From: Acidobacteriota bacterium
GTDB lineage: Bacteria > Acidobacteriota > Aminicenantia > UBA2199
Length of the DNA stretch: 36,104 bases
Direction: 5' to 3'
NCBI GenBank assembly: GCA_030837085.1
Contig: JAUPLE010000969.1
Location: forward strand, 1 to 36,104
Notes under the pieces: generated by a model
What the model was told of the DNA's origin: nothing
Seen by the model: only the letters and a program-made list of their open reading frames with translations
Databases searched by the model: none
Program-made: the position numbers and the translations under genes
Part shown: positions 1 through 36,104 of the stretch, one piece after another
Position numbering within the stretch: position 1 is the stretch's first letter
Layout: each line of letters opens with the position of its first letter

Positions 1-1464
1 AATGTACCATTGGCAGAAATATTCAAAACTCCCACAATCCTGGGATTATCAAGTTTTATTACAGCATCGGTCAAAGAGAGGTATATTTCGATAGAGCCCG
101 TTGAAAAGAAAGAATATTATGACTTGTCTTTTGCCCAAAGAAGATTATATATCCTGGATAAAACAGAAACATCCATCGATACGGCATATAACCTCCCCGA
201 GGTAATGTTAGTCGAAGGAGAACTTGATATACAGCGCTTTGAAGATACCTTTAATAAGTTACTAAAAAGGTATGACAGCTTTCGAACTTCCTTTGATATC
301 AAAAACGGAAAGCCAGTTCAGGTAATTCATCGTAATGTTGCCTTTGAAATTACATACATCTCAGCGGAAGACCAACTCCCAATAAGTGAATCGTTAAATC
401 AAACGATAAAAAACTTTATAAGACCTTTTGATTTGAGTAAAGCGCCGCTGCTAAGGACTGCAGTTGTCCATTTAAGCAGAAGAGAACATTTTTTGTTGTT
501 CGACATGCATCATATAATCGCAGATGGTGTTTCAATGGGCATTCTAGTTCGGAATTTTGTGAATTTATATGAAGGAAATAAATTACCTGCGTTAAAATTG
601 CAATATATAGATTTCGCAGGATGGCAAAATAAAATGTTTAAATGCGGACAAATGAAAAAGCAGGAAGAGTATTGGCTGAAAAAATTTAACGGGGATATCC
701 CAGTTTTGAATATGCCAACTGATTATCCCCGGCAATTGGAGAAAAGTTTTGCGGGAAATATTGTGACAACTGAAATCGATATACCATTAACGGATAAAAT
801 AAAAACGGTAATTTTGGAAACAGGAAATACTTTATATATCGTTTTATTGACAGTTTTAAATATATTATTATCCAAATATACAGGACAGGATGATATTATC
901 GTCGGATGCCCTACGGCCGGGAGAAATCACGAAGATTTAGAAAATATTATCGGTATGTTTGTAAATACATTAGCAATGAGGAATTATCTTCGAAGAGGAA
1001 TGACTGCCGGTGATTTTCTGGCAGAGGTGAAAAAAAATGCTTTGCAGGCTTTTGAAAACCAGGATTATCCATTCGAAGAATTGGTTAGTCAACTGAAGAT
1101 CGTCCAAAATCATACTCGAAATCCTTTATTTGATATATTGTTTGTATCTGAAAAGCTGGATATCCCGAAATTGGAGCTTGAAGATTTAACGTTTACACCT
1201 TATCAATTTGAATACAAAATATCTCATATGGACTTGGTATTTTATATCAAGGAAATTGAAGGGAAAATAGAATTGAAATTGGAATACGCGACAGCTTTGT
1301 TTAAGAAGCCGGGAGTGGCGGGCATGTTGAAACATTATCTGGAGATTCTTGAACAAGTGATTGATAATGTAAATATCAAATTAGAGGAGATCAAAATAAG
1401 CCATGAGTTTCTGGCGCCGCAGTCCAATATACTTAAGGAAAACCAGGATGGGTTTGGGTTTTGA
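1..1464 (+). CDS. NRPS C-terminal fragment: T (end)-C; 5' truncated
   Basis: The reading frame is open from the first base, so the true start lies upstream; the TTG at 10 is inside a domain. The first ~20 residues (VPLAEIFKTPTI) are the last helices of a peptidyl carrier (T) domain. A complete condensation (C) domain follows from about nt 85, with the opening pattern YYDLSFAQRRLY, the catalytic HHIIADG (second His codon at 511-513), and the later motifs VGCPTAGR, IGMFVNTLAMR and NQDYPFEEL. C domains join the donor peptide on the upstream T to the amino acid on the downstream T. All canonical catalytic residues are present, so it is probably active. The protein stops straight after the C domain (EIKISHEFL) with a short tail ending GFGF, a pattern shared with the two other C-terminal C proteins here. 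Its partner is presumably the next gene, 49 bp downstream. Confidence 0.93.
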   Translation, partial: NVPLAEIFKTPTILGLSSFITASVKERYISIEPVEKKEYYDLSFAQRRLYILDKTETSIDTAYNLPEVMLVEGELDIQRFEDTFNKLLKRYDSFRTSFDIKNGKPVQVIHRNVAFEITYISAEDQLPISESLNQTIKNFIRPFDLSKAPLLRTAVVHLSRREHFLLFDMHHIIADGVSMGILVRNFVNLYEGNKLPALKLQYIDFAGWQNKMFKCGQMKKQEEYWLKKFNGDIPVLNMPTDYPRQLEKSFAGNIVTTEIDIPLTDKIKTVILETGNTLYIVLLTVLNILLSKYTGQDDIIVGCPTAGRNHEDLENIIGMFVNTLAMRNYLRRGMTAGDFLAEVKKNALQAFENQDYPFEELVSQLKIVQNHTRNPLFDILFVSEKLDIPKLELEDLTFTPYQFEYKISHMDLVFYIKEIEGKIELKLEYATALFKKPGVAGMLKHYLEILEQVIDNVNIKLEEIKISHEFLAPQSNILKENQDGFGF

Positions 1465-1513
1465 GAAAAATGGCCCAGTGACCCGTGCCTAATCGAATAA
1501 ATGGAGTATTTAA

Positions 1514-4500
1514 ATGAAAAATGAGATTGATAATATAAAGACAGCTGCAGCAGCAGAACAATTCACCAGGGAACGGAATTATTGGCTGAATCGATTCGCC
1601 GATGAATTTGAGAAAACTTATTTTCCATATGATTTCCTGCATACAGGAGTTCACGGAGTTTACCCGAATGAACGAAAGATGGAATCGGTAAAATTTAGTT
1701 TTCCAGGGGACCTTTCTTCACGGTTGATTAAGCTGAGTAACCGTTTCGATCCCCGATTACATGTGATATTGGTGACGGGGTTAATATTAATACTTCATAA
1801 ATATACGGGCAATGGCGATATCATTGTCGGCGCTCCTATTTATATACAGGATAAAGAAGGAGAATTGATTAATACCGTACTAGCACTAAGAAATCGATTG
1901 GAAAACGAGATGACTTTTAAACAGCTTTTATTGCAAGTCAATGAAACTATTGTCGAAGCTGTGGATCATCAAAATTACCCGGTTGAACGGTTGGTACAGA
2001 AGTTAAATTTCCCGGGAAAAAGCAGCGGCTTTCCATTATTTGATGCGGCGATTTTGCTGGGGAATTGCCATAATGAGAAATACCTGGACCATATAAATCA
2101 TAATATGACATTTTCTTTACTTAGAATTGCTGAAGAGATTGAAGGTAAGCTTAAATACAATTCATTATTGTACAGTAAAGCCACTAGCCAACGGATAATC
2201 AAACATTTAATCCATCTCCTCGAACAAGCAGTTTTTAGAGTTGATACCCCAATCGCCGATATTGACGTATTGCCTGCCGATGAGAAACACAAACTATTGG
2301 TGGAATTTAATAATAATACCCAAGTTGAATACCCCCGGCAAAAAACCATTCAGCAATTATTTGAAGAACAAGTAGAACGAACGCCGGATCACACTGCCGT
2401 TTTTGGTCAAACGGTCCAGTCGGTCAGTTTAACTTATCGAAAATTAAATGAGCAGTCAAATCAATTGGCGCGAATGTTAATAAAAAAAGGCGTTAGACAA
2501 GAATCAGTCGTTGGGATTATGATAGACCCCTCACTGGAAATGGTGATTGGATTGATCGCCATATTAAAAGCCGGCGGTGCTTATTTACCGATTGATCCCG
2601 GCCTGCCTCCAAATCGCGTGCTTTTCATGTTGAATAATTCAGGAGCATTGGTGGTATTGACCGATAGTCATTCAATGAAGGATATATCTTTCACCCAATT
2701 TCAAAGGTTTGAAGAAAATAAAGATATTCCTATTCACATGACAGCCCCACGTCCCCCTATAGCCGAATTTGGGATCCTCCCGGCCCCGGATCGTTCCCAT
2801 ATTAACCTGCTCAACTACAAAAACAAGATCGGTATGGCCAGTGTGACCAATTGTATCTCCATTCAAACGACCCGCGGCTGCCCTTATGAATGTCTCTATT
2901 GCCATAAAATATGGTCTAAAAAACATGTTCACCGGGATGCGGAAAGTATTTATGGTGAAATCAACTATTTTTATAAAAATGGAGTTACTAACTTCGCTAT
3001 TATTGATGATTGTTTTAATCTTAATACACGGGAGAGCAGCAAGTTATTTGAACTGCTCATTAAAAACAAATTAAAAATCCAGTTATTTTTTCCCAATGGT
3101 TTACGGGGAGATATCATGACTCCGGGTTATATTGATTTGATGGTGGAAGCAGGTACGCGTGGTATTAATCTATCATTGGAGACAGCATCGCCCAGGCTGC
3201 AAAAACTGCTCAAGAAAAATTTGAACCTGGACAAATTTAAAGAAGTAGTGAATTACATTGCCGCAGCCCATTCTAATATTATCCTTGAAATGGCCACCAT
3301 GCACGGATTCCCGTCGGAAACAGAAGAAGAAGCCATGATGACTCTCAATTTTATCAAAGATATTAAATGGCTGCATTTCCCATATATTCATATATTAAAA
3401 ATATTTCCCAATACTGAAATGGAAGCGTTTGCACTAGAACAAGGCGTATCAAAACAAGACATCATGCAGTCAAAAAATCGCGCTTTCCATGAGTTACCCG
3501 AGACACTACCGTTCCCTAAAAGTTTTACCCGCAAATACCAGGCCGGATTCTTAAATGAATATTTCCTGGCGAAAGAAAGACTAAAAAATGTATTACCGGT
3601 GCAAATGAATATCTTAAGCGAAGCCGCATTAACACAGAAATACAATGCTTACCTCCCAGTTGAAATCAAATCCATTCGAGATGTGATCGAGTTTTCCGGT
3701 GTGGAAGGAGTGGAAATCCCGGTTGATTATGGTCGAGAGGAAAACAGACTCTCCATATTCGATCGGTTCCCGGTAAATCGCACTTTAATACAGGGGGCGC
3801 GACGTATATTATTCTTGGATCTATCCCAACATTTCAGCTCCCACCAAATGCTTTATCGTGTGGTCGAACAACCGCTGGGAGCCATGTACCTCCTGACTTA
3901 CCTTAAACAACAATTTGGAGACCGTATCGATGGAAGAATTTATAAATCCGGCAATGATTTCGACAATTTTGAAGAACTGAGAAAGATCGTTCACGATTTT
4001 CAACCGCAACTGATTGGGATTCGCACATTAACGTTTTTTAAAGATTTTTTCCATGAAACAGCAGCGTTGATCCGACACTGGGGAATTACATGCCCGATTA
4101 TAACCGGGGGCCCCTACGCATCCAGTGATTATGATACTATATTAAAAGATAAAAATATCGACTTGGTGGTTTTGGGTGAAGGCGAATATACACTGGTTGA
4201 ATTGATAACAGAAATGATGAAAAATGATTTCAAACTGCCGCCTTCCTCTGTTATGGCCGGTATAAAAGGTATTGTTTATGCCGAAAAAGTCTATGCTGAG
4301 AATTTTAGTATTAATGAAATTCAGCGCCAGGTAATTTTAATGGATGGATATGACCATATCCTCTCTGGCCAATCCTGCCAAAACCCGGAATCCGTTGCCA
4401 GTGGAAATAATCTTGCCTATGTCATGTATACCTCTGGCACAACGGGAATGCCCAAAGGTGTAATGGTAGAGCACCAGCAAGTCAACAATTGTATTCATTG

Positions 4501-6892
4501 GATGCAGGAAAAGTTTCAACTAACAAATAAAGATTCGATTGCCCAGCGTACCAATTTAATGTTTGACCCTTCGGTTTGGGAAATCTTTTGGCCGTTATAT
4601 GTCGGCGCAAAAGTAAAACTTTTAACCCGGCAGCAAGGGCGCGACGCGGAGTATTTACTCCATTTAATGGCAGATGATCGCAATGTAACCGTACTTTATT
4701 GCCCATCGCCGTTATTGACGGCAATAACGTACTTACTAAACCAGGCCGATAAGAAATCCCGGTTAAAATTAACATGGCTCATTATTGGTGCGGAATCCAT
4801 CCGGCCTGAAGTAATAAAAGATTTTTATTCTTACTACGAAGGGAAAATCGTTAACACCTATGGCCCCACGGAAGGCACCATAAACAACACCTATTATGAT
4901 ATCCACCGGTCGGATAAGTGTTCCATTGTTCCTATCGGAAAGCCAGTTGCCAATAATCAAATATATATCCTTTCGCCGGATATGAAACCCCAGCCAATGA
5001 TGGTGGCTGGGGAAATCCATATCGGGGGTGACAGCGTTGCCAGGGGGTATATTAATAATAGGGAGAAAACAGACCTATATTTTATTGCCAATCCGTTTGG
5101 GGAAGGGAAATTATATAAAACCGGCGATATCGGTAGATGGTGGCCTGATGGTGTAATCGAAATCATGGGCCGGGTGGATGAACAAATAAAGATCAGGGGC
5201 TACCGAATGGAACCCGGGGAAATACGGTCTGCCCTGCTAGGTCATAAGGCCATTAAGGATTGTATCATTACCGTTGTCGATAATAAGGAGTCGGAATCGC
5301 ATAACGAAGATTTCAAGACCTGTAAATCTTGCGGCATCACAACCCAATATCCCAGGGTAACCATTAATGATGATAACCTTTGCGAAATATGCAAAGAGAT
5401 ATTGAAATACCAATCGACTCTTCAAGCATATTTTAAAACCCTGGGGGAATTGGAGCAAACCATTCGAAATCTTAACAAAACAAAAACCGGCATATACGAT
5501 TGCCTTTTGTTATACAGCGGCGGCCGTGGGGCCGCGAATGCACTTTATAAATTGCATGACATGGGTTTCAAAATACTAACCGCAACCTATGATAATGGTT
5601 ACATGGGAAAAGCAGATATTGCCAATATAAAAATGATTACGTCCAAATTGAATGTGGATCATGTCATATTGACCCATAAAAACACCGACAACATACTCAG
5701 AGAAAGTTTGAAAACCGCCCATACGGTTTGCCGGGGGTGTTTTCTTACATCATCTTCCCTGGCTGCTGAATATGCCTATAAGAACAGCATTAACGTGGTG
5801 GTGGGTGCTACCTTGTCCCGCGGCCAAATTATCGATAGTAAATTGTTTATGTTCCTTCAGCAGGGAATTACCGATATAAATGAATTTGAGGCAACAGTCT
5901 CCAGGTTCCAGCAGGATATTCCTAAAATAGAGAAATCCTATTTTGACTTAATCGATATCGAGGCTGTGAAAGATGGAAGTGTGCATAAAAAAGTAACCTC
6001 ATTGGATTTTTACCGTTATTGCGAAATGACCAATGAAGAAATGATTTCTTACTTAAATGAAAGAGACCCTTATTGGAAAACCAGGAAATCATATGCTGTA
6101 TATTCCACCAATTGCCCTATCAAGCAAATTGGGGATTACGCACATTTGCAAGAAAGAGGATTTCATTTTTATGGACCACCTACCAGTTGGGAAAAACGCT
6201 TGGGGCATTTGGCGTTAAAAAATATCAAAGAAGACCTGGAGTGCCGTATGACGCCCAAGGGCTTCGCTAATTTCTTAAAGCGCGTCCAATATGACCGTAC
6301 CGAAAAAGAAAACAAAACGGATAAATATTTATGCGCCTATTTTATTCCCGACAAGCCTTCCACGGAAGGCGAATATTCAGCATCCGAATTAAGAAATTAT
6401 TTATTACAAACATTGCCCGAGTATATGATCCCCCATTATTTCGTTCCAATAGAGAAAATTCCTTTGACTACCAATGGGAAAGTGGATAGAAAAGCATTGC
6501 CATCCCCGAAATTATCCCGGTTAAAATTGGACGTGACCTATGTCGCCCCGGCTACCCAATTGGAAAAAACCATTTCGGAAACCTGGAAAGAATTACTGGG
6601 TGTGGATAGGGTAGGCGTTCAGGATAATTTTTTTGACCTGGGCGGAAATTCACTCAATATCGTTATGATGGAACATAAATTAAAAGAAGCCCTTAATATA
6701 GATATCCCGGTGGTAACACTGTTTACTTATCCCACCATTAGTTCTTTGACAAAGTACCTTGAGGAAGAAAAAAATCGGGAGACGATCTCTGCGTCGCCTG
6801 CTTCTGCCGGTAAAGCAGATCGGTCTATTGTAATTAATGAGGGTAAAAATATGATGAAACGCACCTTAGAAAAAATTGAGCAAAGGAAATAA
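1514..6892 (+). CDS. NRPS ½C-A-T with radical SAM/B12 and PP-loop units inserted in the A domain
   Basis: 1792 aa, far above the usual size of a single A-T module. Residues ~18-265 are only the C-terminal lobe of a C domain (RNYWLNRF, VGAPIYIQ, INTVLALRNR, HQNYPVERL); the HHxxxDG lobe is absent. The A domain has A1 at ~306, A2 LKAGGAYLPIDP at ~351, A3 LAYVMYTSGTTG at 967, A4 FDPSVWE at 1017, A5 NTYGPTE at ~1114, A7 YKTGDI at ~1201, A8 at 1219-1236, A9 LPEYMIP at ~1634 and A10 NGKVDR at 1654. About 570 extra residues lie between A2 and A3 and about 340 between A8 and A9 (see separate entries). The specificity code read by hand is D-P-W-Y-I-G-T-I-N-K; I cannot match it to a substrate. T has its phosphopantetheine Ser at 1713 (LGGNSL). 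A charged C-terminal helix probably docks to the next PKS. ATG 1514 is chosen because GGAG lies 7 nt upstream. Confidence 0.93.
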   Translation: MKNEIDNIKTAAAAEQFTRERNYWLNRFADEFEKTYFPYDFLHTGVHGVYPNERKMESVKFSFPGDLSSRLIKLSNRFDPRLHVILVTGLILILHKYTGNGDIIVGAPIYIQDKEGELINTVLALRNRLENEMTFKQLLLQVNETIVEAVDHQNYPVERLVQKLNFPGKSSGFPLFDAAILLGNCHNEKYLDHINHNMTFSLLRIAEEIEGKLKYNSLLYSKATSQRIIKHLIHLLEQAVFRVDTPIADIDVLPADEKHKLLVEFNNNTQVEYPRQKTIQQLFEEQVERTPDHTAVFGQTVQSVSLTYRKLNEQSNQLARMLIKKGVRQESVVGIMIDPSLEMVIGLIAILKAGGAYLPIDPGLPPNRVLFMLNNSGALVVLTDSHSMKDISFTQFQRFEENKDIPIHMTAPRPPIAEFGILPAPDRSHINLLNYKNKIGMASVTNCISIQTTRGCPYECLYCHKIWSKKHVHRDAESIYGEINYFYKNGVTNFAIIDDCFNLNTRESSKLFELLIKNKLKIQLFFPNGLRGDIMTPGYIDLMVEAGTRGINLSLETASPRLQKLLKKNLNLDKFKEVVNYIAAAHSNIILEMATMHGFPSETEEEAMMTLNFIKDIKWLHFPYIHILKIFPNTEMEAFALEQGVSKQDIMQSKNRAFHELPETLPFPKSFTRKYQAGFLNEYFLAKERLKNVLPVQMNILSEAALTQKYNAYLPVEIKSIRDVIEFSGVEGVEIPVDYGREENRLSIFDRFPVNRTLIQGARRILFLDLSQHFSSHQMLYRVVEQPLGAMYLLTYLKQQFGDRIDGRIYKSGNDFDNFEELRKIVHDFQPQLIGIRTLTFFKDFFHETAALIRHWGITCPIITGGPYASSDYDTILKDKNIDLVVLGEGEYTLVELITEMMKNDFKLPPSSVMAGIKGIVYAEKVYAENFSINEIQRQVILMDGYDHILSGQSCQNPESVASGNNLAYVMYTSGTTGMPKGVMVEHQQVNNCIHWMQEKFQLTNKDSIAQRTNLMFDPSVWEIFWPLYVGAKVKLLTRQQGRDAEYLLHLMADDRNVTVLYCPSPLLTAITYLLNQADKKSRLKLTWLIIGAESIRPEVIKDFYSYYEGKIVNTYGPTEGTINNTYYDIHRSDKCSIVPIGKPVANNQIYILSPDMKPQPMMVAGEIHIGGDSVARGYINNREKTDLYFIANPFGEGKLYKTGDIGRWWPDGVIEIMGRVDEQIKIRGYRMEPGEIRSALLGHKAIKDCIITVVDNKESESHNEDFKTCKSCGITTQYPRVTINDDNLCEICKEILKYQSTLQAYFKTLGELEQTIRNLNKTKTGIYDCLLLYSGGRGAANALYKLHDMGFKILTATYDNGYMGKADIANIKMITSKLNVDHVILTHKNTDNILRESLKTAHTVCRGCFLTSSSLAAEYAYKNSINVVVGATLSRGQIIDSKLFMFLQQGITDINEFEATVSRFQQDIPKIEKSYFDLIDIEAVKDGSVHKKVTSLDFYRYCEMTNEEMISYLNERDPYWKTRKSYAVYSTNCPIKQIGDYAHLQERGFHFYGPPTSWEKRLGHLALKNIKEDLECRMTPKGFANFLKRVQYDRTEKENKTDKYLCAYFIPDKPSTEGEYSASELRNYLLQTLPEYMIPHYFVPIEKIPLTTNGKVDRKALPSPKLSRLKLDVTYVAPATQLEKTISETWKELLGVDRVGVQDNFFDLGGNSLNIVMMEHKLKEALNIDIPVVTLFTYPTISSLTKYLEEEKNRETISASPASAGKADRSIVINEGKNMMKRTLEKIEQRK
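2670..4386 (+). other. Radical SAM + B12-binding insertion between A2 and A3
   Basis: Residues ~386-958 of the gene 2 protein. The 4Fe-4S motif C456-x3-C460-x2-C463 (GCPYECLYC) sits in the usual TTRGCP context, followed by typical radical SAM strands (FAIIDDCFNLN, GINLSLETASPR, HGFPSETEEEAM). From ~763 a cobalamin-binding Rossmann-like domain follows: RRILFLDLS, PLGAMYLLTYL, PQLIGIRTL, PIITGGPYAS, VVLGEGEYTLVEL. Family knowledge: class B radical SAM enzymes use B12 to methylate unactivated carbon or phosphorus, or to drive ring chemistry. Here B12 follows the radical SAM core, the reverse of the usual order. Inference: it modifies the amino acid activated or tethered by this module. Flanking A-domain sequence resumes cleanly, so this is a true insertion and not a gene fusion at an end. 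Confidence 0.88.
5297..6313 (+). other. Zinc-ribbon/PP-loop (N-acetyl sugar amidotransferase-like) insertion between A8 and A9
   Basis: Residues ~1262-1600 of the gene 2 protein. It opens with a C1270-x2-C1273 ... C1290-x2-C1293 ribbon (CKSCG, CEICK), then YDCLLLYSGGRGAANALY, where a PP-loop ATPase would read SGGxDS. The following strands (ILTATYDNGYM, LNVDHVILTH), C1406-RG-C1409 and VVGATLSRGQ resemble the WbpG/PseA-type amidotransferase and ATP-pyrophosphatase superfamily. The PP-loop Asp and last Ser are replaced by Gly1339 and Ala1340, so ATP pyrophosphatase chemistry may be lost or altered. The A domain resumes at DKYLCAYFIPDK (~1603). Superfamily assignment is moderately firm; function is unknown. 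Confidence 0.72.
6882..6887 (+). promoter_or_regulatory. Ribosome binding site fixing the gene 3 start
   Basis: AAAGGA lies inside the last codons of gene 2, 6 nt before ATG 6894. This favours ATG 6894 over the in-frame TTG at 6876, which would overlap gene 2 by 17 bp and has no comparable purine-rich site. Confidence 0.6.
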
Positions 6893-6893
6893 T

Positions 6894-9800
6894 ATGAAAG
6901 AAACATCGTTAACAGGATTGGAAATAGCAGTTATCGGTATGATATGCCGATTTCCAGGGGCCAATAATATCGATGAATTCTGGGATAATTTAAAAAATGG
7001 GGTTGAATCGATATCATTTTTTTCCGATGAAGAATTAATCGAAGTAGGCATTGCACCGGGATTATTAAAAGACCCAATATATATAAAAGCAAAGGGAATC
7101 ATTGACGACAAGGAAGCGCTTTCTTTTGATTCCGATTTTTTTGATTATTATCCAAAGGAAGCCGCCATCTTGAATCCCCAGGTACGACTCCTTCATGAAT
7201 GCGCCTGGGAAGCATTGGAAATGGCCGGTTATGTTCCCGGATATTATAATGGCTTAATTGGGTTGTATATCGGTGCCACCAATAGCACAATGTGGGAAAT
7301 GCAAACTTATTTATCCGCAAGTGAGAGCGATGCACCATTGGATAGTCTATCAATCTATGCCTTAGCGGATAAAGATTTTTTAAGCACGCGTCTTTCGTAT
7401 AAACTCAATTTAAAAGGCCCGGCTGTAAATATGCAAACGGCCTGTTCGACCTCATTGGTTACAATTCACAACGCCTGCCGGGCGTTATTGACGGGAGAAT
7501 GCGATATGGCATTAGCCGGGGGGGCGACAGTCAATATCCCACAAAAAAGCGGCTATATTTATACAAAAGAAATGATTTTCTCACCGGATGGCCACTGCAG
7601 GGCTTTTGATGCTAAAGCTAAGGGAACCGTCGGTGGCAATGGGGTCGGTATTGTCGTATTAAAACGGTTGAATAACGCGATTGCCGATGGTGATGAAATA
7701 TACGCCCTAATAAAAGGTTCGGCGATTAACAACGACGGGAATAGGAAAGTCGGTTATACGGCTCCTAGCGTTGAAGGGCAGATGGAAGTTATTAAAGCGG
7801 CCCAGCAGATGGCAGAGGTTGAATTTGAAAGTATAACCTATATCGAGGCCCATGGAACTGGAACTCCACTCGGTGACCCTGTTGAAATCGAAGCCTTAAA
7901 AAAAGCATTTAATACAGGAAAGAAAAGGTTTTGTGCTGTTGGCTCTGTTAAAACCAATGTCGGTCACCTGGACAGCGCTGCCGGGGTCGCAGGATTTATC
8001 AAAACCGTATTGGCTTTAAAAAATAAACAAATCCCTCCCAGCTTACATTATGAAACCCCAAACCCGAAGATTGATTTCGATAATAGCCCATTTTATGTAA
8101 ATGCGACTTTGCAAGCATGGCAAAATGATGTTTATCCTTTGCGAGCTGGTGTGAGTTCCTTCGGAATCGGCGGAACCAATGCGCACGTGATATTGGAAGA
8201 AGCGCCGAAAAATTTTAATAAAACCGGTTCGACGCCTTTACGGTCAAACAAACTTATCCTGGTTTCTGCCAAATCTGAACCTATTCTTAACCGAATGATA
8301 AGGAACCTGGGACAATTTTTTCAAAAAAATCCTAATATCAATCTTGATAACGTCGCTTATACATTACAGGTCGGCCGAAGTTCTTTTAAATACAGGAAAA
8401 TGTTCGTTTGTTCCACCCTGGATGAGGCGGTGAATATTTTATCAGCACCCGATTCTGATAAAATCCACTCCTTCTATGTCAAAGAAGAAATCCGGCCTGT
8501 CATTTTTATGTTCCCGGGCCAGGGGGCTCAGTATGTAAATATGGGTTTGGATATTTACCATGAAGAATTACTATTCAAAGAAATATTGGACCATTGTTTC
8601 GACATTTTGAATAAGCGGATGGGCTTGAATTTGAAAACAATTCTTTATCCTGAAGAAGGAGAAAACGCTACGGTAGATATAGAAGCAATAAACCGGACGG
8701 AAATCACCCAGCCGCTGATATTTATAATCGAATATGCCTTAGCCCGATTGTTGATGAAGTGGGGAATAAAACCGCACGCCATGATCGGTCACAGTATTGG
8801 TGAATATGTGGCGGCCTGTTTAGCCGGTGTTTTTTCTCTTGAAGATGCATTAGAGATTGTAGCATTAAGGGGCCGTTTCATGCAGCAAATGCCTTGCGGT
8901 GCCATGCTGGGTGTGCAAATACCAACCGACGAAATAAATACATTTTTGACCACTGAAATAGAATTGGCAGCAGTAAATGGGGCCTTATTTTGTGTTGTTT
9001 CCGGCCCTACCGGGGCGATTAACCAATTTAAAATAACAATGAAAGAAAAAGGATATAAAACCACTCCACTTCACACCTCTCACGCCTTTCATTCCAATAT
9101 GATGGAACCTATTTTGAAAGATTTCGCAAAAGAACTGGCTAAATTTGCTTTAAATAAACCTGGAATACCTTATATATCAAATTTAACCGGCACCTGGATT
9201 ACTATTGAAGATGCTGTAAATCCAGCGTATTGGTCAATGCATTTACGGCGAACCGTAAAATTTTCCGCTGGACTCAATGAATTACTTAAGGTTGACAATT
9301 CGATTTTTATCGAGGTCGGACCGGGAACAACATTAAGCACCTTTGTACGCCACCATCCCGCCAAAACCAATGAACATCAATCCATAAATCTGATAAGACA
9401 CCCACAGGAAAATATACCGGATGCACGGTATTTACTCCATAAATTAGGACAATTATGGTTCTATGGAAAGAAAATCGATTGGCTAGGTTTCTATGGTGAA
9501 GAAAAAAGAAACCGTATCCCATTACCCACATATCCATTCCAGCGGCGGCAATACCCATTCAAGGCAAAATCTTTTCAATCGATTTTGCAAGCTAATACCG
9601 ATGTTTCATCAATTCAAAAAAAAGATGACATCTCCAAGTGGTTTTATATCCCGGTTTGGGAGAAGTCCATTTACTCTATGCCGGTGGTTCCCGTTGAAAC
9701 ATCCTCTGTTGAAACAGCCCTGCCTCTGACATTCCTGGTATTCATGGATATTGAAGGTTGGTGTTTGCCATTGGTGCAGCAATTGTCAGAGAAAGGACAC

Positions 9801-12620
9801 CGTGTGATTTTGGTAAAAATCGGGACAGGCCAGATTGGATATAAAAAAGATAGTGAAAAACTATTTTTTATCAACCCAGAAGAGGAAAATGATTATAGAA
9901 ATTTATTCAAGGAACTCCGAGAGATGGGCAAACTTCCCGATCGGATTCTTCATTTTTGGAGTATTTCTTCCACAGCGCATCCCCTGGAATGCCCAGGAGA
10001 TATCGAGCGACTCCAGAATTTGGGATATTACAGTTTAACCGGTATTGCCAGGGCCATAGGAAATGAAGCCGCCGCTGATAAAATCCAGATAAAAGTGTTT
10101 ACTAACAATATATTTTCAGTAACAGGCGAGGAAGAATTGCATCCCTGGAATGCAACTGTTTTAGGACCTGTTAAAGTAATTCCTTTAGAGTATCCCAACA
10201 TCGATTGCTCCATTATTGACATCAGCCTCCCAACTCCAGGGATGGATAAAAAGGATAAAGAAGAAAAACTAATGCACTTGTTAGCAATTGAATCGGTTAG
10301 CAATGGCACTGATGTTGTTGTTGCCATACGCAGTGGTTTCCGCTGTCGGCAAATGTTTAAAACAATGCCTTTCGACATGAGTGAAATTGAAAGTACGCGG
10401 CCGCCGCGCCGATTACGTGAGCAGGGGGTTTACCTTATCACTGGCGGCCTGGGAGGTATAGGACTTACGTTGGCTGGACGCCTAGCAAAAACTGTTAAAG
10501 CCCGGCTGATATTAGTTGGACGTTCTCCGTTCCCTGCAAGGCAAGAATGGGGCAACCTATTAAAATTAAATTTGCAGAACTATGAAAATGAAAATAAAAC
10601 CGGACATAAAAAAGAAAAAAATATTGTACATAAAATCCGAAAATTATTGGAACTGGAGGAAAATGGGGCACAGATTTTAATAAAGGATGCAGATATTGCC
10701 AATTCCCAGCAGATGCGAGATATAATCGAACAGGCTGAGTGGCAATACGGCCCGGTAAATGGAATTATCCATTCCGCCGGCATTCCCGATGGGGCGATCA
10801 TTCAACGAAGTACCCGGGCCATGTCGGAATCAATATTTAACGCTAAAATAAAAGGAACTCAGGTTCTCGACTTGATATTCAAAGATAAATCCCTGGATTT
10901 TTTCATTATATGTTCTTCGTTAAATTCACTTATTCCAACTTTTGGCCAAGCAGCCTATTGTTCGGCCAATGCCTTTATTGATGCCTTTGCATATTATAAA
11001 AATACCCGGGATGGCATATTTACGGCATCTATTAATTGGGACGCCTGGGAAGAAATTGGAATGTCGTTTGAAGCAAGGCAGCGCTCGGAAATTTATCCAA
11101 ATTCCCGGACCGTTTCCACACCGCATCCTTTTGTTGAAAAATGTATCAGCGAAGATACCGCTGATGTATATATTGGGAACCTGGGCGTAAGGAAAAATTG
11201 GGCGCTGGATGAACACCGGATTTTCGATAAGGCTACGTTTCCCGGTACCGCTTACGTGGAAATGATAAGGGCAGTCTTCCAGGCACATGTGGGCGATGTT
11301 CCGATGGAAATCAAAGATATTTATTTCCTCCAGCCCCTGGTAATGGAAGACGATGAAGAACGGGAAGTACGAACCATTCTGAAAAAGAATGAGCAGGGCT
11401 TTGAATTTTTTATTACCAGTCGTGCACCGGCAGCTAAAGATAAATTATTAGAGCATGCCAGGGGAAAAATTGACTACTTACAAGACAATACTCAAACCCG
11501 GCATTCTCTCCATGAAATTGAAGTTTTATGCAGCGAAAAGGAAGTCAATCTTCCGCCAGGAATAGCAGATGAAGGAGAAAAGTATTTAAAATTCGGCCCC
11601 AGGTGGAATATTGGCAAGCAGGTGAAACAGGGGATAGGTCAGGCATTAATAGTACTGGAATTGCCGGGGGAATTTGGCGCTGATTTGAATACCTATAAAT
11701 TACACCCAGCGCTTCTGGATAATGCTCTTGCTGGAACATTCGGTGCCGGGTCATATTACCTCCCCTTTTCCTACAAAAAAGTAAAAATAAGGAAACCCTT
11801 TACGTCAAAAATATTCAGTTACATCAGGTTAAAGGAAAATAAAGAATCTCCGAAAGAATTTAAGCATTTTAGTGTCATCCTTATGGATGGAGAAGGCAAT
11901 GAATTGGTAAATATCAGTGAATATACGTTAATGCAAGTTCCCATTGAGAGAATTCAAATGCGTGATATTTCAGACTCATCATCTCCGATGCGTCCTACGG
12001 ATTTTGCGAATGAAAGGGAACCGGGTTTTGATCGGAAAGAAAATACAGAAATATCATATGGAATAAAACCGGCAGAAGGAGTGGAAATTTTTGAACGTAT
12101 TTTGGCGGAAACGTATCCTCATCCCCAGGTGGTCATATCAACCATCGATTTTGATGCCCGCGTAGATCATATGAAGAAATTAAACATCCTGGGGAGAAAC
12201 GAAACGGATGAAGAAAAAACGTTAACTAATATCCCACTTATTTCACAGCAACGCCCCGAGTTATCCACCCGTTATGTAGAACCGTCAACTGGTATGGAAA
12301 AAAAGATAGCCGATATATTTCAAAAATTCATGGGAATTAAAGAGATCGGTATTAATGATAATTTTTTTGAATTGGGGGCTAATTCTCTCATGATGGTCCA
12401 GTTAAATAGCCAACTGGAAAAAGCCATTGAAAAAGAAGTTTCCATTGTAACCATATACGCTCACCCCACCATAAAAGACTTGGCCCGATTCTTAAGTAAT
12501 GAAAAACAAAGTCCGGCTGATTCTGAAGAGGAAGTCGAATCGATGAAGCAGAAGATAGAAAAAGGAAAAAGTAAATTAGATCAAAGAAAGCAGCGAAATA
12601 AAGGTATGAGAAATGACTGA
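6894..12620 (+). CDS. Type I PKS module: KS-AT-KR[DH]KR'-ACP
   Basis: 1908 aa from ATG 6894. KS (from ~8) has the TACSTS Cys184, HGTGT His320 and NVGH His358, all intact. AT starts at FPGQG (~540) with active Ser634 in GHSIGEY and HAFH at 730-733, the pattern known for malonyl-CoA. A structural KR half (~940-1150) leads to the NADPH loop GGLGGIG (~1182), HSAGIPDG and catalytic Tyr1355 (AAYCSANAF). A DH-like domain follows (~1410-1685), then a short segment YGIKPAEGVEIF...PQVVIST (~1721-1760) that in gene 8 directly follows the KR. ACP Ser1831 lies in ELGANSL. The C-terminus is a very basic/charged helix, as in gene 2. Predicted role: add one C2 unit, reduce the ketone and possibly dehydrate it. 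The gene 2 T domain should feed it. There is 1 bp between the gene 2 stop and this start, and an 8 bp overlap with gene 4. Confidence 0.93.
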   Translation: MKETSLTGLEIAVIGMICRFPGANNIDEFWDNLKNGVESISFFSDEELIEVGIAPGLLKDPIYIKAKGIIDDKEALSFDSDFFDYYPKEAAILNPQVRLLHECAWEALEMAGYVPGYYNGLIGLYIGATNSTMWEMQTYLSASESDAPLDSLSIYALADKDFLSTRLSYKLNLKGPAVNMQTACSTSLVTIHNACRALLTGECDMALAGGATVNIPQKSGYIYTKEMIFSPDGHCRAFDAKAKGTVGGNGVGIVVLKRLNNAIADGDEIYALIKGSAINNDGNRKVGYTAPSVEGQMEVIKAAQQMAEVEFESITYIEAHGTGTPLGDPVEIEALKKAFNTGKKRFCAVGSVKTNVGHLDSAAGVAGFIKTVLALKNKQIPPSLHYETPNPKIDFDNSPFYVNATLQAWQNDVYPLRAGVSSFGIGGTNAHVILEEAPKNFNKTGSTPLRSNKLILVSAKSEPILNRMIRNLGQFFQKNPNINLDNVAYTLQVGRSSFKYRKMFVCSTLDEAVNILSAPDSDKIHSFYVKEEIRPVIFMFPGQGAQYVNMGLDIYHEELLFKEILDHCFDILNKRMGLNLKTILYPEEGENATVDIEAINRTEITQPLIFIIEYALARLLMKWGIKPHAMIGHSIGEYVAACLAGVFSLEDALEIVALRGRFMQQMPCGAMLGVQIPTDEINTFLTTEIELAAVNGALFCVVSGPTGAINQFKITMKEKGYKTTPLHTSHAFHSNMMEPILKDFAKELAKFALNKPGIPYISNLTGTWITIEDAVNPAYWSMHLRRTVKFSAGLNELLKVDNSIFIEVGPGTTLSTFVRHHPAKTNEHQSINLIRHPQENIPDARYLLHKLGQLWFYGKKIDWLGFYGEEKRNRIPLPTYPFQRRQYPFKAKSFQSILQANTDVSSIQKKDDISKWFYIPVWEKSIYSMPVVPVETSSVETALPLTFLVFMDIEGWCLPLVQQLSEKGHRVILVKIGTGQIGYKKDSEKLFFINPEEENDYRNLFKELREMGKLPDRILHFWSISSTAHPLECPGDIERLQNLGYYSLTGIARAIGNEAAADKIQIKVFTNNIFSVTGEEELHPWNATVLGPVKVIPLEYPNIDCSIIDISLPTPGMDKKDKEEKLMHLLAIESVSNGTDVVVAIRSGFRCRQMFKTMPFDMSEIESTRPPRRLREQGVYLITGGLGGIGLTLAGRLAKTVKARLILVGRSPFPARQEWGNLLKLNLQNYENENKTGHKKEKNIVHKIRKLLELEENGAQILIKDADIANSQQMRDIIEQAEWQYGPVNGIIHSAGIPDGAIIQRSTRAMSESIFNAKIKGTQVLDLIFKDKSLDFFIICSSLNSLIPTFGQAAYCSANAFIDAFAYYKNTRDGIFTASINWDAWEEIGMSFEARQRSEIYPNSRTVSTPHPFVEKCISEDTADVYIGNLGVRKNWALDEHRIFDKATFPGTAYVEMIRAVFQAHVGDVPMEIKDIYFLQPLVMEDDEEREVRTILKKNEQGFEFFITSRAPAAKDKLLEHARGKIDYLQDNTQTRHSLHEIEVLCSEKEVNLPPGIADEGEKYLKFGPRWNIGKQVKQGIGQALIVLELPGEFGADLNTYKLHPALLDNALAGTFGAGSYYLPFSYKKVKIRKPFTSKIFSYIRLKENKESPKEFKHFSVILMDGEGNELVNISEYTLMQVPIERIQMRDISDSSSPMRPTDFANEREPGFDRKENTEISYGIKPAEGVEIFERILAETYPHPQVVISTIDFDARVDHMKKLNILGRNETDEEKTLTNIPLISQQRPELSTRYVEPSTGMEKKIADIFQKFMGIKEIGINDNFFELGANSLMMVQLNSQLEKAIEKEVSIVTIYAHPTIKDLARFLSNEKQSPADSEEEVESMKQKIEKGKSKLDQRKQRNKGMRND
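11120..11945 (+). other. DH-like domain nested after the KR core
   Basis: Starts at HPFVEK and carries LDEHRIFDKATFPG with His1441, matching HxxxGxxxxP except that Gly is Asp. FGPRW stands where YGPxF is expected, and HPALLDNAL carries Asp1609 but Ala where the DxxxQ/H motif has Gln or His. The His/Asp dyad is present, so dehydration is possible but not assured. Canonical modules place DH before KR; here it splits the KR core from its usual C-terminal extension. Confidence 0.75.
12601..12604 (+). promoter_or_regulatory. Ribosome binding site for gene 4
   Basis: AAGG 8 nt before ATG 12613, located within the last codons of gene 3. The start and stop overlap as ATGACTGA, which fits translational coupling. 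Confidence 0.45.
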
Positions 12621-15600
12621 ACAAGATTTATATAATGGCCTGGAAATAGCGGTTATCGGCATGTCGGGGAGATTCCCCGGCGCAAGAAACCTGGTGGCCT
12701 TCTGGGAAAACCTGATCAACGGCGTGGAATCGATTACTTTTTTTTCTGAAAAAGAATTGATAGAGCTGGGTATTGACCCAGCGACAATAATAAATCCAAA
12801 TTTCGTTCGCACTCGGGGCGGTTTTATCAGCGATTGTGATTATTTCGATGCAGGTTTTTTCGGGTATACCGACGGTGAAGCAGAAGTAATGACCCCCCAG
12901 ACCCGTTTGTTTCATGAATGCAGTTGGGAAGCGTTGGAAAACGCTGGGTATGATCCATCGCTTTACAGCGGCTCCATTGGGATATATGCCGGGGGGCGAA
13001 ATAGTTTCGATTGGGAGGCGCTGACATGGCTTTCAGGAAAAGGTGCTCGGTTGGGGGGCGTATTGGCTTCAACCCTATGTGATAAAGATTCGATGACTTC
13101 CCGTGTATCTTATAACTTTAATCTCAGGGGGCCAAGTTTTGCATTAAATACCGCGTGTTCGACCGGGTTAGTAGCCATTCACCTTGCCTGTCAGGCATTG
13201 TTGAGCGGCGAATGTGATATGGCATTGGCCGGGGCATCCGCTATCACTGCCCATAAACCCATAGGATATTTTTATCATGATGGAGATATCATGTCCCCTG
13301 ACGGCCATACACGGGCGTTCGATGCCCGGGCTGCGGGATTAAACTACTCCGATGGAGTGGGCACAGTTTTATTAAAATCACTGGAAGAGGCCGTCGCTGG
13401 TGGAGATCATATATATGCAATTATCAAAGGTACTGCGATCAACAATGACGGCCATAACAAAGTTAATTATACGGCGCCTTCGGTAAAGGCCCAGGAAAAA
13501 GTCATCCGGGCCGCCCTTTGCATGGCAGGAATTAAAGCCGAGAGTGTCAGTTATATCGAAGCGCACGGCACGGCCACCAATGTCGGTGATCCCATTGAAG
13601 TCCAGGCATTAAAACAAGCCTTTGCTTCAGATGAAAAACATTTTTGTGCCATTGGCTCATTAAAAACCAATGTCGGTCATATGACAGAAGCAGCAGGGAT
13701 TGGGGGATTCATCAAAACGGTCCTGGCGTTAAAGCATCGGCTCATTCCCCCCAGCTTGCACTATGAAACCCCGAATCCCACTGCTGATTTTGAAAACAGT
13801 CCCTTTTACGTTTGTGCAAAATTAACAGAATGGAAACGTGGTCAATATCCACTGCGGGCAGGAGTCAGCTCATTTGCCCGCGGCGGCACCAATGCCCATA
13901 TTATTTTAGAAGAAGCGTCGGAAGAAAAAGTAAAAAATGAAAATGAAAAAAACACCACCCATGGGGAATACCGGTTGATTTTATTATCTGCCCGGACATC
14001 TTCAGCGCTGGAAAGAATGTCGGAGAATTTGGTCTCATATTTGCAGGAAAACCAGAGTATTGATATCGCCGATGCAGCCTATACATTACAAGTTGGAAGA
14101 AGAGCGTTTGAATTCAGGCGTAGATTAACGGTTTCCCATATCGATGAGATAATCGAATCATTGTTCAGGACTAATTCCCGGGAAGTCCGTTCAGGATATA
14201 CCATAGCCGAGGACAAACCAGTGGTATTCATGTTCCCGGGCCTGGGTTCACAATACATTGGCATGGGGGCAGGGCTTTACGAGGCTGAGCCTGTCTTCAG
14301 GGAAAAGATGAACCAGTGTTTTGAAATTTTAAAATCGCGGACAGGGTTTGATTGGCAAAGGGTATTGTTCCCCCATCCCAGTGAAATAAAAAATAACCTG
14401 CCAGATGAAACCGTTCAACCCCTCCTTTTCTCATACGAATATGCCTTAGCCCAGCTGCTGATGGCATGGGGAATAACGCCCTATATGCTGATCGGGTATA
14501 GTTTCGGTGAATATACAGCGGCTTGTTTATCAGGGGTACTCTCCCTGGAAGATGCATTAGAACTGATCGTATCCAGGGCACTGTTAATAAGCCGGGTACC
14601 CGGTGGGGCCATGTTAAGCGTACCGCTTCCCGTTAAAGAAGTGCAGCCTATTTTAACCAAAGGATTATCCATTGCCATTGACAATGGCCCTTCCTGTATC
14701 GTATCCGGTCCCGCGGCTGAAATCGAAAACTTCGGGGCGCAAATGAAAGAGATGAGACATATGTGTATGGGTCTTGATGCTATCCATGCCATCCATTCCA
14801 TGATGATGGACCCGGTGGTGGAAGAATTTAAAACGCAGGTGGGGAAATACATTTTACATGAACCCCAAATCCCATATATATCCAATGTAACCGGTAAACA
14901 GATAACAACGGAAGAAGCCATAGACCCTGGTTATTGGGCCCGGCATTTGCGGGAAACCGTGCGTTTTGCCGATGGCATCCATGAATTACTTCATGAAAAA
15001 AAAGCAATTTTCGTGGAAGTCGGACCGGGACGTGATCTCAGCACGTTAATGACTCGTTTTATCGATTTCCAGTCGGAACAAAAAGTCATTAACCTGGTGA
15101 GACCCCCAGAAAAAAATGTCCATGACCTCCGGTATTTATTGAATAAGATTGGTGATTTATGGTTGTATGGGAAAAAAATCGATTGGACCGGATTTTATGG
15201 AGCTGAAATACGGCAACGTGTTCCTTTGCCGACTTATCCGTTTCAAAGGAAACGTTATACCATCGAACCCCCGCGTGAAGGTATGTTAAGCGGTATTGGA
15301 ATGAATTTTGAAATCCCCCGTCAAGATATATTGGAGTCTAAAGTTGCTGTTGATGGCTCGTTGACACAACTACCCATGATGGCTTCATATAATGTGCGCA
15401 GCGAAATAGAACGAGTAATTGTGGGTATATGGCAGGAAATGCTGGGAGTGAATCAAATCGAGAGCGATGATGATTTCCTGGAATTAGGCGGGGATTCATT
15501 GAAAGCTATAACTGTATTATCACGTGTACATAAAATCTATAATACAATTATTCCATTGGCGCAATTTTTTAAAGAGCCCACTGTCAAAAAGCTGGCAGAA

Positions 15601-16986
15601 TATATTGAAAAGGTCGAAAAAAGTGCTTTTATGCCCATCCCTAGCGCTGAAACTAAAAACTATTATGTATTATCATCGATTCAAATGCGTCTATTCATTC
15701 TTCAGCAAATGGATCCGGACAGCGTCGGATACAATCTTCCCCAGGCGTATATCATGGAAGGTGACATTGACAGGCAAAAAATGGAAACGGTTTTTAAAAA
15801 GTTAATCGGGAGGCATGAAAGTCTAAGAACTTCCTTTGAGATAATTGAGAAAGAACCAATCCAGAGAATAAACAATGCGGAAGACCTGGATTTTGAGATC
15901 GAATTTGTTTCAGGTCCAGGGAATAAGGTAGATCAATTCATACAACCTTTTAATTTATCCCGAGCCCCATTAATACGGGCAAGATTAATCGAACAAGAAC
16001 CAAAAAAACATATCCTGATGGTAGATATGCATCATATTGTATCAGATGGCGTATCCAATGCCTTATTCATCCAGAATTTTGTCGAGGTATATGCCGGATT
16101 GGAATTGCCGCCATTAAAAATTCAGTATAAAGATTATTCAGAATGGTTACACAGCGCGGTGCAGATGGAAAGATTGAAGCAACAGGAAGCCTTTTGGCTG
16201 AAAGAATTGGCTGGGAAACTGCCTATTTTAAATTTACCAACGGATTTTTCCAGGACTTCGCCGCTAAATTTCGAAGGAAATCGCGTGTATTTTGATATCC
16301 CCCAGGAAAATACTGAGAAATTAAAGGAATTGGCGAAAAACGAAGAAGCCACATTGTACATGGTACTACTGTCCATATTTAATATACTGCTTTTCAAACT
16401 ATCTGCCCAAAACGAGATTATTATTGGTGTGGATACCGCCGGGAGAACGCATGCCGATTTCGAGCAGATCATCGGGGTTTTTATCAATACCCTGGTATTG
16501 CGGACATTTCCCGTGAGAGAAAAACCCTTTCGCAGGTTCCTTCAAGTAGTAAAAGCAAAAACTCTTGAAATTTTTGAAAACCAGGATTATCCCTTTGATC
16601 TCCTGGTGGATAAGCTTGAAAAAACAAGAACCCCTTTCCGCAACCCCATTTTCGATATCTTGTTTTCATATGAACAGTTTGAAGTCAAACCCCTGGAAAT
16701 ACCCGAAGCTCTCAGTCATTTGACAATAAGACCCTATGATGAAGGAACCGTCGCTTCGAAATTGGATATGAATGTTAAAGCCAGGGCAGGGGATGTCATC
16801 GAAATCATTATTGAATACAAAACCAAACTGTTCAAGGAAAGCACCATCCGGAGATATGCCGGGTATTTTAAAGAGATCGTCGATGCGGTGATTCTAGATT
16901 CGGAGATCATGCTGCAAGACATTAAAATCACCCATGATTTGTTACGAATAGACCGAGACATCGGCAAATTGGACCTGGAATTTTAA
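12613..16986 (+). CDS. Hybrid PKS-NRPS protein KS-AT-ACP-C
   Basis: 1457 aa. The KS has Cys182 in TACSTG (Ser replaced by Gly after the triad), His318 in HGTATNVGDP (normally HGTGTxLGDP) and NVGH His356. The AT starts at FPGLG (~541), with Ser630 in GYSFGEY (the usual GHSxG His is Tyr) and HAIH at 725-728 instead of HAFH, so the extender unit is uncertain. No KR, DH, ER or methyltransferase lies between the AT and the ACP (Ser962, LGGDSL), so the beta-keto group should remain. A full C domain follows (~1007-1450) with HHIVSDG (His1141, Asp1145), which would pass the polyketide chain to an amino acid. The protein ends KLDLEF just after DIKITHDLL, like genes 1 and 6. Its acceptor should be gene 6 (½C-T-C), although gene 5 lies between. 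The start overlaps gene 3 by 8 bp. Confidence 0.93.
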   Translation: MTEQDLYNGLEIAVIGMSGRFPGARNLVAFWENLINGVESITFFSEKELIELGIDPATIINPNFVRTRGGFISDCDYFDAGFFGYTDGEAEVMTPQTRLFHECSWEALENAGYDPSLYSGSIGIYAGGRNSFDWEALTWLSGKGARLGGVLASTLCDKDSMTSRVSYNFNLRGPSFALNTACSTGLVAIHLACQALLSGECDMALAGASAITAHKPIGYFYHDGDIMSPDGHTRAFDARAAGLNYSDGVGTVLLKSLEEAVAGGDHIYAIIKGTAINNDGHNKVNYTAPSVKAQEKVIRAALCMAGIKAESVSYIEAHGTATNVGDPIEVQALKQAFASDEKHFCAIGSLKTNVGHMTEAAGIGGFIKTVLALKHRLIPPSLHYETPNPTADFENSPFYVCAKLTEWKRGQYPLRAGVSSFARGGTNAHIILEEASEEKVKNENEKNTTHGEYRLILLSARTSSALERMSENLVSYLQENQSIDIADAAYTLQVGRRAFEFRRRLTVSHIDEIIESLFRTNSREVRSGYTIAEDKPVVFMFPGLGSQYIGMGAGLYEAEPVFREKMNQCFEILKSRTGFDWQRVLFPHPSEIKNNLPDETVQPLLFSYEYALAQLLMAWGITPYMLIGYSFGEYTAACLSGVLSLEDALELIVSRALLISRVPGGAMLSVPLPVKEVQPILTKGLSIAIDNGPSCIVSGPAAEIENFGAQMKEMRHMCMGLDAIHAIHSMMMDPVVEEFKTQVGKYILHEPQIPYISNVTGKQITTEEAIDPGYWARHLRETVRFADGIHELLHEKKAIFVEVGPGRDLSTLMTRFIDFQSEQKVINLVRPPEKNVHDLRYLLNKIGDLWLYGKKIDWTGFYGAEIRQRVPLPTYPFQRKRYTIEPPREGMLSGIGMNFEIPRQDILESKVAVDGSLTQLPMMASYNVRSEIERVIVGIWQEMLGVNQIESDDDFLELGGDSLKAITVLSRVHKIYNTIIPLAQFFKEPTVKKLAEYIEKVEKSAFMPIPSAETKNYYVLSSIQMRLFILQQMDPDSVGYNLPQAYIMEGDIDRQKMETVFKKLIGRHESLRTSFEIIEKEPIQRINNAEDLDFEIEFVSGPGNKVDQFIQPFNLSRAPLIRARLIEQEPKKHILMVDMHHIVSDGVSNALFIQNFVEVYAGLELPPLKIQYKDYSEWLHSAVQMERLKQQEAFWLKELAGKLPILNLPTDFSRTSPLNFEGNRVYFDIPQENTEKLKELAKNEEATLYMVLLSIFNILLFKLSAQNEIIIGVDTAGRTHADFEQIIGVFINTLVLRTFPVREKPFRRFLQVVKAKTLEIFENQDYPFDLLVDKLEKTRTPFRNPIFDILFSYEQFEVKPLEIPEALSHLTIRPYDEGTVASKLDMNVKARAGDVIEIIIEYKTKLFKESTIRRYAGYFKEIVDAVILDSEIMLQDIKITHDLLRIDRDIGKLDLEF

Positions 16987-17014
16987 AAATGGTCGGGATA
17001 GACGTTTAAAGGAT

Positions 17015-17023
17015 AAAAAAGGA
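17015..17023 (+). promoter_or_regulatory. Ribosome binding site for gene 5
   Basis: A purine run ending AAAAAAGGA lies 9 nt before ATG 17033. It supports the annotated start in the 46 bp gap after gene 4. Confidence 0.45.
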
Positions 17024-17032
17024 TTAAAAAGA

Positions 17033-17971
17033 ATGAGCAAAATGATATTTATGTTTCCCGGTGTGGGTTCTCACTATATAGGAATGGGAAAATTTTTTTA
17101 TGATAATTTTAAAATAGCCGGGGAAATCTTCGAGGAAGCAAGCGATGCGTTAAAGATAGATTTTGCCCGGTTGTGTTTTTCGGAAGAAAGTAAGAAGGAG
17201 TTGAACACGCTGGAGAATGCACAGGTGGCATTGGTGACCGTAAGTACCGCAGCGTACCGCGTGTACATGGAGGAAGTGGGCAGCGAACCCCTTTACTGCC
17301 TGGGGCACAGCCTGGGGGAGTATTCCGCGTTGTGCGCTGCCGGCGTCATGCGGTTCACCGATGCATTGGAAATCGTTCGCAGCCGGGGAGTCATTCTAAA
17401 CAGGGCGGCGTCTTCCATGAACGGCATGATGGCCTGGGTGATTAACCTGGATTATCGAATCACTGAAAGAATATGCGCAGACCATGCCGGGCAGGGATGC
17501 GAAGTTTTCGTATCCGCCTACGATTCGCAAGTGCAGTCAACCATCTCCGGTTTTCGGGACACAGTAATGCGTGTAGGAAGAAAGCTGGAAAAGGAAGGTG
17601 CCATTGTCTATCCGCTGCAGTTGAGTGGGCCGTTTCACTGTCCCATGATGAACGAAGCTGCTTTGGTCATGGAGAATATACTCCGACAGTATATATTCTT
17701 TGATGCGCGTTTCCCGGTCGTTGCCAATCAAAACGCACAGTGTTACGACGGGATTGAAAGTATTGCCCGTAATTTATCTCTCCAGTTGGTTCGACCAATC
17801 CGTTGGCGAGATTCCATTCAGTACCTGGTAGACCAGGGAATTAAAATCGCAATTGAAATGGGTCCGGATAAGGTATTAAAACATCTAATGAAAAATAACA
17901 CAGATTCCATTCGCGTTTATTCCTTCGCTGTCGGAACCGACCTGGAATTAGTTAAGCATCATTTGTTGTAA
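17033..17971 (+). CDS. Stand-alone acyltransferase (FabD/trans-AT family)
   Basis: 312 aa, a normal length for a discrete malonyl-CoA:ACP transacylase-type enzyme. The fold is covered end to end: FPGVGSHYIGMG at the N-terminus, nucleophile Ser93 in GHSLGEYSALCAAGV, and catalytic His202 in SGPFHCPMM, then RPIRWRDSI and IEMGPDKVL. Family knowledge: discrete ATs load malonyl units onto AT-less carrier domains, while a related branch (acyl hydrolases of trans-AT systems) removes stalled acyl chains; GPFH-type motifs occur among both, so I cannot separate them. The PKS modules here already have their own AT, which makes proofreading or service to another carrier (for example the A-less T of gene 6) worth considering. 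Much of the gene is visibly GC-richer than its neighbours (39 of 60 G/C at 17281-17340), which may mark a separate origin. Confidence 0.88.
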   Translation: MSKMIFMFPGVGSHYIGMGKFFYDNFKIAGEIFEEASDALKIDFARLCFSEESKKELNTLENAQVALVTVSTAAYRVYMEEVGSEPLYCLGHSLGEYSALCAAGVMRFTDALEIVRSRGVILNRAASSMNGMMAWVINLDYRITERICADHAGQGCEVFVSAYDSQVQSTISGFRDTVMRVGRKLEKEGAIVYPLQLSGPFHCPMMNEAALVMENILRQYIFFDARFPVVANQNAQCYDGIESIARNLSLQLVRPIRWRDSIQYLVDQGIKIAIEMGPDKVLKHLMKNNTDSIRVYSFAVGTDLELVKHHLL

Positions 17972-18100
17972 CTCAAGGGAAAATAACGAGTTCGGTATGC
18001 ATGCGAAGAAACAGGCATCCGGATTAGATATGCGGTATCCATACTGAATCTTATGAATCGTAAACATGGTAAATATTAAAAAATAAGCGAGGATCAAACG
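17972..18100 (+). other. Longest intergenic gap, nothing recognisable
   Basis: 129 bp between genes 5 and 6. I see no convincing promoter, terminator or RNA. A plausible ribosome binding site, GAGGA at 18089-18093, stands 7 nt before ATG 18101. It is the only place inside the window where an internal promoter would have room. Confidence 0.4.
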
Positions 18101-20566
18101 ATGTACGACCATCAGGCAAAAGACAGAAAAATAATTGCAGCCCAGGAAAATATCCGGGAAAAAGAATTTTGGACGGGGTTGGTGAAAGGAGAGCCGTTGA
18201 TAAGTTGTTTTCCTTTTGATTATAGAAAAATAACGGGGAAAGAGTATCCTACCGATAGTTTAGATATACTTCCCTTCACCTTTACTCCCGCAGTGGCGGC
18301 AGTATTGGTGAAAACCAGTAAAGATTCCCACCACCGGCTGCATATCGTGTTGACAGCTGCGGCGGCGATATTAATGAATAAATATTCTCGCTGGCCAAAC
18401 CAGGATATCCTGGTCATTGTGCCAATTTATCGTCCCCAACTGGATGGGGAGTTTATCAATACCGTCCTACCGTTACGAATCCGGCAGGCTTCTGCTATGA
18501 CATTTATGGATATATTAAAAGAGGTAAGCCGCGCCCTTATTGCCGCAGTGGAACATGAGAATTACCCTGTGGAACTGTTATTTGACCGTTTACCGTTAGA
18601 TATACACTTAAGCGGGGCAGGGGCAACTTTACCGGGAACGGGATTAATATTGGAGAATATCCACAATAAAGAACATATTCGGCATTTAAAGCTTCCCCTG
18701 GTTTTTTCCTTCCGCCGGGAAGATGCCAGGATTAGTGGCGAATTGGAATACAATTCGCATCTATGTAGGAAAGAACTGGCCGAACAGTTAGTTTCGCACC
18801 TGGGCTGGATAGTGGAGGGGATGATTTCTGACCTGGAGGCACCGGTCTCCTCACTTGAGATATTGTCTGAGGAAGAGAGAAAACGTTTATGGGAAGGTTT
18901 CTCTGGGATTGCAGAAGAAAAAGCCGCCGCGGTCGAACCAATGACTTCTTTTGACGAGAAATTACAGCGCATATGGGGGGAGGTGTTAGATGTAGAGATG
19001 AGCGACATCGGCGCAGAAGCCAACTTTTTTGAATTGAACGGTAGCTCCTTGAGAACATTAATGTTGATATCTCGTATTTACAAAGAATTTGAAATCCGTA
19101 TTACCCTTTCGGAAATTTTTAATCTTCCCACCTTCAGGAGACAGGCCGGGCACATCAAGAAAGCGTTGAAACAAACCTATCTCCCCATAGAACCGGTGGA
19201 AATGAGAGAATATTATCCTTTATCCTCTTTACAGAAAAGACTGTATTTCATTCAACAAGTCAATCCTGACAGCATTAGTTACAATGTCCCCTCGGTAGAC
19301 TTGTTTGAAGAGGAATTGGATAAGGATAATTTAAGAAGGACTTTCTGGGAATTAATCCGGCGGCATGAAAGTTTCAGGACCTCTTTCGAATTAGTTGATG
19401 AAGTGCCGGTGCAGAGAATATACCGCCCTGAGGAGCTTGAATTTGATATCCATTATCACATCGGCCACACAAAAAATGAGATGGAAAACATTATTGCAGC
19501 CTTTTTGAAGCCTTTTCACTTAAGTAAAGCACCGCTGTTGCGGGTTGGAGTGATTCACAATGAAAATAAGAATTACATAATGTTGGATACCCATCACATT
19601 GTGTTGGATCTGGTCTCCAACCTGTTATTCAAAAGGGAGTTCAGAAGAATTTATAAAGGGAATTCATTACCGCCAGTCAAGCTTCAATACAAAGATTTTT
19701 CCCAGTGGCAGAACAGTGAGACTCAAACCGGTATGCGCAGGGAGCAGGAAATCTATTGGCTGAAGGTATTAGAAGGAAATATTCCCATTCTTCATATTCC
19801 CACGGATTACTCGAGACCGGAAAAGCGTAACTTTGCAGGCCGATGGAAAGAATTTGACCTTCCCCCACAGCATATAGAGACGTTAAATCGACTGGCAATA
19901 GATGAAAGCGTTACTCCATACATGATTTTTCTGGCAATATATAATATTATGCTGGCAAAGATTTCCGGCCAGGAAGATATTATTGTCGGCACCGCAATGG
20001 TGGGGAGAAATCACCCGGATTTACATGAAATCATCGGGATGTTTGTGAATGTCCTGGCATTAAGGAATTTTCCCTCCGGGGAGAAAACCTTTCTCGATTT
20101 TCTTCGTAGTGTCAAAAAAAATACATTGAGTGCCTTTGATAACCAGGATTATCATTTTGAAGAGTTGGTAGATCATCTGCAAATAAAGCGGGATATAAAC
20201 CGAAATCCACTGTTTGATGTCATGTTTAACCAGGGAGACCTGGGCATTGGTTCAGGAAAAAATGAGCCGGGAGAAATTCCCCTGCCAATGGAGAATCCGG
20301 TTCAGGAAAGATACGAAATTACCACCTCCAAATTTGATCTTACTTTGTTTTATTTATCAGGAAGTCAAAATTTTGTATTTGAGTATTCCACTGAGTTGTT
20401 CGAGGAAAAATCCATAGAAGAATTTATTAAATACTTCAAAGAGATTACCGCTACGGTAATACAAAACACTTCCATTCTATTGAAGGATATTGTTATTTCT
20501 CATAATTTATGTGAATTTATTTTCGATGGAAAGGAAAATCGAATGGAATTTGAATTTGAATTTTAA
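18101..20566 (+). CDS. A-less NRPS module ½C-T-C
   Basis: 821 aa. Residues ~20-255 are an orphan C-terminal C-lobe (KEFWTGLVKGE, VIVPIYRPQ, INTVLPLR, HENYPVELL). After the usual inter-domain phrase LEILSEEERKRLW the sequence goes straight to a T domain (~285-355; FFELNGSSL, phosphopantetheine Ser316), with no adenylation domain. A full-length C domain follows (~365-815). Its active-site motif is HHIVLDL: His499 and Asp503 are kept, but the final Gly of HHxxxDG is Leu. The protein ends EFEFEF after DIVISHNLC. The T domain must therefore be loaded in trans, receive the chain by transfer, or be silent. It lies directly after the free acyltransferase gene and 24 bp before gene 7. There is no sign of a recent deletion scar: the linker is smooth and in frame. 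Confidence 0.92.
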   Translation: MYDHQAKDRKIIAAQENIREKEFWTGLVKGEPLISCFPFDYRKITGKEYPTDSLDILPFTFTPAVAAVLVKTSKDSHHRLHIVLTAAAAILMNKYSRWPNQDILVIVPIYRPQLDGEFINTVLPLRIRQASAMTFMDILKEVSRALIAAVEHENYPVELLFDRLPLDIHLSGAGATLPGTGLILENIHNKEHIRHLKLPLVFSFRREDARISGELEYNSHLCRKELAEQLVSHLGWIVEGMISDLEAPVSSLEILSEEERKRLWEGFSGIAEEKAAAVEPMTSFDEKLQRIWGEVLDVEMSDIGAEANFFELNGSSLRTLMLISRIYKEFEIRITLSEIFNLPTFRRQAGHIKKALKQTYLPIEPVEMREYYPLSSLQKRLYFIQQVNPDSISYNVPSVDLFEEELDKDNLRRTFWELIRRHESFRTSFELVDEVPVQRIYRPEELEFDIHYHIGHTKNEMENIIAAFLKPFHLSKAPLLRVGVIHNENKNYIMLDTHHIVLDLVSNLLFKREFRRIYKGNSLPPVKLQYKDFSQWQNSETQTGMRREQEIYWLKVLEGNIPILHIPTDYSRPEKRNFAGRWKEFDLPPQHIETLNRLAIDESVTPYMIFLAIYNIMLAKISGQEDIIVGTAMVGRNHPDLHEIIGMFVNVLALRNFPSGEKTFLDFLRSVKKNTLSAFDNQDYHFEELVDHLQIKRDINRNPLFDVMFNQGDLGIGSGKNEPGEIPLPMENPVQERYEITTSKFDLTLFYLSGSQNFVFEYSTELFEEKSIEEFIKYFKEITATVIQNTSILLKDIVISHNLCEFIFDGKENRMEFEFEF

Positions 20567-20579
20567 CGGTAGTGGTTTT

Positions 20580-20584
20580 AGGAG
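20580..20584 (+). promoter_or_regulatory. Ribosome binding site for gene 7
   Basis: AGGAG 6 nt before ATG 20591, in the 24 bp gap after gene 6. A strong match that fixes the start of the 9.2 kb gene. Confidence 0.6.
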
Positions 20585-20590
20585 CAGTCA

Positions 20591-23500
20591 ATGAGGATAG
20601 ATAAGAAAAAATTAAAAAAGCTGATCATCTCTGCCCAGCAAAGAAAAAAGGAGAAAGAGTATTGGATAGAGAAATTGGGCGGGGAGTGGAAGAAAAGCAT
20701 TATCCCTTATGACTATCCCCGGCATTTTTCCAGGGAGTGGTGTTTAAAATCGAGCGAATTTAAATTTGCAGAGAGGATAACTGCACAATTGTTAAAAATG
20801 AGCAGTGGTTCCGAATACGCATTGAATGTGATTTTTCATGCGGCACTTGTTGTTTTGTTGAGCCGGTATAATAACAGCCAGGACATTATCGTGGGGATGC
20901 CTATTTATAAACAAGAACATACTGGAGATTATATTAACGCAGTGCTAGCTTTGAGAAATAGATTAACTGAGCGGATGACCTTTAAAGATTTGCTGCTGCA
21001 GGTGAAGCAGAACGTCATGGAAGCGTTTGAGAATTGCAATTATCCTCTTCAATTATTGGTGGAGCACTTAAATATTCCTTATGGGCAAGACAGCGATTTT
21101 CCTTTGTTTGATGTGGCCCTATTAATTGAGAATATCCAGGAGAAAGAGCTTCTCCACACGATGGAATGCAGTATGGTTTTTTCTTTTTCAAGAGACCGGC
21201 AATCCCTGCAAGGAGTAGTGGAATATAATACTTCCCGGTATTGCAGCGATTCGGTGGGGAGGATTATCAGTCATTTTTCCATGGTTTTGCAAGAATTGCT
21301 TTTTAATGTGGATCAGTCAGTGAACGGGTTTGATATTTTATCCTCCAGGGAGAAACACCGGATTCTATATGAGTTTAATGATACGGAAGCGTATTATCCC
21401 AAGGATAAGACCGTTCATGAATTATTTGAAGAACAGGTGGATAAGACATCGGATCAAATTGCCGTTGTTTCCCGCCACGAAGAGCATGAAGGACACGAAA
21501 AGGGAAATTATCAGATTGCAATCACATACAAAGAATTAAATCATCATTCCAATCTTTTTGCTTGCACATTAAGAGAAAAAGGAGTTATGTCCGATACGAT
21601 CTTGGCGATCAGTCTCGGACGTTCGCTTGAAATGATAATCGGGATATTGGGCATATTGAAATCAGGCGGAGCGTATCTACCTATTGACCCCGATTACCCG
21701 GAAGAAAGGATAGGTTATATGTTGGCCGATAGCAATGCAAAAATTTTAATAACTAAATCCGAAATTCGAAATCCAAAATTCGATACAAATCCCAATGACC
21801 AAAAAATAAATGTGATCGTTTTGGATTTTGAACATTTGGATTTTAATTTTTTAATAGGGCATTCGCGACCACTCTCCGGTGGACTTTCGGGCTTCGAATA
21901 TCGTGCTTCGGGTTTTAATTCTTCAAGTCTCGCTTACATCATTTACACCTCCGGCACCACGGGCCAACCGAAAGGATCGCTGATCGAACATCGGAATGTT
22001 GTCCGGCTGGTGCTTAGCGATAAATTTCAATTCGATTTTTCAGACTGCGATGTTTGGACCCTGTTTCATTCGTTTTGTTTCGATTTTTCCGTATGGGAGA
22101 TGTACGGTGCATTGCTGTATGGAGGGAAGTTGATTATAGTGCCCAAAGTGGTGGCCATGGATACGGCTGAGTTCCTGGGACTCTTAAATAGAGAGAACGT
22201 TACCGTATTAAACCAGACCCCCTCGGCTTTTTATAATTTGATCGATGAAGTTTTAAACCCCCACCGGCAGAGGAAAAATTTATATATGAAATATGTCATT
22301 TTTGGCGGAGAAGCATTGAATCCGTTAAAACTGAAAGATTGGCTGGGAAAGTATCCCCAAACCAGGTTTATCAACATGTTCGGCATAACAGAAACCACCG
22401 TACATGTGACATATAAAGAGATAACCGAAAAGGATATTGAATTAAACGTCAGCAACATCGGTAAGCCGATCCCGACGTTAAGCGCCTATATATTGGATAG
22501 GTATTTAAGACCGGTTCCTTTAGGAGTGACGGGAGAGATATGCGTTGGAGGCGACGGGGTTGGTAGGGGATATCTAAACCGGGTAGAGTTAACGAAAGAA
22601 AAATTTGTAGAAAGCCCATATAATCCAGGCGGACGATTGTATCGATCTGGGGATACGGGGCGATTCCTGGAAAATGGAGATATGGAATATTCAGGTCGCA
22701 TTGATCACCAGGTAAAAATCAGGGGATTCAGGATCGAATTGGGAGAAATAGAGAATCGATTGTTAAAGTATGATGGAATAAAAGATGCAGTGGTACTTGC
22801 CGAAGAAACACCGGATGAGAAATATCTATGCGCTTATATCGTTGCCGATAAGGGATTTACATTAACAGAGTTGAGAACACATTTATCCGGTAAATTGCCC
22901 GATTATATGATTCCTTCCTATTTTGTGCGAATTGAGAAAGTACCGTTAACTCCTAACGGTAAGGTGGACCGGAGAGCGTTTCCGAAACCGGAGTTGAAAG
23001 TCGGCGAAAATTATATTGCCCCAAAGAATGAGATTGAAACGAAATTGGTAGAGTTGTGGGCGGAAATTTTAGGTAGAGACAAATTGCATAAGCCTCAGTT
23101 GCAAACATCGATAGGCATCCATGATAATTTCTTCGAATTGGGAGGGCATTCGCTAAATGCTACCATTCTTGTATCGAAGATACATAAGTTATATGATGTG
23201 ATAGTTCCGTTGACGGAAATTTTTAAGACGCCGAGAATTAAGGAATTGGCGAAATATATAAAAGAAAAGAGTAAAGAGTTCCATATATCCATCGAGCCCG
23301 CGGAAGAGAAAGAATATTATGAACTATCCCCAGCCCAGAAGAGATTATATATTTTGCAGCAATTAGTGACGGATAATACCAGTTACAATATGCCTCTTGT
23401 TATGCCCCTTGCGGAAAGTGTCGAAAAAGAAAAACTGGAATCGGTATTTAAAAAACTAATTGAAAGACATGAGAGTTTAAGAACGTCGTTTATAACAGTA

Positions 23501-26500
23501 AACGAAGAGCCTTTTCAGAGGATACACCGGGAGGTAGATTTCCCTATCGGTTTTTATGAAATAAAGGAAGAAGCAGAAGTAGTTCCACTTATTTCCGGTT
23601 TTACAAAGCCATTCGATTTGGGCTTAGCGCCTCTTCTGAGAGTGAACTTGATCGTAGTGGGATCATCCCGCTGGGTTCTATTTATAGACATGCATCACAT
23701 CGTCACTGACGGGACGTCGCAGGGCATATTGGAAAAGGAGTTCCTGGGGTTACAGGCAGAAGAAGAGTTGCATCCTCTGCGTCTCCAGTATAAAGATTAT
23801 TCGGAATGGTATAACAAGGCGCTTCGGCAGGAAGCGATAAAACAACAGGAATCCTATTGGCTGAAAGAATTTCCCGATGAACTTCCCGTGCTGGATCTTC
23901 CCACCGATTACCCGAGGCCATCGATACAGAGTGTTGAGGGGAATGTGGTGAGTTTTAGTTTCACTGTACGGGAAACAAACGTTTTAAAAGCAATCGCAAA
24001 AGAGAACGAAGCCACCCCGTATATGGCTTTACTGGCAATATTCAATATATTATTGGCGAAACTCAGCAGGCAGGAAGCTATTATAATAGGGACAGCCATC
24101 GCCGCCCGGCGTCATGCCGACTTGTTGAATGTTATCGGCATGCTGGTCAATACACTTGCCATGAGGAACTATCCATCGGGAGATAAAGCGTTTAAAGAGT
24201 TTTTACGGGAAGTGCAAGTGCGGACATTGGATGCCTACGAGAACCAGGAATATCCGTTTGAAGTTTTGGTGGATAAAATAAAAGTCAACCGGGATGTCGG
24301 GCGAAATCCTGTTTTTGATATTATGTTCAATTTGTTGAACCAGGAGGACTACAAAGTGGAGGTGCCCGGGCAAAATGATCAGGTTCCCTACCTGCACAAA
24401 AAAGGAACCTCTAAATTCGATATGAATTTAACGGCGGTGGAGATAGGAGAGAGACTTTTCTTTACACTTGAATATAGTACCCACTTATTTAAACCGGTGA
24501 GAATTGAACGGATAATCGGATATTATAAGAATATATTGGAGGTGTTGTCGCGTGATACGGGGTTAAAGATAGCGGAAATAGAGATAATGGGCAAAGAGGA
24601 ACAGGAAGCGGTATTGAAACTATCGAGAGGAATGGCAGATGATTATGAAGGAATGACGACAGTGCACCGGTTGTTTGAAGAGCAGGCAGCGAGAACGCCG
24701 GACAATATTGCCGTTATCGGCCAAACCGTAAGGACAAAACATTTACGATTTTTGGAGAATAAAAATGCATCGCCCGCACCCATCATACAATTATCATATC
24801 GGGAGTTGAATGAGATGTCCAATCAATCGGCTTATCGATTAAGAGAGAAAGGAGTTGGTTCGGACAGCGCTGTAGGGTTAATGGTGGAACGATCGGTGGA
24901 GATGATAATCGGGGTGTTGGGAATAATGAAAGCCGGAGGGGCATATTTACCGATCGATTCGGAGCTCCCCGGGGAGAGAAAGAGATACATGATTGAGGAT
25001 GGAGAAGTCCGGTGCCTGGTAGTAAGTGATGATACCGAAGATATTGGCGATGAAATTATCAATCGATTAGAGGTAATAGACCTGAGGCAGGAAAATATTT
25101 ACAGAAGAGATAACAGTAACCTGGAATATATCGGCAACGGTTCTGACCTGGTGTACGTGATATATACGTCGGGTTCGACAGGAAAACCCAAGGGAGTGAT
25201 GGTAGAGCACCGCAATTTATTAAATTTATTAAAGTTTCAATTTAAGTATACCAACATCGATTGCAGCCGAATTTTACAATTTTCCACAATAAGTTTTGAC
25301 GCCTCATTTCATGAGATATTTTCAGTGTTTTTATCCGGGGGGCAGCTCTACCTGGTAAATAAAGAAATTCGGACCAATATACCGGAGTTATTTAGACTTA
25401 TTGAAATGAATGTGATAACGACGGTATTTTTACCGATTTCCTTTTTGAGAGTGATTTTTAAAGAAGAGGAATATATAAAACGGTTACCCCGGAGTATCCG
25501 TCATATTCAGACAGCAGGGGACCAGGTGGTAATAAGTAATAATTTTAGAAAATATTTAAGAGAGAGGAAAGTTTACTTGCACAATCATTATGGGCCATCG
25601 GAAACCCATGTAGTGACGACATTGACCATATACCCGGAGGGAGATATAACGGAATTGCCGTCGATCGGGAAACCGGTGATAAATACGGGAATATATATCG
25701 TGGATAAATGGGGACATTTCTTGCCGCAGGGAGTAGCAGGAGAAATCTGGATAGGAGGAGTACAGGTTGGAAGGGGTTATTTAAATCGCCCGGAATTAAC
25801 CGCGGAGAAATTTATTATAATTCATCATCATTCATCATTCACCATCCATCATCCGATTCTATACCGCACCGGCGACCTCGCCCGACTTTTATCGGATGGG
25901 AATATCGAATTTTTAGGAAGAATCGATCACCAGATAAAGATCAGGGGATTTCGTGTTGAACTGGGAGAGATAGAAAGTCGGTTATTGAATTACCCGGGGA
26001 TAAAGGAAGTCGTTGCGTTGGTCCGAGAAGAAGGGAGCGGGGATAAATATATCTGTGCTTATGCCGTTTCCGATAGAGAATATGAAATAGCCGGGCTAAG
26101 GGAATTCCTGTCGAAGAAATTGCCGGATTATATGATTCCTTCCTATTTTGTGCGACTTGAGAAAATACCTTTAACTCACAACGGTAAGGTAAACCGGAAA
26201 GCATTACCCAAACCGGAGATAAACGTTGGCGAAAGTTATACTGGTCCGCGGAATGAAATAGAAAAGAAATTGGTAGAGTTGTGGGCGGAGATTTTAAGTA
26301 GAGATGGATTGCATGGGTCTCAACTGCAAACATCGATAGGAATCGATGATAATTTTTTCCAGTTGGGCGGCCATTCGCTAAAAGCCACCATATTGGCTTC
26401 CAGGGTACATAAAGAATTGAATGTAAACTTTCCTTTGGCGGAACTCTTCAAAACTCCCACGATACGGGGTTTGTCCGAATACATAAGAGGAAGGGGGGAA

Positions 26501-29500
26501 GAGATTTATGAATCAATAATGCCTGCGGAAGAAAAAGAGTATTATGTATTATCCTTCGCCCAGCAGCGAATGTATATTTTACAACAAATAGATTTGAATA
26601 ATACTGCCTACAATATGCCGGGAATTATTCTACTGTCTGAAGAAGTTGATACTGAAAAATTGGAAGAGTCCTTTAAAAAATTAATAAAGCGCCATGACAG
26701 TTTAAGAACATCTTTTCATATGATTGGAGATCAGCCGGTACAGAAGGTTCACGAGGAAGTGGACTTTAAAATCGAAAAATATAAAGAGTCCGATGTCCAT
26801 CGATTCGTTCGGGCATTTGATTTATCCTGCATGCCTCTACTGCGGGTGGGAGAGTTAAAAACCATGGAAGGTAGGAATTACCTGGTGGTGGACATGCATC
26901 ATATCATATCCGACGGTATTTCCGGCCAGGTCTTGAGAGAAGATTTTATGGCGCTCTATGAAGGAAAAGAACTGCTGCCATTACGAATCCAGTATAAAGA
27001 TTTTGCCCAATGGCAAAAAAGCCCGAAGGAGGTTGAAAGGCTTCACCGGCAGATGTTGTATTGGTTGAAAGAGTTTGAAGGAGAGATACCGCTATTAGAA
27101 ACTCCTTTGGATTATCCCAGGCCGCTGAGCCAGAGTTTTGAAGGAAAAAGTATCGATTTCGAGATATCAACTGAAGAAACCCGGTCGTTAAACGAGATGG
27201 CATTACAAGGGGGGGCCACGCTGTTCATGGTATTGGTGGCTGCCGTTAATATATTATTATCCAAACTCAGCGGGCAGGAAGAAATAATCATTGGCACCCC
27301 TATTGCCGGCAGGAGACATCCTGATTTAGAAAAAATAATCGGTATGTTTATCAACACCCTTGTCTTAAAAAACTATCCCATCGGGGATCGAACGTTTAAT
27401 GAATTCCTGGAAGAAGTAAAAGAACGGGTATTGCTGGTTTTTGAAAACCAGGAGTTCCCCTTCGAAGGGCTTGTGGATAAGTTGTCACTGAAGAGGGATG
27501 TGGGGCATAACCCGCTATTTGATGTCATGTTTGCTATGCAAAACATGAATACCGTTTCAACCGATCCGGGTGACGGGACCCCATCTGAAACAGGTCCGTC
27601 CGTTCAGCCTGCTTTTCCAAAGGAATATGAAAATATAATCCAGGCAGCGAAATTCGATTTGACATTCACAGCAGTGGAGAGAGGACAAAAGACGTTTTTT
27701 TCAATACAATATTGTACAAAGTTATTTAAAAAAGTAACCATTGAGCGATTCATCATTTATTTCAAGAAAATTGTATCGATTGCAATAAAAGAGCCGGGTA
27801 TAAAAATAACTGACATTGAAATCATATCGGAAGAAGAAAAGAAGCGGATATTATTCGATTTTAATGATACCGCAGCAGAATATCTGCAAGATAAAACCAT
27901 CGATGAATTATTTGAAGAGCAGGTAGAAAAGTCGCCGGATCGTATTGCCGTTATCGGTTCAACCATAGAGACGCTACGCGCAACGTCTATACAAATAACC
28001 TATCGTCAATTAAATAATCAATCCAACCGATTGGCCCTTCAATTACAAGAGAAAGGGATTCCCCCCGATTCCATCGTGGGCATTATGGTGGAGCGATCTG
28101 TAGAGATGATTATCGGAATTTTAGGCATATTAAAATCCGGTGGCGTCTATTTGCCCATCGATCCCGATCTCCCGGAAGAACGCATCGATTATATGCTAAA
28201 GGACAGCGGAGCGAAACTTTTGGTTAATGAAAAGTTTTTCGGGGGGTCCGTACCGGCGGGGGCGGTTTTTCAAAAAAACTCCCCTGGCGACAATAAACTC
28301 GCTTACCTCATCTACACCTCCGGGTCTACCGGCCGACCCAAAGGAGTGGCGGTGGAACATTCATCCGCGATAAACATATTGACAGCCATGCATCGGGAAT
28401 ATCCCCTGAAGGTTATGAATACTTACCTGCTAAAAACATCTTACATGTTTGATGTATCTGTAACGGAGTTATTCGGCTGGTTCATGGAGGGCGGTAAATT
28501 AGCCATATTGGAAAAAGGTGGTGAAAAAGACCCGACAGTTATTTTGAATTCAGTAGAGAGGCAATTTGTCACCCATATTAATTTTGTTCCCGCCATGTTT
28601 AAGGTTTTTGTGGATGAATTGGAAGTAAGCCCCCGGAATATAAGAAAATTATCCGGTCTTAAATATATTTTTTTAGCCGGAGAAATTCTTTTACCGGGAT
28701 TGGTTAATAAATTCAAGCAGTTAAATAACGCTATTGCCCTGGAAAATATCTATGGACCCACTGAAGCCACGGTTTATTCCTCGCGGTATTCACTGGCCAG
28801 TGGTGAGTTTCAGGGAAATATCCCGATCGGGAAACCCATGCAGAATGTGGTGCTTTTTATCCTGGGCAGCGATGGGAATATGAAACCCATCGGAGTACCG
28901 GGCGAATTATACATCGGTGGGGCGGGCCTGGCCCGCGGGTATTTAAATCACCCAGAATTAACCGCTGAAAAATTTGAACAGGATTTATGGGATTATCAGG
29001 ATGACCAGGATGAGAAAAAAAAGGAAAATTATCAAAAGTTTTTTAGGGGGTCAAGGGGGGCGATTTTACAAAAAAGCCCCCCTAGCCGGCGAAGACTTTA
29101 CAAAACCGGGGACCTGGCCCGTTGGGTGAATGATGGAAATATAGAATTTTTAGGGCGCATCGACCACCAGGTGAAAATAAGGGGTTTCAGGATAGAGTTG
29201 GGTGAAATAGAGAATCGATTGAGAGGGTATGCCGATATCCGGGAAGCAATAGTAATATCGAAAGAAGAGGATGAGCACAGGGATAATTATTTGCATGCAT
29301 TTATCGTTTCCGAGAGTGAGATTTCGGTTTCGGAACTAAGAGAATATTTGTCGAAATATCTGCCCGATTATATGGTTCCGTCATATTTTAGCAAAATAGA
29401 AAAGATGCCTATAACTCCTAGCGGCAAAATCGACCGAAAATCATTCCATTCATTCAATGCATTCTTGCAGCCAGGCGCGGAATTTGCAGAACCCGCAGAT

Positions 29501-29824
29501 GAAATAGAGGAGAAAATAGCAGATATATGGAAAGCAATACTTAAATTAGATAAAGTAGGTATTTATGACAATTTCTTCGCTTTGGGAGGGAATTCGCTGC
29601 AAATCGTTGCTCTAAATAATAGGTTAAAAAAGATTTTCCAAAAGGATATCCCCGTTGTAAAGATGTTTACTTATCCCACAATCCACTCATTAACAAATTA
29701 TTTAAAGCAAGAGGAGGCAAATAATACTATTTCTGATAAAGAAGCAAGAGAATTTGCCAGTATAATGGAAGGAACAATGCAAATGCTTATAGGAGAAGAA
29801 AATGGCGATGAATACACAAGTTGA
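20591..29824 (+). CDS. Trimodular NRPS ½C-A-T-C-A-T-C-A-T
   Basis: 3077 aa. An orphan C-lobe (~20-250; KEYWIEKLGGE, VGMPIYKQ, INAVLALRNR) precedes module 1. A1 (~310-800) reads D-F-W-N-I-G-M-V-H-K at the ten specificity positions, the textbook threonine code (FDFSVWE, LNQTPSAF, FGGEAL, MFGITETTVHV). T1 Ser854. C1 ~898-1340 with HHIVTDG (His1036, Asp1040). A2 (~1395-1875) reads D-A-H-F-Q-A-H-V-V-K, nearest to the proline code DVQFIAHVVK; its A10 is NGKVNR. T2 Ser1929. C2 ~1974-2420 with HHIISDG (His2104, Asp2108). A3 (~2468-2960) reads D-V-T-N-F-A-I-V-Y-K, unassigned. T3 Ser3002. No epimerase, methyltransferase or thioesterase. The C-terminal extension after T3 is acidic, and the gene overlaps gene 8, a PKS, by 23 bp. 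Several A-domain loops carry repeat-derived in-frame insertions (separate entries). Codes were read by manual alignment to GrsA positions. Confidence 0.94.
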   Translation: MRIDKKKLKKLIISAQQRKKEKEYWIEKLGGEWKKSIIPYDYPRHFSREWCLKSSEFKFAERITAQLLKMSSGSEYALNVIFHAALVVLLSRYNNSQDIIVGMPIYKQEHTGDYINAVLALRNRLTERMTFKDLLLQVKQNVMEAFENCNYPLQLLVEHLNIPYGQDSDFPLFDVALLIENIQEKELLHTMECSMVFSFSRDRQSLQGVVEYNTSRYCSDSVGRIISHFSMVLQELLFNVDQSVNGFDILSSREKHRILYEFNDTEAYYPKDKTVHELFEEQVDKTSDQIAVVSRHEEHEGHEKGNYQIAITYKELNHHSNLFACTLREKGVMSDTILAISLGRSLEMIIGILGILKSGGAYLPIDPDYPEERIGYMLADSNAKILITKSEIRNPKFDTNPNDQKINVIVLDFEHLDFNFLIGHSRPLSGGLSGFEYRASGFNSSSLAYIIYTSGTTGQPKGSLIEHRNVVRLVLSDKFQFDFSDCDVWTLFHSFCFDFSVWEMYGALLYGGKLIIVPKVVAMDTAEFLGLLNRENVTVLNQTPSAFYNLIDEVLNPHRQRKNLYMKYVIFGGEALNPLKLKDWLGKYPQTRFINMFGITETTVHVTYKEITEKDIELNVSNIGKPIPTLSAYILDRYLRPVPLGVTGEICVGGDGVGRGYLNRVELTKEKFVESPYNPGGRLYRSGDTGRFLENGDMEYSGRIDHQVKIRGFRIELGEIENRLLKYDGIKDAVVLAEETPDEKYLCAYIVADKGFTLTELRTHLSGKLPDYMIPSYFVRIEKVPLTPNGKVDRRAFPKPELKVGENYIAPKNEIETKLVELWAEILGRDKLHKPQLQTSIGIHDNFFELGGHSLNATILVSKIHKLYDVIVPLTEIFKTPRIKELAKYIKEKSKEFHISIEPAEEKEYYELSPAQKRLYILQQLVTDNTSYNMPLVMPLAESVEKEKLESVFKKLIERHESLRTSFITVNEEPFQRIHREVDFPIGFYEIKEEAEVVPLISGFTKPFDLGLAPLLRVNLIVVGSSRWVLFIDMHHIVTDGTSQGILEKEFLGLQAEEELHPLRLQYKDYSEWYNKALRQEAIKQQESYWLKEFPDELPVLDLPTDYPRPSIQSVEGNVVSFSFTVRETNVLKAIAKENEATPYMALLAIFNILLAKLSRQEAIIIGTAIAARRHADLLNVIGMLVNTLAMRNYPSGDKAFKEFLREVQVRTLDAYENQEYPFEVLVDKIKVNRDVGRNPVFDIMFNLLNQEDYKVEVPGQNDQVPYLHKKGTSKFDMNLTAVEIGERLFFTLEYSTHLFKPVRIERIIGYYKNILEVLSRDTGLKIAEIEIMGKEEQEAVLKLSRGMADDYEGMTTVHRLFEEQAARTPDNIAVIGQTVRTKHLRFLENKNASPAPIIQLSYRELNEMSNQSAYRLREKGVGSDSAVGLMVERSVEMIIGVLGIMKAGGAYLPIDSELPGERKRYMIEDGEVRCLVVSDDTEDIGDEIINRLEVIDLRQENIYRRDNSNLEYIGNGSDLVYVIYTSGSTGKPKGVMVEHRNLLNLLKFQFKYTNIDCSRILQFSTISFDASFHEIFSVFLSGGQLYLVNKEIRTNIPELFRLIEMNVITTVFLPISFLRVIFKEEEYIKRLPRSIRHIQTAGDQVVISNNFRKYLRERKVYLHNHYGPSETHVVTTLTIYPEGDITELPSIGKPVINTGIYIVDKWGHFLPQGVAGEIWIGGVQVGRGYLNRPELTAEKFIIIHHHSSFTIHHPILYRTGDLARLLSDGNIEFLGRIDHQIKIRGFRVELGEIESRLLNYPGIKEVVALVREEGSGDKYICAYAVSDREYEIAGLREFLSKKLPDYMIPSYFVRLEKIPLTHNGKVNRKALPKPEINVGESYTGPRNEIEKKLVELWAEILSRDGLHGSQLQTSIGIDDNFFQLGGHSLKATILASRVHKELNVNFPLAELFKTPTIRGLSEYIRGRGEEIYESIMPAEEKEYYVLSFAQQRMYILQQIDLNNTAYNMPGIILLSEEVDTEKLEESFKKLIKRHDSLRTSFHMIGDQPVQKVHEEVDFKIEKYKESDVHRFVRAFDLSCMPLLRVGELKTMEGRNYLVVDMHHIISDGISGQVLREDFMALYEGKELLPLRIQYKDFAQWQKSPKEVERLHRQMLYWLKEFEGEIPLLETPLDYPRPLSQSFEGKSIDFEISTEETRSLNEMALQGGATLFMVLVAAVNILLSKLSGQEEIIIGTPIAGRRHPDLEKIIGMFINTLVLKNYPIGDRTFNEFLEEVKERVLLVFENQEFPFEGLVDKLSLKRDVGHNPLFDVMFAMQNMNTVSTDPGDGTPSETGPSVQPAFPKEYENIIQAAKFDLTFTAVERGQKTFFSIQYCTKLFKKVTIERFIIYFKKIVSIAIKEPGIKITDIEIISEEEKKRILFDFNDTAAEYLQDKTIDELFEEQVEKSPDRIAVIGSTIETLRATSIQITYRQLNNQSNRLALQLQEKGIPPDSIVGIMVERSVEMIIGILGILKSGGVYLPIDPDLPEERIDYMLKDSGAKLLVNEKFFGGSVPAGAVFQKNSPGDNKLAYLIYTSGSTGRPKGVAVEHSSAINILTAMHREYPLKVMNTYLLKTSYMFDVSVTELFGWFMEGGKLAILEKGGEKDPTVILNSVERQFVTHINFVPAMFKVFVDELEVSPRNIRKLSGLKYIFLAGEILLPGLVNKFKQLNNAIALENIYGPTEATVYSSRYSLASGEFQGNIPIGKPMQNVVLFILGSDGNMKPIGVPGELYIGGAGLARGYLNHPELTAEKFEQDLWDYQDDQDEKKKENYQKFFRGSRGAILQKSPPSRRRLYKTGDLARWVNDGNIEFLGRIDHQVKIRGFRIELGEIENRLRGYADIREAIVISKEEDEHRDNYLHAFIVSESEISVSELREYLSKYLPDYMVPSYFSKIEKMPITPSGKIDRKSFHSFNAFLQPGAEFAEPADEIEEKIADIWKAILKLDKVGIYDNFFALGGNSLQIVALNNRLKKIFQKDIPVVKMFTYPTIHSLTNYLKQEEANNTISDKEAREFASIMEGTMQMLIGEENGDEYTS
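21476..21502 (+). repeat. Three 9-nt near-repeats encoding HEEHEGHEK in the pre-A1 linker
   Basis: CACGAAGAG, CATGAAGGA and CACGAAAAG lie in tandem in the C-lobe/A linker of gene 7. The other linkers in this cluster lack this stretch. CACGAAG-type strings are, from memory, common as non-coding repeats in many bacterial genomes. Confidence 0.55.
21755..21917 (+). repeat. Imperfect palindromic element in frame between A2 and A3 of the Thr A domain
   Basis: The left end (AAATCCGAAATTCGAAATCC at 21755) and the right end (CTTCGAATATCGTGCTTCGG, 21892-21911, followed by GTTTTA) are rough reverse complements. Between them AATGACCAAAAA and TTTTGGATTTTG face ATTTGGATTTT. The stretch adds residues to the loop after ILITKS and before SLAYIIYTSG without breaking the frame. 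I recall similar strings as dispersed intergenic palindromes in uncultured bacteria, but could not check. Confidence 0.55.
25821..25854 (+). repeat. Low-complexity TCATCATT tract in the A6-A7 loop of module 2
   Basis: Repeated TTCATCATC/TTCATCATT/CCATCATC units encode a His/Ser-rich patch (IHHHSSFTIHH) between ELTAEKF and LYRTGDL. In gene 7 A1 the same loop is short (KFVESPYNPGGRLYRSGD), so this is an expansion. Confidence 0.65.
28230..28290 (+). repeat. Copy 1 of a ~60-bp G/C-run repeat, in the A2-A3 loop of module 3
   Basis: AAAAGTTTTTC, a G6 run, a second G run, GGTTTTTCAAAAAAACTCCCC. AGTTTTT at 28233-28239 can pair with AAAAACT at 28274-28280. It encodes KFFGGS...GAVFQKNSP. The same element recurs at 29034-29090 in the same reading frame. 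Confidence 0.7.
29034..29090 (+). repeat. Copy 2 of the same repeat, in the A6-A7 loop of module 3
   Basis: AAAAGTTTTTTAGGGGG, then GGGGGGC (29055-29061), a 14-nt spacer and GCCCCCC (29076-29082), which form a perfect 7-bp stem. It encodes KFFRGS...GAILQKSPP, parallel to copy 1. Not a terminator: it is mid-gene and lacks a T tract after the stem. Confidence 0.7.
29791..29795 (+). promoter_or_regulatory. Ribosome binding site fixing the gene 8 start
   Basis: AGGAG inside gene 7, 6 nt before ATG 29802. It favours this ATG over the in-frame ATG at 29808 (12 nt away) and implies a 23 bp overlap with gene 7 and coupled translation. Confidence 0.6.
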
Positions 29825-32800
29825 GAAAAACGCCAGATCAGGATTGGAAGTGGCCGTTATTGGAATGGCCGCCCGATTCCCGGGCGCAAAAAACATAAAT
29901 GAATTCTGGAATAATTTAAAAAATGGAGTGGAATCCATTACCTTCTTTTCAGATGAGGAACTAGAAAAAGCCGGTGTAGACTCAGATTTAATAAAAGACC
30001 CGAACTACGTTAAAGCCTTTGGAGCACTTGATGGAGTAGAGTATTTTGATGCTTCATTTTTTGGATATACCCCACGTGAAGCGGAAATCATGAATCCCCA
30101 GATGCGATTTTTTCATGAATGCACATGGGATGCTTTAGAGGATGCCGGTTATAATCCTGAGTCTTATGGTGGTTTAATTGGAGTTTATGCAGGAGCTTCG
30201 TCTAGTTTTATTTGGGAAGGAAGGGCTCTATTATCTGATAAAAATAAAGAGATCGGATATTTTGCGGCAAACCAATTAACCAATACTAATTTTTTCCCCA
30301 CAAGGATTTCGTACAAATTTAATTTTAAAGGGCCCAGTTCTTTCATTCAAACTGCTTGTTCAACATCGTTAGTAGCAATTCACTGGGCATGCCGATCCGT
30401 TCTGTCGGGTGAATGTCATATCGCCCTGGCGGGTGGAGTAAGTATAAATGAAACTCAAAAACAAGGGTATATTTATGAGGAAGGAATGATCCTATCTCCT
30501 GATGGTCACTGTCGGGCATTTTCCGCGGAGGCCGCGGGCACTGTCGCTGGAAATGGGGTAGGAATCGTTGTATTAAAACGACTTAAAAATGCAATTGCCG
30601 ATAGAGATCATATTTATGCTATAGTCAAAGGTACTGCGGTTAATAATGATGGAAATAGAAAAGTCGGGTATACAGCTCCCAGTGTTCAGGGGCAGTCGGA
30701 AGTAATCCGTTTAGCTAATGCAATAGCGCGTATCGAGTATGAAAGTATCGGTTATGTTGAAGCCCATGGAACGGGAACCGTTATGGGTGACTCGATAGAA
30801 ATTGAGGCATTGACCCTGGCATTTAAAACCGACAAAAGAAATTATTGCCCAATCGGTTCCGTTAAAACGAATATAGGTCACCTGGATACGGCCGCTGGGG
30901 TTGCCGGCTTTATAAAAACGATTTTAATTCTTCAGCATAAACTTGTCCCTCCAAGTTTGCATTTTAAAACTCCGAATCCCAAAATTGATTTTAAAGACAG
31001 CCCTTTTTACGTTAATACAGTACTAAGAAAATGGGATGACAATGGATATCCAAGGCGTGCAGGAGTCAGTTCATTTGGGATAGGTGGTACCAATGCTCAT
31101 GCGATCTTGGAGGAAGCCCCCGAAATAAAAAATTCCACTGTAGGACGGACATGGAAAATGATCTTGCTTTCCGCAAAAACCAAACCGATTCTTGACAAAC
31201 TAACAAAAAATTTTCTGGAATATTTAAAGGCAAATCCTGGCATTAACTTTGCAGATATTGCTTTTACCTTACAGGTAGGTAGAAAATCGTTTGAACATCG
31301 GCGAATGGCGGTATGTTCCAACACCGATGAAGCGATTCAAACACTACAAGATACCTCTTCTTTGCTGGGAAATGCAATCGATGATGATAAAAAACGGATT
31401 GTGTTTGTGTTTGATGGATTGGGCGGCCAATATGTCGATATGGGGAAGGAATTGTATTTGATTGAAACGCATTTCCGTGAGGCAATGGATCACTGTTTCA
31501 AAGTATTGGCATCACTAACGGATATTAATTTAAAGGAGATTCTATATCCATCCAATACCGTGGGGGCAGTTCTCTTGACGGATTCTGATAAAATTAACAA
31601 AATTGCGATTTCCCAATTGGTGATTTTCATATTTGAATATGCTCTTGCCGGGATGTTGATGAAGTGGGGAATAATCCCCGATGCCATGATCGGTTATAGT
31701 TTCGGTGAATATACCGCTGCTTGCCTATCAGGAGTTTTTTCTCTTGAAGATGCATTGAAAATAATTCTCATCAGGGGGAGATTACTGGCGGAAGTTCCCG
31801 GCGGAATCATGCTAAGTGTCCCTCTCTCCAGTGAGGAAATAGCCCCATTGCTTCCCGGGAAGTTGTCTCTCGCCATTGACAATGGTTCATCTTGCATTGT
31901 TGCCGGTCCCGCTGCTGATGCAGCTGTCTTCGAACAGGAAATGAAACAAAAAAAACTCTTGTGTATGCCGGTTTCTAACTCGGTTGCCATGCATTCGCAA
32001 ATGATGGAACCTATTTTGAGTAAATTTAAAAAAGAATTGGAAAAAATCACTTTCAATCCCCCGAAAACACCTTATATATCGAATTTAACCGGTACCTGGA
32101 TTACTTCTCAAGATGTTGGAAATCCCGGGTACTTGTGCGAACACCTGCGAAAAACCGTACGTTTTGCAAATGGCTTCAAAGAACTGGTAAAGAAGCGCCA
32201 TTCGATATTTATTGAAATTGGACCGGGACGCGATCTCAGTATCATGACGAAACGCTTTATCGATAATAAACTCATGCAATACGCGGTGAACCTGGTAAGG
32301 CCACCTCAAAAAAAAGTATCGGATGTCTATTACTTGCTGAAAAAAATCGGTTATTTGTGGCTTTACGGTGTAAACGTCGATTGGTCGGAATTTTATAGCG
32401 ATGAAAAAAGATGTCGGGTCCCTTTACCTCCATATCCCTTTGAGGGGCGGCGTTACTGGATCGAAGGAGTTCCCTTTAAAGCCGGCGCCGGATTCCCTGG
32501 AGGGGCGAGGAGTATCGGGTTTCGAAAGAACCGGGGTATTGATGATTATTTTTATATTTCCACCTGGAGACGTCTCCCGCTACGCGCCGCAGGTTTTTTA
32601 CCGGGAACCGCGTTACCACCTGCCTGTTGGCTGGTGTTTATAGGGAACGATACCGGTCCCGGCGATCCATTGTTTTTTGAGACCGGCCTGGAAGAAAAAT
32701 TGCGCCTGGCAGGGCAGGATGTAATCACAGTCACATACGGAACTGCCTTTCAAAAAGAAACCGCCCACCGGTTTAGCCTTAACCCCGGTAAAAACTATGA

Positions 32801-35800
32801 AGACGGTTATGATGCTTTATTTACCGAACTGGTCCGGGGCGGCCGGGTCCCGGACTTCATCGTTCATTGTTGGAGTCTCATGCGTCAAATGCCCGGGGGC
32901 GGCGAAGAACCTGGCATCGACCGGATCGAAGAAACTCTGGACCTGGGGTTCTATAGTTTAATCAACATTGTGCGGGCCATGGAAACGAAAAATATCGAGA
33001 AAAGAATTTGTCTGGCGGTTATCACCACAGGCCTGCATGAAGAGACGTCCTGTCCTTTAAAAGCTGCTGTGCTGGGGCCGGTGAAGGTCATCCCGTTGGA
33101 GTTCCCCAATATCCGCTGCCGTGTCGTCGATGTGGCGCCGCCGCTGCTGCAACCGGGAACAGAGCAAGGCGAACAATTTTTAGACCGGTTAATCGAAGAC
33201 CTGGCAGCCCCGTCCGCCAACCCCACGGAATCGATGGAACCGATCACGGCTTACAGCGGAAATTACCGCTGGGTGCAGGGATTTGAACCTGTTCGCTTAA
33301 AAAAAACAGGGGAAAAAGCGGCCCTCTTAAAAACCGGGGGGGTTTACTTGATTACTGGCGGTCTGGGAGGTATGGGCTTGGAACTGGCCCATTACCTGGC
33401 GAAAACCGTACAGGCTAAACTTATATTGATCGGACGTTCGGCTTTTCAATCGAAAGACAGGTGGGAAGAGAAAGTGAAAATCCTGGAAAAACCGGGGGCC
33501 GAAGTCCTGGTTTTGGGCGCGGATGTGACGGATGAGAAACAGATGCGGGAGGCTATCCAACGGGCGGTGGAGAGGTTTGGGGTAATAAATGGCGTTATCC
33601 ACGCCGCCGGTCTCCCGGACGGCAAGATCATCCGGCTGAGGTCGTGGGAAACCTCCGAACAAGTCCTGGCACCGAAGATCAAAGGTACGCTGGTGTTGGA
33701 AAAGGTTTTGGAATCCATTAAACCGTCGCCGCCGGATTTTTTTATCATATGTTCATCGCTTACGGCGGTGGTTCCGGCAGTAGGGCAGGTGGGTTATTGT
33801 GCGGCCAATAATTTTGTAGATGCGTTTGCCGTAAGCCGGATGTTCGGGGCGAAAGGGATATCCACGCTTATCATATCCATCGACTGGGACCGGTGGCAAA
33901 ATACGGGAATAGCCGTTATCGCCGAAAAGCTGCATAAAAAATTAACCGGTGAAGAGTTAGAGGGAGGGCTCACGGTTAAAGAAGGCATCGGGGTTTTCAA
34001 TCGTATCCTGGAAAACCCATTCCCCCAGGTGGCAGTATCTTCTTATGATTTAGAGATAGCAATAAAGCAAGCTTGGGCGCTTCAGGCCCCCCCTGTTATG
34101 GATATGGAACGGGTCGAGGGAATGACCGCTGGCGGAAATGCGGCGCAGCGGCCTAAACTGGAAACTCCATATGAACCTCCCCGGAGCAGTACCGAGCATT
34201 TTTTGGCTGCTTCCTGGTCGTCGCTTTTCGGGTATGAGCGGATAGGGATTCATGATGATTTCTTCCAGTTGGGGGGGGATTCACTGCTGGCCATGGCGGT
34301 GATCGCAAAAATCCATAAGGGGTTAAAGGTGAGGGTTCCTATCGTGGAATTTTTTAACACCCCCACCATCGAATCGTTGGCGGTTTATATCGATGCGAAT
34401 GTTAGGGAAACGACGTTGGAGGTGATAGAACCGGTTGAAAAAAAACATTATTATCCCGTCTCGTCTGCGCAAAAGCGTCTTTATATTTTGCAGCAAATGG
34501 AACCCGGCAGCGTCGCATATAATGAATCGAATGTGATTGTATTGGAAGGGGAACCGGATCGAAAAAGATTGGCTGCCACCTTTAAAAAATTAATTCAGCG
34601 GCATGAAAGTTTAAGAATCTCGTTTATGATAATTGGTGATGAGCCGGTGCAGAGAATTCATGACCAAGTGCCGTTTGAAATCGAATTTGGGTGGTCGCCC
34701 GAACAAATAAAAATTTTTGGAAGTCCAGAAACTTTTTTTCAAAAAGGTTTCTGGTCGCAGGAGGCAATCATTAAATCTTTCATTCGGCCCTTTGATTTAT
34801 CGAAGGTGCCTTTATTTCGCGTGGGAACAATAAAACAAGAAAATGGAAAGCACCTATTGTTAGTGGATATGCATCACATCATAACGGATGGGACATCAAA
34901 TGTGATATTAAAAGATGAATTCAATTTGATTTATTCCGGTAAGTCGGTGGATTTACCGCGGCTGCGGCTCCAGTATAAAGACTATGCGCATTGGCAGAAC
35001 AGTGAGGAGCAACGGGCTTTAATAGAAGAACAGGAAACCTATTGGCTAAACATGTTTGCCGAAGAGGTCCCGGCGCTTAATCTGCCAACGGATTATCCAC
35101 GGCCCAGCATTCAGAGTTTTGAAGGCAGTCGGGTTGAATTTATCTTAAATGGGAAAGAAAGCGGAACGTTAAAACTATTGGCAAAAGAAACTGGCGCTAC
35201 ATTGTATATAAGTATTTTATCAATATTTATCATACTACTTTCCAGGTTGAGCGGCCAGGAAGAAATCGTAGTGGGAACACCGGTAGCGGCCCGAAGGCAT
35301 GCAGATTTGGAGAAGATAATCGGGATGTTCGTCAATACATTGGCGTTGAAGAATAATGTCCCGGCGGAAGCGAGTTATAGAGAATTCTTGAAGGAACTCA
35401 AAGACCGAACATTAAAAGCTTATGAGAACCAGGAATACCAGTTTGAGTCCCTGGTGGAAAAAATAAACGCGGCGCGGGATATTGCCCACAATCCTGTATT
35501 TGACGTGATGTTTAATTTATTAAATATGAAAGACTATACCGATAATTCCTCGCTAACCGACCTGGGGAGTTCGGATCACTATATTCATCAAGAAGGAACC
35601 TCGAAGTTCGATTTGACATTGACAGCCGTGGATTTTGGTGAGTGGATTCACTTATCGTTTGAATATTGTACTCAATTGTTTAAACCGGCCACCATCGAAC
35701 GGTTTATATCGTATTTAAAAAAGATATTGGAAGAATTATCGGCAAAAATAGATCAGGATCTGTTGGAAATTGAAATTCTCACACAATGCGAAAAAGACCG

Positions 35801-36104
35801 GATATTATATGAATTTAATAATACCAGGGTGGATTACCCCGGGGAGAAGACCGTTCATGAATTATTTGAAGAACAGGTGGAACGAACCCCGGACCGCATC
35901 GCCCTGGTAGGGGGTGAAGGAGAAGCGAAGAAGCGAAGAAGCGAAGAGAAGAGGGAAGAGTATCCCTTAGGGCGAATGGACGCCTGCGATGGGATTCATA
36001 TTTCTTATAGGGAATTAAATGAACAATCAAATCGGTTGGCAAATGTGCTAAAAGAAAAAGGCGTCGAACCAGATACCATTGTGGGTGTCATGATGGAACG
36101 TTCG
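29802..36104 (+). CDS. Hybrid PKS-NRPS protein KS-AT-KR-ACP-C-A(start); 3' truncated
   Basis: Open for 2101 codons to the window edge. The KS has Cys186 (TACSTS), His322 (HGTGT) and His360 (NIGH). The AT begins with FDGLGGQY instead of FPGQG, has Ser633 in GYSFGEY and VAMH (728-731) in place of HAFH, so its substrate is open. The KR has GGLGGMG (~1186), HAAGLPDG and Tyr1332 (GYCAANNF), then the tail GLTVKEGIGVF; no DH. ACP Ser1494 (LGGDSL). C ~1545-1985 with HHIITDG (His1692, Asp1696), IGMFVNTLAL and NQEYQFESL. The A domain starts with motif A1 (ISYREL) and is cut soon after, before any specificity residue. Predicted role: accept the gene 7 peptide, extend it with a beta-hydroxy ketide, and condense this with a further amino acid. 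The KR-ACP stretch is GC-richer than the KS (36 of 60 at 33121-33180 versus 19 of 60 at 30241-30300). Confidence 0.93.
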   Translation, partial: MAMNTQVEKNARSGLEVAVIGMAARFPGAKNINEFWNNLKNGVESITFFSDEELEKAGVDSDLIKDPNYVKAFGALDGVEYFDASFFGYTPREAEIMNPQMRFFHECTWDALEDAGYNPESYGGLIGVYAGASSSFIWEGRALLSDKNKEIGYFAANQLTNTNFFPTRISYKFNFKGPSSFIQTACSTSLVAIHWACRSVLSGECHIALAGGVSINETQKQGYIYEEGMILSPDGHCRAFSAEAAGTVAGNGVGIVVLKRLKNAIADRDHIYAIVKGTAVNNDGNRKVGYTAPSVQGQSEVIRLANAIARIEYESIGYVEAHGTGTVMGDSIEIEALTLAFKTDKRNYCPIGSVKTNIGHLDTAAGVAGFIKTILILQHKLVPPSLHFKTPNPKIDFKDSPFYVNTVLRKWDDNGYPRRAGVSSFGIGGTNAHAILEEAPEIKNSTVGRTWKMILLSAKTKPILDKLTKNFLEYLKANPGINFADIAFTLQVGRKSFEHRRMAVCSNTDEAIQTLQDTSSLLGNAIDDDKKRIVFVFDGLGGQYVDMGKELYLIETHFREAMDHCFKVLASLTDINLKEILYPSNTVGAVLLTDSDKINKIAISQLVIFIFEYALAGMLMKWGIIPDAMIGYSFGEYTAACLSGVFSLEDALKIILIRGRLLAEVPGGIMLSVPLSSEEIAPLLPGKLSLAIDNGSSCIVAGPAADAAVFEQEMKQKKLLCMPVSNSVAMHSQMMEPILSKFKKELEKITFNPPKTPYISNLTGTWITSQDVGNPGYLCEHLRKTVRFANGFKELVKKRHSIFIEIGPGRDLSIMTKRFIDNKLMQYAVNLVRPPQKKVSDVYYLLKKIGYLWLYGVNVDWSEFYSDEKRCRVPLPPYPFEGRRYWIEGVPFKAGAGFPGGARSIGFRKNRGIDDYFYISTWRRLPLRAAGFLPGTALPPACWLVFIGNDTGPGDPLFFETGLEEKLRLAGQDVITVTYGTAFQKETAHRFSLNPGKNYEDGYDALFTELVRGGRVPDFIVHCWSLMRQMPGGGEEPGIDRIEETLDLGFYSLINIVRAMETKNIEKRICLAVITTGLHEETSCPLKAAVLGPVKVIPLEFPNIRCRVVDVAPPLLQPGTEQGEQFLDRLIEDLAAPSANPTESMEPITAYSGNYRWVQGFEPVRLKKTGEKAALLKTGGVYLITGGLGGMGLELAHYLAKTVQAKLILIGRSAFQSKDRWEEKVKILEKPGAEVLVLGADVTDEKQMREAIQRAVERFGVINGVIHAAGLPDGKIIRLRSWETSEQVLAPKIKGTLVLEKVLESIKPSPPDFFIICSSLTAVVPAVGQVGYCAANNFVDAFAVSRMFGAKGISTLIISIDWDRWQNTGIAVIAEKLHKKLTGEELEGGLTVKEGIGVFNRILENPFPQVAVSSYDLEIAIKQAWALQAPPVMDMERVEGMTAGGNAAQRPKLETPYEPPRSSTEHFLAASWSSLFGYERIGIHDDFFQLGGDSLLAMAVIAKIHKGLKVRVPIVEFFNTPTIESLAVYIDANVRETTLEVIEPVEKKHYYPVSSAQKRLYILQQMEPGSVAYNESNVIVLEGEPDRKRLAATFKKLIQRHESLRISFMIIGDEPVQRIHDQVPFEIEFGWSPEQIKIFGSPETFFQKGFWSQEAIIKSFIRPFDLSKVPLFRVGTIKQENGKHLLLVDMHHIITDGTSNVILKDEFNLIYSGKSVDLPRLRLQYKDYAHWQNSEEQRALIEEQETYWLNMFAEEVPALNLPTDYPRPSIQSFEGSRVEFILNGKESGTLKLLAKETGATLYISILSIFIILLSRLSGQEEIVVGTPVAARRHADLEKIIGMFVNTLALKNNVPAEASYREFLKELKDRTLKAYENQEYQFESLVEKINAARDIAHNPVFDVMFNLLNMKDYTDNSSLTDLGSSDHYIHQEGTSKFDLTLTAVDFGEWIHLSFEYCTQLFKPATIERFISYLKKILEELSAKIDQDLLEIEILTQCEKDRILYEFNNTRVDYPGEKTVHELFEEQVERTPDRIALVGGEGEAKKRRSEEKREEYPLGRMDACDGIHISYRELNEQSNRLANVLKEKGVEPDTIVGVMMERS
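34725..34754 (+). repeat. Near-perfect 30-bp hairpin inside the C domain of gene 8
   Basis: CCAGAAACTTTTTTTC then AAAAAGGTTTCTGG: about 14 bp of stem with one T-G wobble and a tiny loop. It encodes PETFFQKGFW between the N-lobe strand EIEFGW and SFIRPFDLSK, where the other C domains here are shorter. It is read through as protein, so it is not a terminator. Confidence 0.7.
35922..35945 (+). repeat. Three tandem copies of GAAGCGAA in the pre-A1 linker of gene 8
   Basis: An 8-nt unit repeated exactly three times. Three copies (24 nt) keep the frame, whereas one or two would not. It encodes a basic stretch (EAKKRRSEEK) just before ISYREL. The same linker position in gene 7 module 1 carries the HEEHEGHEK repeat. 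Confidence 0.75.

What the first reader, a model, noticed from the sequence alone, without database searches (positions are those of the whole stretch)
1514..6892. An adenylation domain interrupted twice, by two different enzyme folds
All A-domain core motifs A1-A10 are readable, yet ~570 residues separate A2 from A3 and ~340 separate A8 from A9. Interruptions at exactly these two sites are known from the literature, mostly by methyltransferase-like domains. A natural double interruption by a radical SAM/B12 unit plus a PP-loop unit is not one I know as characterised. It suggests a single module that selects, activates and chemically remodels its amino acid. The substrate code D-P-W-Y-I-G-T-I-N-K is also unfamiliar.
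Basis: partly seen in the sequence, partly recalled or inferred. Interest (0 to 1): 0.95.

Follow-up and report, generated by a model that had tools for sequence, protein, structure and literature searches.

The report
Twice-interrupted peptide-building enzyme with radical insert
A bacterial peptide-assembly enzyme has two other enzymes folded into its amino-acid-selecting domain: a rearranged vitamin-B12 radical enzyme that recurs dozens of times in this bacterial lineage and looks new for such enzymes, and a known amide-modifying domain that here has lost its ATP-binding signature.

Summary
One intact 1792-aa ORF (1514-6892) holds half a condensation domain, A1-A2, a ~530-aa radical SAM + B12 unit, A3-A8, a ~345-aa PP-loop unit, A9-A10 and a carrier domain. 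It is no chimera: orthologues occur in three related Candidatus Aminicenantes genomes, one split across contigs. The two inserts differ in novelty. The A2-A3 radical SAM/B12 unit recurs (63 matches, some fragments, in 7 genomes of this family; none in the other Acidobacteriota sampled) in A domains with Pro-, Ile-, Leu-, Thr- and Glu-type codes. It is a circular permutation of stand-alone B12-radical SAM enzymes and behaves as a shuffled cassette. I found no description of it. The A8-A9 unit matches a known kind, the AMDH domain of CysH/AlbIV (cystobactamid, albicidin), normally in Asn-specific A domains. Here SGGKDS has become SGGRGA (ACERVA in one orthologue) and the code DPWY[IV]GT[IV]N is not Asn, yet selection maintains the domain. 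Best explanation: the module loads an unidentified amino acid, the radical unit probably C-methylates it on the carrier domain, and the AMDH-like unit is a repurposed, probably non-ATP-cleaving scaffold. New variant of a known kind.

The parts
1514..6892 (+). Whole ORF, 1792 aa: half C - A1/A2 - radical SAM - B12 - A3-A8 - PP-loop (AMDH-like) - A9/A10 - PCP
   Evidence: the ORF listing; Pfam; motif positions
1538..2299 (+). C-terminal half of a condensation domain (aa 9-262)
   Evidence: PF00668 profile positions 183-456 only
2306..2698 (+). A domain, N-terminal part with A1 and A2 (aa 265-395)
   Evidence: motifs; HMM hit aa 267-390
2741..3583 (+). Insert 1a: radical SAM domain (aa 410-690)
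   Evidence: PF04055; family HMM; 81-84% identity in the two closest orthologues, the most conserved part
2879..2902 (+). CxxxCxxC [4Fe-4S]/SAM motif CPYECLYC (aa 456-463)
   Evidence: the three Cys are invariant in 27 aligned inserts
3800..4285 (+). Insert 1b: B12-binding domain (aa 763-924), C-terminal to the radical SAM domain (circular permutation)
   Evidence: PF02310; order compared with stand-alone relatives; rotation test
4382..5287 (+). A domain core A3-A8 (aa 957-1258), code DPWYIGTIN
   Evidence: same code type in all orthologues
5300..6289 (+). Insert 2: AMDH/NASAT-like PP-loop domain (aa 1263-1592)
   Evidence: TIGR03573; PDB profile hit 8WEX; tree
5321..5392 (+). Zn tetracysteine motif CxxC..[GN]xCxxC of insert 2 (aa 1270-1293)
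   Evidence: motif as defined in PMC10607449
5516..5533 (+). Degenerate PP-loop SGGRGA (aa 1335-1340) in place of SGGKDS
   Evidence: alignment
6311..6523 (+). A domain, C-terminal part with A9 and A10 (aa 1600-1670), A10 Lys present
6539..6778 (+). PCP/thiolation domain (aa 1676-1755), motif DLGGNSL
   Evidence: PF00550
10..1464 (+). Preceding gene: full condensation domain at the contig edge
6876..12620 (+). Following gene: PKS module KS-AT-KR-DH-ACP; a homologous PKS gene follows the double module in G007 and G003 too
   Evidence: Pfam; synteny

Best explanation
The gene encodes one NRPS module whose A domain was interrupted twice. Shown by sequence: (i) the A domain keeps all core motifs and the A10 lysine. 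(ii) At A2-A3 it carries a lineage-specific cassette, a B12-binding radical SAM enzyme circularly permuted to radical SAM then B12, with the cluster motif intact. (iii) At A8-A9 it carries an AMDH/NASAT-type PP-loop domain that keeps its tetracysteine motif but lost the ATP-pyrophosphatase signature in every orthologue. Inferred: the A domain loads an unidentified non-Asn amino acid (code DPWY[IV]GT[IV]N) on the following PCP. The radical SAM/B12 unit then acts on the carrier-bound residue, most likely transferring a methyl group from methylcobalamin to an sp3 carbon (Cbeta or Calpha). The AMDH-like domain no longer cleaves ATP and serves as a scaffold, substrate-binding or partner-docking element. 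The module feeds a PKS module next.
For: Intact ORF, all motifs, carrier motif. Radical SAM and B12 domains, the three cluster Cys invariant in 27 inserts. Radical SAM is the best conserved part between orthologues (84/81/67% identity; PP-loop 70/51/52%). The same cassette sits in A domains with Pro, Ile, Leu, Thr and Glu-type codes. A3-A8 cores of interrupted and ordinary A domains intermix by code, at least 8 changes forced by starred branches: it acts like a shuffled tailoring unit not tied to one side chain. The insert aligns end to end with rotated stand-alone enzymes (396-496 against 311-391 in native order). PP-loop is SGGKDS in the A-embedded relatives that were read but SGGRGA/ACERVA in all four double copies, with dN 0.21-0.43 and saturated dS: selection keeps the domain, not the loop. 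A docking role has a precedent: deleting AMDH in CysH also stopped O-methylation by the partner CysQ (PMC7966384). A B12-radical SAM enzyme is reported with the discodermin NRPS cluster for C-methylation (PMC12858407, passages).
Against: No NCBIfam equivalog cut-off is reached by the radical SAM insert (best: PhpK family, 93 bits against 600), and stand-alone relatives score as well with BchE, which is not a methylase, so methylation is an inference from the wider superfamily. The substrate is unknown. SGG survives in three of four copies, so residual ATP binding is not excluded. The structure model of the PP-loop half is poor (pLDDT 54).
Confidence: 0.45

Rival explanations
1. Both inserts are active catalysts: the radical SAM/B12 unit functionalises the residue and the PP-loop unit activates a side-chain amide (nitrile, amidine or rearranged amide), so one module makes a doubly modified amino acid.
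For: Both domains are under purifying selection; Zn motif kept; the A-embedded relatives that keep SGGKDS sit in Asn- or Gln-coded A domains where AMDH chemistry is proven for CysH (PMC7966384).
Against: SGGKDS is lost in all four double copies, entirely so in G003 (ACERVA); the A code is not Asn/Gln.
Confidence: 0.2
2. The radical SAM/B12 unit does something other than methylation: oxidation, cyclisation, carbon-carbon bond formation, or epimerisation.
For: The closest stand-alone relatives match BchE as well as methylases. The cassette is used on chemically different residues.
Against: C domains downstream of radical SAM modules show the same His-motif type as those after ordinary modules, and no E-type motif was seen (weak). 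As general knowledge, most characterised B12-radical SAM enzymes are methylases.
Confidence: 0.3
3. The inserts are inert passengers in a decaying gene.
For: The PP-loop signature is degenerate.
Against: Open frame in all copies of the double module, low dN with saturated dS in every domain, catalytic motifs of A, radical SAM and PCP intact.
Confidence: 0.03
4. Assembly chimera.
For: The source is a fragmented metagenome assembly (1045 contigs).
Against: Same architecture and code in independent assemblies G007 and G003, and consistent halves in G006; the next gene is a homologous PKS in two of them.
Confidence: 0.01

Closest known systems
AMDH domain of CysH (cystobactamid) and AlbIV (albicidin), PMC7966384
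   Same: ~38 kDa domain inserted in an A domain, ATP-type SGGKD motif in the family, homologues reported in Asn-specific A domains; the A-embedded relatives found here have the Asn code DLTK[IV]GEVG or the Gln/Glu-type code DAQ[DG]IGVVD
   Different: This copy has SGGRGA, a non-Asn code, and sits with a second, unrelated insert. Homology to CysH itself was not tested (its sequence was not to hand)
N-acetyl sugar amidotransferase WbpG/WbuX/LpNASAT (8WEX), PMC10607449
   Same: Fold family by sequence profile (TIGR03573; 8WEX E 8e-9), tetracysteine Zn motif
   Different: Embedded in an A domain; PP-loop SGGXDS lost
B12-dependent radical SAM enzymes (BchE, ApyD, PhpK, ladderane-type, DscE)
   Same: CxxxCxxC radical SAM core plus B12-binding domain
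   Different: Domain order circularly permuted, embedded in an A domain at A2-A3, below every curated cut-off
Methyltransferase-interrupted A domains (TioN and MarQ at a2-a3; TioS and KtzH at a8-a9), PMC11355689
   Same: Same two insertion sites, same logic of tailoring next to loading
   Different: Not SAM-dependent methyltransferase folds. The a2-a3 plus a8-a9 double in that review is an engineered one. From memory, Lundy 2020 (not held here) reports natural di-interrupted A domains with methyltransferases at a2-a3 and a6-a7
Radical SAM methyltransferase DscE (discodermin), PMC12858407
   Same: B12-radical SAM C-methylation linked to a nonribosomal peptide
   Different: Stand-alone enzyme, tested there on the finished peptide; not embedded in an NRPS module

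Membership tests
Interrupted adenylation domain | Complete A1-A10 with another domain inserted in frame at a2-a3 and/or a8-a9 | tested here: met
   Motif positions; Pfam; model aligns with A cores through the first insert
Interrupted adenylation domain | Insert is a methyltransferase, oxidase, monooxygenase or ketoreductase domain (the described types, not a strict requirement) | tested here: not met
   Pfam and NCBIfam find radical SAM/B12 and PP-loop domains instead
B12-dependent radical SAM enzyme | CxxxCxxC motif in a radical SAM core | tested here: met
   CPYECLYC at aa 456; invariant Cys in 27 inserts
B12-dependent radical SAM enzyme | B12-binding domain present | tested here: met
   PF02310 39 bits, cut-off 32
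B12-dependent radical SAM enzyme | B12 domain N-terminal to the radical SAM core | tested here: not met
   Order reversed in all embedded copies examined; stand-alone relatives with both domains detected have B12 first; rotation test
B12-dependent radical SAM enzyme | Methyl transfer from methylcobalamin | not testable with these tools
   needs purified protein
NASAT/WbpG (TIGR03573) | PP-loop SGGXDS | tested here: not met
   SGGRGA in window, G007, G006; ACERVA in G003
NASAT/WbpG (TIGR03573) | Tetracysteine CXXCXn[GN]XCXXC | tested here: met
   aa 1270-1293
NASAT/WbpG (TIGR03573) | Curated score cut-off 203 bits | tested here: not met
   73 bits
AMDH (CysH/AlbIV type) | Inserted in an Asn-specific A domain | tested here: not met
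   code DPWYIGTIN; by contrast PP-loop-only A domains carry DLTK[IV]GEVG or DAQ[DG]IGVVD
AMDH (CysH/AlbIV type) | SGGKD ATP-binding motif | tested here: not met
AMDH (CysH/AlbIV type) | Groups with other A-embedded PP-loop domains rather than stand-alone NASATs | tested here: inconclusive
   Double clade 100/100; its grouping with embedded relatives apart from stand-alone ones 83/68
AMDH (CysH/AlbIV type) | Sequence homology to CysH or AlbIV | not tested

The most novel reading that the evidence does not exclude
A circularly permuted B12-radical SAM enzyme has become a mobile, substrate-agnostic NRPS subdomain that installs radical C-H chemistry on carrier-bound amino acids. In this module it works together with a second embedded domain descended from an amide-activating enzyme that has taken on a new, ATP-independent or altered chemistry, so that one module makes a doubly remodelled amino acid.
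Probability: 0.15. Interest if true: 0.92.

Novelty: new variant of a known kind. Interest (0 to 1): 0.74.

Why it matters
Radical C-H chemistry built into an assembly-line loading domain would let the peptide scaffold be modified residue by residue as it is made, instead of by separate enzymes. A cassette that already works in many A domains of different specificity would be a ready engineering part. The permuted order also shows how nature may fit a two-domain enzyme into a loop. The degenerate AMDH domain raises a testable question: can an embedded tailoring domain turn into a scaffold?

Tried and rejected
Assembly chimera: rejected by the orthologues. Loading of Asn with nitrile formation as in CysH: rejected for this copy by code and lost PP-loop, though it fits the other PP-loop A domains. 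Epimerisation by the radical SAM unit: only a weak look at C-domain His motifs, no sign. Search for AMDH in viral contigs: nothing. Search in 331 Myxococcota genomes for the insert-2 profile: one hit, in a 376-aa frame, so CysH itself was not sampled. Neighbourhood of the closest stand-alone radical SAM relatives: no consistent pathway hint. Substrate of DPWYIGTIN: no match found in the one open code survey I could read. Lundy 2020 on families of interrupted A domains is not in the library.

Full report
What is there. The ORF at 1514-6892 is open over 1792 codons. Pfam places the C-terminal half of a condensation domain, an A domain in two matched stretches, a radical SAM domain, a B12-binding domain and a carrier domain. 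Motif positions show ~610 residues between A2 and A3 and ~396 between A8 and A9, against ~49 for A8-A9 in the window's three ordinary A domains. Insert 1 holds CPYECLYC, a radical SAM cluster motif. Insert 2 matches the N-acetyl sugar amidotransferase model weakly but clearly (73 bits), and as a profile it hits the one solved member, 8WEX.

It is not an artefact. The genome is a fragmented assembly of 1045 contigs, so a chimera had to be considered. The same double architecture with the same pocket code occurs in G007 (78% identity in insert 1, 68% in insert 2) and G003 (71%, 50%), and in G006 split over contigs C683 and C371. In window, G007 and G003 the next gene is a homologous PKS. Synonymous sites are mostly saturated while dN stays low in nearly every domain.

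Insert 1 is a lineage-wide family. Search of 60 relatives found 63 matches (some are fragments) in 7 genomes of one family, 24 of them in G003 alone, and none in the other 53. A profile search of 347 genomes across the phylum, 346 of them other than the window's own, found nothing comparable. Named public records with the same architecture are Candidatus Aminicenantes (L098, L099).

Insert 1 is circularly permuted. In the stand-alone relatives where both domains were detected the B12 domain comes first; in the A-embedded copies examined it comes last. Rotating a stand-alone enzyme at the linker gives one alignment over nearly the whole insert with scores 396-496, against 311-391 in native order. 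A permutation that opens the enzyme between its two domains would suit insertion into a loop; that is my inference.

The cassette is shuffled. The A3-A8 cores of 57 A domains group by pocket code, with interrupted and ordinary ones mixed: 10 changes at least, 8 forced by starred branches, shuffled mean 18.5. Codes with the cassette read as Pro, Ile, Leu, Thr and Glu types plus several unknown (code meanings are standard Stachelhaus assignments from general knowledge, in part in PMC12283262). So the cassette is not tied to one side chain, and the reaction should concern something common to these residues, such as Calpha or Cbeta. B12-radical SAM C-methylation is known for peptides; DscE of the discodermin NRPS cluster was prepared and tested on the finished peptide (PMC12858407). 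No curated family cut-off is reached and the nearest stand-alone relatives also resemble BchE, so methylation is the likeliest but not the only reading.

Insert 2 is a known kind in altered form. The paper on cystobactamid (PMC7966384) describes a 38 kDa domain inserted in the Asn-activating module CysH, named AMDH, with an SGGKD motif, making beta-cyanoalanine or isoasparagine, with homologues in AlbIV and many Asn-specific A domains. Among PP-loop-only A domains found here, the codes are Asn (DLTK[IV]GEVG and one DLTLIGEVG) or Gln/Glu type (DAQ[DG]IGVVD), and those whose loop could be read have SGGKDS. They occur in several Acidobacteriota families and on Roseovarius and Streptomyces plasmids. 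The double-insert group is one clade (100/100) on a long branch. All four of its members lost the signature (SGGRGA three times, ACERVA once) while keeping the tetracysteine cysteines and a distinct code DPWY[IV]GT[IV]N. I did not have the CysH sequence, so the AMDH identification rests on site, size, motif and Asn association.

Structure. The model of A1-A8 with insert 1 has pLDDT 78 and pTM 0.76. It aligns with A-domain cores such as 5n81 and 7ywk over ~955 columns with TM-score ~0.73 on the target, so the A halves can pack around the insert. The low-confidence tail lowers the fit (rmsd 8-10). The second model is too poor to use.

Mechanism. Shown: architecture, intact motifs of A, radical SAM and PCP, lost PP-loop signature, conservation. 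Inferred: loading of an unknown amino acid, radical modification on the PCP, non-catalytic role of insert 2, hand-over to the PKS module.

Noticed in passing
L036 ORF residues 1525-2976; also L037, L085, L090, L091, L097, L098: A separate class: Pro-like A domains whose pocket aspartate is replaced by Cys (code CVQ[YF][IV]AHVV) are in all seven modules followed by a radical SAM-B12 unit without its own A3-A8, sharing one PCP. In several an A1-A2 remnant precedes it.
   Followed up: partly
L033, L066, L067, L070, L187-L191, plasmid loci L193 and L194: AMDH-type PP-loop A domains are widespread, with Asn or Gln/Glu-type codes where the code was read; in the Streptomyces plasmid the annotated gene containing the PP-loop domain starts just before it, so the A domain seems split between two genes, next to asnB and a racemase.
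   Followed up: partly
L187, L188, L189, L191: Next to the Asn/PP-loop module of four Acidobacteriota loci lies a stand-alone A domain with a Cys at the first code position (CFFSLA[AV]VC).
   Followed up: no
window 1538-2299: The ORF starts with only the C-terminal half of a condensation domain while the preceding gene carries a full one; many interrupted modules in relatives start about 260 aa before A1 in the same way.
   Followed up: no
window 17033-17971: A free-standing malonyl-transferase-like gene among PKS modules that have their own AT domains.
   Followed up: no
L100:1-9655: Seven B12-radical SAM frames in a row (one cut by the locus end), among the closest stand-alone relatives of insert 1.
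   Followed up: no
L060 (G007:C813): One insert-1 copy has an internal TAA stop: a broken copy or a sequencing error.
   Followed up: no

Follow-up and report, generated by a model that had tools for sequence, protein, structure and literature searches.

The NRPS gene at positions 1514 to 6892 of the window (the whole stretch of DNA that was analysed, 36,104 nucleotides from an Acidobacteriota bacterium) encodes an A domain that is interrupted between its motifs A2 and A3. In the reading that we consider rather probable, the insert is a permuted radical SAM-B12 enzyme of class 1 type, cut in the linker between its two domains, which would serve as an in-line tailoring domain, probably cobalamin-dependent and most likely a C-methylase. 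The gene is part of a hybrid NRPS-PKS cluster, in which the next ORFs encode KS, AT, KR, DH, ACP, C, A and PCP domains, and its own layout is the following, with the basis of each assignment in brackets.

1514 to 6892, + strand: NRPS ORF of 1792 aa, made of half a C domain, an A domain with two inserts, and a PCP.
1538 to 2299, + strand: C-terminal half of a condensation domain (PF00668 at aa 9-262, profile positions 183-456 of 456).
2324 to 2677, + strand: N-terminal part of the host A domain, including A1-A2 (sequence; the model pairs this part and the later core with whole A domains).
2732 to 2818, + strand: second half of the canonical B12-radical SAM linker (strand at aa 407-409, RPPI...LPAPDRS...LLNY), now the N-terminus of the insert (canonical profile from 166/171; models).
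2861 to 3355, + strand: radical SAM core, with the CxxxCxxC codons at 2879-2902 (PF04055 at aa 450-614, E 9.2e-19; model matched by AprD4, 6fd2).
3356 to 3763, + strand: helical region downstream of the radical SAM core (helices in the model).
3794 to 4291, + strand: B12-binding domain of Rossmann type, with PF02310 at 3866-4204, aa 785-897 (E 6.7e-10; strands in the model).
4271 to 4282, + strand: first half of the linker with the GIVY strand, aa 920-923, closing the B12 domain (model).
4328 to 5050, + strand: core of the host A domain after the insert, with A3 YTSGTTGMPKG (4427-4459) and A4/A5 (PF00501 at aa 939-1179).
5315 to 6172, + strand: second insert, after A8 (insert 5306-6286), a WbuX-like PP-loop domain with C-x2-C pairs and a degenerate SGGRGA (TIGR03573, E 3e-20; alignment).
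6317 to 6481, + strand: end of the C-terminal subdomain of the A domain, on the A10 side (PF13193, E 0.00031, below its cut-off).
6569 to 6760, + strand: PCP (PF00550 at aa 1686-1749, E 1.2e-14).

According to Pfam, the AMP-binding match of this ORF is split into two stretches and the domains follow one another as N-terminal part of the A domain, radical SAM, B12 and A-domain core, which confirms on the 1792-aa ORF what a preliminary description had noticed, namely that the radical SAM domain stands ahead of the B12 domain, in reverse of the canonical order. The cysteines of the CxxxCxxC motif are located at aa 456, 460 and 463, and PLG, GGP and GEGE are the conserved motifs of the B12 part in the family alignment. 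The domain that follows had been described as B12-binding and as starting at about residue 763; it is indeed of the B12-binding type by its PF02310 match, and its first Rossmann strand opens at aa 763 in the model. In several NRPS proteins of the family the condensation domain at the start is represented solely by its C-terminal half (1514-2299 in the window; the ORFs of L012).

The predicted model of the insert alone (pLDDT 88.4, pTM 0.86) places the strands of the B12 part at model residues 364-370, 406-413, 434-438, 463-466 and 485-487, followed by one at 521-524. The top structural match of the radical SAM part is AprD4 (6fd2; Z 18.8, 270 residues, rmsd 3.1); MgmA, MiaB, TsrM and OxsB are further fold matches, and Mmp10 appears among the listed matches through its radical SAM part (VIA-align, model residues 47 to 317), in a list that spans mainly model residues 14-354 and barely covers the B12 domain. 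When the A domain and the insert are modelled together (995 aa; pLDDT 86.6, pTM 0.85), the model matches the whole A domain 5n81 (Z 53.7, 393 aligned, rmsd 1.6, range 3 to 954) and also the interrupted A domain of TioS (5wmm, Z 48.8), and the A-domain fold is predicted to close around the insert. The site of insertion does not vary: where both motifs were located, in 38 of 64 rows, the insert follows A2 after 45-52 aa and is itself followed by A3 after another 45-84 aa.

The two ends of the insert carry what is left of one linker. The stretch LPAPDRS...NLLNY at its start, previously called linker-like, aligns to the second half of the canonical linker. At the other end a second linker (IKGIVYAEKV...ILMDGYD) had been proposed, and this holds in part: the GIVY strand (aa 920-923) is part of the B12 half, but the QVIL strand (aa 939-942) is on the host side, and ILMDGYD as a B12 linker is ruled out by the resumed PF00501 match and by the model of the A domain with its insert. 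In class 1 enzymes a hairpin comes after the B12 fold, as described in the available part of PMC13331322, and the short strand that the models show at each end of the insert (aa 407-409 and 920-923) is taken to be one of the two strands of this hairpin.

To examine the order of the two halves, a profile was built from 51 canonical-order B12-radical SAM proteins, mostly from one phylum and with at least three identical pairs among them (L137/L163, L135/L169 and L145/L166). Members of the family in their native order match this profile as two pieces: in the native matches inspected the B12 piece ends at 160/161 and the radical SAM piece starts at 170/171, its starts in the tabulated matches ranging over 162-178, and the break costs only about ten profile positions. 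When the B12 half of each trimmed member is moved in front of its radical SAM half, 64 of 64 members align with the profile colinearly, as a single domain that spans it, and the score rises by 64.6-114.3 bits (mean 85.7); the cuts were placed at fixed alignment columns, with boundaries chosen by the analyst. In the untrimmed rotation 63 of the 64 rows gain, by 33 bits on average (1.5 bits in the window, more than 50 bits in 26 of 64, and 0-5 bits in many); the gain is weaker because A-domain residues from both ends fall within the joined linker. The mirror control, in which each canonical protein was scored with a profile built without it, gave lower scores for the half-swapped form in 51 of 51 proteins (mean loss 185 bits, smallest 0.2). 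Moreover, the 51 canonical proteins fall in a similar order whichever half provides the scores (Spearman 0.66), and five are shared among the top ten of each. Taken together, the rotation, the mirror control and the agreement of the half scores place the break within the B12-radical SAM linker, and they support reading the order as a true circular permutation at that linker, as first suggested, with both linker halves retained.

The arrangement is not confined to one gene. The genome of the window has eight loci of this kind, the CxxxCxxC motif is present in all of them, and the other seven, which share the arrangement, are 49-54% identical to the window's, so it is not a product of chance; one of them, at the edge of contig C620, runs on into C342 (overlapping protein sequences). 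Among 84,980 species genomes scanned there were 220 pattern matches, which yielded 105 relatives. Chance or misassembly is ruled out by the eight loci together with these relatives. The best 80 of the 105 (77 loci) were examined, and by record title they include Aminicenantes, Bacillota, Bacteroidales, Deltaproteobacteria/Desulfuromonadaceae/Desulfosediminicola, Thermoflexales, Elusimicrobia, Margulisbacteria, Spirochaetales and Pelagibacteraceae, many of them MAGs. The distribution is patchy: seven of 34 genomes of the window's family are positive, one of these has 34 matches (fragments among them), and among 297 genomes drawn from the phylum no positive was found besides the window's own. 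Within the tree rows, the insert nearest to that of the window belongs to a Candidatus Aminicenantes MAG and is 78% identical to it across 514 columns.

The alignment of 64 members comprises the window and 63 of the 77 loci; seven loci were left out as incomplete sequences (L083, L084, L085, L088, L089, L092 and L093) and seven for their size (L056, L063, L064, L072, L079, L087 and L090). Fifty-seven of the 64 aligned members lie within NRPS ORFs (of at least 963 aa), and in 54 of these the A2 and/or the A3 motif adjoins the insert; in the remaining three (L034, L038 and L041) the NRPS sequence was recognised by eye. The other seven are free proteins of 550-583 aa with the order unchanged. Six of them belong to marine alphaproteobacteria (L076, L077, L078, L080, L081 and L082; five are Pelagibacter-type by title), and the seventh (L091) to [Clostridium] polysaccharolyticum. 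Pfam places radical SAM first and B12 second in L076, L082 and L091, all three free members scanned, and the B12 domain is C-terminal to the radical SAM domain in 71 of 71 permuted tree rows. In one Pelagibacter contig two permuted radical SAM-B12 genes are adjacent (L078, 666-2321 and 2355-4073).

Since free proteins have the same order, the order is not tied to insertion. In the sampled family the permutation is an ancestral trait, with no adaptation visible at the window locus. The proposal that the permutation had been selected for insertion into a loop accordingly lacks support: for the closest subfamily this order is the rule, being that of the seven free proteins and of every permuted row of the tree. 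A related possibility, which we regard as unlikely, is that insertion itself caused the permutation (the ends being joined for a loop) and that the free forms were excised afterwards. The permutation does place both ends at one hairpin, and the available tree, a quick one, has very long canonical branches, so the permuted family is not rooted; the clostridial free form also groups with the inserted forms, on a branch that is not starred. Against this, the free marine forms make up a separate clade (100, starred) and by eye carry no remnant of an A domain at their ends, and a second A domain in this genome contains a B12 domain in canonical order. The protein with this domain (L126, 194-4720, on contig C993) is an NRPS with PF02310 at aa 449-556 followed by CxxxCxxC near the start of the A domain; PF04055 was not reported in it at E <= 0.001. 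Still less probable is an independent fusion of a radical SAM protein with a B12 domain from elsewhere, in which no circular permutation would have taken place. Domain order by itself cannot discriminate this from a permutation, the canonical relatives are remote (no more than 27% identity within the genome), and the overlap between the best canonical matches of the two halves is limited to the five mentioned; however, a fusion has to account for two halves of one linker kept at the two ends, with a loss of about ten positions at the break, and for the similar ranking of the canonical proteins by both halves. A circular permutation at the linker is the reading adopted in what follows.

Among known enzymes, the closest comparison is with class 1 cobalamin radical SAM enzymes (TsrM, OxsB and TokK, with AprD4 and MgmA by fold or sequence), with which the insert shares the CxxxCxxC radical SAM core, a B12 domain of PF02310 type, for which five strands and then one more are predicted, and the same linker. 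It differs from them in that its B12 domain is C-terminal, the chain is cut in the linker, and the whole is lodged in an A domain; the sequence and model features that were tested fit class 1, with the sole exception of the order. Class 2 (Mmp10 and DUF512 proteins) also has its B12 domain behind the radical SAM domain, but this B12 domain is described as four-stranded in the accessible portion of PMC13331322. DUF512 has no match to the window ORF at E <= 1 in Pfam, and membership in class 2 is ruled out by the PF02310 type and the five strands in the model. The host resembles interrupted A domains of the a2-a3 type, such as TioN and MarQ, in the A2-A3 insertion site and in the fold closing around the insert, as far as these are covered in the available part of PMC11355689; it differs from them because the insert is a radical SAM-B12 enzyme instead of a classical SAM methyltransferase, and because the clade of the window has a second insert after A8. 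The auxiliary types that the consulted parts of PMC11355689 and PMC8949500 describe in interrupted A domains are methyltransferase, KR and monooxygenase/oxidase, and the window insert falls outside them. Discrete cobalamin radical SAM enzymes that serve NRPS products do exist, namely DscE (discodermin) and CysS (cystobactamid), but these are separate proteins, and CysS has the canonical order. A full-text search of the open-licence literature, which is partial, found neither an A domain interrupted by a radical SAM enzyme nor a permuted enzyme of this kind.

The second insert is present in the clade of the window (eight rows; 100, starred), where about 330 aa are inserted after A8 in seven of the eight rows; the contig of the eighth, L022, stops short of the site, and L184, which lacks its start, is an additional partial member. 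TIGR03573 (WbuX) matches this insert in all seven, with E 3e-20 in the window and 2e-27 at best, all below the cut-off. The likeness to WbuX, an N-acetyl sugar amidotransferase, extends over nearly the whole profile (in the window 2-291 of 344, at 72.9 bits where the cut-off is 203.2) and includes the C-x2-C pairs; the differences are the degenerate PP-loop and the location within an A domain. The SGGxDS motif is not kept in the clade, where it is replaced by SGGRGA (window), SGGKGS, NGGRGA, AGGRGA or ACERVA, and, judged from these sequences, the degenerate PP-loop is a mark of the clade. By eye, a WbuX-like domain with an intact SGGKDS follows A8 in A domains that have no radical SAM insert (L185 and L187), so the two inserts can occur apart; L186 has a methyltransferase-like stretch in its place. 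In the paralogue at L003, 1501-4629, a methyltransferase-like stretch after A8 was likewise seen by eye, together with the radical SAM-B12 insert.

As to the substrate, the nine code positions of the window A domain read D-P-W-Y-I-G-T-I-N. Labels could be given to the host codes of 34 of the 53 rows with a long enough core: seven of the window type (DPWYIGTIN and near), seven Thr-, seven Pro-, seven Ile- and three Asn-like, and three DVMN-GIIN, with amino-acid names (Thr, Ile, Pro, Asn) that we take to be textbook-like. Overall the inserts group by host code (11 changes as opposed to 21.8 when shuffled), with the Thr, Ile and Asn hosts scattered. Such diverse codes are as would be expected if the enzyme tailored diverse residues in line.

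Three further observations point to a working, B12-using tailoring domain. A clade of six members (L009 on C432, L014 on C424, L034, L038, L041 and L061; 99, starred), of which L009 and L014 are paralogues from the window's genome, has its host A shell eroded or absent and still retains the radical SAM-B12 part, cluster motif included, with an intact A domain before it and a PCP after it, which implies that this part is kept for its own sake. An uninterrupted A-PCP gene immediately precedes the free clostridial member. A BtuB-like TonB receptor (142 bits where the cut-off is 600) adjoins two free marine members (L076 and L080), a possible hint of cobalamin use in SAR11; by eye there is no BtuB-like neighbour at the other marine loci listed. 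DUF6580 proteins are found near three of the eight marine loci with listed ORFs (L076, L078 and L080). In the clostridial locus (L091, 5971-8951) the free permuted enzyme adjoins a B12-radical SAM gene of canonical order, both behind an NRPS gene.

In the mechanism that we propose, the host A domain would load its amino acid onto the downstream PCP, and the insert, with [4Fe-4S], SAM and cobalamin, would act in line on the PCP-bound amino acid, generating a carbon radical on it and most likely methylating it; in the clade of the window, the WbuX-like domain of the same A domain might act on the same residue. In a8-a9 and a2-a3 interrupted A domains the inserted methylase acts after the carrier protein has received the residue (PMC11355689, in the part available), DscE is a discrete cobalamin radical SAM enzyme that C-methylates an NRP (PMC12858407, in part), and CysS, also discrete, C-methylates a PCP-bound acid (PMC8992657, likewise in part). 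On this timing and these precedents rests our commitment to in-line radical C-methylation, which we estimate to be about as probable as all other radical reactions and those yet unnamed put together.

The main competitor, possible although clearly less probable, is an in-line radical enzyme that does not methylate and instead carries out a cyclisation, a dehydration, an epimerisation-like reaction or a carbon-carbon coupling. A non-methylating reaction is made possible by the rank of AprD4 at the top by fold, given that it is a diol dehydratase and not a methylase; the models of BchE, ApyD and PhpK are among the best family matches, and the Pro-, Thr- and Ile-like codes among the hosts are also in keeping with such a reaction. 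Nothing specific speaks against it, but C- or P-methylation is the commonest reaction among characterised cobalamin radical SAM relatives, according to the part of PMC13331322 that is accessible. That the insert is a decayed passenger without any catalytic role is very improbable: some host A domains are eroded, which implies ongoing decay in such assembly lines, but it is the host that decays and not the insert, and the cluster and B12 motifs persist even in members that are up to 60% different.

A 2025 review (PMC13331322, in its available part) gives Mmp10 as the only characterised cobalamin radical SAM enzyme with a C-terminal B12 domain, and that domain is of another type than the one in the window insert. 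We see an even chance that the family represents a third cobalamin radical SAM arrangement, a permuted class 1 fold that gave rise to a new type of interrupted A domain, in which radical chemistry, probably C-methylation, is performed in line on many amino acids, in anaerobes, with a nested amidotransferase-like domain added in one clade and a free form in marine alphaproteobacteria. Six of the family records, among the best 80 of 105, bear isolate strain names, which allows tests that are independent of metagenomes. If the permuted class 1 enzyme is confirmed, it would mean that the interface between the B12 and radical SAM domains tolerates a cut in the linker, and it would offer a clean test of the role of that linker. 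Likewise, an A domain with a radical enzyme of its own would bring unactivated carbons within the reach of in-line tailoring, and may find use in NRPS engineering.

What the first reader, a model, noticed from the sequence alone, without database searches (positions are those of the whole stretch)
5297..6313. PP-loop ATPase-like insert with a broken signature motif
The SGGxDS loop reads SGGRGA, losing Asp and the last Ser, while four zinc-ribbon cysteines and the C-x2-C pair remain. The fold may have been kept for structure or binding, or it may use an altered chemistry (amide or sulfur transfer would be the family precedent).
Basis: partly seen in the sequence, partly recalled or inferred. 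Interest (0 to 1): 0.7.

Follow-up and report, generated by a model that had tools for sequence, protein, structure and literature searches.

The report
Retired ATPase insert in peptide-making enzyme
A bacterial peptide-assembly enzyme carries, inside its amino-acid-selecting domain, a relative of an amide-modifying domain whose ATP-binding motif is lost in a small lineage while its metal-binding cysteines are kept, so it probably no longer does the original reaction.

Summary
Window 5285-6334 is a PP-loop insert between motifs A8 and A9 of an NRPS adenylation (A) domain; SGGRGA lies at 5516-5533. It is not a private defect: the four orthologous copies found (three genera) read SGGRGA (3) or ACERVA (1), while 17 of 17 readable related domains outside the clade read SGGKDS. 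Hosts of intact inserts have Asn-type (13 of 15 readable) or Gln-type (2 of 15) codes. This matches the AMDH domain of cystobactamid synthetase CysH (Asn dehydratase/aminomutase with SGGKD; PMC7966384), though CysH itself was not compared. Best reading: an AMDH-derived pseudo-ATPase. All 7 family-invariant cysteines are kept in 4 of 4 copies, but only 2 of 10 invariant PP-loop-region positions. Its A domain has another code (DPWY[IV]GT[IV]N) and a second, radical-SAM/B12 insert between A2 and A3, absent upstream of 14 of 14 testable intact relatives. The extra cysteines form the CXXC-C pattern of [4Fe-4S] LarE/TtuA enzymes, a possible cause of CysH's reported brown colour. Whether the domain is structural, inert or an ATP-free Fe-S enzyme is unsettled. 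New variant of a known kind.

The parts
1514..6892 (+). NRPS gene: partial (C-terminal half) condensation domain, A domain with two inserts, PCP; 1792 aa
   Evidence: frame; Pfam: Condensation profile positions 183-456 only, AMP-binding, Radical_SAM, B12-binding, PP-binding
2699..4303 (+). Insert 1 (approximate): radical SAM followed by B12-binding domain, between A2 and A3
2873..2902 (+). Radical SAM cluster motif RGCPYECLYC
4418..4459 (+). A3 motif YVMYTSGTTGMPKG
   Evidence: motif names A3, A8-A10 recalled
5189..5224 (+). A8 motif KIRGYRMEPGEI, just before insert 2
5285..6334 (+). Insert 2 (the finding): AMDH-like PP-loop domain with degenerate ATP motif, between A8 and A9
5321..5332 (+). 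Zinc-ribbon pair CKSC
5381..5392 (+). Zinc-ribbon pair CEIC
5516..5533 (+). Degenerate PP-loop SGGRGA (SGGKDS in intact relatives)
5729..5740 (+). CRGC; aligns with the CXXC of TtuA PH0300 and of 8cnz in a family profile
5816..5827 (+). SRGQ; RGQ kept in 4 of 4 clade I copies and invariant in intact inserts
6107..6118 (+). TNCP; third cysteine of the CXXC-C pattern (codon 6113-6115)
6413..6442 (+). A9 region LPEYMIPHYF, after insert 2
6470..6490 (+). A10 motif TNGKVDR with the lysine
   Evidence: role of the lysine as in the passages of PMC7966384
6569..6760 (+). PCP (carrier) domain; FDLGGNSL serine site at 6632-6655

Best explanation
The insert descends from the AMDH type of A-domain insert, which acts on the side-chain amide of carrier-bound Asn (by inference also Gln). 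In this lineage it sits in an A domain of another, unknown specificity that also holds a radical-SAM/B12 insert. The phosphate-binding PP-loop residues (K, D, S) and part of the presumed substrate segment were replaced, so it most likely no longer activates an amide with ATP. The fold and both cysteine sites (zinc ribbon; CXXC-C, predicted Fe-S) were kept, so it most likely persists as a folded, metal-bound pseudo-ATPase inside the A-domain hinge, serving structure or carrier/partner docking, while the radical-SAM/B12 unit does the tailoring. Shown: homology, conserved motif loss, kept cysteines, changed code, second insert. Inferred: AMDH ancestry (by matching described features, not by comparison with CysH), loss of ATPase activity, metal and Fe-S binding, structural or docking role, tailoring by the radical-SAM unit.
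For: Clade I is one branch (100/100) and all 17 inserts in the tree stand apart from the stand-alone proteins (100/100; the tree warns of long branches among the latter). Motif: 4 of 4 degenerate in clade I, 17 of 17 readable others SGGKDS. Of 66 columns invariant among the intact inserts with a letter there (at least 10 of 15 rows), 35 are kept in 4 of 4 clade I rows: Cys 7 of 7 (Fisher p = 0.012), PP-loop region 2 of 10 (p = 0.037), segment 246-285 6 of 14. Codes: intact hosts Asn-type 13 of 15 readable (10 by alignment; 3 by eye), Gln-type 2 of 15; clade I DPWY[IV]GT[IV]N 4 of 4. rSAM insert upstream in 3 of 3 readable clade I genes, 0 of 14 intact ones with at least 800 aa upstream. Window versus G007: insert 67%, A core 70% identity. 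Pfam QueC (cut-off 22 bits): two intact inserts score 26.9 and 27.0, the window insert 18.4. CysH AMDH: SGGKD, Asn A domain, dark brown protein (PMC7966384).
Against: No direct sequence comparison with CysH. The G003 copy (ACERVA) is 19 points less conserved in the insert than in its A core against both window and G007, which looks like decay rather than a kept role. T101, D103 and G105 of the second strand are kept in 4 of 4, so some nucleotide binding may remain. Nothing shows docking or a structural need: most rSAM-bearing A domains of these genomes have no PP insert. An intact Streptomyces relative also falls just short of the QueC cut-off (21.0 bits) and its neighbouring A domain reads DARTASLMT, not an Asn code. 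No usable structural model (pLDDT 37.8). The two Fisher tests are small and not corrected for several looks.
Confidence: 0.5

Rival explanations
1. Remodelled, ATP-independent enzyme: the retained CXXC-C site holds a [4Fe-4S] cluster that acts as Lewis acid or electron relay on the carrier-bound residue, for instance an aminomutase-like step without the dehydratase step, or an auxiliary cluster for the radical-SAM/B12 insert.
For: 7 of 7 invariant cysteines and RGQ kept in 4 of 4; six intact-invariant positions are fixed to another residue in all four (K81R, S83A, F138L, I284D, D303E, E317D), as in remodelling; CXXC aligns with that of TtuA PH0300 and 8cnz; AMDH is bifunctional and its authors suggest that ATP-site mutations might remove only one function (PMC7966384); window and G007 copies diverge about as slowly as their A core.
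Against: 59 of the 63 rSAM match stretches lie away from any PP insert found, so the insert is not generally needed by the rSAM unit; no metal data; the G003 copy is decaying.
Confidence: 0.25
2. Neutral relic: the insert was carried in with a module exchange, lost its substrate, and is drifting; it stays only because clean removal from the A-domain hinge is rare.
For: A cores with and without inserts can be close relatives, so inserts appear to move independently of cores; the G003 motif is ACERVA and its insert is 19 points below its core.
Against: Window, G007 and G006 copies keep an open frame and SGGRGA by different codons; insert is near the core in identity (67 and 70% window-G007; 51 and 56% window-G006); zinc ribbon and CXXC-C are kept even in G003.
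Confidence: 0.15
3. The altered loop still binds and cleaves ATP and the domain does ordinary family chemistry (amide dehydration, amidation or sulfur transfer).
For: S, G, G remain in 3 of 4 copies and T-x-D-x-G of the next strand in 4 of 4.
Against: K, D and S are all replaced; the fourth copy lacks even SGG; the A-domain code is not Asn/Gln-like; the segment around the third cysteine is also changed.
Confidence: 0.08

Closest known systems
AMDH domain of CysH (cystobactamid) and its AlbIV homologue
   Same: Insert in an NRPS A domain; SGGKD motif and Asn-type A domains are described for the family (PMC7966384), as in most intact homologues found here
   Different: The window insert lacks the ATP motif, its A domain is not Asn-type, and it shares the A domain with an rSAM/B12 insert. 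Not compared with CysH letter for letter
N-acetyl sugar amidotransferase, TIGR03573 (WbuX/WbpG; LpNASAT 8WEX)
   Same: Best profile match (E 2.3e-20) and the CXXC...CXXC tetracysteine that binds zinc in 8WEX (PMC10607449)
   Different: 73.3 bits against a cut-off of 203.2; no SGGxDS; 8WEX has Asp in place of the third CXXC-C cysteine in a weak profile alignment
[4Fe-4S] CXXC-C PP-loop enzymes (TtuA, NcsA, LarE of T. maritima)
   Same: CXXC plus a distant Cys in a PP-loop fold; the CXXC aligns by profile
   Different: No SGGxDS; context is a carrier-bound amino acid instead of tRNA or a cofactor precursor
Ctu2/Ncs2, the diverged partner of Ctu1/Ncs6
   Same: PP-loop relative proposed to be kept as a non-catalytic subunit, zinc sites kept (PMC10067955, passages)
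   Different: Ctu2 lost the cluster cysteines; the window insert kept them and lost the ATP motif
Interrupted A domains (TioN, MarQ at a2-a3; KtzH, TioS at a8-a9)
   Same: Same two insertion sites (PMC11355689, passages)
   Different: Those examples carry methyltransferases; here rSAM/B12 and PP-loop inserts, both in one natural A domain

Membership tests
AMDH domain | Inserted in an NRPS A domain | tested here: met
   Between A8 and A9 motifs
AMDH domain | SGGKD ATP-binding motif | tested here: not met
   SGGRGA; ACERVA in one orthologue
AMDH domain | Asn-specific A domain (predicted) | tested here: not met
   DPWYIGTIN against DLTK[IV]GEVG in 13 of 15 readable intact hosts; which amino acid a code means is recalled
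AMDH domain | Homology to SGGKDS inserts in Asn/Gln-type A domains | tested here: met
   E 1.2e-60 to 9.0e-23 for the best piece of each, 33-37% identity; inserts form one branch 100/100
AMDH domain | Homology to CysH itself | not tested
   CysH sequence was not obtained; it was not among the hits or 76
AMDH domain | Dehydration or aminomutation of carrier-bound Asn | not testable with these tools
   needs an assay
N-acetyl sugar amidotransferase (TIGR03573) | Score over curated cut-off 203.2 | tested here: not met
   73.3 bits
N-acetyl sugar amidotransferase (TIGR03573) | Tetracysteine CXXC...CXXC | tested here: met
N-acetyl sugar amidotransferase (TIGR03573) | SGGXDS PP-loop | tested here: not met
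[4Fe-4S] CXXC-C PP-loop enzymes | CXXC aligned with the CXXC of a cluster enzyme | tested here: met
   Profile alignment to PH0300 TtuA and 8cnz; that this CXXC holds the cluster in PH0300 and 8cnz is recalled, the three-cysteine rule is
[4Fe-4S] CXXC-C PP-loop enzymes | Third cluster cysteine | tested here: inconclusive
   Cys present and near-invariant but outside the aligned stretch
[4Fe-4S] CXXC-C PP-loop enzymes | SGGXDS | tested here: not met
Interrupted A domain | Insertion between a2-a3 and/or a8-a9 with A motifs intact | tested here: met

The most novel reading that the evidence does not exclude
A natural separation of function in AMDH-type inserts: an ATP-free, [4Fe-4S]-bearing domain that works with a circularly permuted radical-SAM/B12 domain inside one doubly interrupted A domain, modifying the residue on the adjacent carrier protein.
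Probability: 0.18. Interest if true: 0.8.

Novelty: new variant of a known kind. Interest (0 to 1): 0.55.

Why it matters
How AMDH domains make nitriles or isomerise Asn is called unknown in PMC7966384. A natural lineage that lost the ATP motif but kept every metal-type cysteine shows which parts can be separated, and the CXXC-C pattern in the intact relatives offers a concrete, testable cause for the reported brown colour of CysH. It also gives a natural A domain interrupted at both known sites; the review PMC11355689 (passages) describes such a double interruption as an engineered construct.

Tried and rejected
Structure: one AlphaFold job on window plus L005 gave pLDDT 37.8; not used for a fold search.

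dN/dS: most synonymous comparisons are near or past saturation, so ratios are not used; only identities are cited.

Sequencing error or a private defect as cause of SGGRGA: rejected, three genomes share it with different codons.

Ordinary N-acetyl sugar amidotransferase: rejected by score, motif and context. No search was made for glutaminase (HisH/HisF-like) partners.

Does the PP insert follow the rSAM insert everywhere? No: 59 of 63 rSAM match stretches lie away from any PP insert (three coincide with clade I genes; the fourth, on G006:C683, ends before the place is reached), and five rSAM-flagged A domains read through A10 have a normal A8-A10 gap of 74-76 residues. In one search only 24 candidates were scored in several genomes, so its counts are lower bounds, and some matches are pieces of one gene. 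The strict rSAM pattern undercounts (L106 holds a match that the pattern missed), so only one search is used for the contrast. The A2-A3 distance test failed for most rows and is not used.

Codes: four intact hosts (L060, L062, L063, L064) carry no motif flag there because the pattern was too strict; they were assigned by position, TSG lying 284-330 residues before the insert. In L063 (G397) core and insert lie in different frames. The codes of G073, Roseovarius and Pseudohalocynthiibacter were read by eye. Unreadable: G006:C513 and G006:C632 (no core on the contig). In the small alignment the intact control read DLTL instead of DLTK, so position 278 of the G006 and Streptomyces codes is less sure.

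Rows dropped or set apart: the partial inserts L022 and L024 were left out of the tree; L022 has no readable motif; L010, L013, L014 and L025 (all SGGxDS) were not put into A2; six weaker phylum matches (L049-L053, L056) were read later and are SGG[KR]DS in 365-385-residue frames without an A-domain motif. Of the five plasmid records three were read; the other two, annotated as N-acetyl sugar amidotransferase and 7-cyano-7-deazaguanine synthase, were not. L005 is the same contig as that of G007 (both 17337 bases) and is not counted twice.

Half-condensation/tail test: the first classification mis-sorted ketosynthases and gave p = 0.25; the classes were redefined after seeing the list, so that count is exploratory.

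Papers: PMC10607449 parts 1 and 2 of 4 read; PMC7966384, PMC11355689, PMC10067955, PMC9283937, PMC9259500 and PMC12858407 passages only; other papers seen only in search listings. That nothing in print was met on PP-loop or rSAM/B12 inserts in A domains beyond AMDH rests on search in this open-licence library alone.
Full report
What is there. The frame 1514-6892 (1792 aa) reads, by Pfam, as the C-terminal half of a condensation domain, an A domain in pieces, a radical SAM and a B12-binding domain within it, and a carrier domain. The finding's stretch is a second insert, about 5285-6334, after motif A8 (5189-5224) and before A9/A10 (6413-6490). Its best family match is TIGR03573, N-acetyl sugar amidotransferase, E = 2.3e-20 but 73.3 bits against a cut-off of 203.2. 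The loop SGGRGA is at 5516-5533. The genome is a draft related to a Candidatus Aminicenantes assembly: one search gave a 67%-identical locus, L005, from JAGLQA010000122.1, which is the same contig as that of genome G007.

Is the motif change a defect or a trait? P0003 was searched in 60 relatives, in 142 genomes of the class and in 34 of the family, sets that overlap; a profile was searched in 396 genomes of the phylum. Close orthologues were found in three more genomes, one of G000's own genus and two of other genera: G007 67%, G006 51%, G003 49% identity. Three of the four copies read SGGRGA and one (G003) reads ACERVA. Related inserts outside this clade read SGGKDS in 14 of 15 alignment rows (the fifteenth, L022, lacks the region), and so do 3 of 3 plasmid-borne relatives that were read (Roseovarius, Pseudohalocynthiibacter, Streptomyces): 17 of 17 readable. 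Stand-alone relatives read SGGxDS in 13 of 13 aligned rows, and six weaker phylum matches read SGG[KR]DS. The clade is one branch with 100/100 support on a tree built without the motif columns. The three SGGRGA copies use different codons (CGT GGG GCC, AGG GGT GCT, AGG GGA GCA for R-G-A), so the residues are conserved at the protein level.

What the intact relatives are. The A domains that host intact inserts have code residues DLTK[IV]GEVG in 13 of 15 readable cases (10 by alignment; G073, Roseovarius and Pseudohalocynthiibacter by eye) and DAQDIGVVD in 2 of 15. From memory these are the Asn and Gln codes. PMC7966384 (passages) describes such a domain: AMDH in CysH, an insert with a conserved SGGKD motif, homologues all in A domains predicted Asn-specific, which dehydrates carrier-bound Asn to beta-cyanoalanine or isomerises it, and whose protein is dark brown. 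I could not compare CysH letter for letter, so the assignment rests on these shared features. In the Streptomyces plasmid the domain stands at the start of a separate gene, two genes after asnB, which fits an Asn link; against it, the neighbouring A domain reads DARTASLMT. The Gln-type hosts suggest that the domain may act on side-chain amides in general.

What changed in the window's clade. Of 66 columns invariant across the intact rows that have a letter there (at least 10 of 15), 35 are kept in all four clade I rows. All 7 cysteines are kept (Fisher p = 0.012 against other columns), while the PP-loop region keeps 2 of 10 (p = 0.037) and the segment around the third cysteine 6 of 14. The clade's A domains share another code, DPWY[IV]GT[IV]N, in 4 of 4 (position 278 of the G006 code is less sure). 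An rSAM/B12 insert lies upstream in 3 of 3 clade members whose contig reaches that far and in 0 of 14 intact relatives with at least 800 aa upstream. The fourth member's contig starts inside A3; another contig of that genome ends shortly after an rSAM insert that is 59% identical to the window's, which fits one gene cut in two but does not prove it. An A-core tree (quick method, many weak forks) shows closely related cores with and without inserts, so inserts appear to be exchanged independently of cores.

Constraint. Between window and G007 the insert (67%) is about as conserved as its A core (70%). In 27 pairs of intact inserts the core-minus-insert difference ranges from -18 to +6 points (the most negative pairs compare Asn-type with Gln-type cores). 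The G003 copy with ACERVA differs by +19 against both window and G007. So the SGGRGA form looks maintained, while the G003 copy looks relaxed. Two intact inserts pass the Pfam QueC threshold (26.9 and 27.0 bits against 22), the Streptomyces relative falls just short (21.0), and the window insert scores 18.4.

Metal sites. Besides the zinc ribbon, the family keeps CXXC and a distant Cys (near-invariant columns 149, 152, 277). A profile of 32 rows aligns the CXXC with that of TtuA PH0300 and of 8cnz; 8wex has Asp at the third position in a weak alignment. CXXC-C is described as the predicted and tested [4Fe-4S] site of LarE of T. maritima (PMC9283937 passages), and three cysteines as that of TtuA/NcsA (PMC10067955 passages). 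The CysH authors looked for CxxCxxxC and did not find it. A CXXC-C site, if present in CysH, would explain the brown colour; this is a prediction.

How it most likely works. The A domain activates an unknown amino acid and loads the adjacent carrier domain. The rSAM/B12 insert, with the cluster motif RGCPYECLYC, is the likelier tailoring unit. The AMDH-derived insert most likely cannot activate an amide with ATP any more and persists as a metal-bound folded module. Shown: homology, clade-wide motif loss, kept cysteines, changed code, second insert. Inferred: loss of ATP chemistry, metal and Fe-S binding, structural or docking role. An ATP-free Fe-S function is the main rival and is not excluded.

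Novelty. The kind (AMDH insert, interrupted A domain) is known. A degenerate, cysteine-retaining clade in a naturally doubly interrupted A domain was not met in the searches of the held library, which holds open-licence papers only.

Noticed in passing
window 2699-4303; L065-L084, L091-L130: The radical-SAM/B12 insert between A2 and A3 recurs in 63 match stretches in 7 of 60 genomes, the window's own included (a lower bound, some are pieces of one gene), in A domains with Ile-, Glu-, Pro-like and other codes (names recalled). The B12-binding part follows the rSAM part, the reverse of the usual order as I know it, as in a circular permutation.
   Followed up: partly
L036 and L038 (G003:C697, G003:C702): Intact SGGKDS inserts in A domains with a Gln-like code (DAQDIGVVD), nested among Glu-type cores: a possible Gln version of AMDH.
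   Followed up: partly
L111, L113, L119, L130, L131, L133, L135, L137, L138: Stand-alone PP-loop proteins with SGGxDS lie beside NRPS-like genes in these loci, some next to rSAM-bearing modules or, by eye, stand-alone B12-type radical SAM genes; two others (L134, L136) do not.
   Followed up: partly
window 1-1464 end and 1514 start; 18101-20566 end and 20591 start; many L loci: Proteins ending in an acidic F-x-F type tail precede genes that begin with half a condensation domain: 17 of 23 half-C starts against 0 of 13 ketosynthase starts (classes set after a first look). Possible docking pair.
   Followed up: partly
L143 (NZ_CP108680.1 58232-67170): Streptomyces sp. NBC_01216 plasmid: an AMDH-like domain outside any A domain, at the start of a condensation-domain protein, in a run with asnB, an A-domain gene and an amino acid racemase.
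   Followed up: no
L059-L064: In several distant genomes of the phylum the AMDH module lies near a second A domain with code DSALIAEVW (5 loci: L059, L061-L064) and, by eye, acyl-ligase-like and glycosyltransferase-like genes: a recurring, unidentified gene cluster.
   Followed up: no

Follow-up and report, generated by a model that had tools for sequence, protein, structure and literature searches.

Because the window analysed here (36,104 bases) coincides with one entire contig, C312, the gene cluster it carries is cut at both ends; the draft genome has 6.9 Mb in 1045 contigs and a completeness of 87%. All window genes of the cluster lie on the plus strand, in order from gene 1 to gene 7, with the subunit of interest, P0001, between genes 5 and 6. 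Gene 1 comprises the end of a T domain and a C domain with the tail ..DGFGF. Gene 2 (1514-6892) is organised as ½C-A-T with two inserts, ½C denoting the C-lobe of a condensation domain, and gene 3 as KS-AT-KR-DH-T. The upstream subunit, gene 4 (12613-16986), is KS-AT-T-C and finishes in a 17-residue tail, ..GKLDLEF, of the class called 1 below; gene 5 (17033-17971) encodes a free-standing FabD-like acyltransferase. P0001 itself (18101-20566) was identified as an A-less ½C-T-C subunit of 821 residues from its open reading frame and translation, Pfam, and a domain map made with our own HMMs. The downstream subunit, gene 6 (20591-29824), is ½C-A-T-C-A-T-C-A-T, and its first A domain presumably activates Thr, as read by hand from the specificity code. 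Gene 7 (29802-36104) is KS-AT-KR-T-C-A and is cut inside its A domain. The cis AT domains of genes 4 and 7 have GYSFGE in place of GHSxGE and odd specificity motifs (HAIH and VAMH), and on these motifs they perhaps use unusual extender units; GYSxGE is also present in several other ATs of the set.

The reading frame of P0001 begins with ATG preceded by AGGA. Pfam placed Condensation in two stretches (the best at residues 369-798) and PP-binding at residues 286-352 (6e-13), and gave no AMP-binding match in the protein. A C-lobe fragment was mapped at about residues 5-268 (18113-18904); this ½C has a shortened floor and latch and is proposed to be an N-terminal docking domain. Within it, the Arg79 codon (18335-18337) marks the residue that varies with upstream tail class. 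The site of the missing A domain, F267/S268 (18899-18904), appears as a single alignment gap and is uncertain by a few residues. The T domain (18947-19156) is of the PCP type, having the phosphopantetheine serine, Ser316, in the motif ELNGSSL and a place in the PCP clade of the tree. It is followed by a complete condensation domain (19199-20500), which was recognised by Pfam and lies in a clade of protein-terminal C domains, and by the C-terminal tail ..RMEFEFEF (20501-20563), a proposed docking tail according to the tail census. P0001 thus keeps a carrier, a condensation domain, an N-terminal ½C, and a C-terminal F-x-F tail. The preliminary description had proposed a ½C-T-C protein with Ser316, a C domain bearing HHIVLDL, and no A domain in cis, and the recounted frame, Pfam matches, and motifs confirmed it.

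The condensation domain is full-length and has the HHxxxD motif, beginning at His498, with the Gly after the Asp replaced by Leu. This Gly was absent from 31 of the 170 C domains whose motif could be read (in 7 others it could not) and from 17 of the 67 C domains that come after a T and end their frame; Leu stood there in 2 of the 170. HHIVLDL was therefore ruled out as the mark of a dead C domain, Gly-less motifs being common. Neither domain scored as degenerate, the T domain ranking 33rd from the bottom of 203 and the C domain 70th of 188. Compared with solved structures, the condensation domain was C-like rather than E-like (398 bits with TycC PCP-C; 60 and 50 bits with the PCP-E of TycA and GrsA), and the TycC5-6 PCP-C didomain (PDB 2jgp) was the best match of the T-C half in both sequence and fold. 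TycC5-6 comes from an ordinary assembly line whose modules have A domains. For P0001, AlphaFold gave a model with a mean pLDDT of 75.

Among proteins starting with ½C, the next domain by our own profile labels was A in 99 and T in one, which is P0001. This count combines 59+1 proteins of the first set with 40+0 of a later set and takes in only visible next domains, 14 more ½C-starting proteins being cut off before theirs. The ½C-T architecture of P0001 is not due to chance. No orthologue was found in searches with the full protein, the junction, and a pattern. The full protein matched in 9 of 60 genomes (its own genome and relatives), and among the best approximately 16 candidates per genome only its own match started before residue 199. 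A query spanning the ½C-T junction was covered whole by no other match among those listed for seven genomes (at most the best 150 of up to 577 candidates per genome). Partial matches such as those on C672, C434, and C247 proved on domain maps to be ½C-A genes, and a C-T-C class was reached through matches that combine the T side with a piece of a C-lobe. A pattern scan of genome contigs returned 14 stretches, one of which encoded a relative, an ordinary multimodular protein of Paenibacillus.

The origin of the subunit was approached through trees of its domains. In the midpoint-rooted tree of 201 T domains, the P0001 carrier fell in a clade of 141 (support 0.825) that holds 119 of the 160 carriers following an A domain, all 7 of those following a full C, 14 of the 15 at frame starts, and none of the 18 PKS carriers (defined by a KS or AT in front); the carriers closest to it were those of A-T-C units. 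In the tree of 192 C domains, the P0001 domain lay in a clade of 16 (support 0.789), all 16 of them last in their frames, and the sister domain came from a ½C-A-T-C protein (support 0.871). When P0001 was aligned with stretches of the types ½C-A-T-C and C-A-T-C, the A domain was absent as one gap, running from the C-A linker to the A-T linker. On account of the two trees and this single gap, P0001 is best read as a former ½C-A-T-C elongation subunit from which the whole A domain was lost. Its terminal branches are long (rank 195 of 201 for T and 170 of 192 for C), which would fit relaxed constraint or a new partner alike. These genomes have other A-less T domains, seven of them after a full C, and descent of P0001 from the C-T-C class of A-less proteins was not supported by the trees. 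Apart from P0001, an A-less class seen at loci L093, L094, L095, L096, and L099 has a full C at the start followed by T without A; four of the five (not L093) carry the motif HHILYDG, and at L099 a gene that looks amidinotransferase-like by eye lies directly upstream of the A-less protein.

The ½C of P0001, a C-lobe without the crossover loops, is a conserved, docking-like element common to about a hundred subunits. Neither this nor the misfit of the upstream tail described below figured in the preliminary description. In the 58 ½C segments of good length, the floor segment measured 19 residues in 55, compared with 24 residues in 147 of 167 C domains, and the latch segment 25 residues in 53; at least 154 of the 167 C domains have a latch of 38 residues or longer. 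Judged from these sequences, the ½C segments are one uniform kind and not assorted wrecks. A ½C profile scored 318-373 bits on nine segments of the own genome and at most 145 bits outside the family (297 genomes of the phylum, best nine candidates per genome); the five outside loci that were read were ordinary full C domains. Among 78 C-ending proteins with a tail of 12-45 residues, F-x-F was present in 54 and a wider motif in 67; neither occurred in 26 T-ending proteins with tails of 60 residues or less. Of the frames ending in AT and in A, 3 of 6 and 1 of 14 had the wider motif, and none (0/6 and 0/14) had an F-x-F end. On joined contigs, 50 of 72 C-ending proteins had a ½C-starting gene next; the next gene started with A for 7, with a partial C for 3, with AT for 2, and with C for 1, and for 9 it was not visible. 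The gene after 22 T-ending proteins started with KS 14 times, with C 6 times, once each with a partial C and with A, and never with ½C. The F-x-F tail of a C-ending protein and the ½C of the next gene are thus apparently a new docking pair. In the AlphaFold model, the tail of P0001 had a pLDDT below 50 and was disordered, showing no cis docking on the protein's own ½C; that model was of one chain, with an alignment of only nine rows, and weighs little either way.

Known docking systems resemble this pair in part. In the accessible portions of two papers (PMC9113145, PMC12402864), the β-hairpin domain with its SLiM tail and the COM domains likewise match a short C-terminal peptide to the next N-terminus, and charge matching was found in the β-hairpin class. 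The ½C differs from both in being a C-lobe of ~265 residues rather than a small domain and in sitting between C and A or T, and the docking classes that those portions name for NRPSs include no ½C/tail pair. The N-terminus of P0001 is accordingly not a β-hairpin docking domain, its C-lobe of about 265 residues contrasting with a small αββαα fold, nor is its C-terminal junction of the COM type, which lies between E and C domains, as the terminal domain of P0001 is C-like and not E-like and the next gene begins with ½C-A. The nearest case in the literature is ThdA of thermoactinoamide, which also has a truncated C domain at its N-terminus; there it precedes an A domain in a starter module, whereas the ½C of P0001 stands mid-cluster without an A. 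In the available part of that report, the truncated domain was called probably inactive and a possible influence on A-domain selectivity was discussed (PMC7253712). We recognised no description of such a tail/½C docking pair in the consulted portions of the literature on truncated or partial C domains and on NRPS docking, C-A included. Novelty lies more in this apparent docking system at large than in the A-less subunit itself.

Pairing each tail with the ½C of the next gene suggested a two-class code. Tails of 18 residues or less were assigned to class 1 and those of 19 or more to class 2, a cut chosen after the tails had been seen, and the Arg79 column was the best of many ½C columns tried. 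From 50 discovery pairs, 5 without a tail motif were dropped, and dereplication at 75% left 42 of the remaining 45. The check set consisted of 38 later-fetched pairs from the same or related genomes, 33 of which were kept; the five dropped for a tail without the motif have Arg or Lys. The window pair of gene 4 and P0001 was set by hand, passing over gene 5. In the dereplicated motif-bearing pairs, tail class predicted ½C relatedness, nearest neighbours agreeing in 38 of 42 (25 expected, p 0.0005); with a motif-based class the agreement was 34 of 42 (p 0.004), and at 50% dereplication p was 0.09 for the length class and 0.03 for the motif class. Outside the window, the dereplicated pairs had a basic residue in 25 of 25 cases opposite class 2 tails, and a non-basic residue faced class 1 tails in 10 of 14 (Fisher 1.6e-6). 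The 33 later-fetched pairs comprised 17 basic/class 2, 0 basic/class 1, 10 non-basic/class 1, and 6 non-basic/class 2 (Fisher 9e-5). All 78 pairs, not dereplicated, gave 46, 1, 20, and 11 in the same order. Outside the window, the partner of a basic residue was a class 2 tail in 45 of 45 cases, and that of a class 1 tail was a non-basic residue in 20 of 20. The sole violation among the 78 is the class 1 tail of gene 4 facing Arg79 of P0001. By the code the gene 4 tail fits gene 6, whose ½C has Ala at this position. The tail of P0001 itself (21 residues) is class 2 by length and class 1-like by motif, and it faces the same Ala. Tail charge was a less sharp correlate, with values of -2 or below for 21 of the 27 tails that face a basic residue and for 4 of the other 15 (p 0.003).

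In one tree the tail class changed at least 11 times, and the residue switched as predicted in 8 of 10 neighbour pairs of different class, which are not independent because one class 1 gene occurs in four of them and another in two. Since class changes recur together with residue switching, shared ancestry alone offers no easy explanation, although linked inheritance of adjacent genes could contribute to the signal. We put at about even odds the view that the ½C is a new docking-domain class derived from a C-lobe, which would read the F-x-F tail by a two-class code, pairing longer, mostly acidic tails with Arg or Lys and short hydrophobic tails with a neutral residue. The code would then route gene 4 past P0001 to the Thr module, and the loss of the A domain together with the mismatch would make P0001 a switchable or bypassed module. 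If the code is real, subunit order, skipping, and partner choice would become predictable in an NRPS-rich lineage, and the pair could serve as a plug for C/A junctions in engineering.

Gene 5 is FabD-like with the active-site motif GHSLGE and scored below the cut-off of NCBIfam TIGR00128 (248.4 compared with 260.9 bits), whereas a separate FabD of the same genome, on C702, scored above it. It shares 56-57% identity with the free ATs of three other contigs, compared with 32% for that FabD, and belongs to a sub-branch of free ATs of its own. On C526 the gene after the gene 5 relative is a KS-T-C gene in which no AT was recognised; such a gene also occurs on G001 C173, and on that contig and on C42 the gene 5 relative adjoins an A-domain gene. 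The A-domain gene on C42 of the own genome (L113, G000; 7206-10199) is a complete free-standing A domain of 551 residues next to a free AT of 446 residues. Its pocket is presumably Ser-like, as read by hand from the specificity code, and the combination may resemble the aminomalonyl pathway of zwittermicin.

Trans loading of an A-less subunit is known from capreomycin, where, in the accessible part of the source, the A-less protein CmnI is loaded by CmnA-A1 and proof of such loading for A-less bacterial modules is described as still limited (PMC12400406). Like P0001, CmnI and VioI (of viomycin) are separate A-less proteins that stand mid-line with T followed by C. Where P0001 has a ½C, CmnI has an N-terminal extension predicted to be disordered, and the source presents the CmnI line as made of NRPS modules (PMC12400406), unlike the mixed peptide/polyketide line considered here. 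P0001 has the CmnI type of architecture, a separate T-C protein without an A domain, with a ½C added; it lies outside the CmnI/VioI sequence group, which spans 52.5-99.5% identity according to the same part of the source (PMC12400406), matching CmnI (9uay) only distantly (E 2.2e-19, 72 bits), with 28 PDB sequences scoring higher. By analogy, P0001 would probably work like CmnI, as an A-less, trans-loaded module.

Because the subunit has lost its loader and kept its carrier, its C domain, and apparently both docking ends, either its building block comes from elsewhere or the subunit is bypassed. Our best single reading, to which we assign a probability of about 0.4, is that the Ser316 carrier is loaded in trans by the A domain of another protein. 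An A domain already used in the line, or a free-standing one, would charge Ser316; the C domain of gene 4 would join the polyketide chain to the residue held on the P0001 carrier, and the C domain of P0001 would transfer the extended chain to gene 6 at its Thr module, as gene order and docking suggest for the latter two steps. This is favoured because the motifs are kept, both apparent docking ends are present, and the frame is open, and also by the CmnI precedent and the other A-less T domains of these genomes. Counting against it are the window's lack of a free A gene or of an A domain without its own T, the carrier motif LNGSS, which differs from LGGHS, the long terminal branches, the lack of an orthologue in the searches above, and the gene 4 tail, the sole one of 21 class 1 tails with a basic ½C residue opposite. 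The gene 4 tail misfits the P0001 ½C but fits gene 6, and bypass is therefore a real option, though we rate it somewhat less probable than trans loading; gene 4 would dock directly on gene 6, and P0001 would be skipped, optional, or recruited by another acidic-tailed protein. This is favoured by the docking mismatch, by the later-fetched pairs, which keep the code on their own, and by the long branch of the P0001 carrier. However, the gene order speaks for the use of P0001, its frame is open and its motifs are kept despite the long branches, its own tail stands ahead of an intact ½C, and a single residue need not decide docking. The preliminary description held that P0001 decides what joins the two halves of the product, which is not safe, as gene 4 may pass its chain directly to the Thr module. 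P0001 comes with a proposed addressing system whose rule would be readable from sequence, and if the code is real the subunit offers a direct test of trans loading against bypass.

The remaining readings are distinctly less probable. The T and C domains are intact without a loader in cis, as expected if the carrier simply took the gene 4 polyketide, with no new residue, and the C domain handed the chain to Thr. Gene 4, however, ends in a C domain, and established C-domain chemistry requires an amine or similar acceptor, which makes this reading improbable. The adjacent free AT of gene 5, FabD-like and with GHSLGE, might put a malonyl-type group on the carrier, but acyl loading is disfavoured because the P0001 carrier lies outside the part of the midpoint-rooted tree that holds the PKS carriers (18 of 18 outside its clade). 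The AT has relatives on three other contigs, with AT-less KS-T-C genes on C526 and G001 C173, which also speaks against P0001 as its target, and we regard this loading as still less probable. Least probable of all, and very unlikely, is loss of the A domain in assembly or annotation. The draft is fragmented, as its 1045 contigs attest, but the junction DNA (18700-19200) matched nowhere else in the own genome, which makes mis-assembly through a repeat unlikely, and the reading frame runs open through the junction. Of the options first proposed for the carrier, trans loading thus stays the best single reading and skipping has gained independent support from the docking code, while acyl loading by gene 5 has lost ground to the T tree. 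As for a free-standing A gene, in the window neither one nor an A domain without its own T was found (gene 7 being cut inside its A), and the own genome has at least one, the 551-residue protein on C42, not linked to the contig of P0001.

Two inserts were seen in the A domain of gene 2. One combines radical SAM and B12-binding regions, its best NCBIfam relative being a PhpK-type P-methyltransferase (E 1e-26, below cut-off); the other, before the end of the A domain, is like an N-acetyl sugar amidotransferase (TIGR03573, E 2e-20, below cut-off). Among the papers listed for such inserts there was no clear precedent. In relatives, A domains are often interrupted by inserts of some 460-520 residues at comparable points of the profile (L053, L054, L056, L059, L067, and L102). 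On contig C94 of G001 (in the joined stretch from base 15000), a C-ending gene and a ½C-starting gene stand 1.7 kb apart, and between them lies a 566-residue gene at 23809-25506 that by eye resembles B12-radical SAM proteins. Gaps of similar size lie between many other C-ending and ½C-starting pairs.
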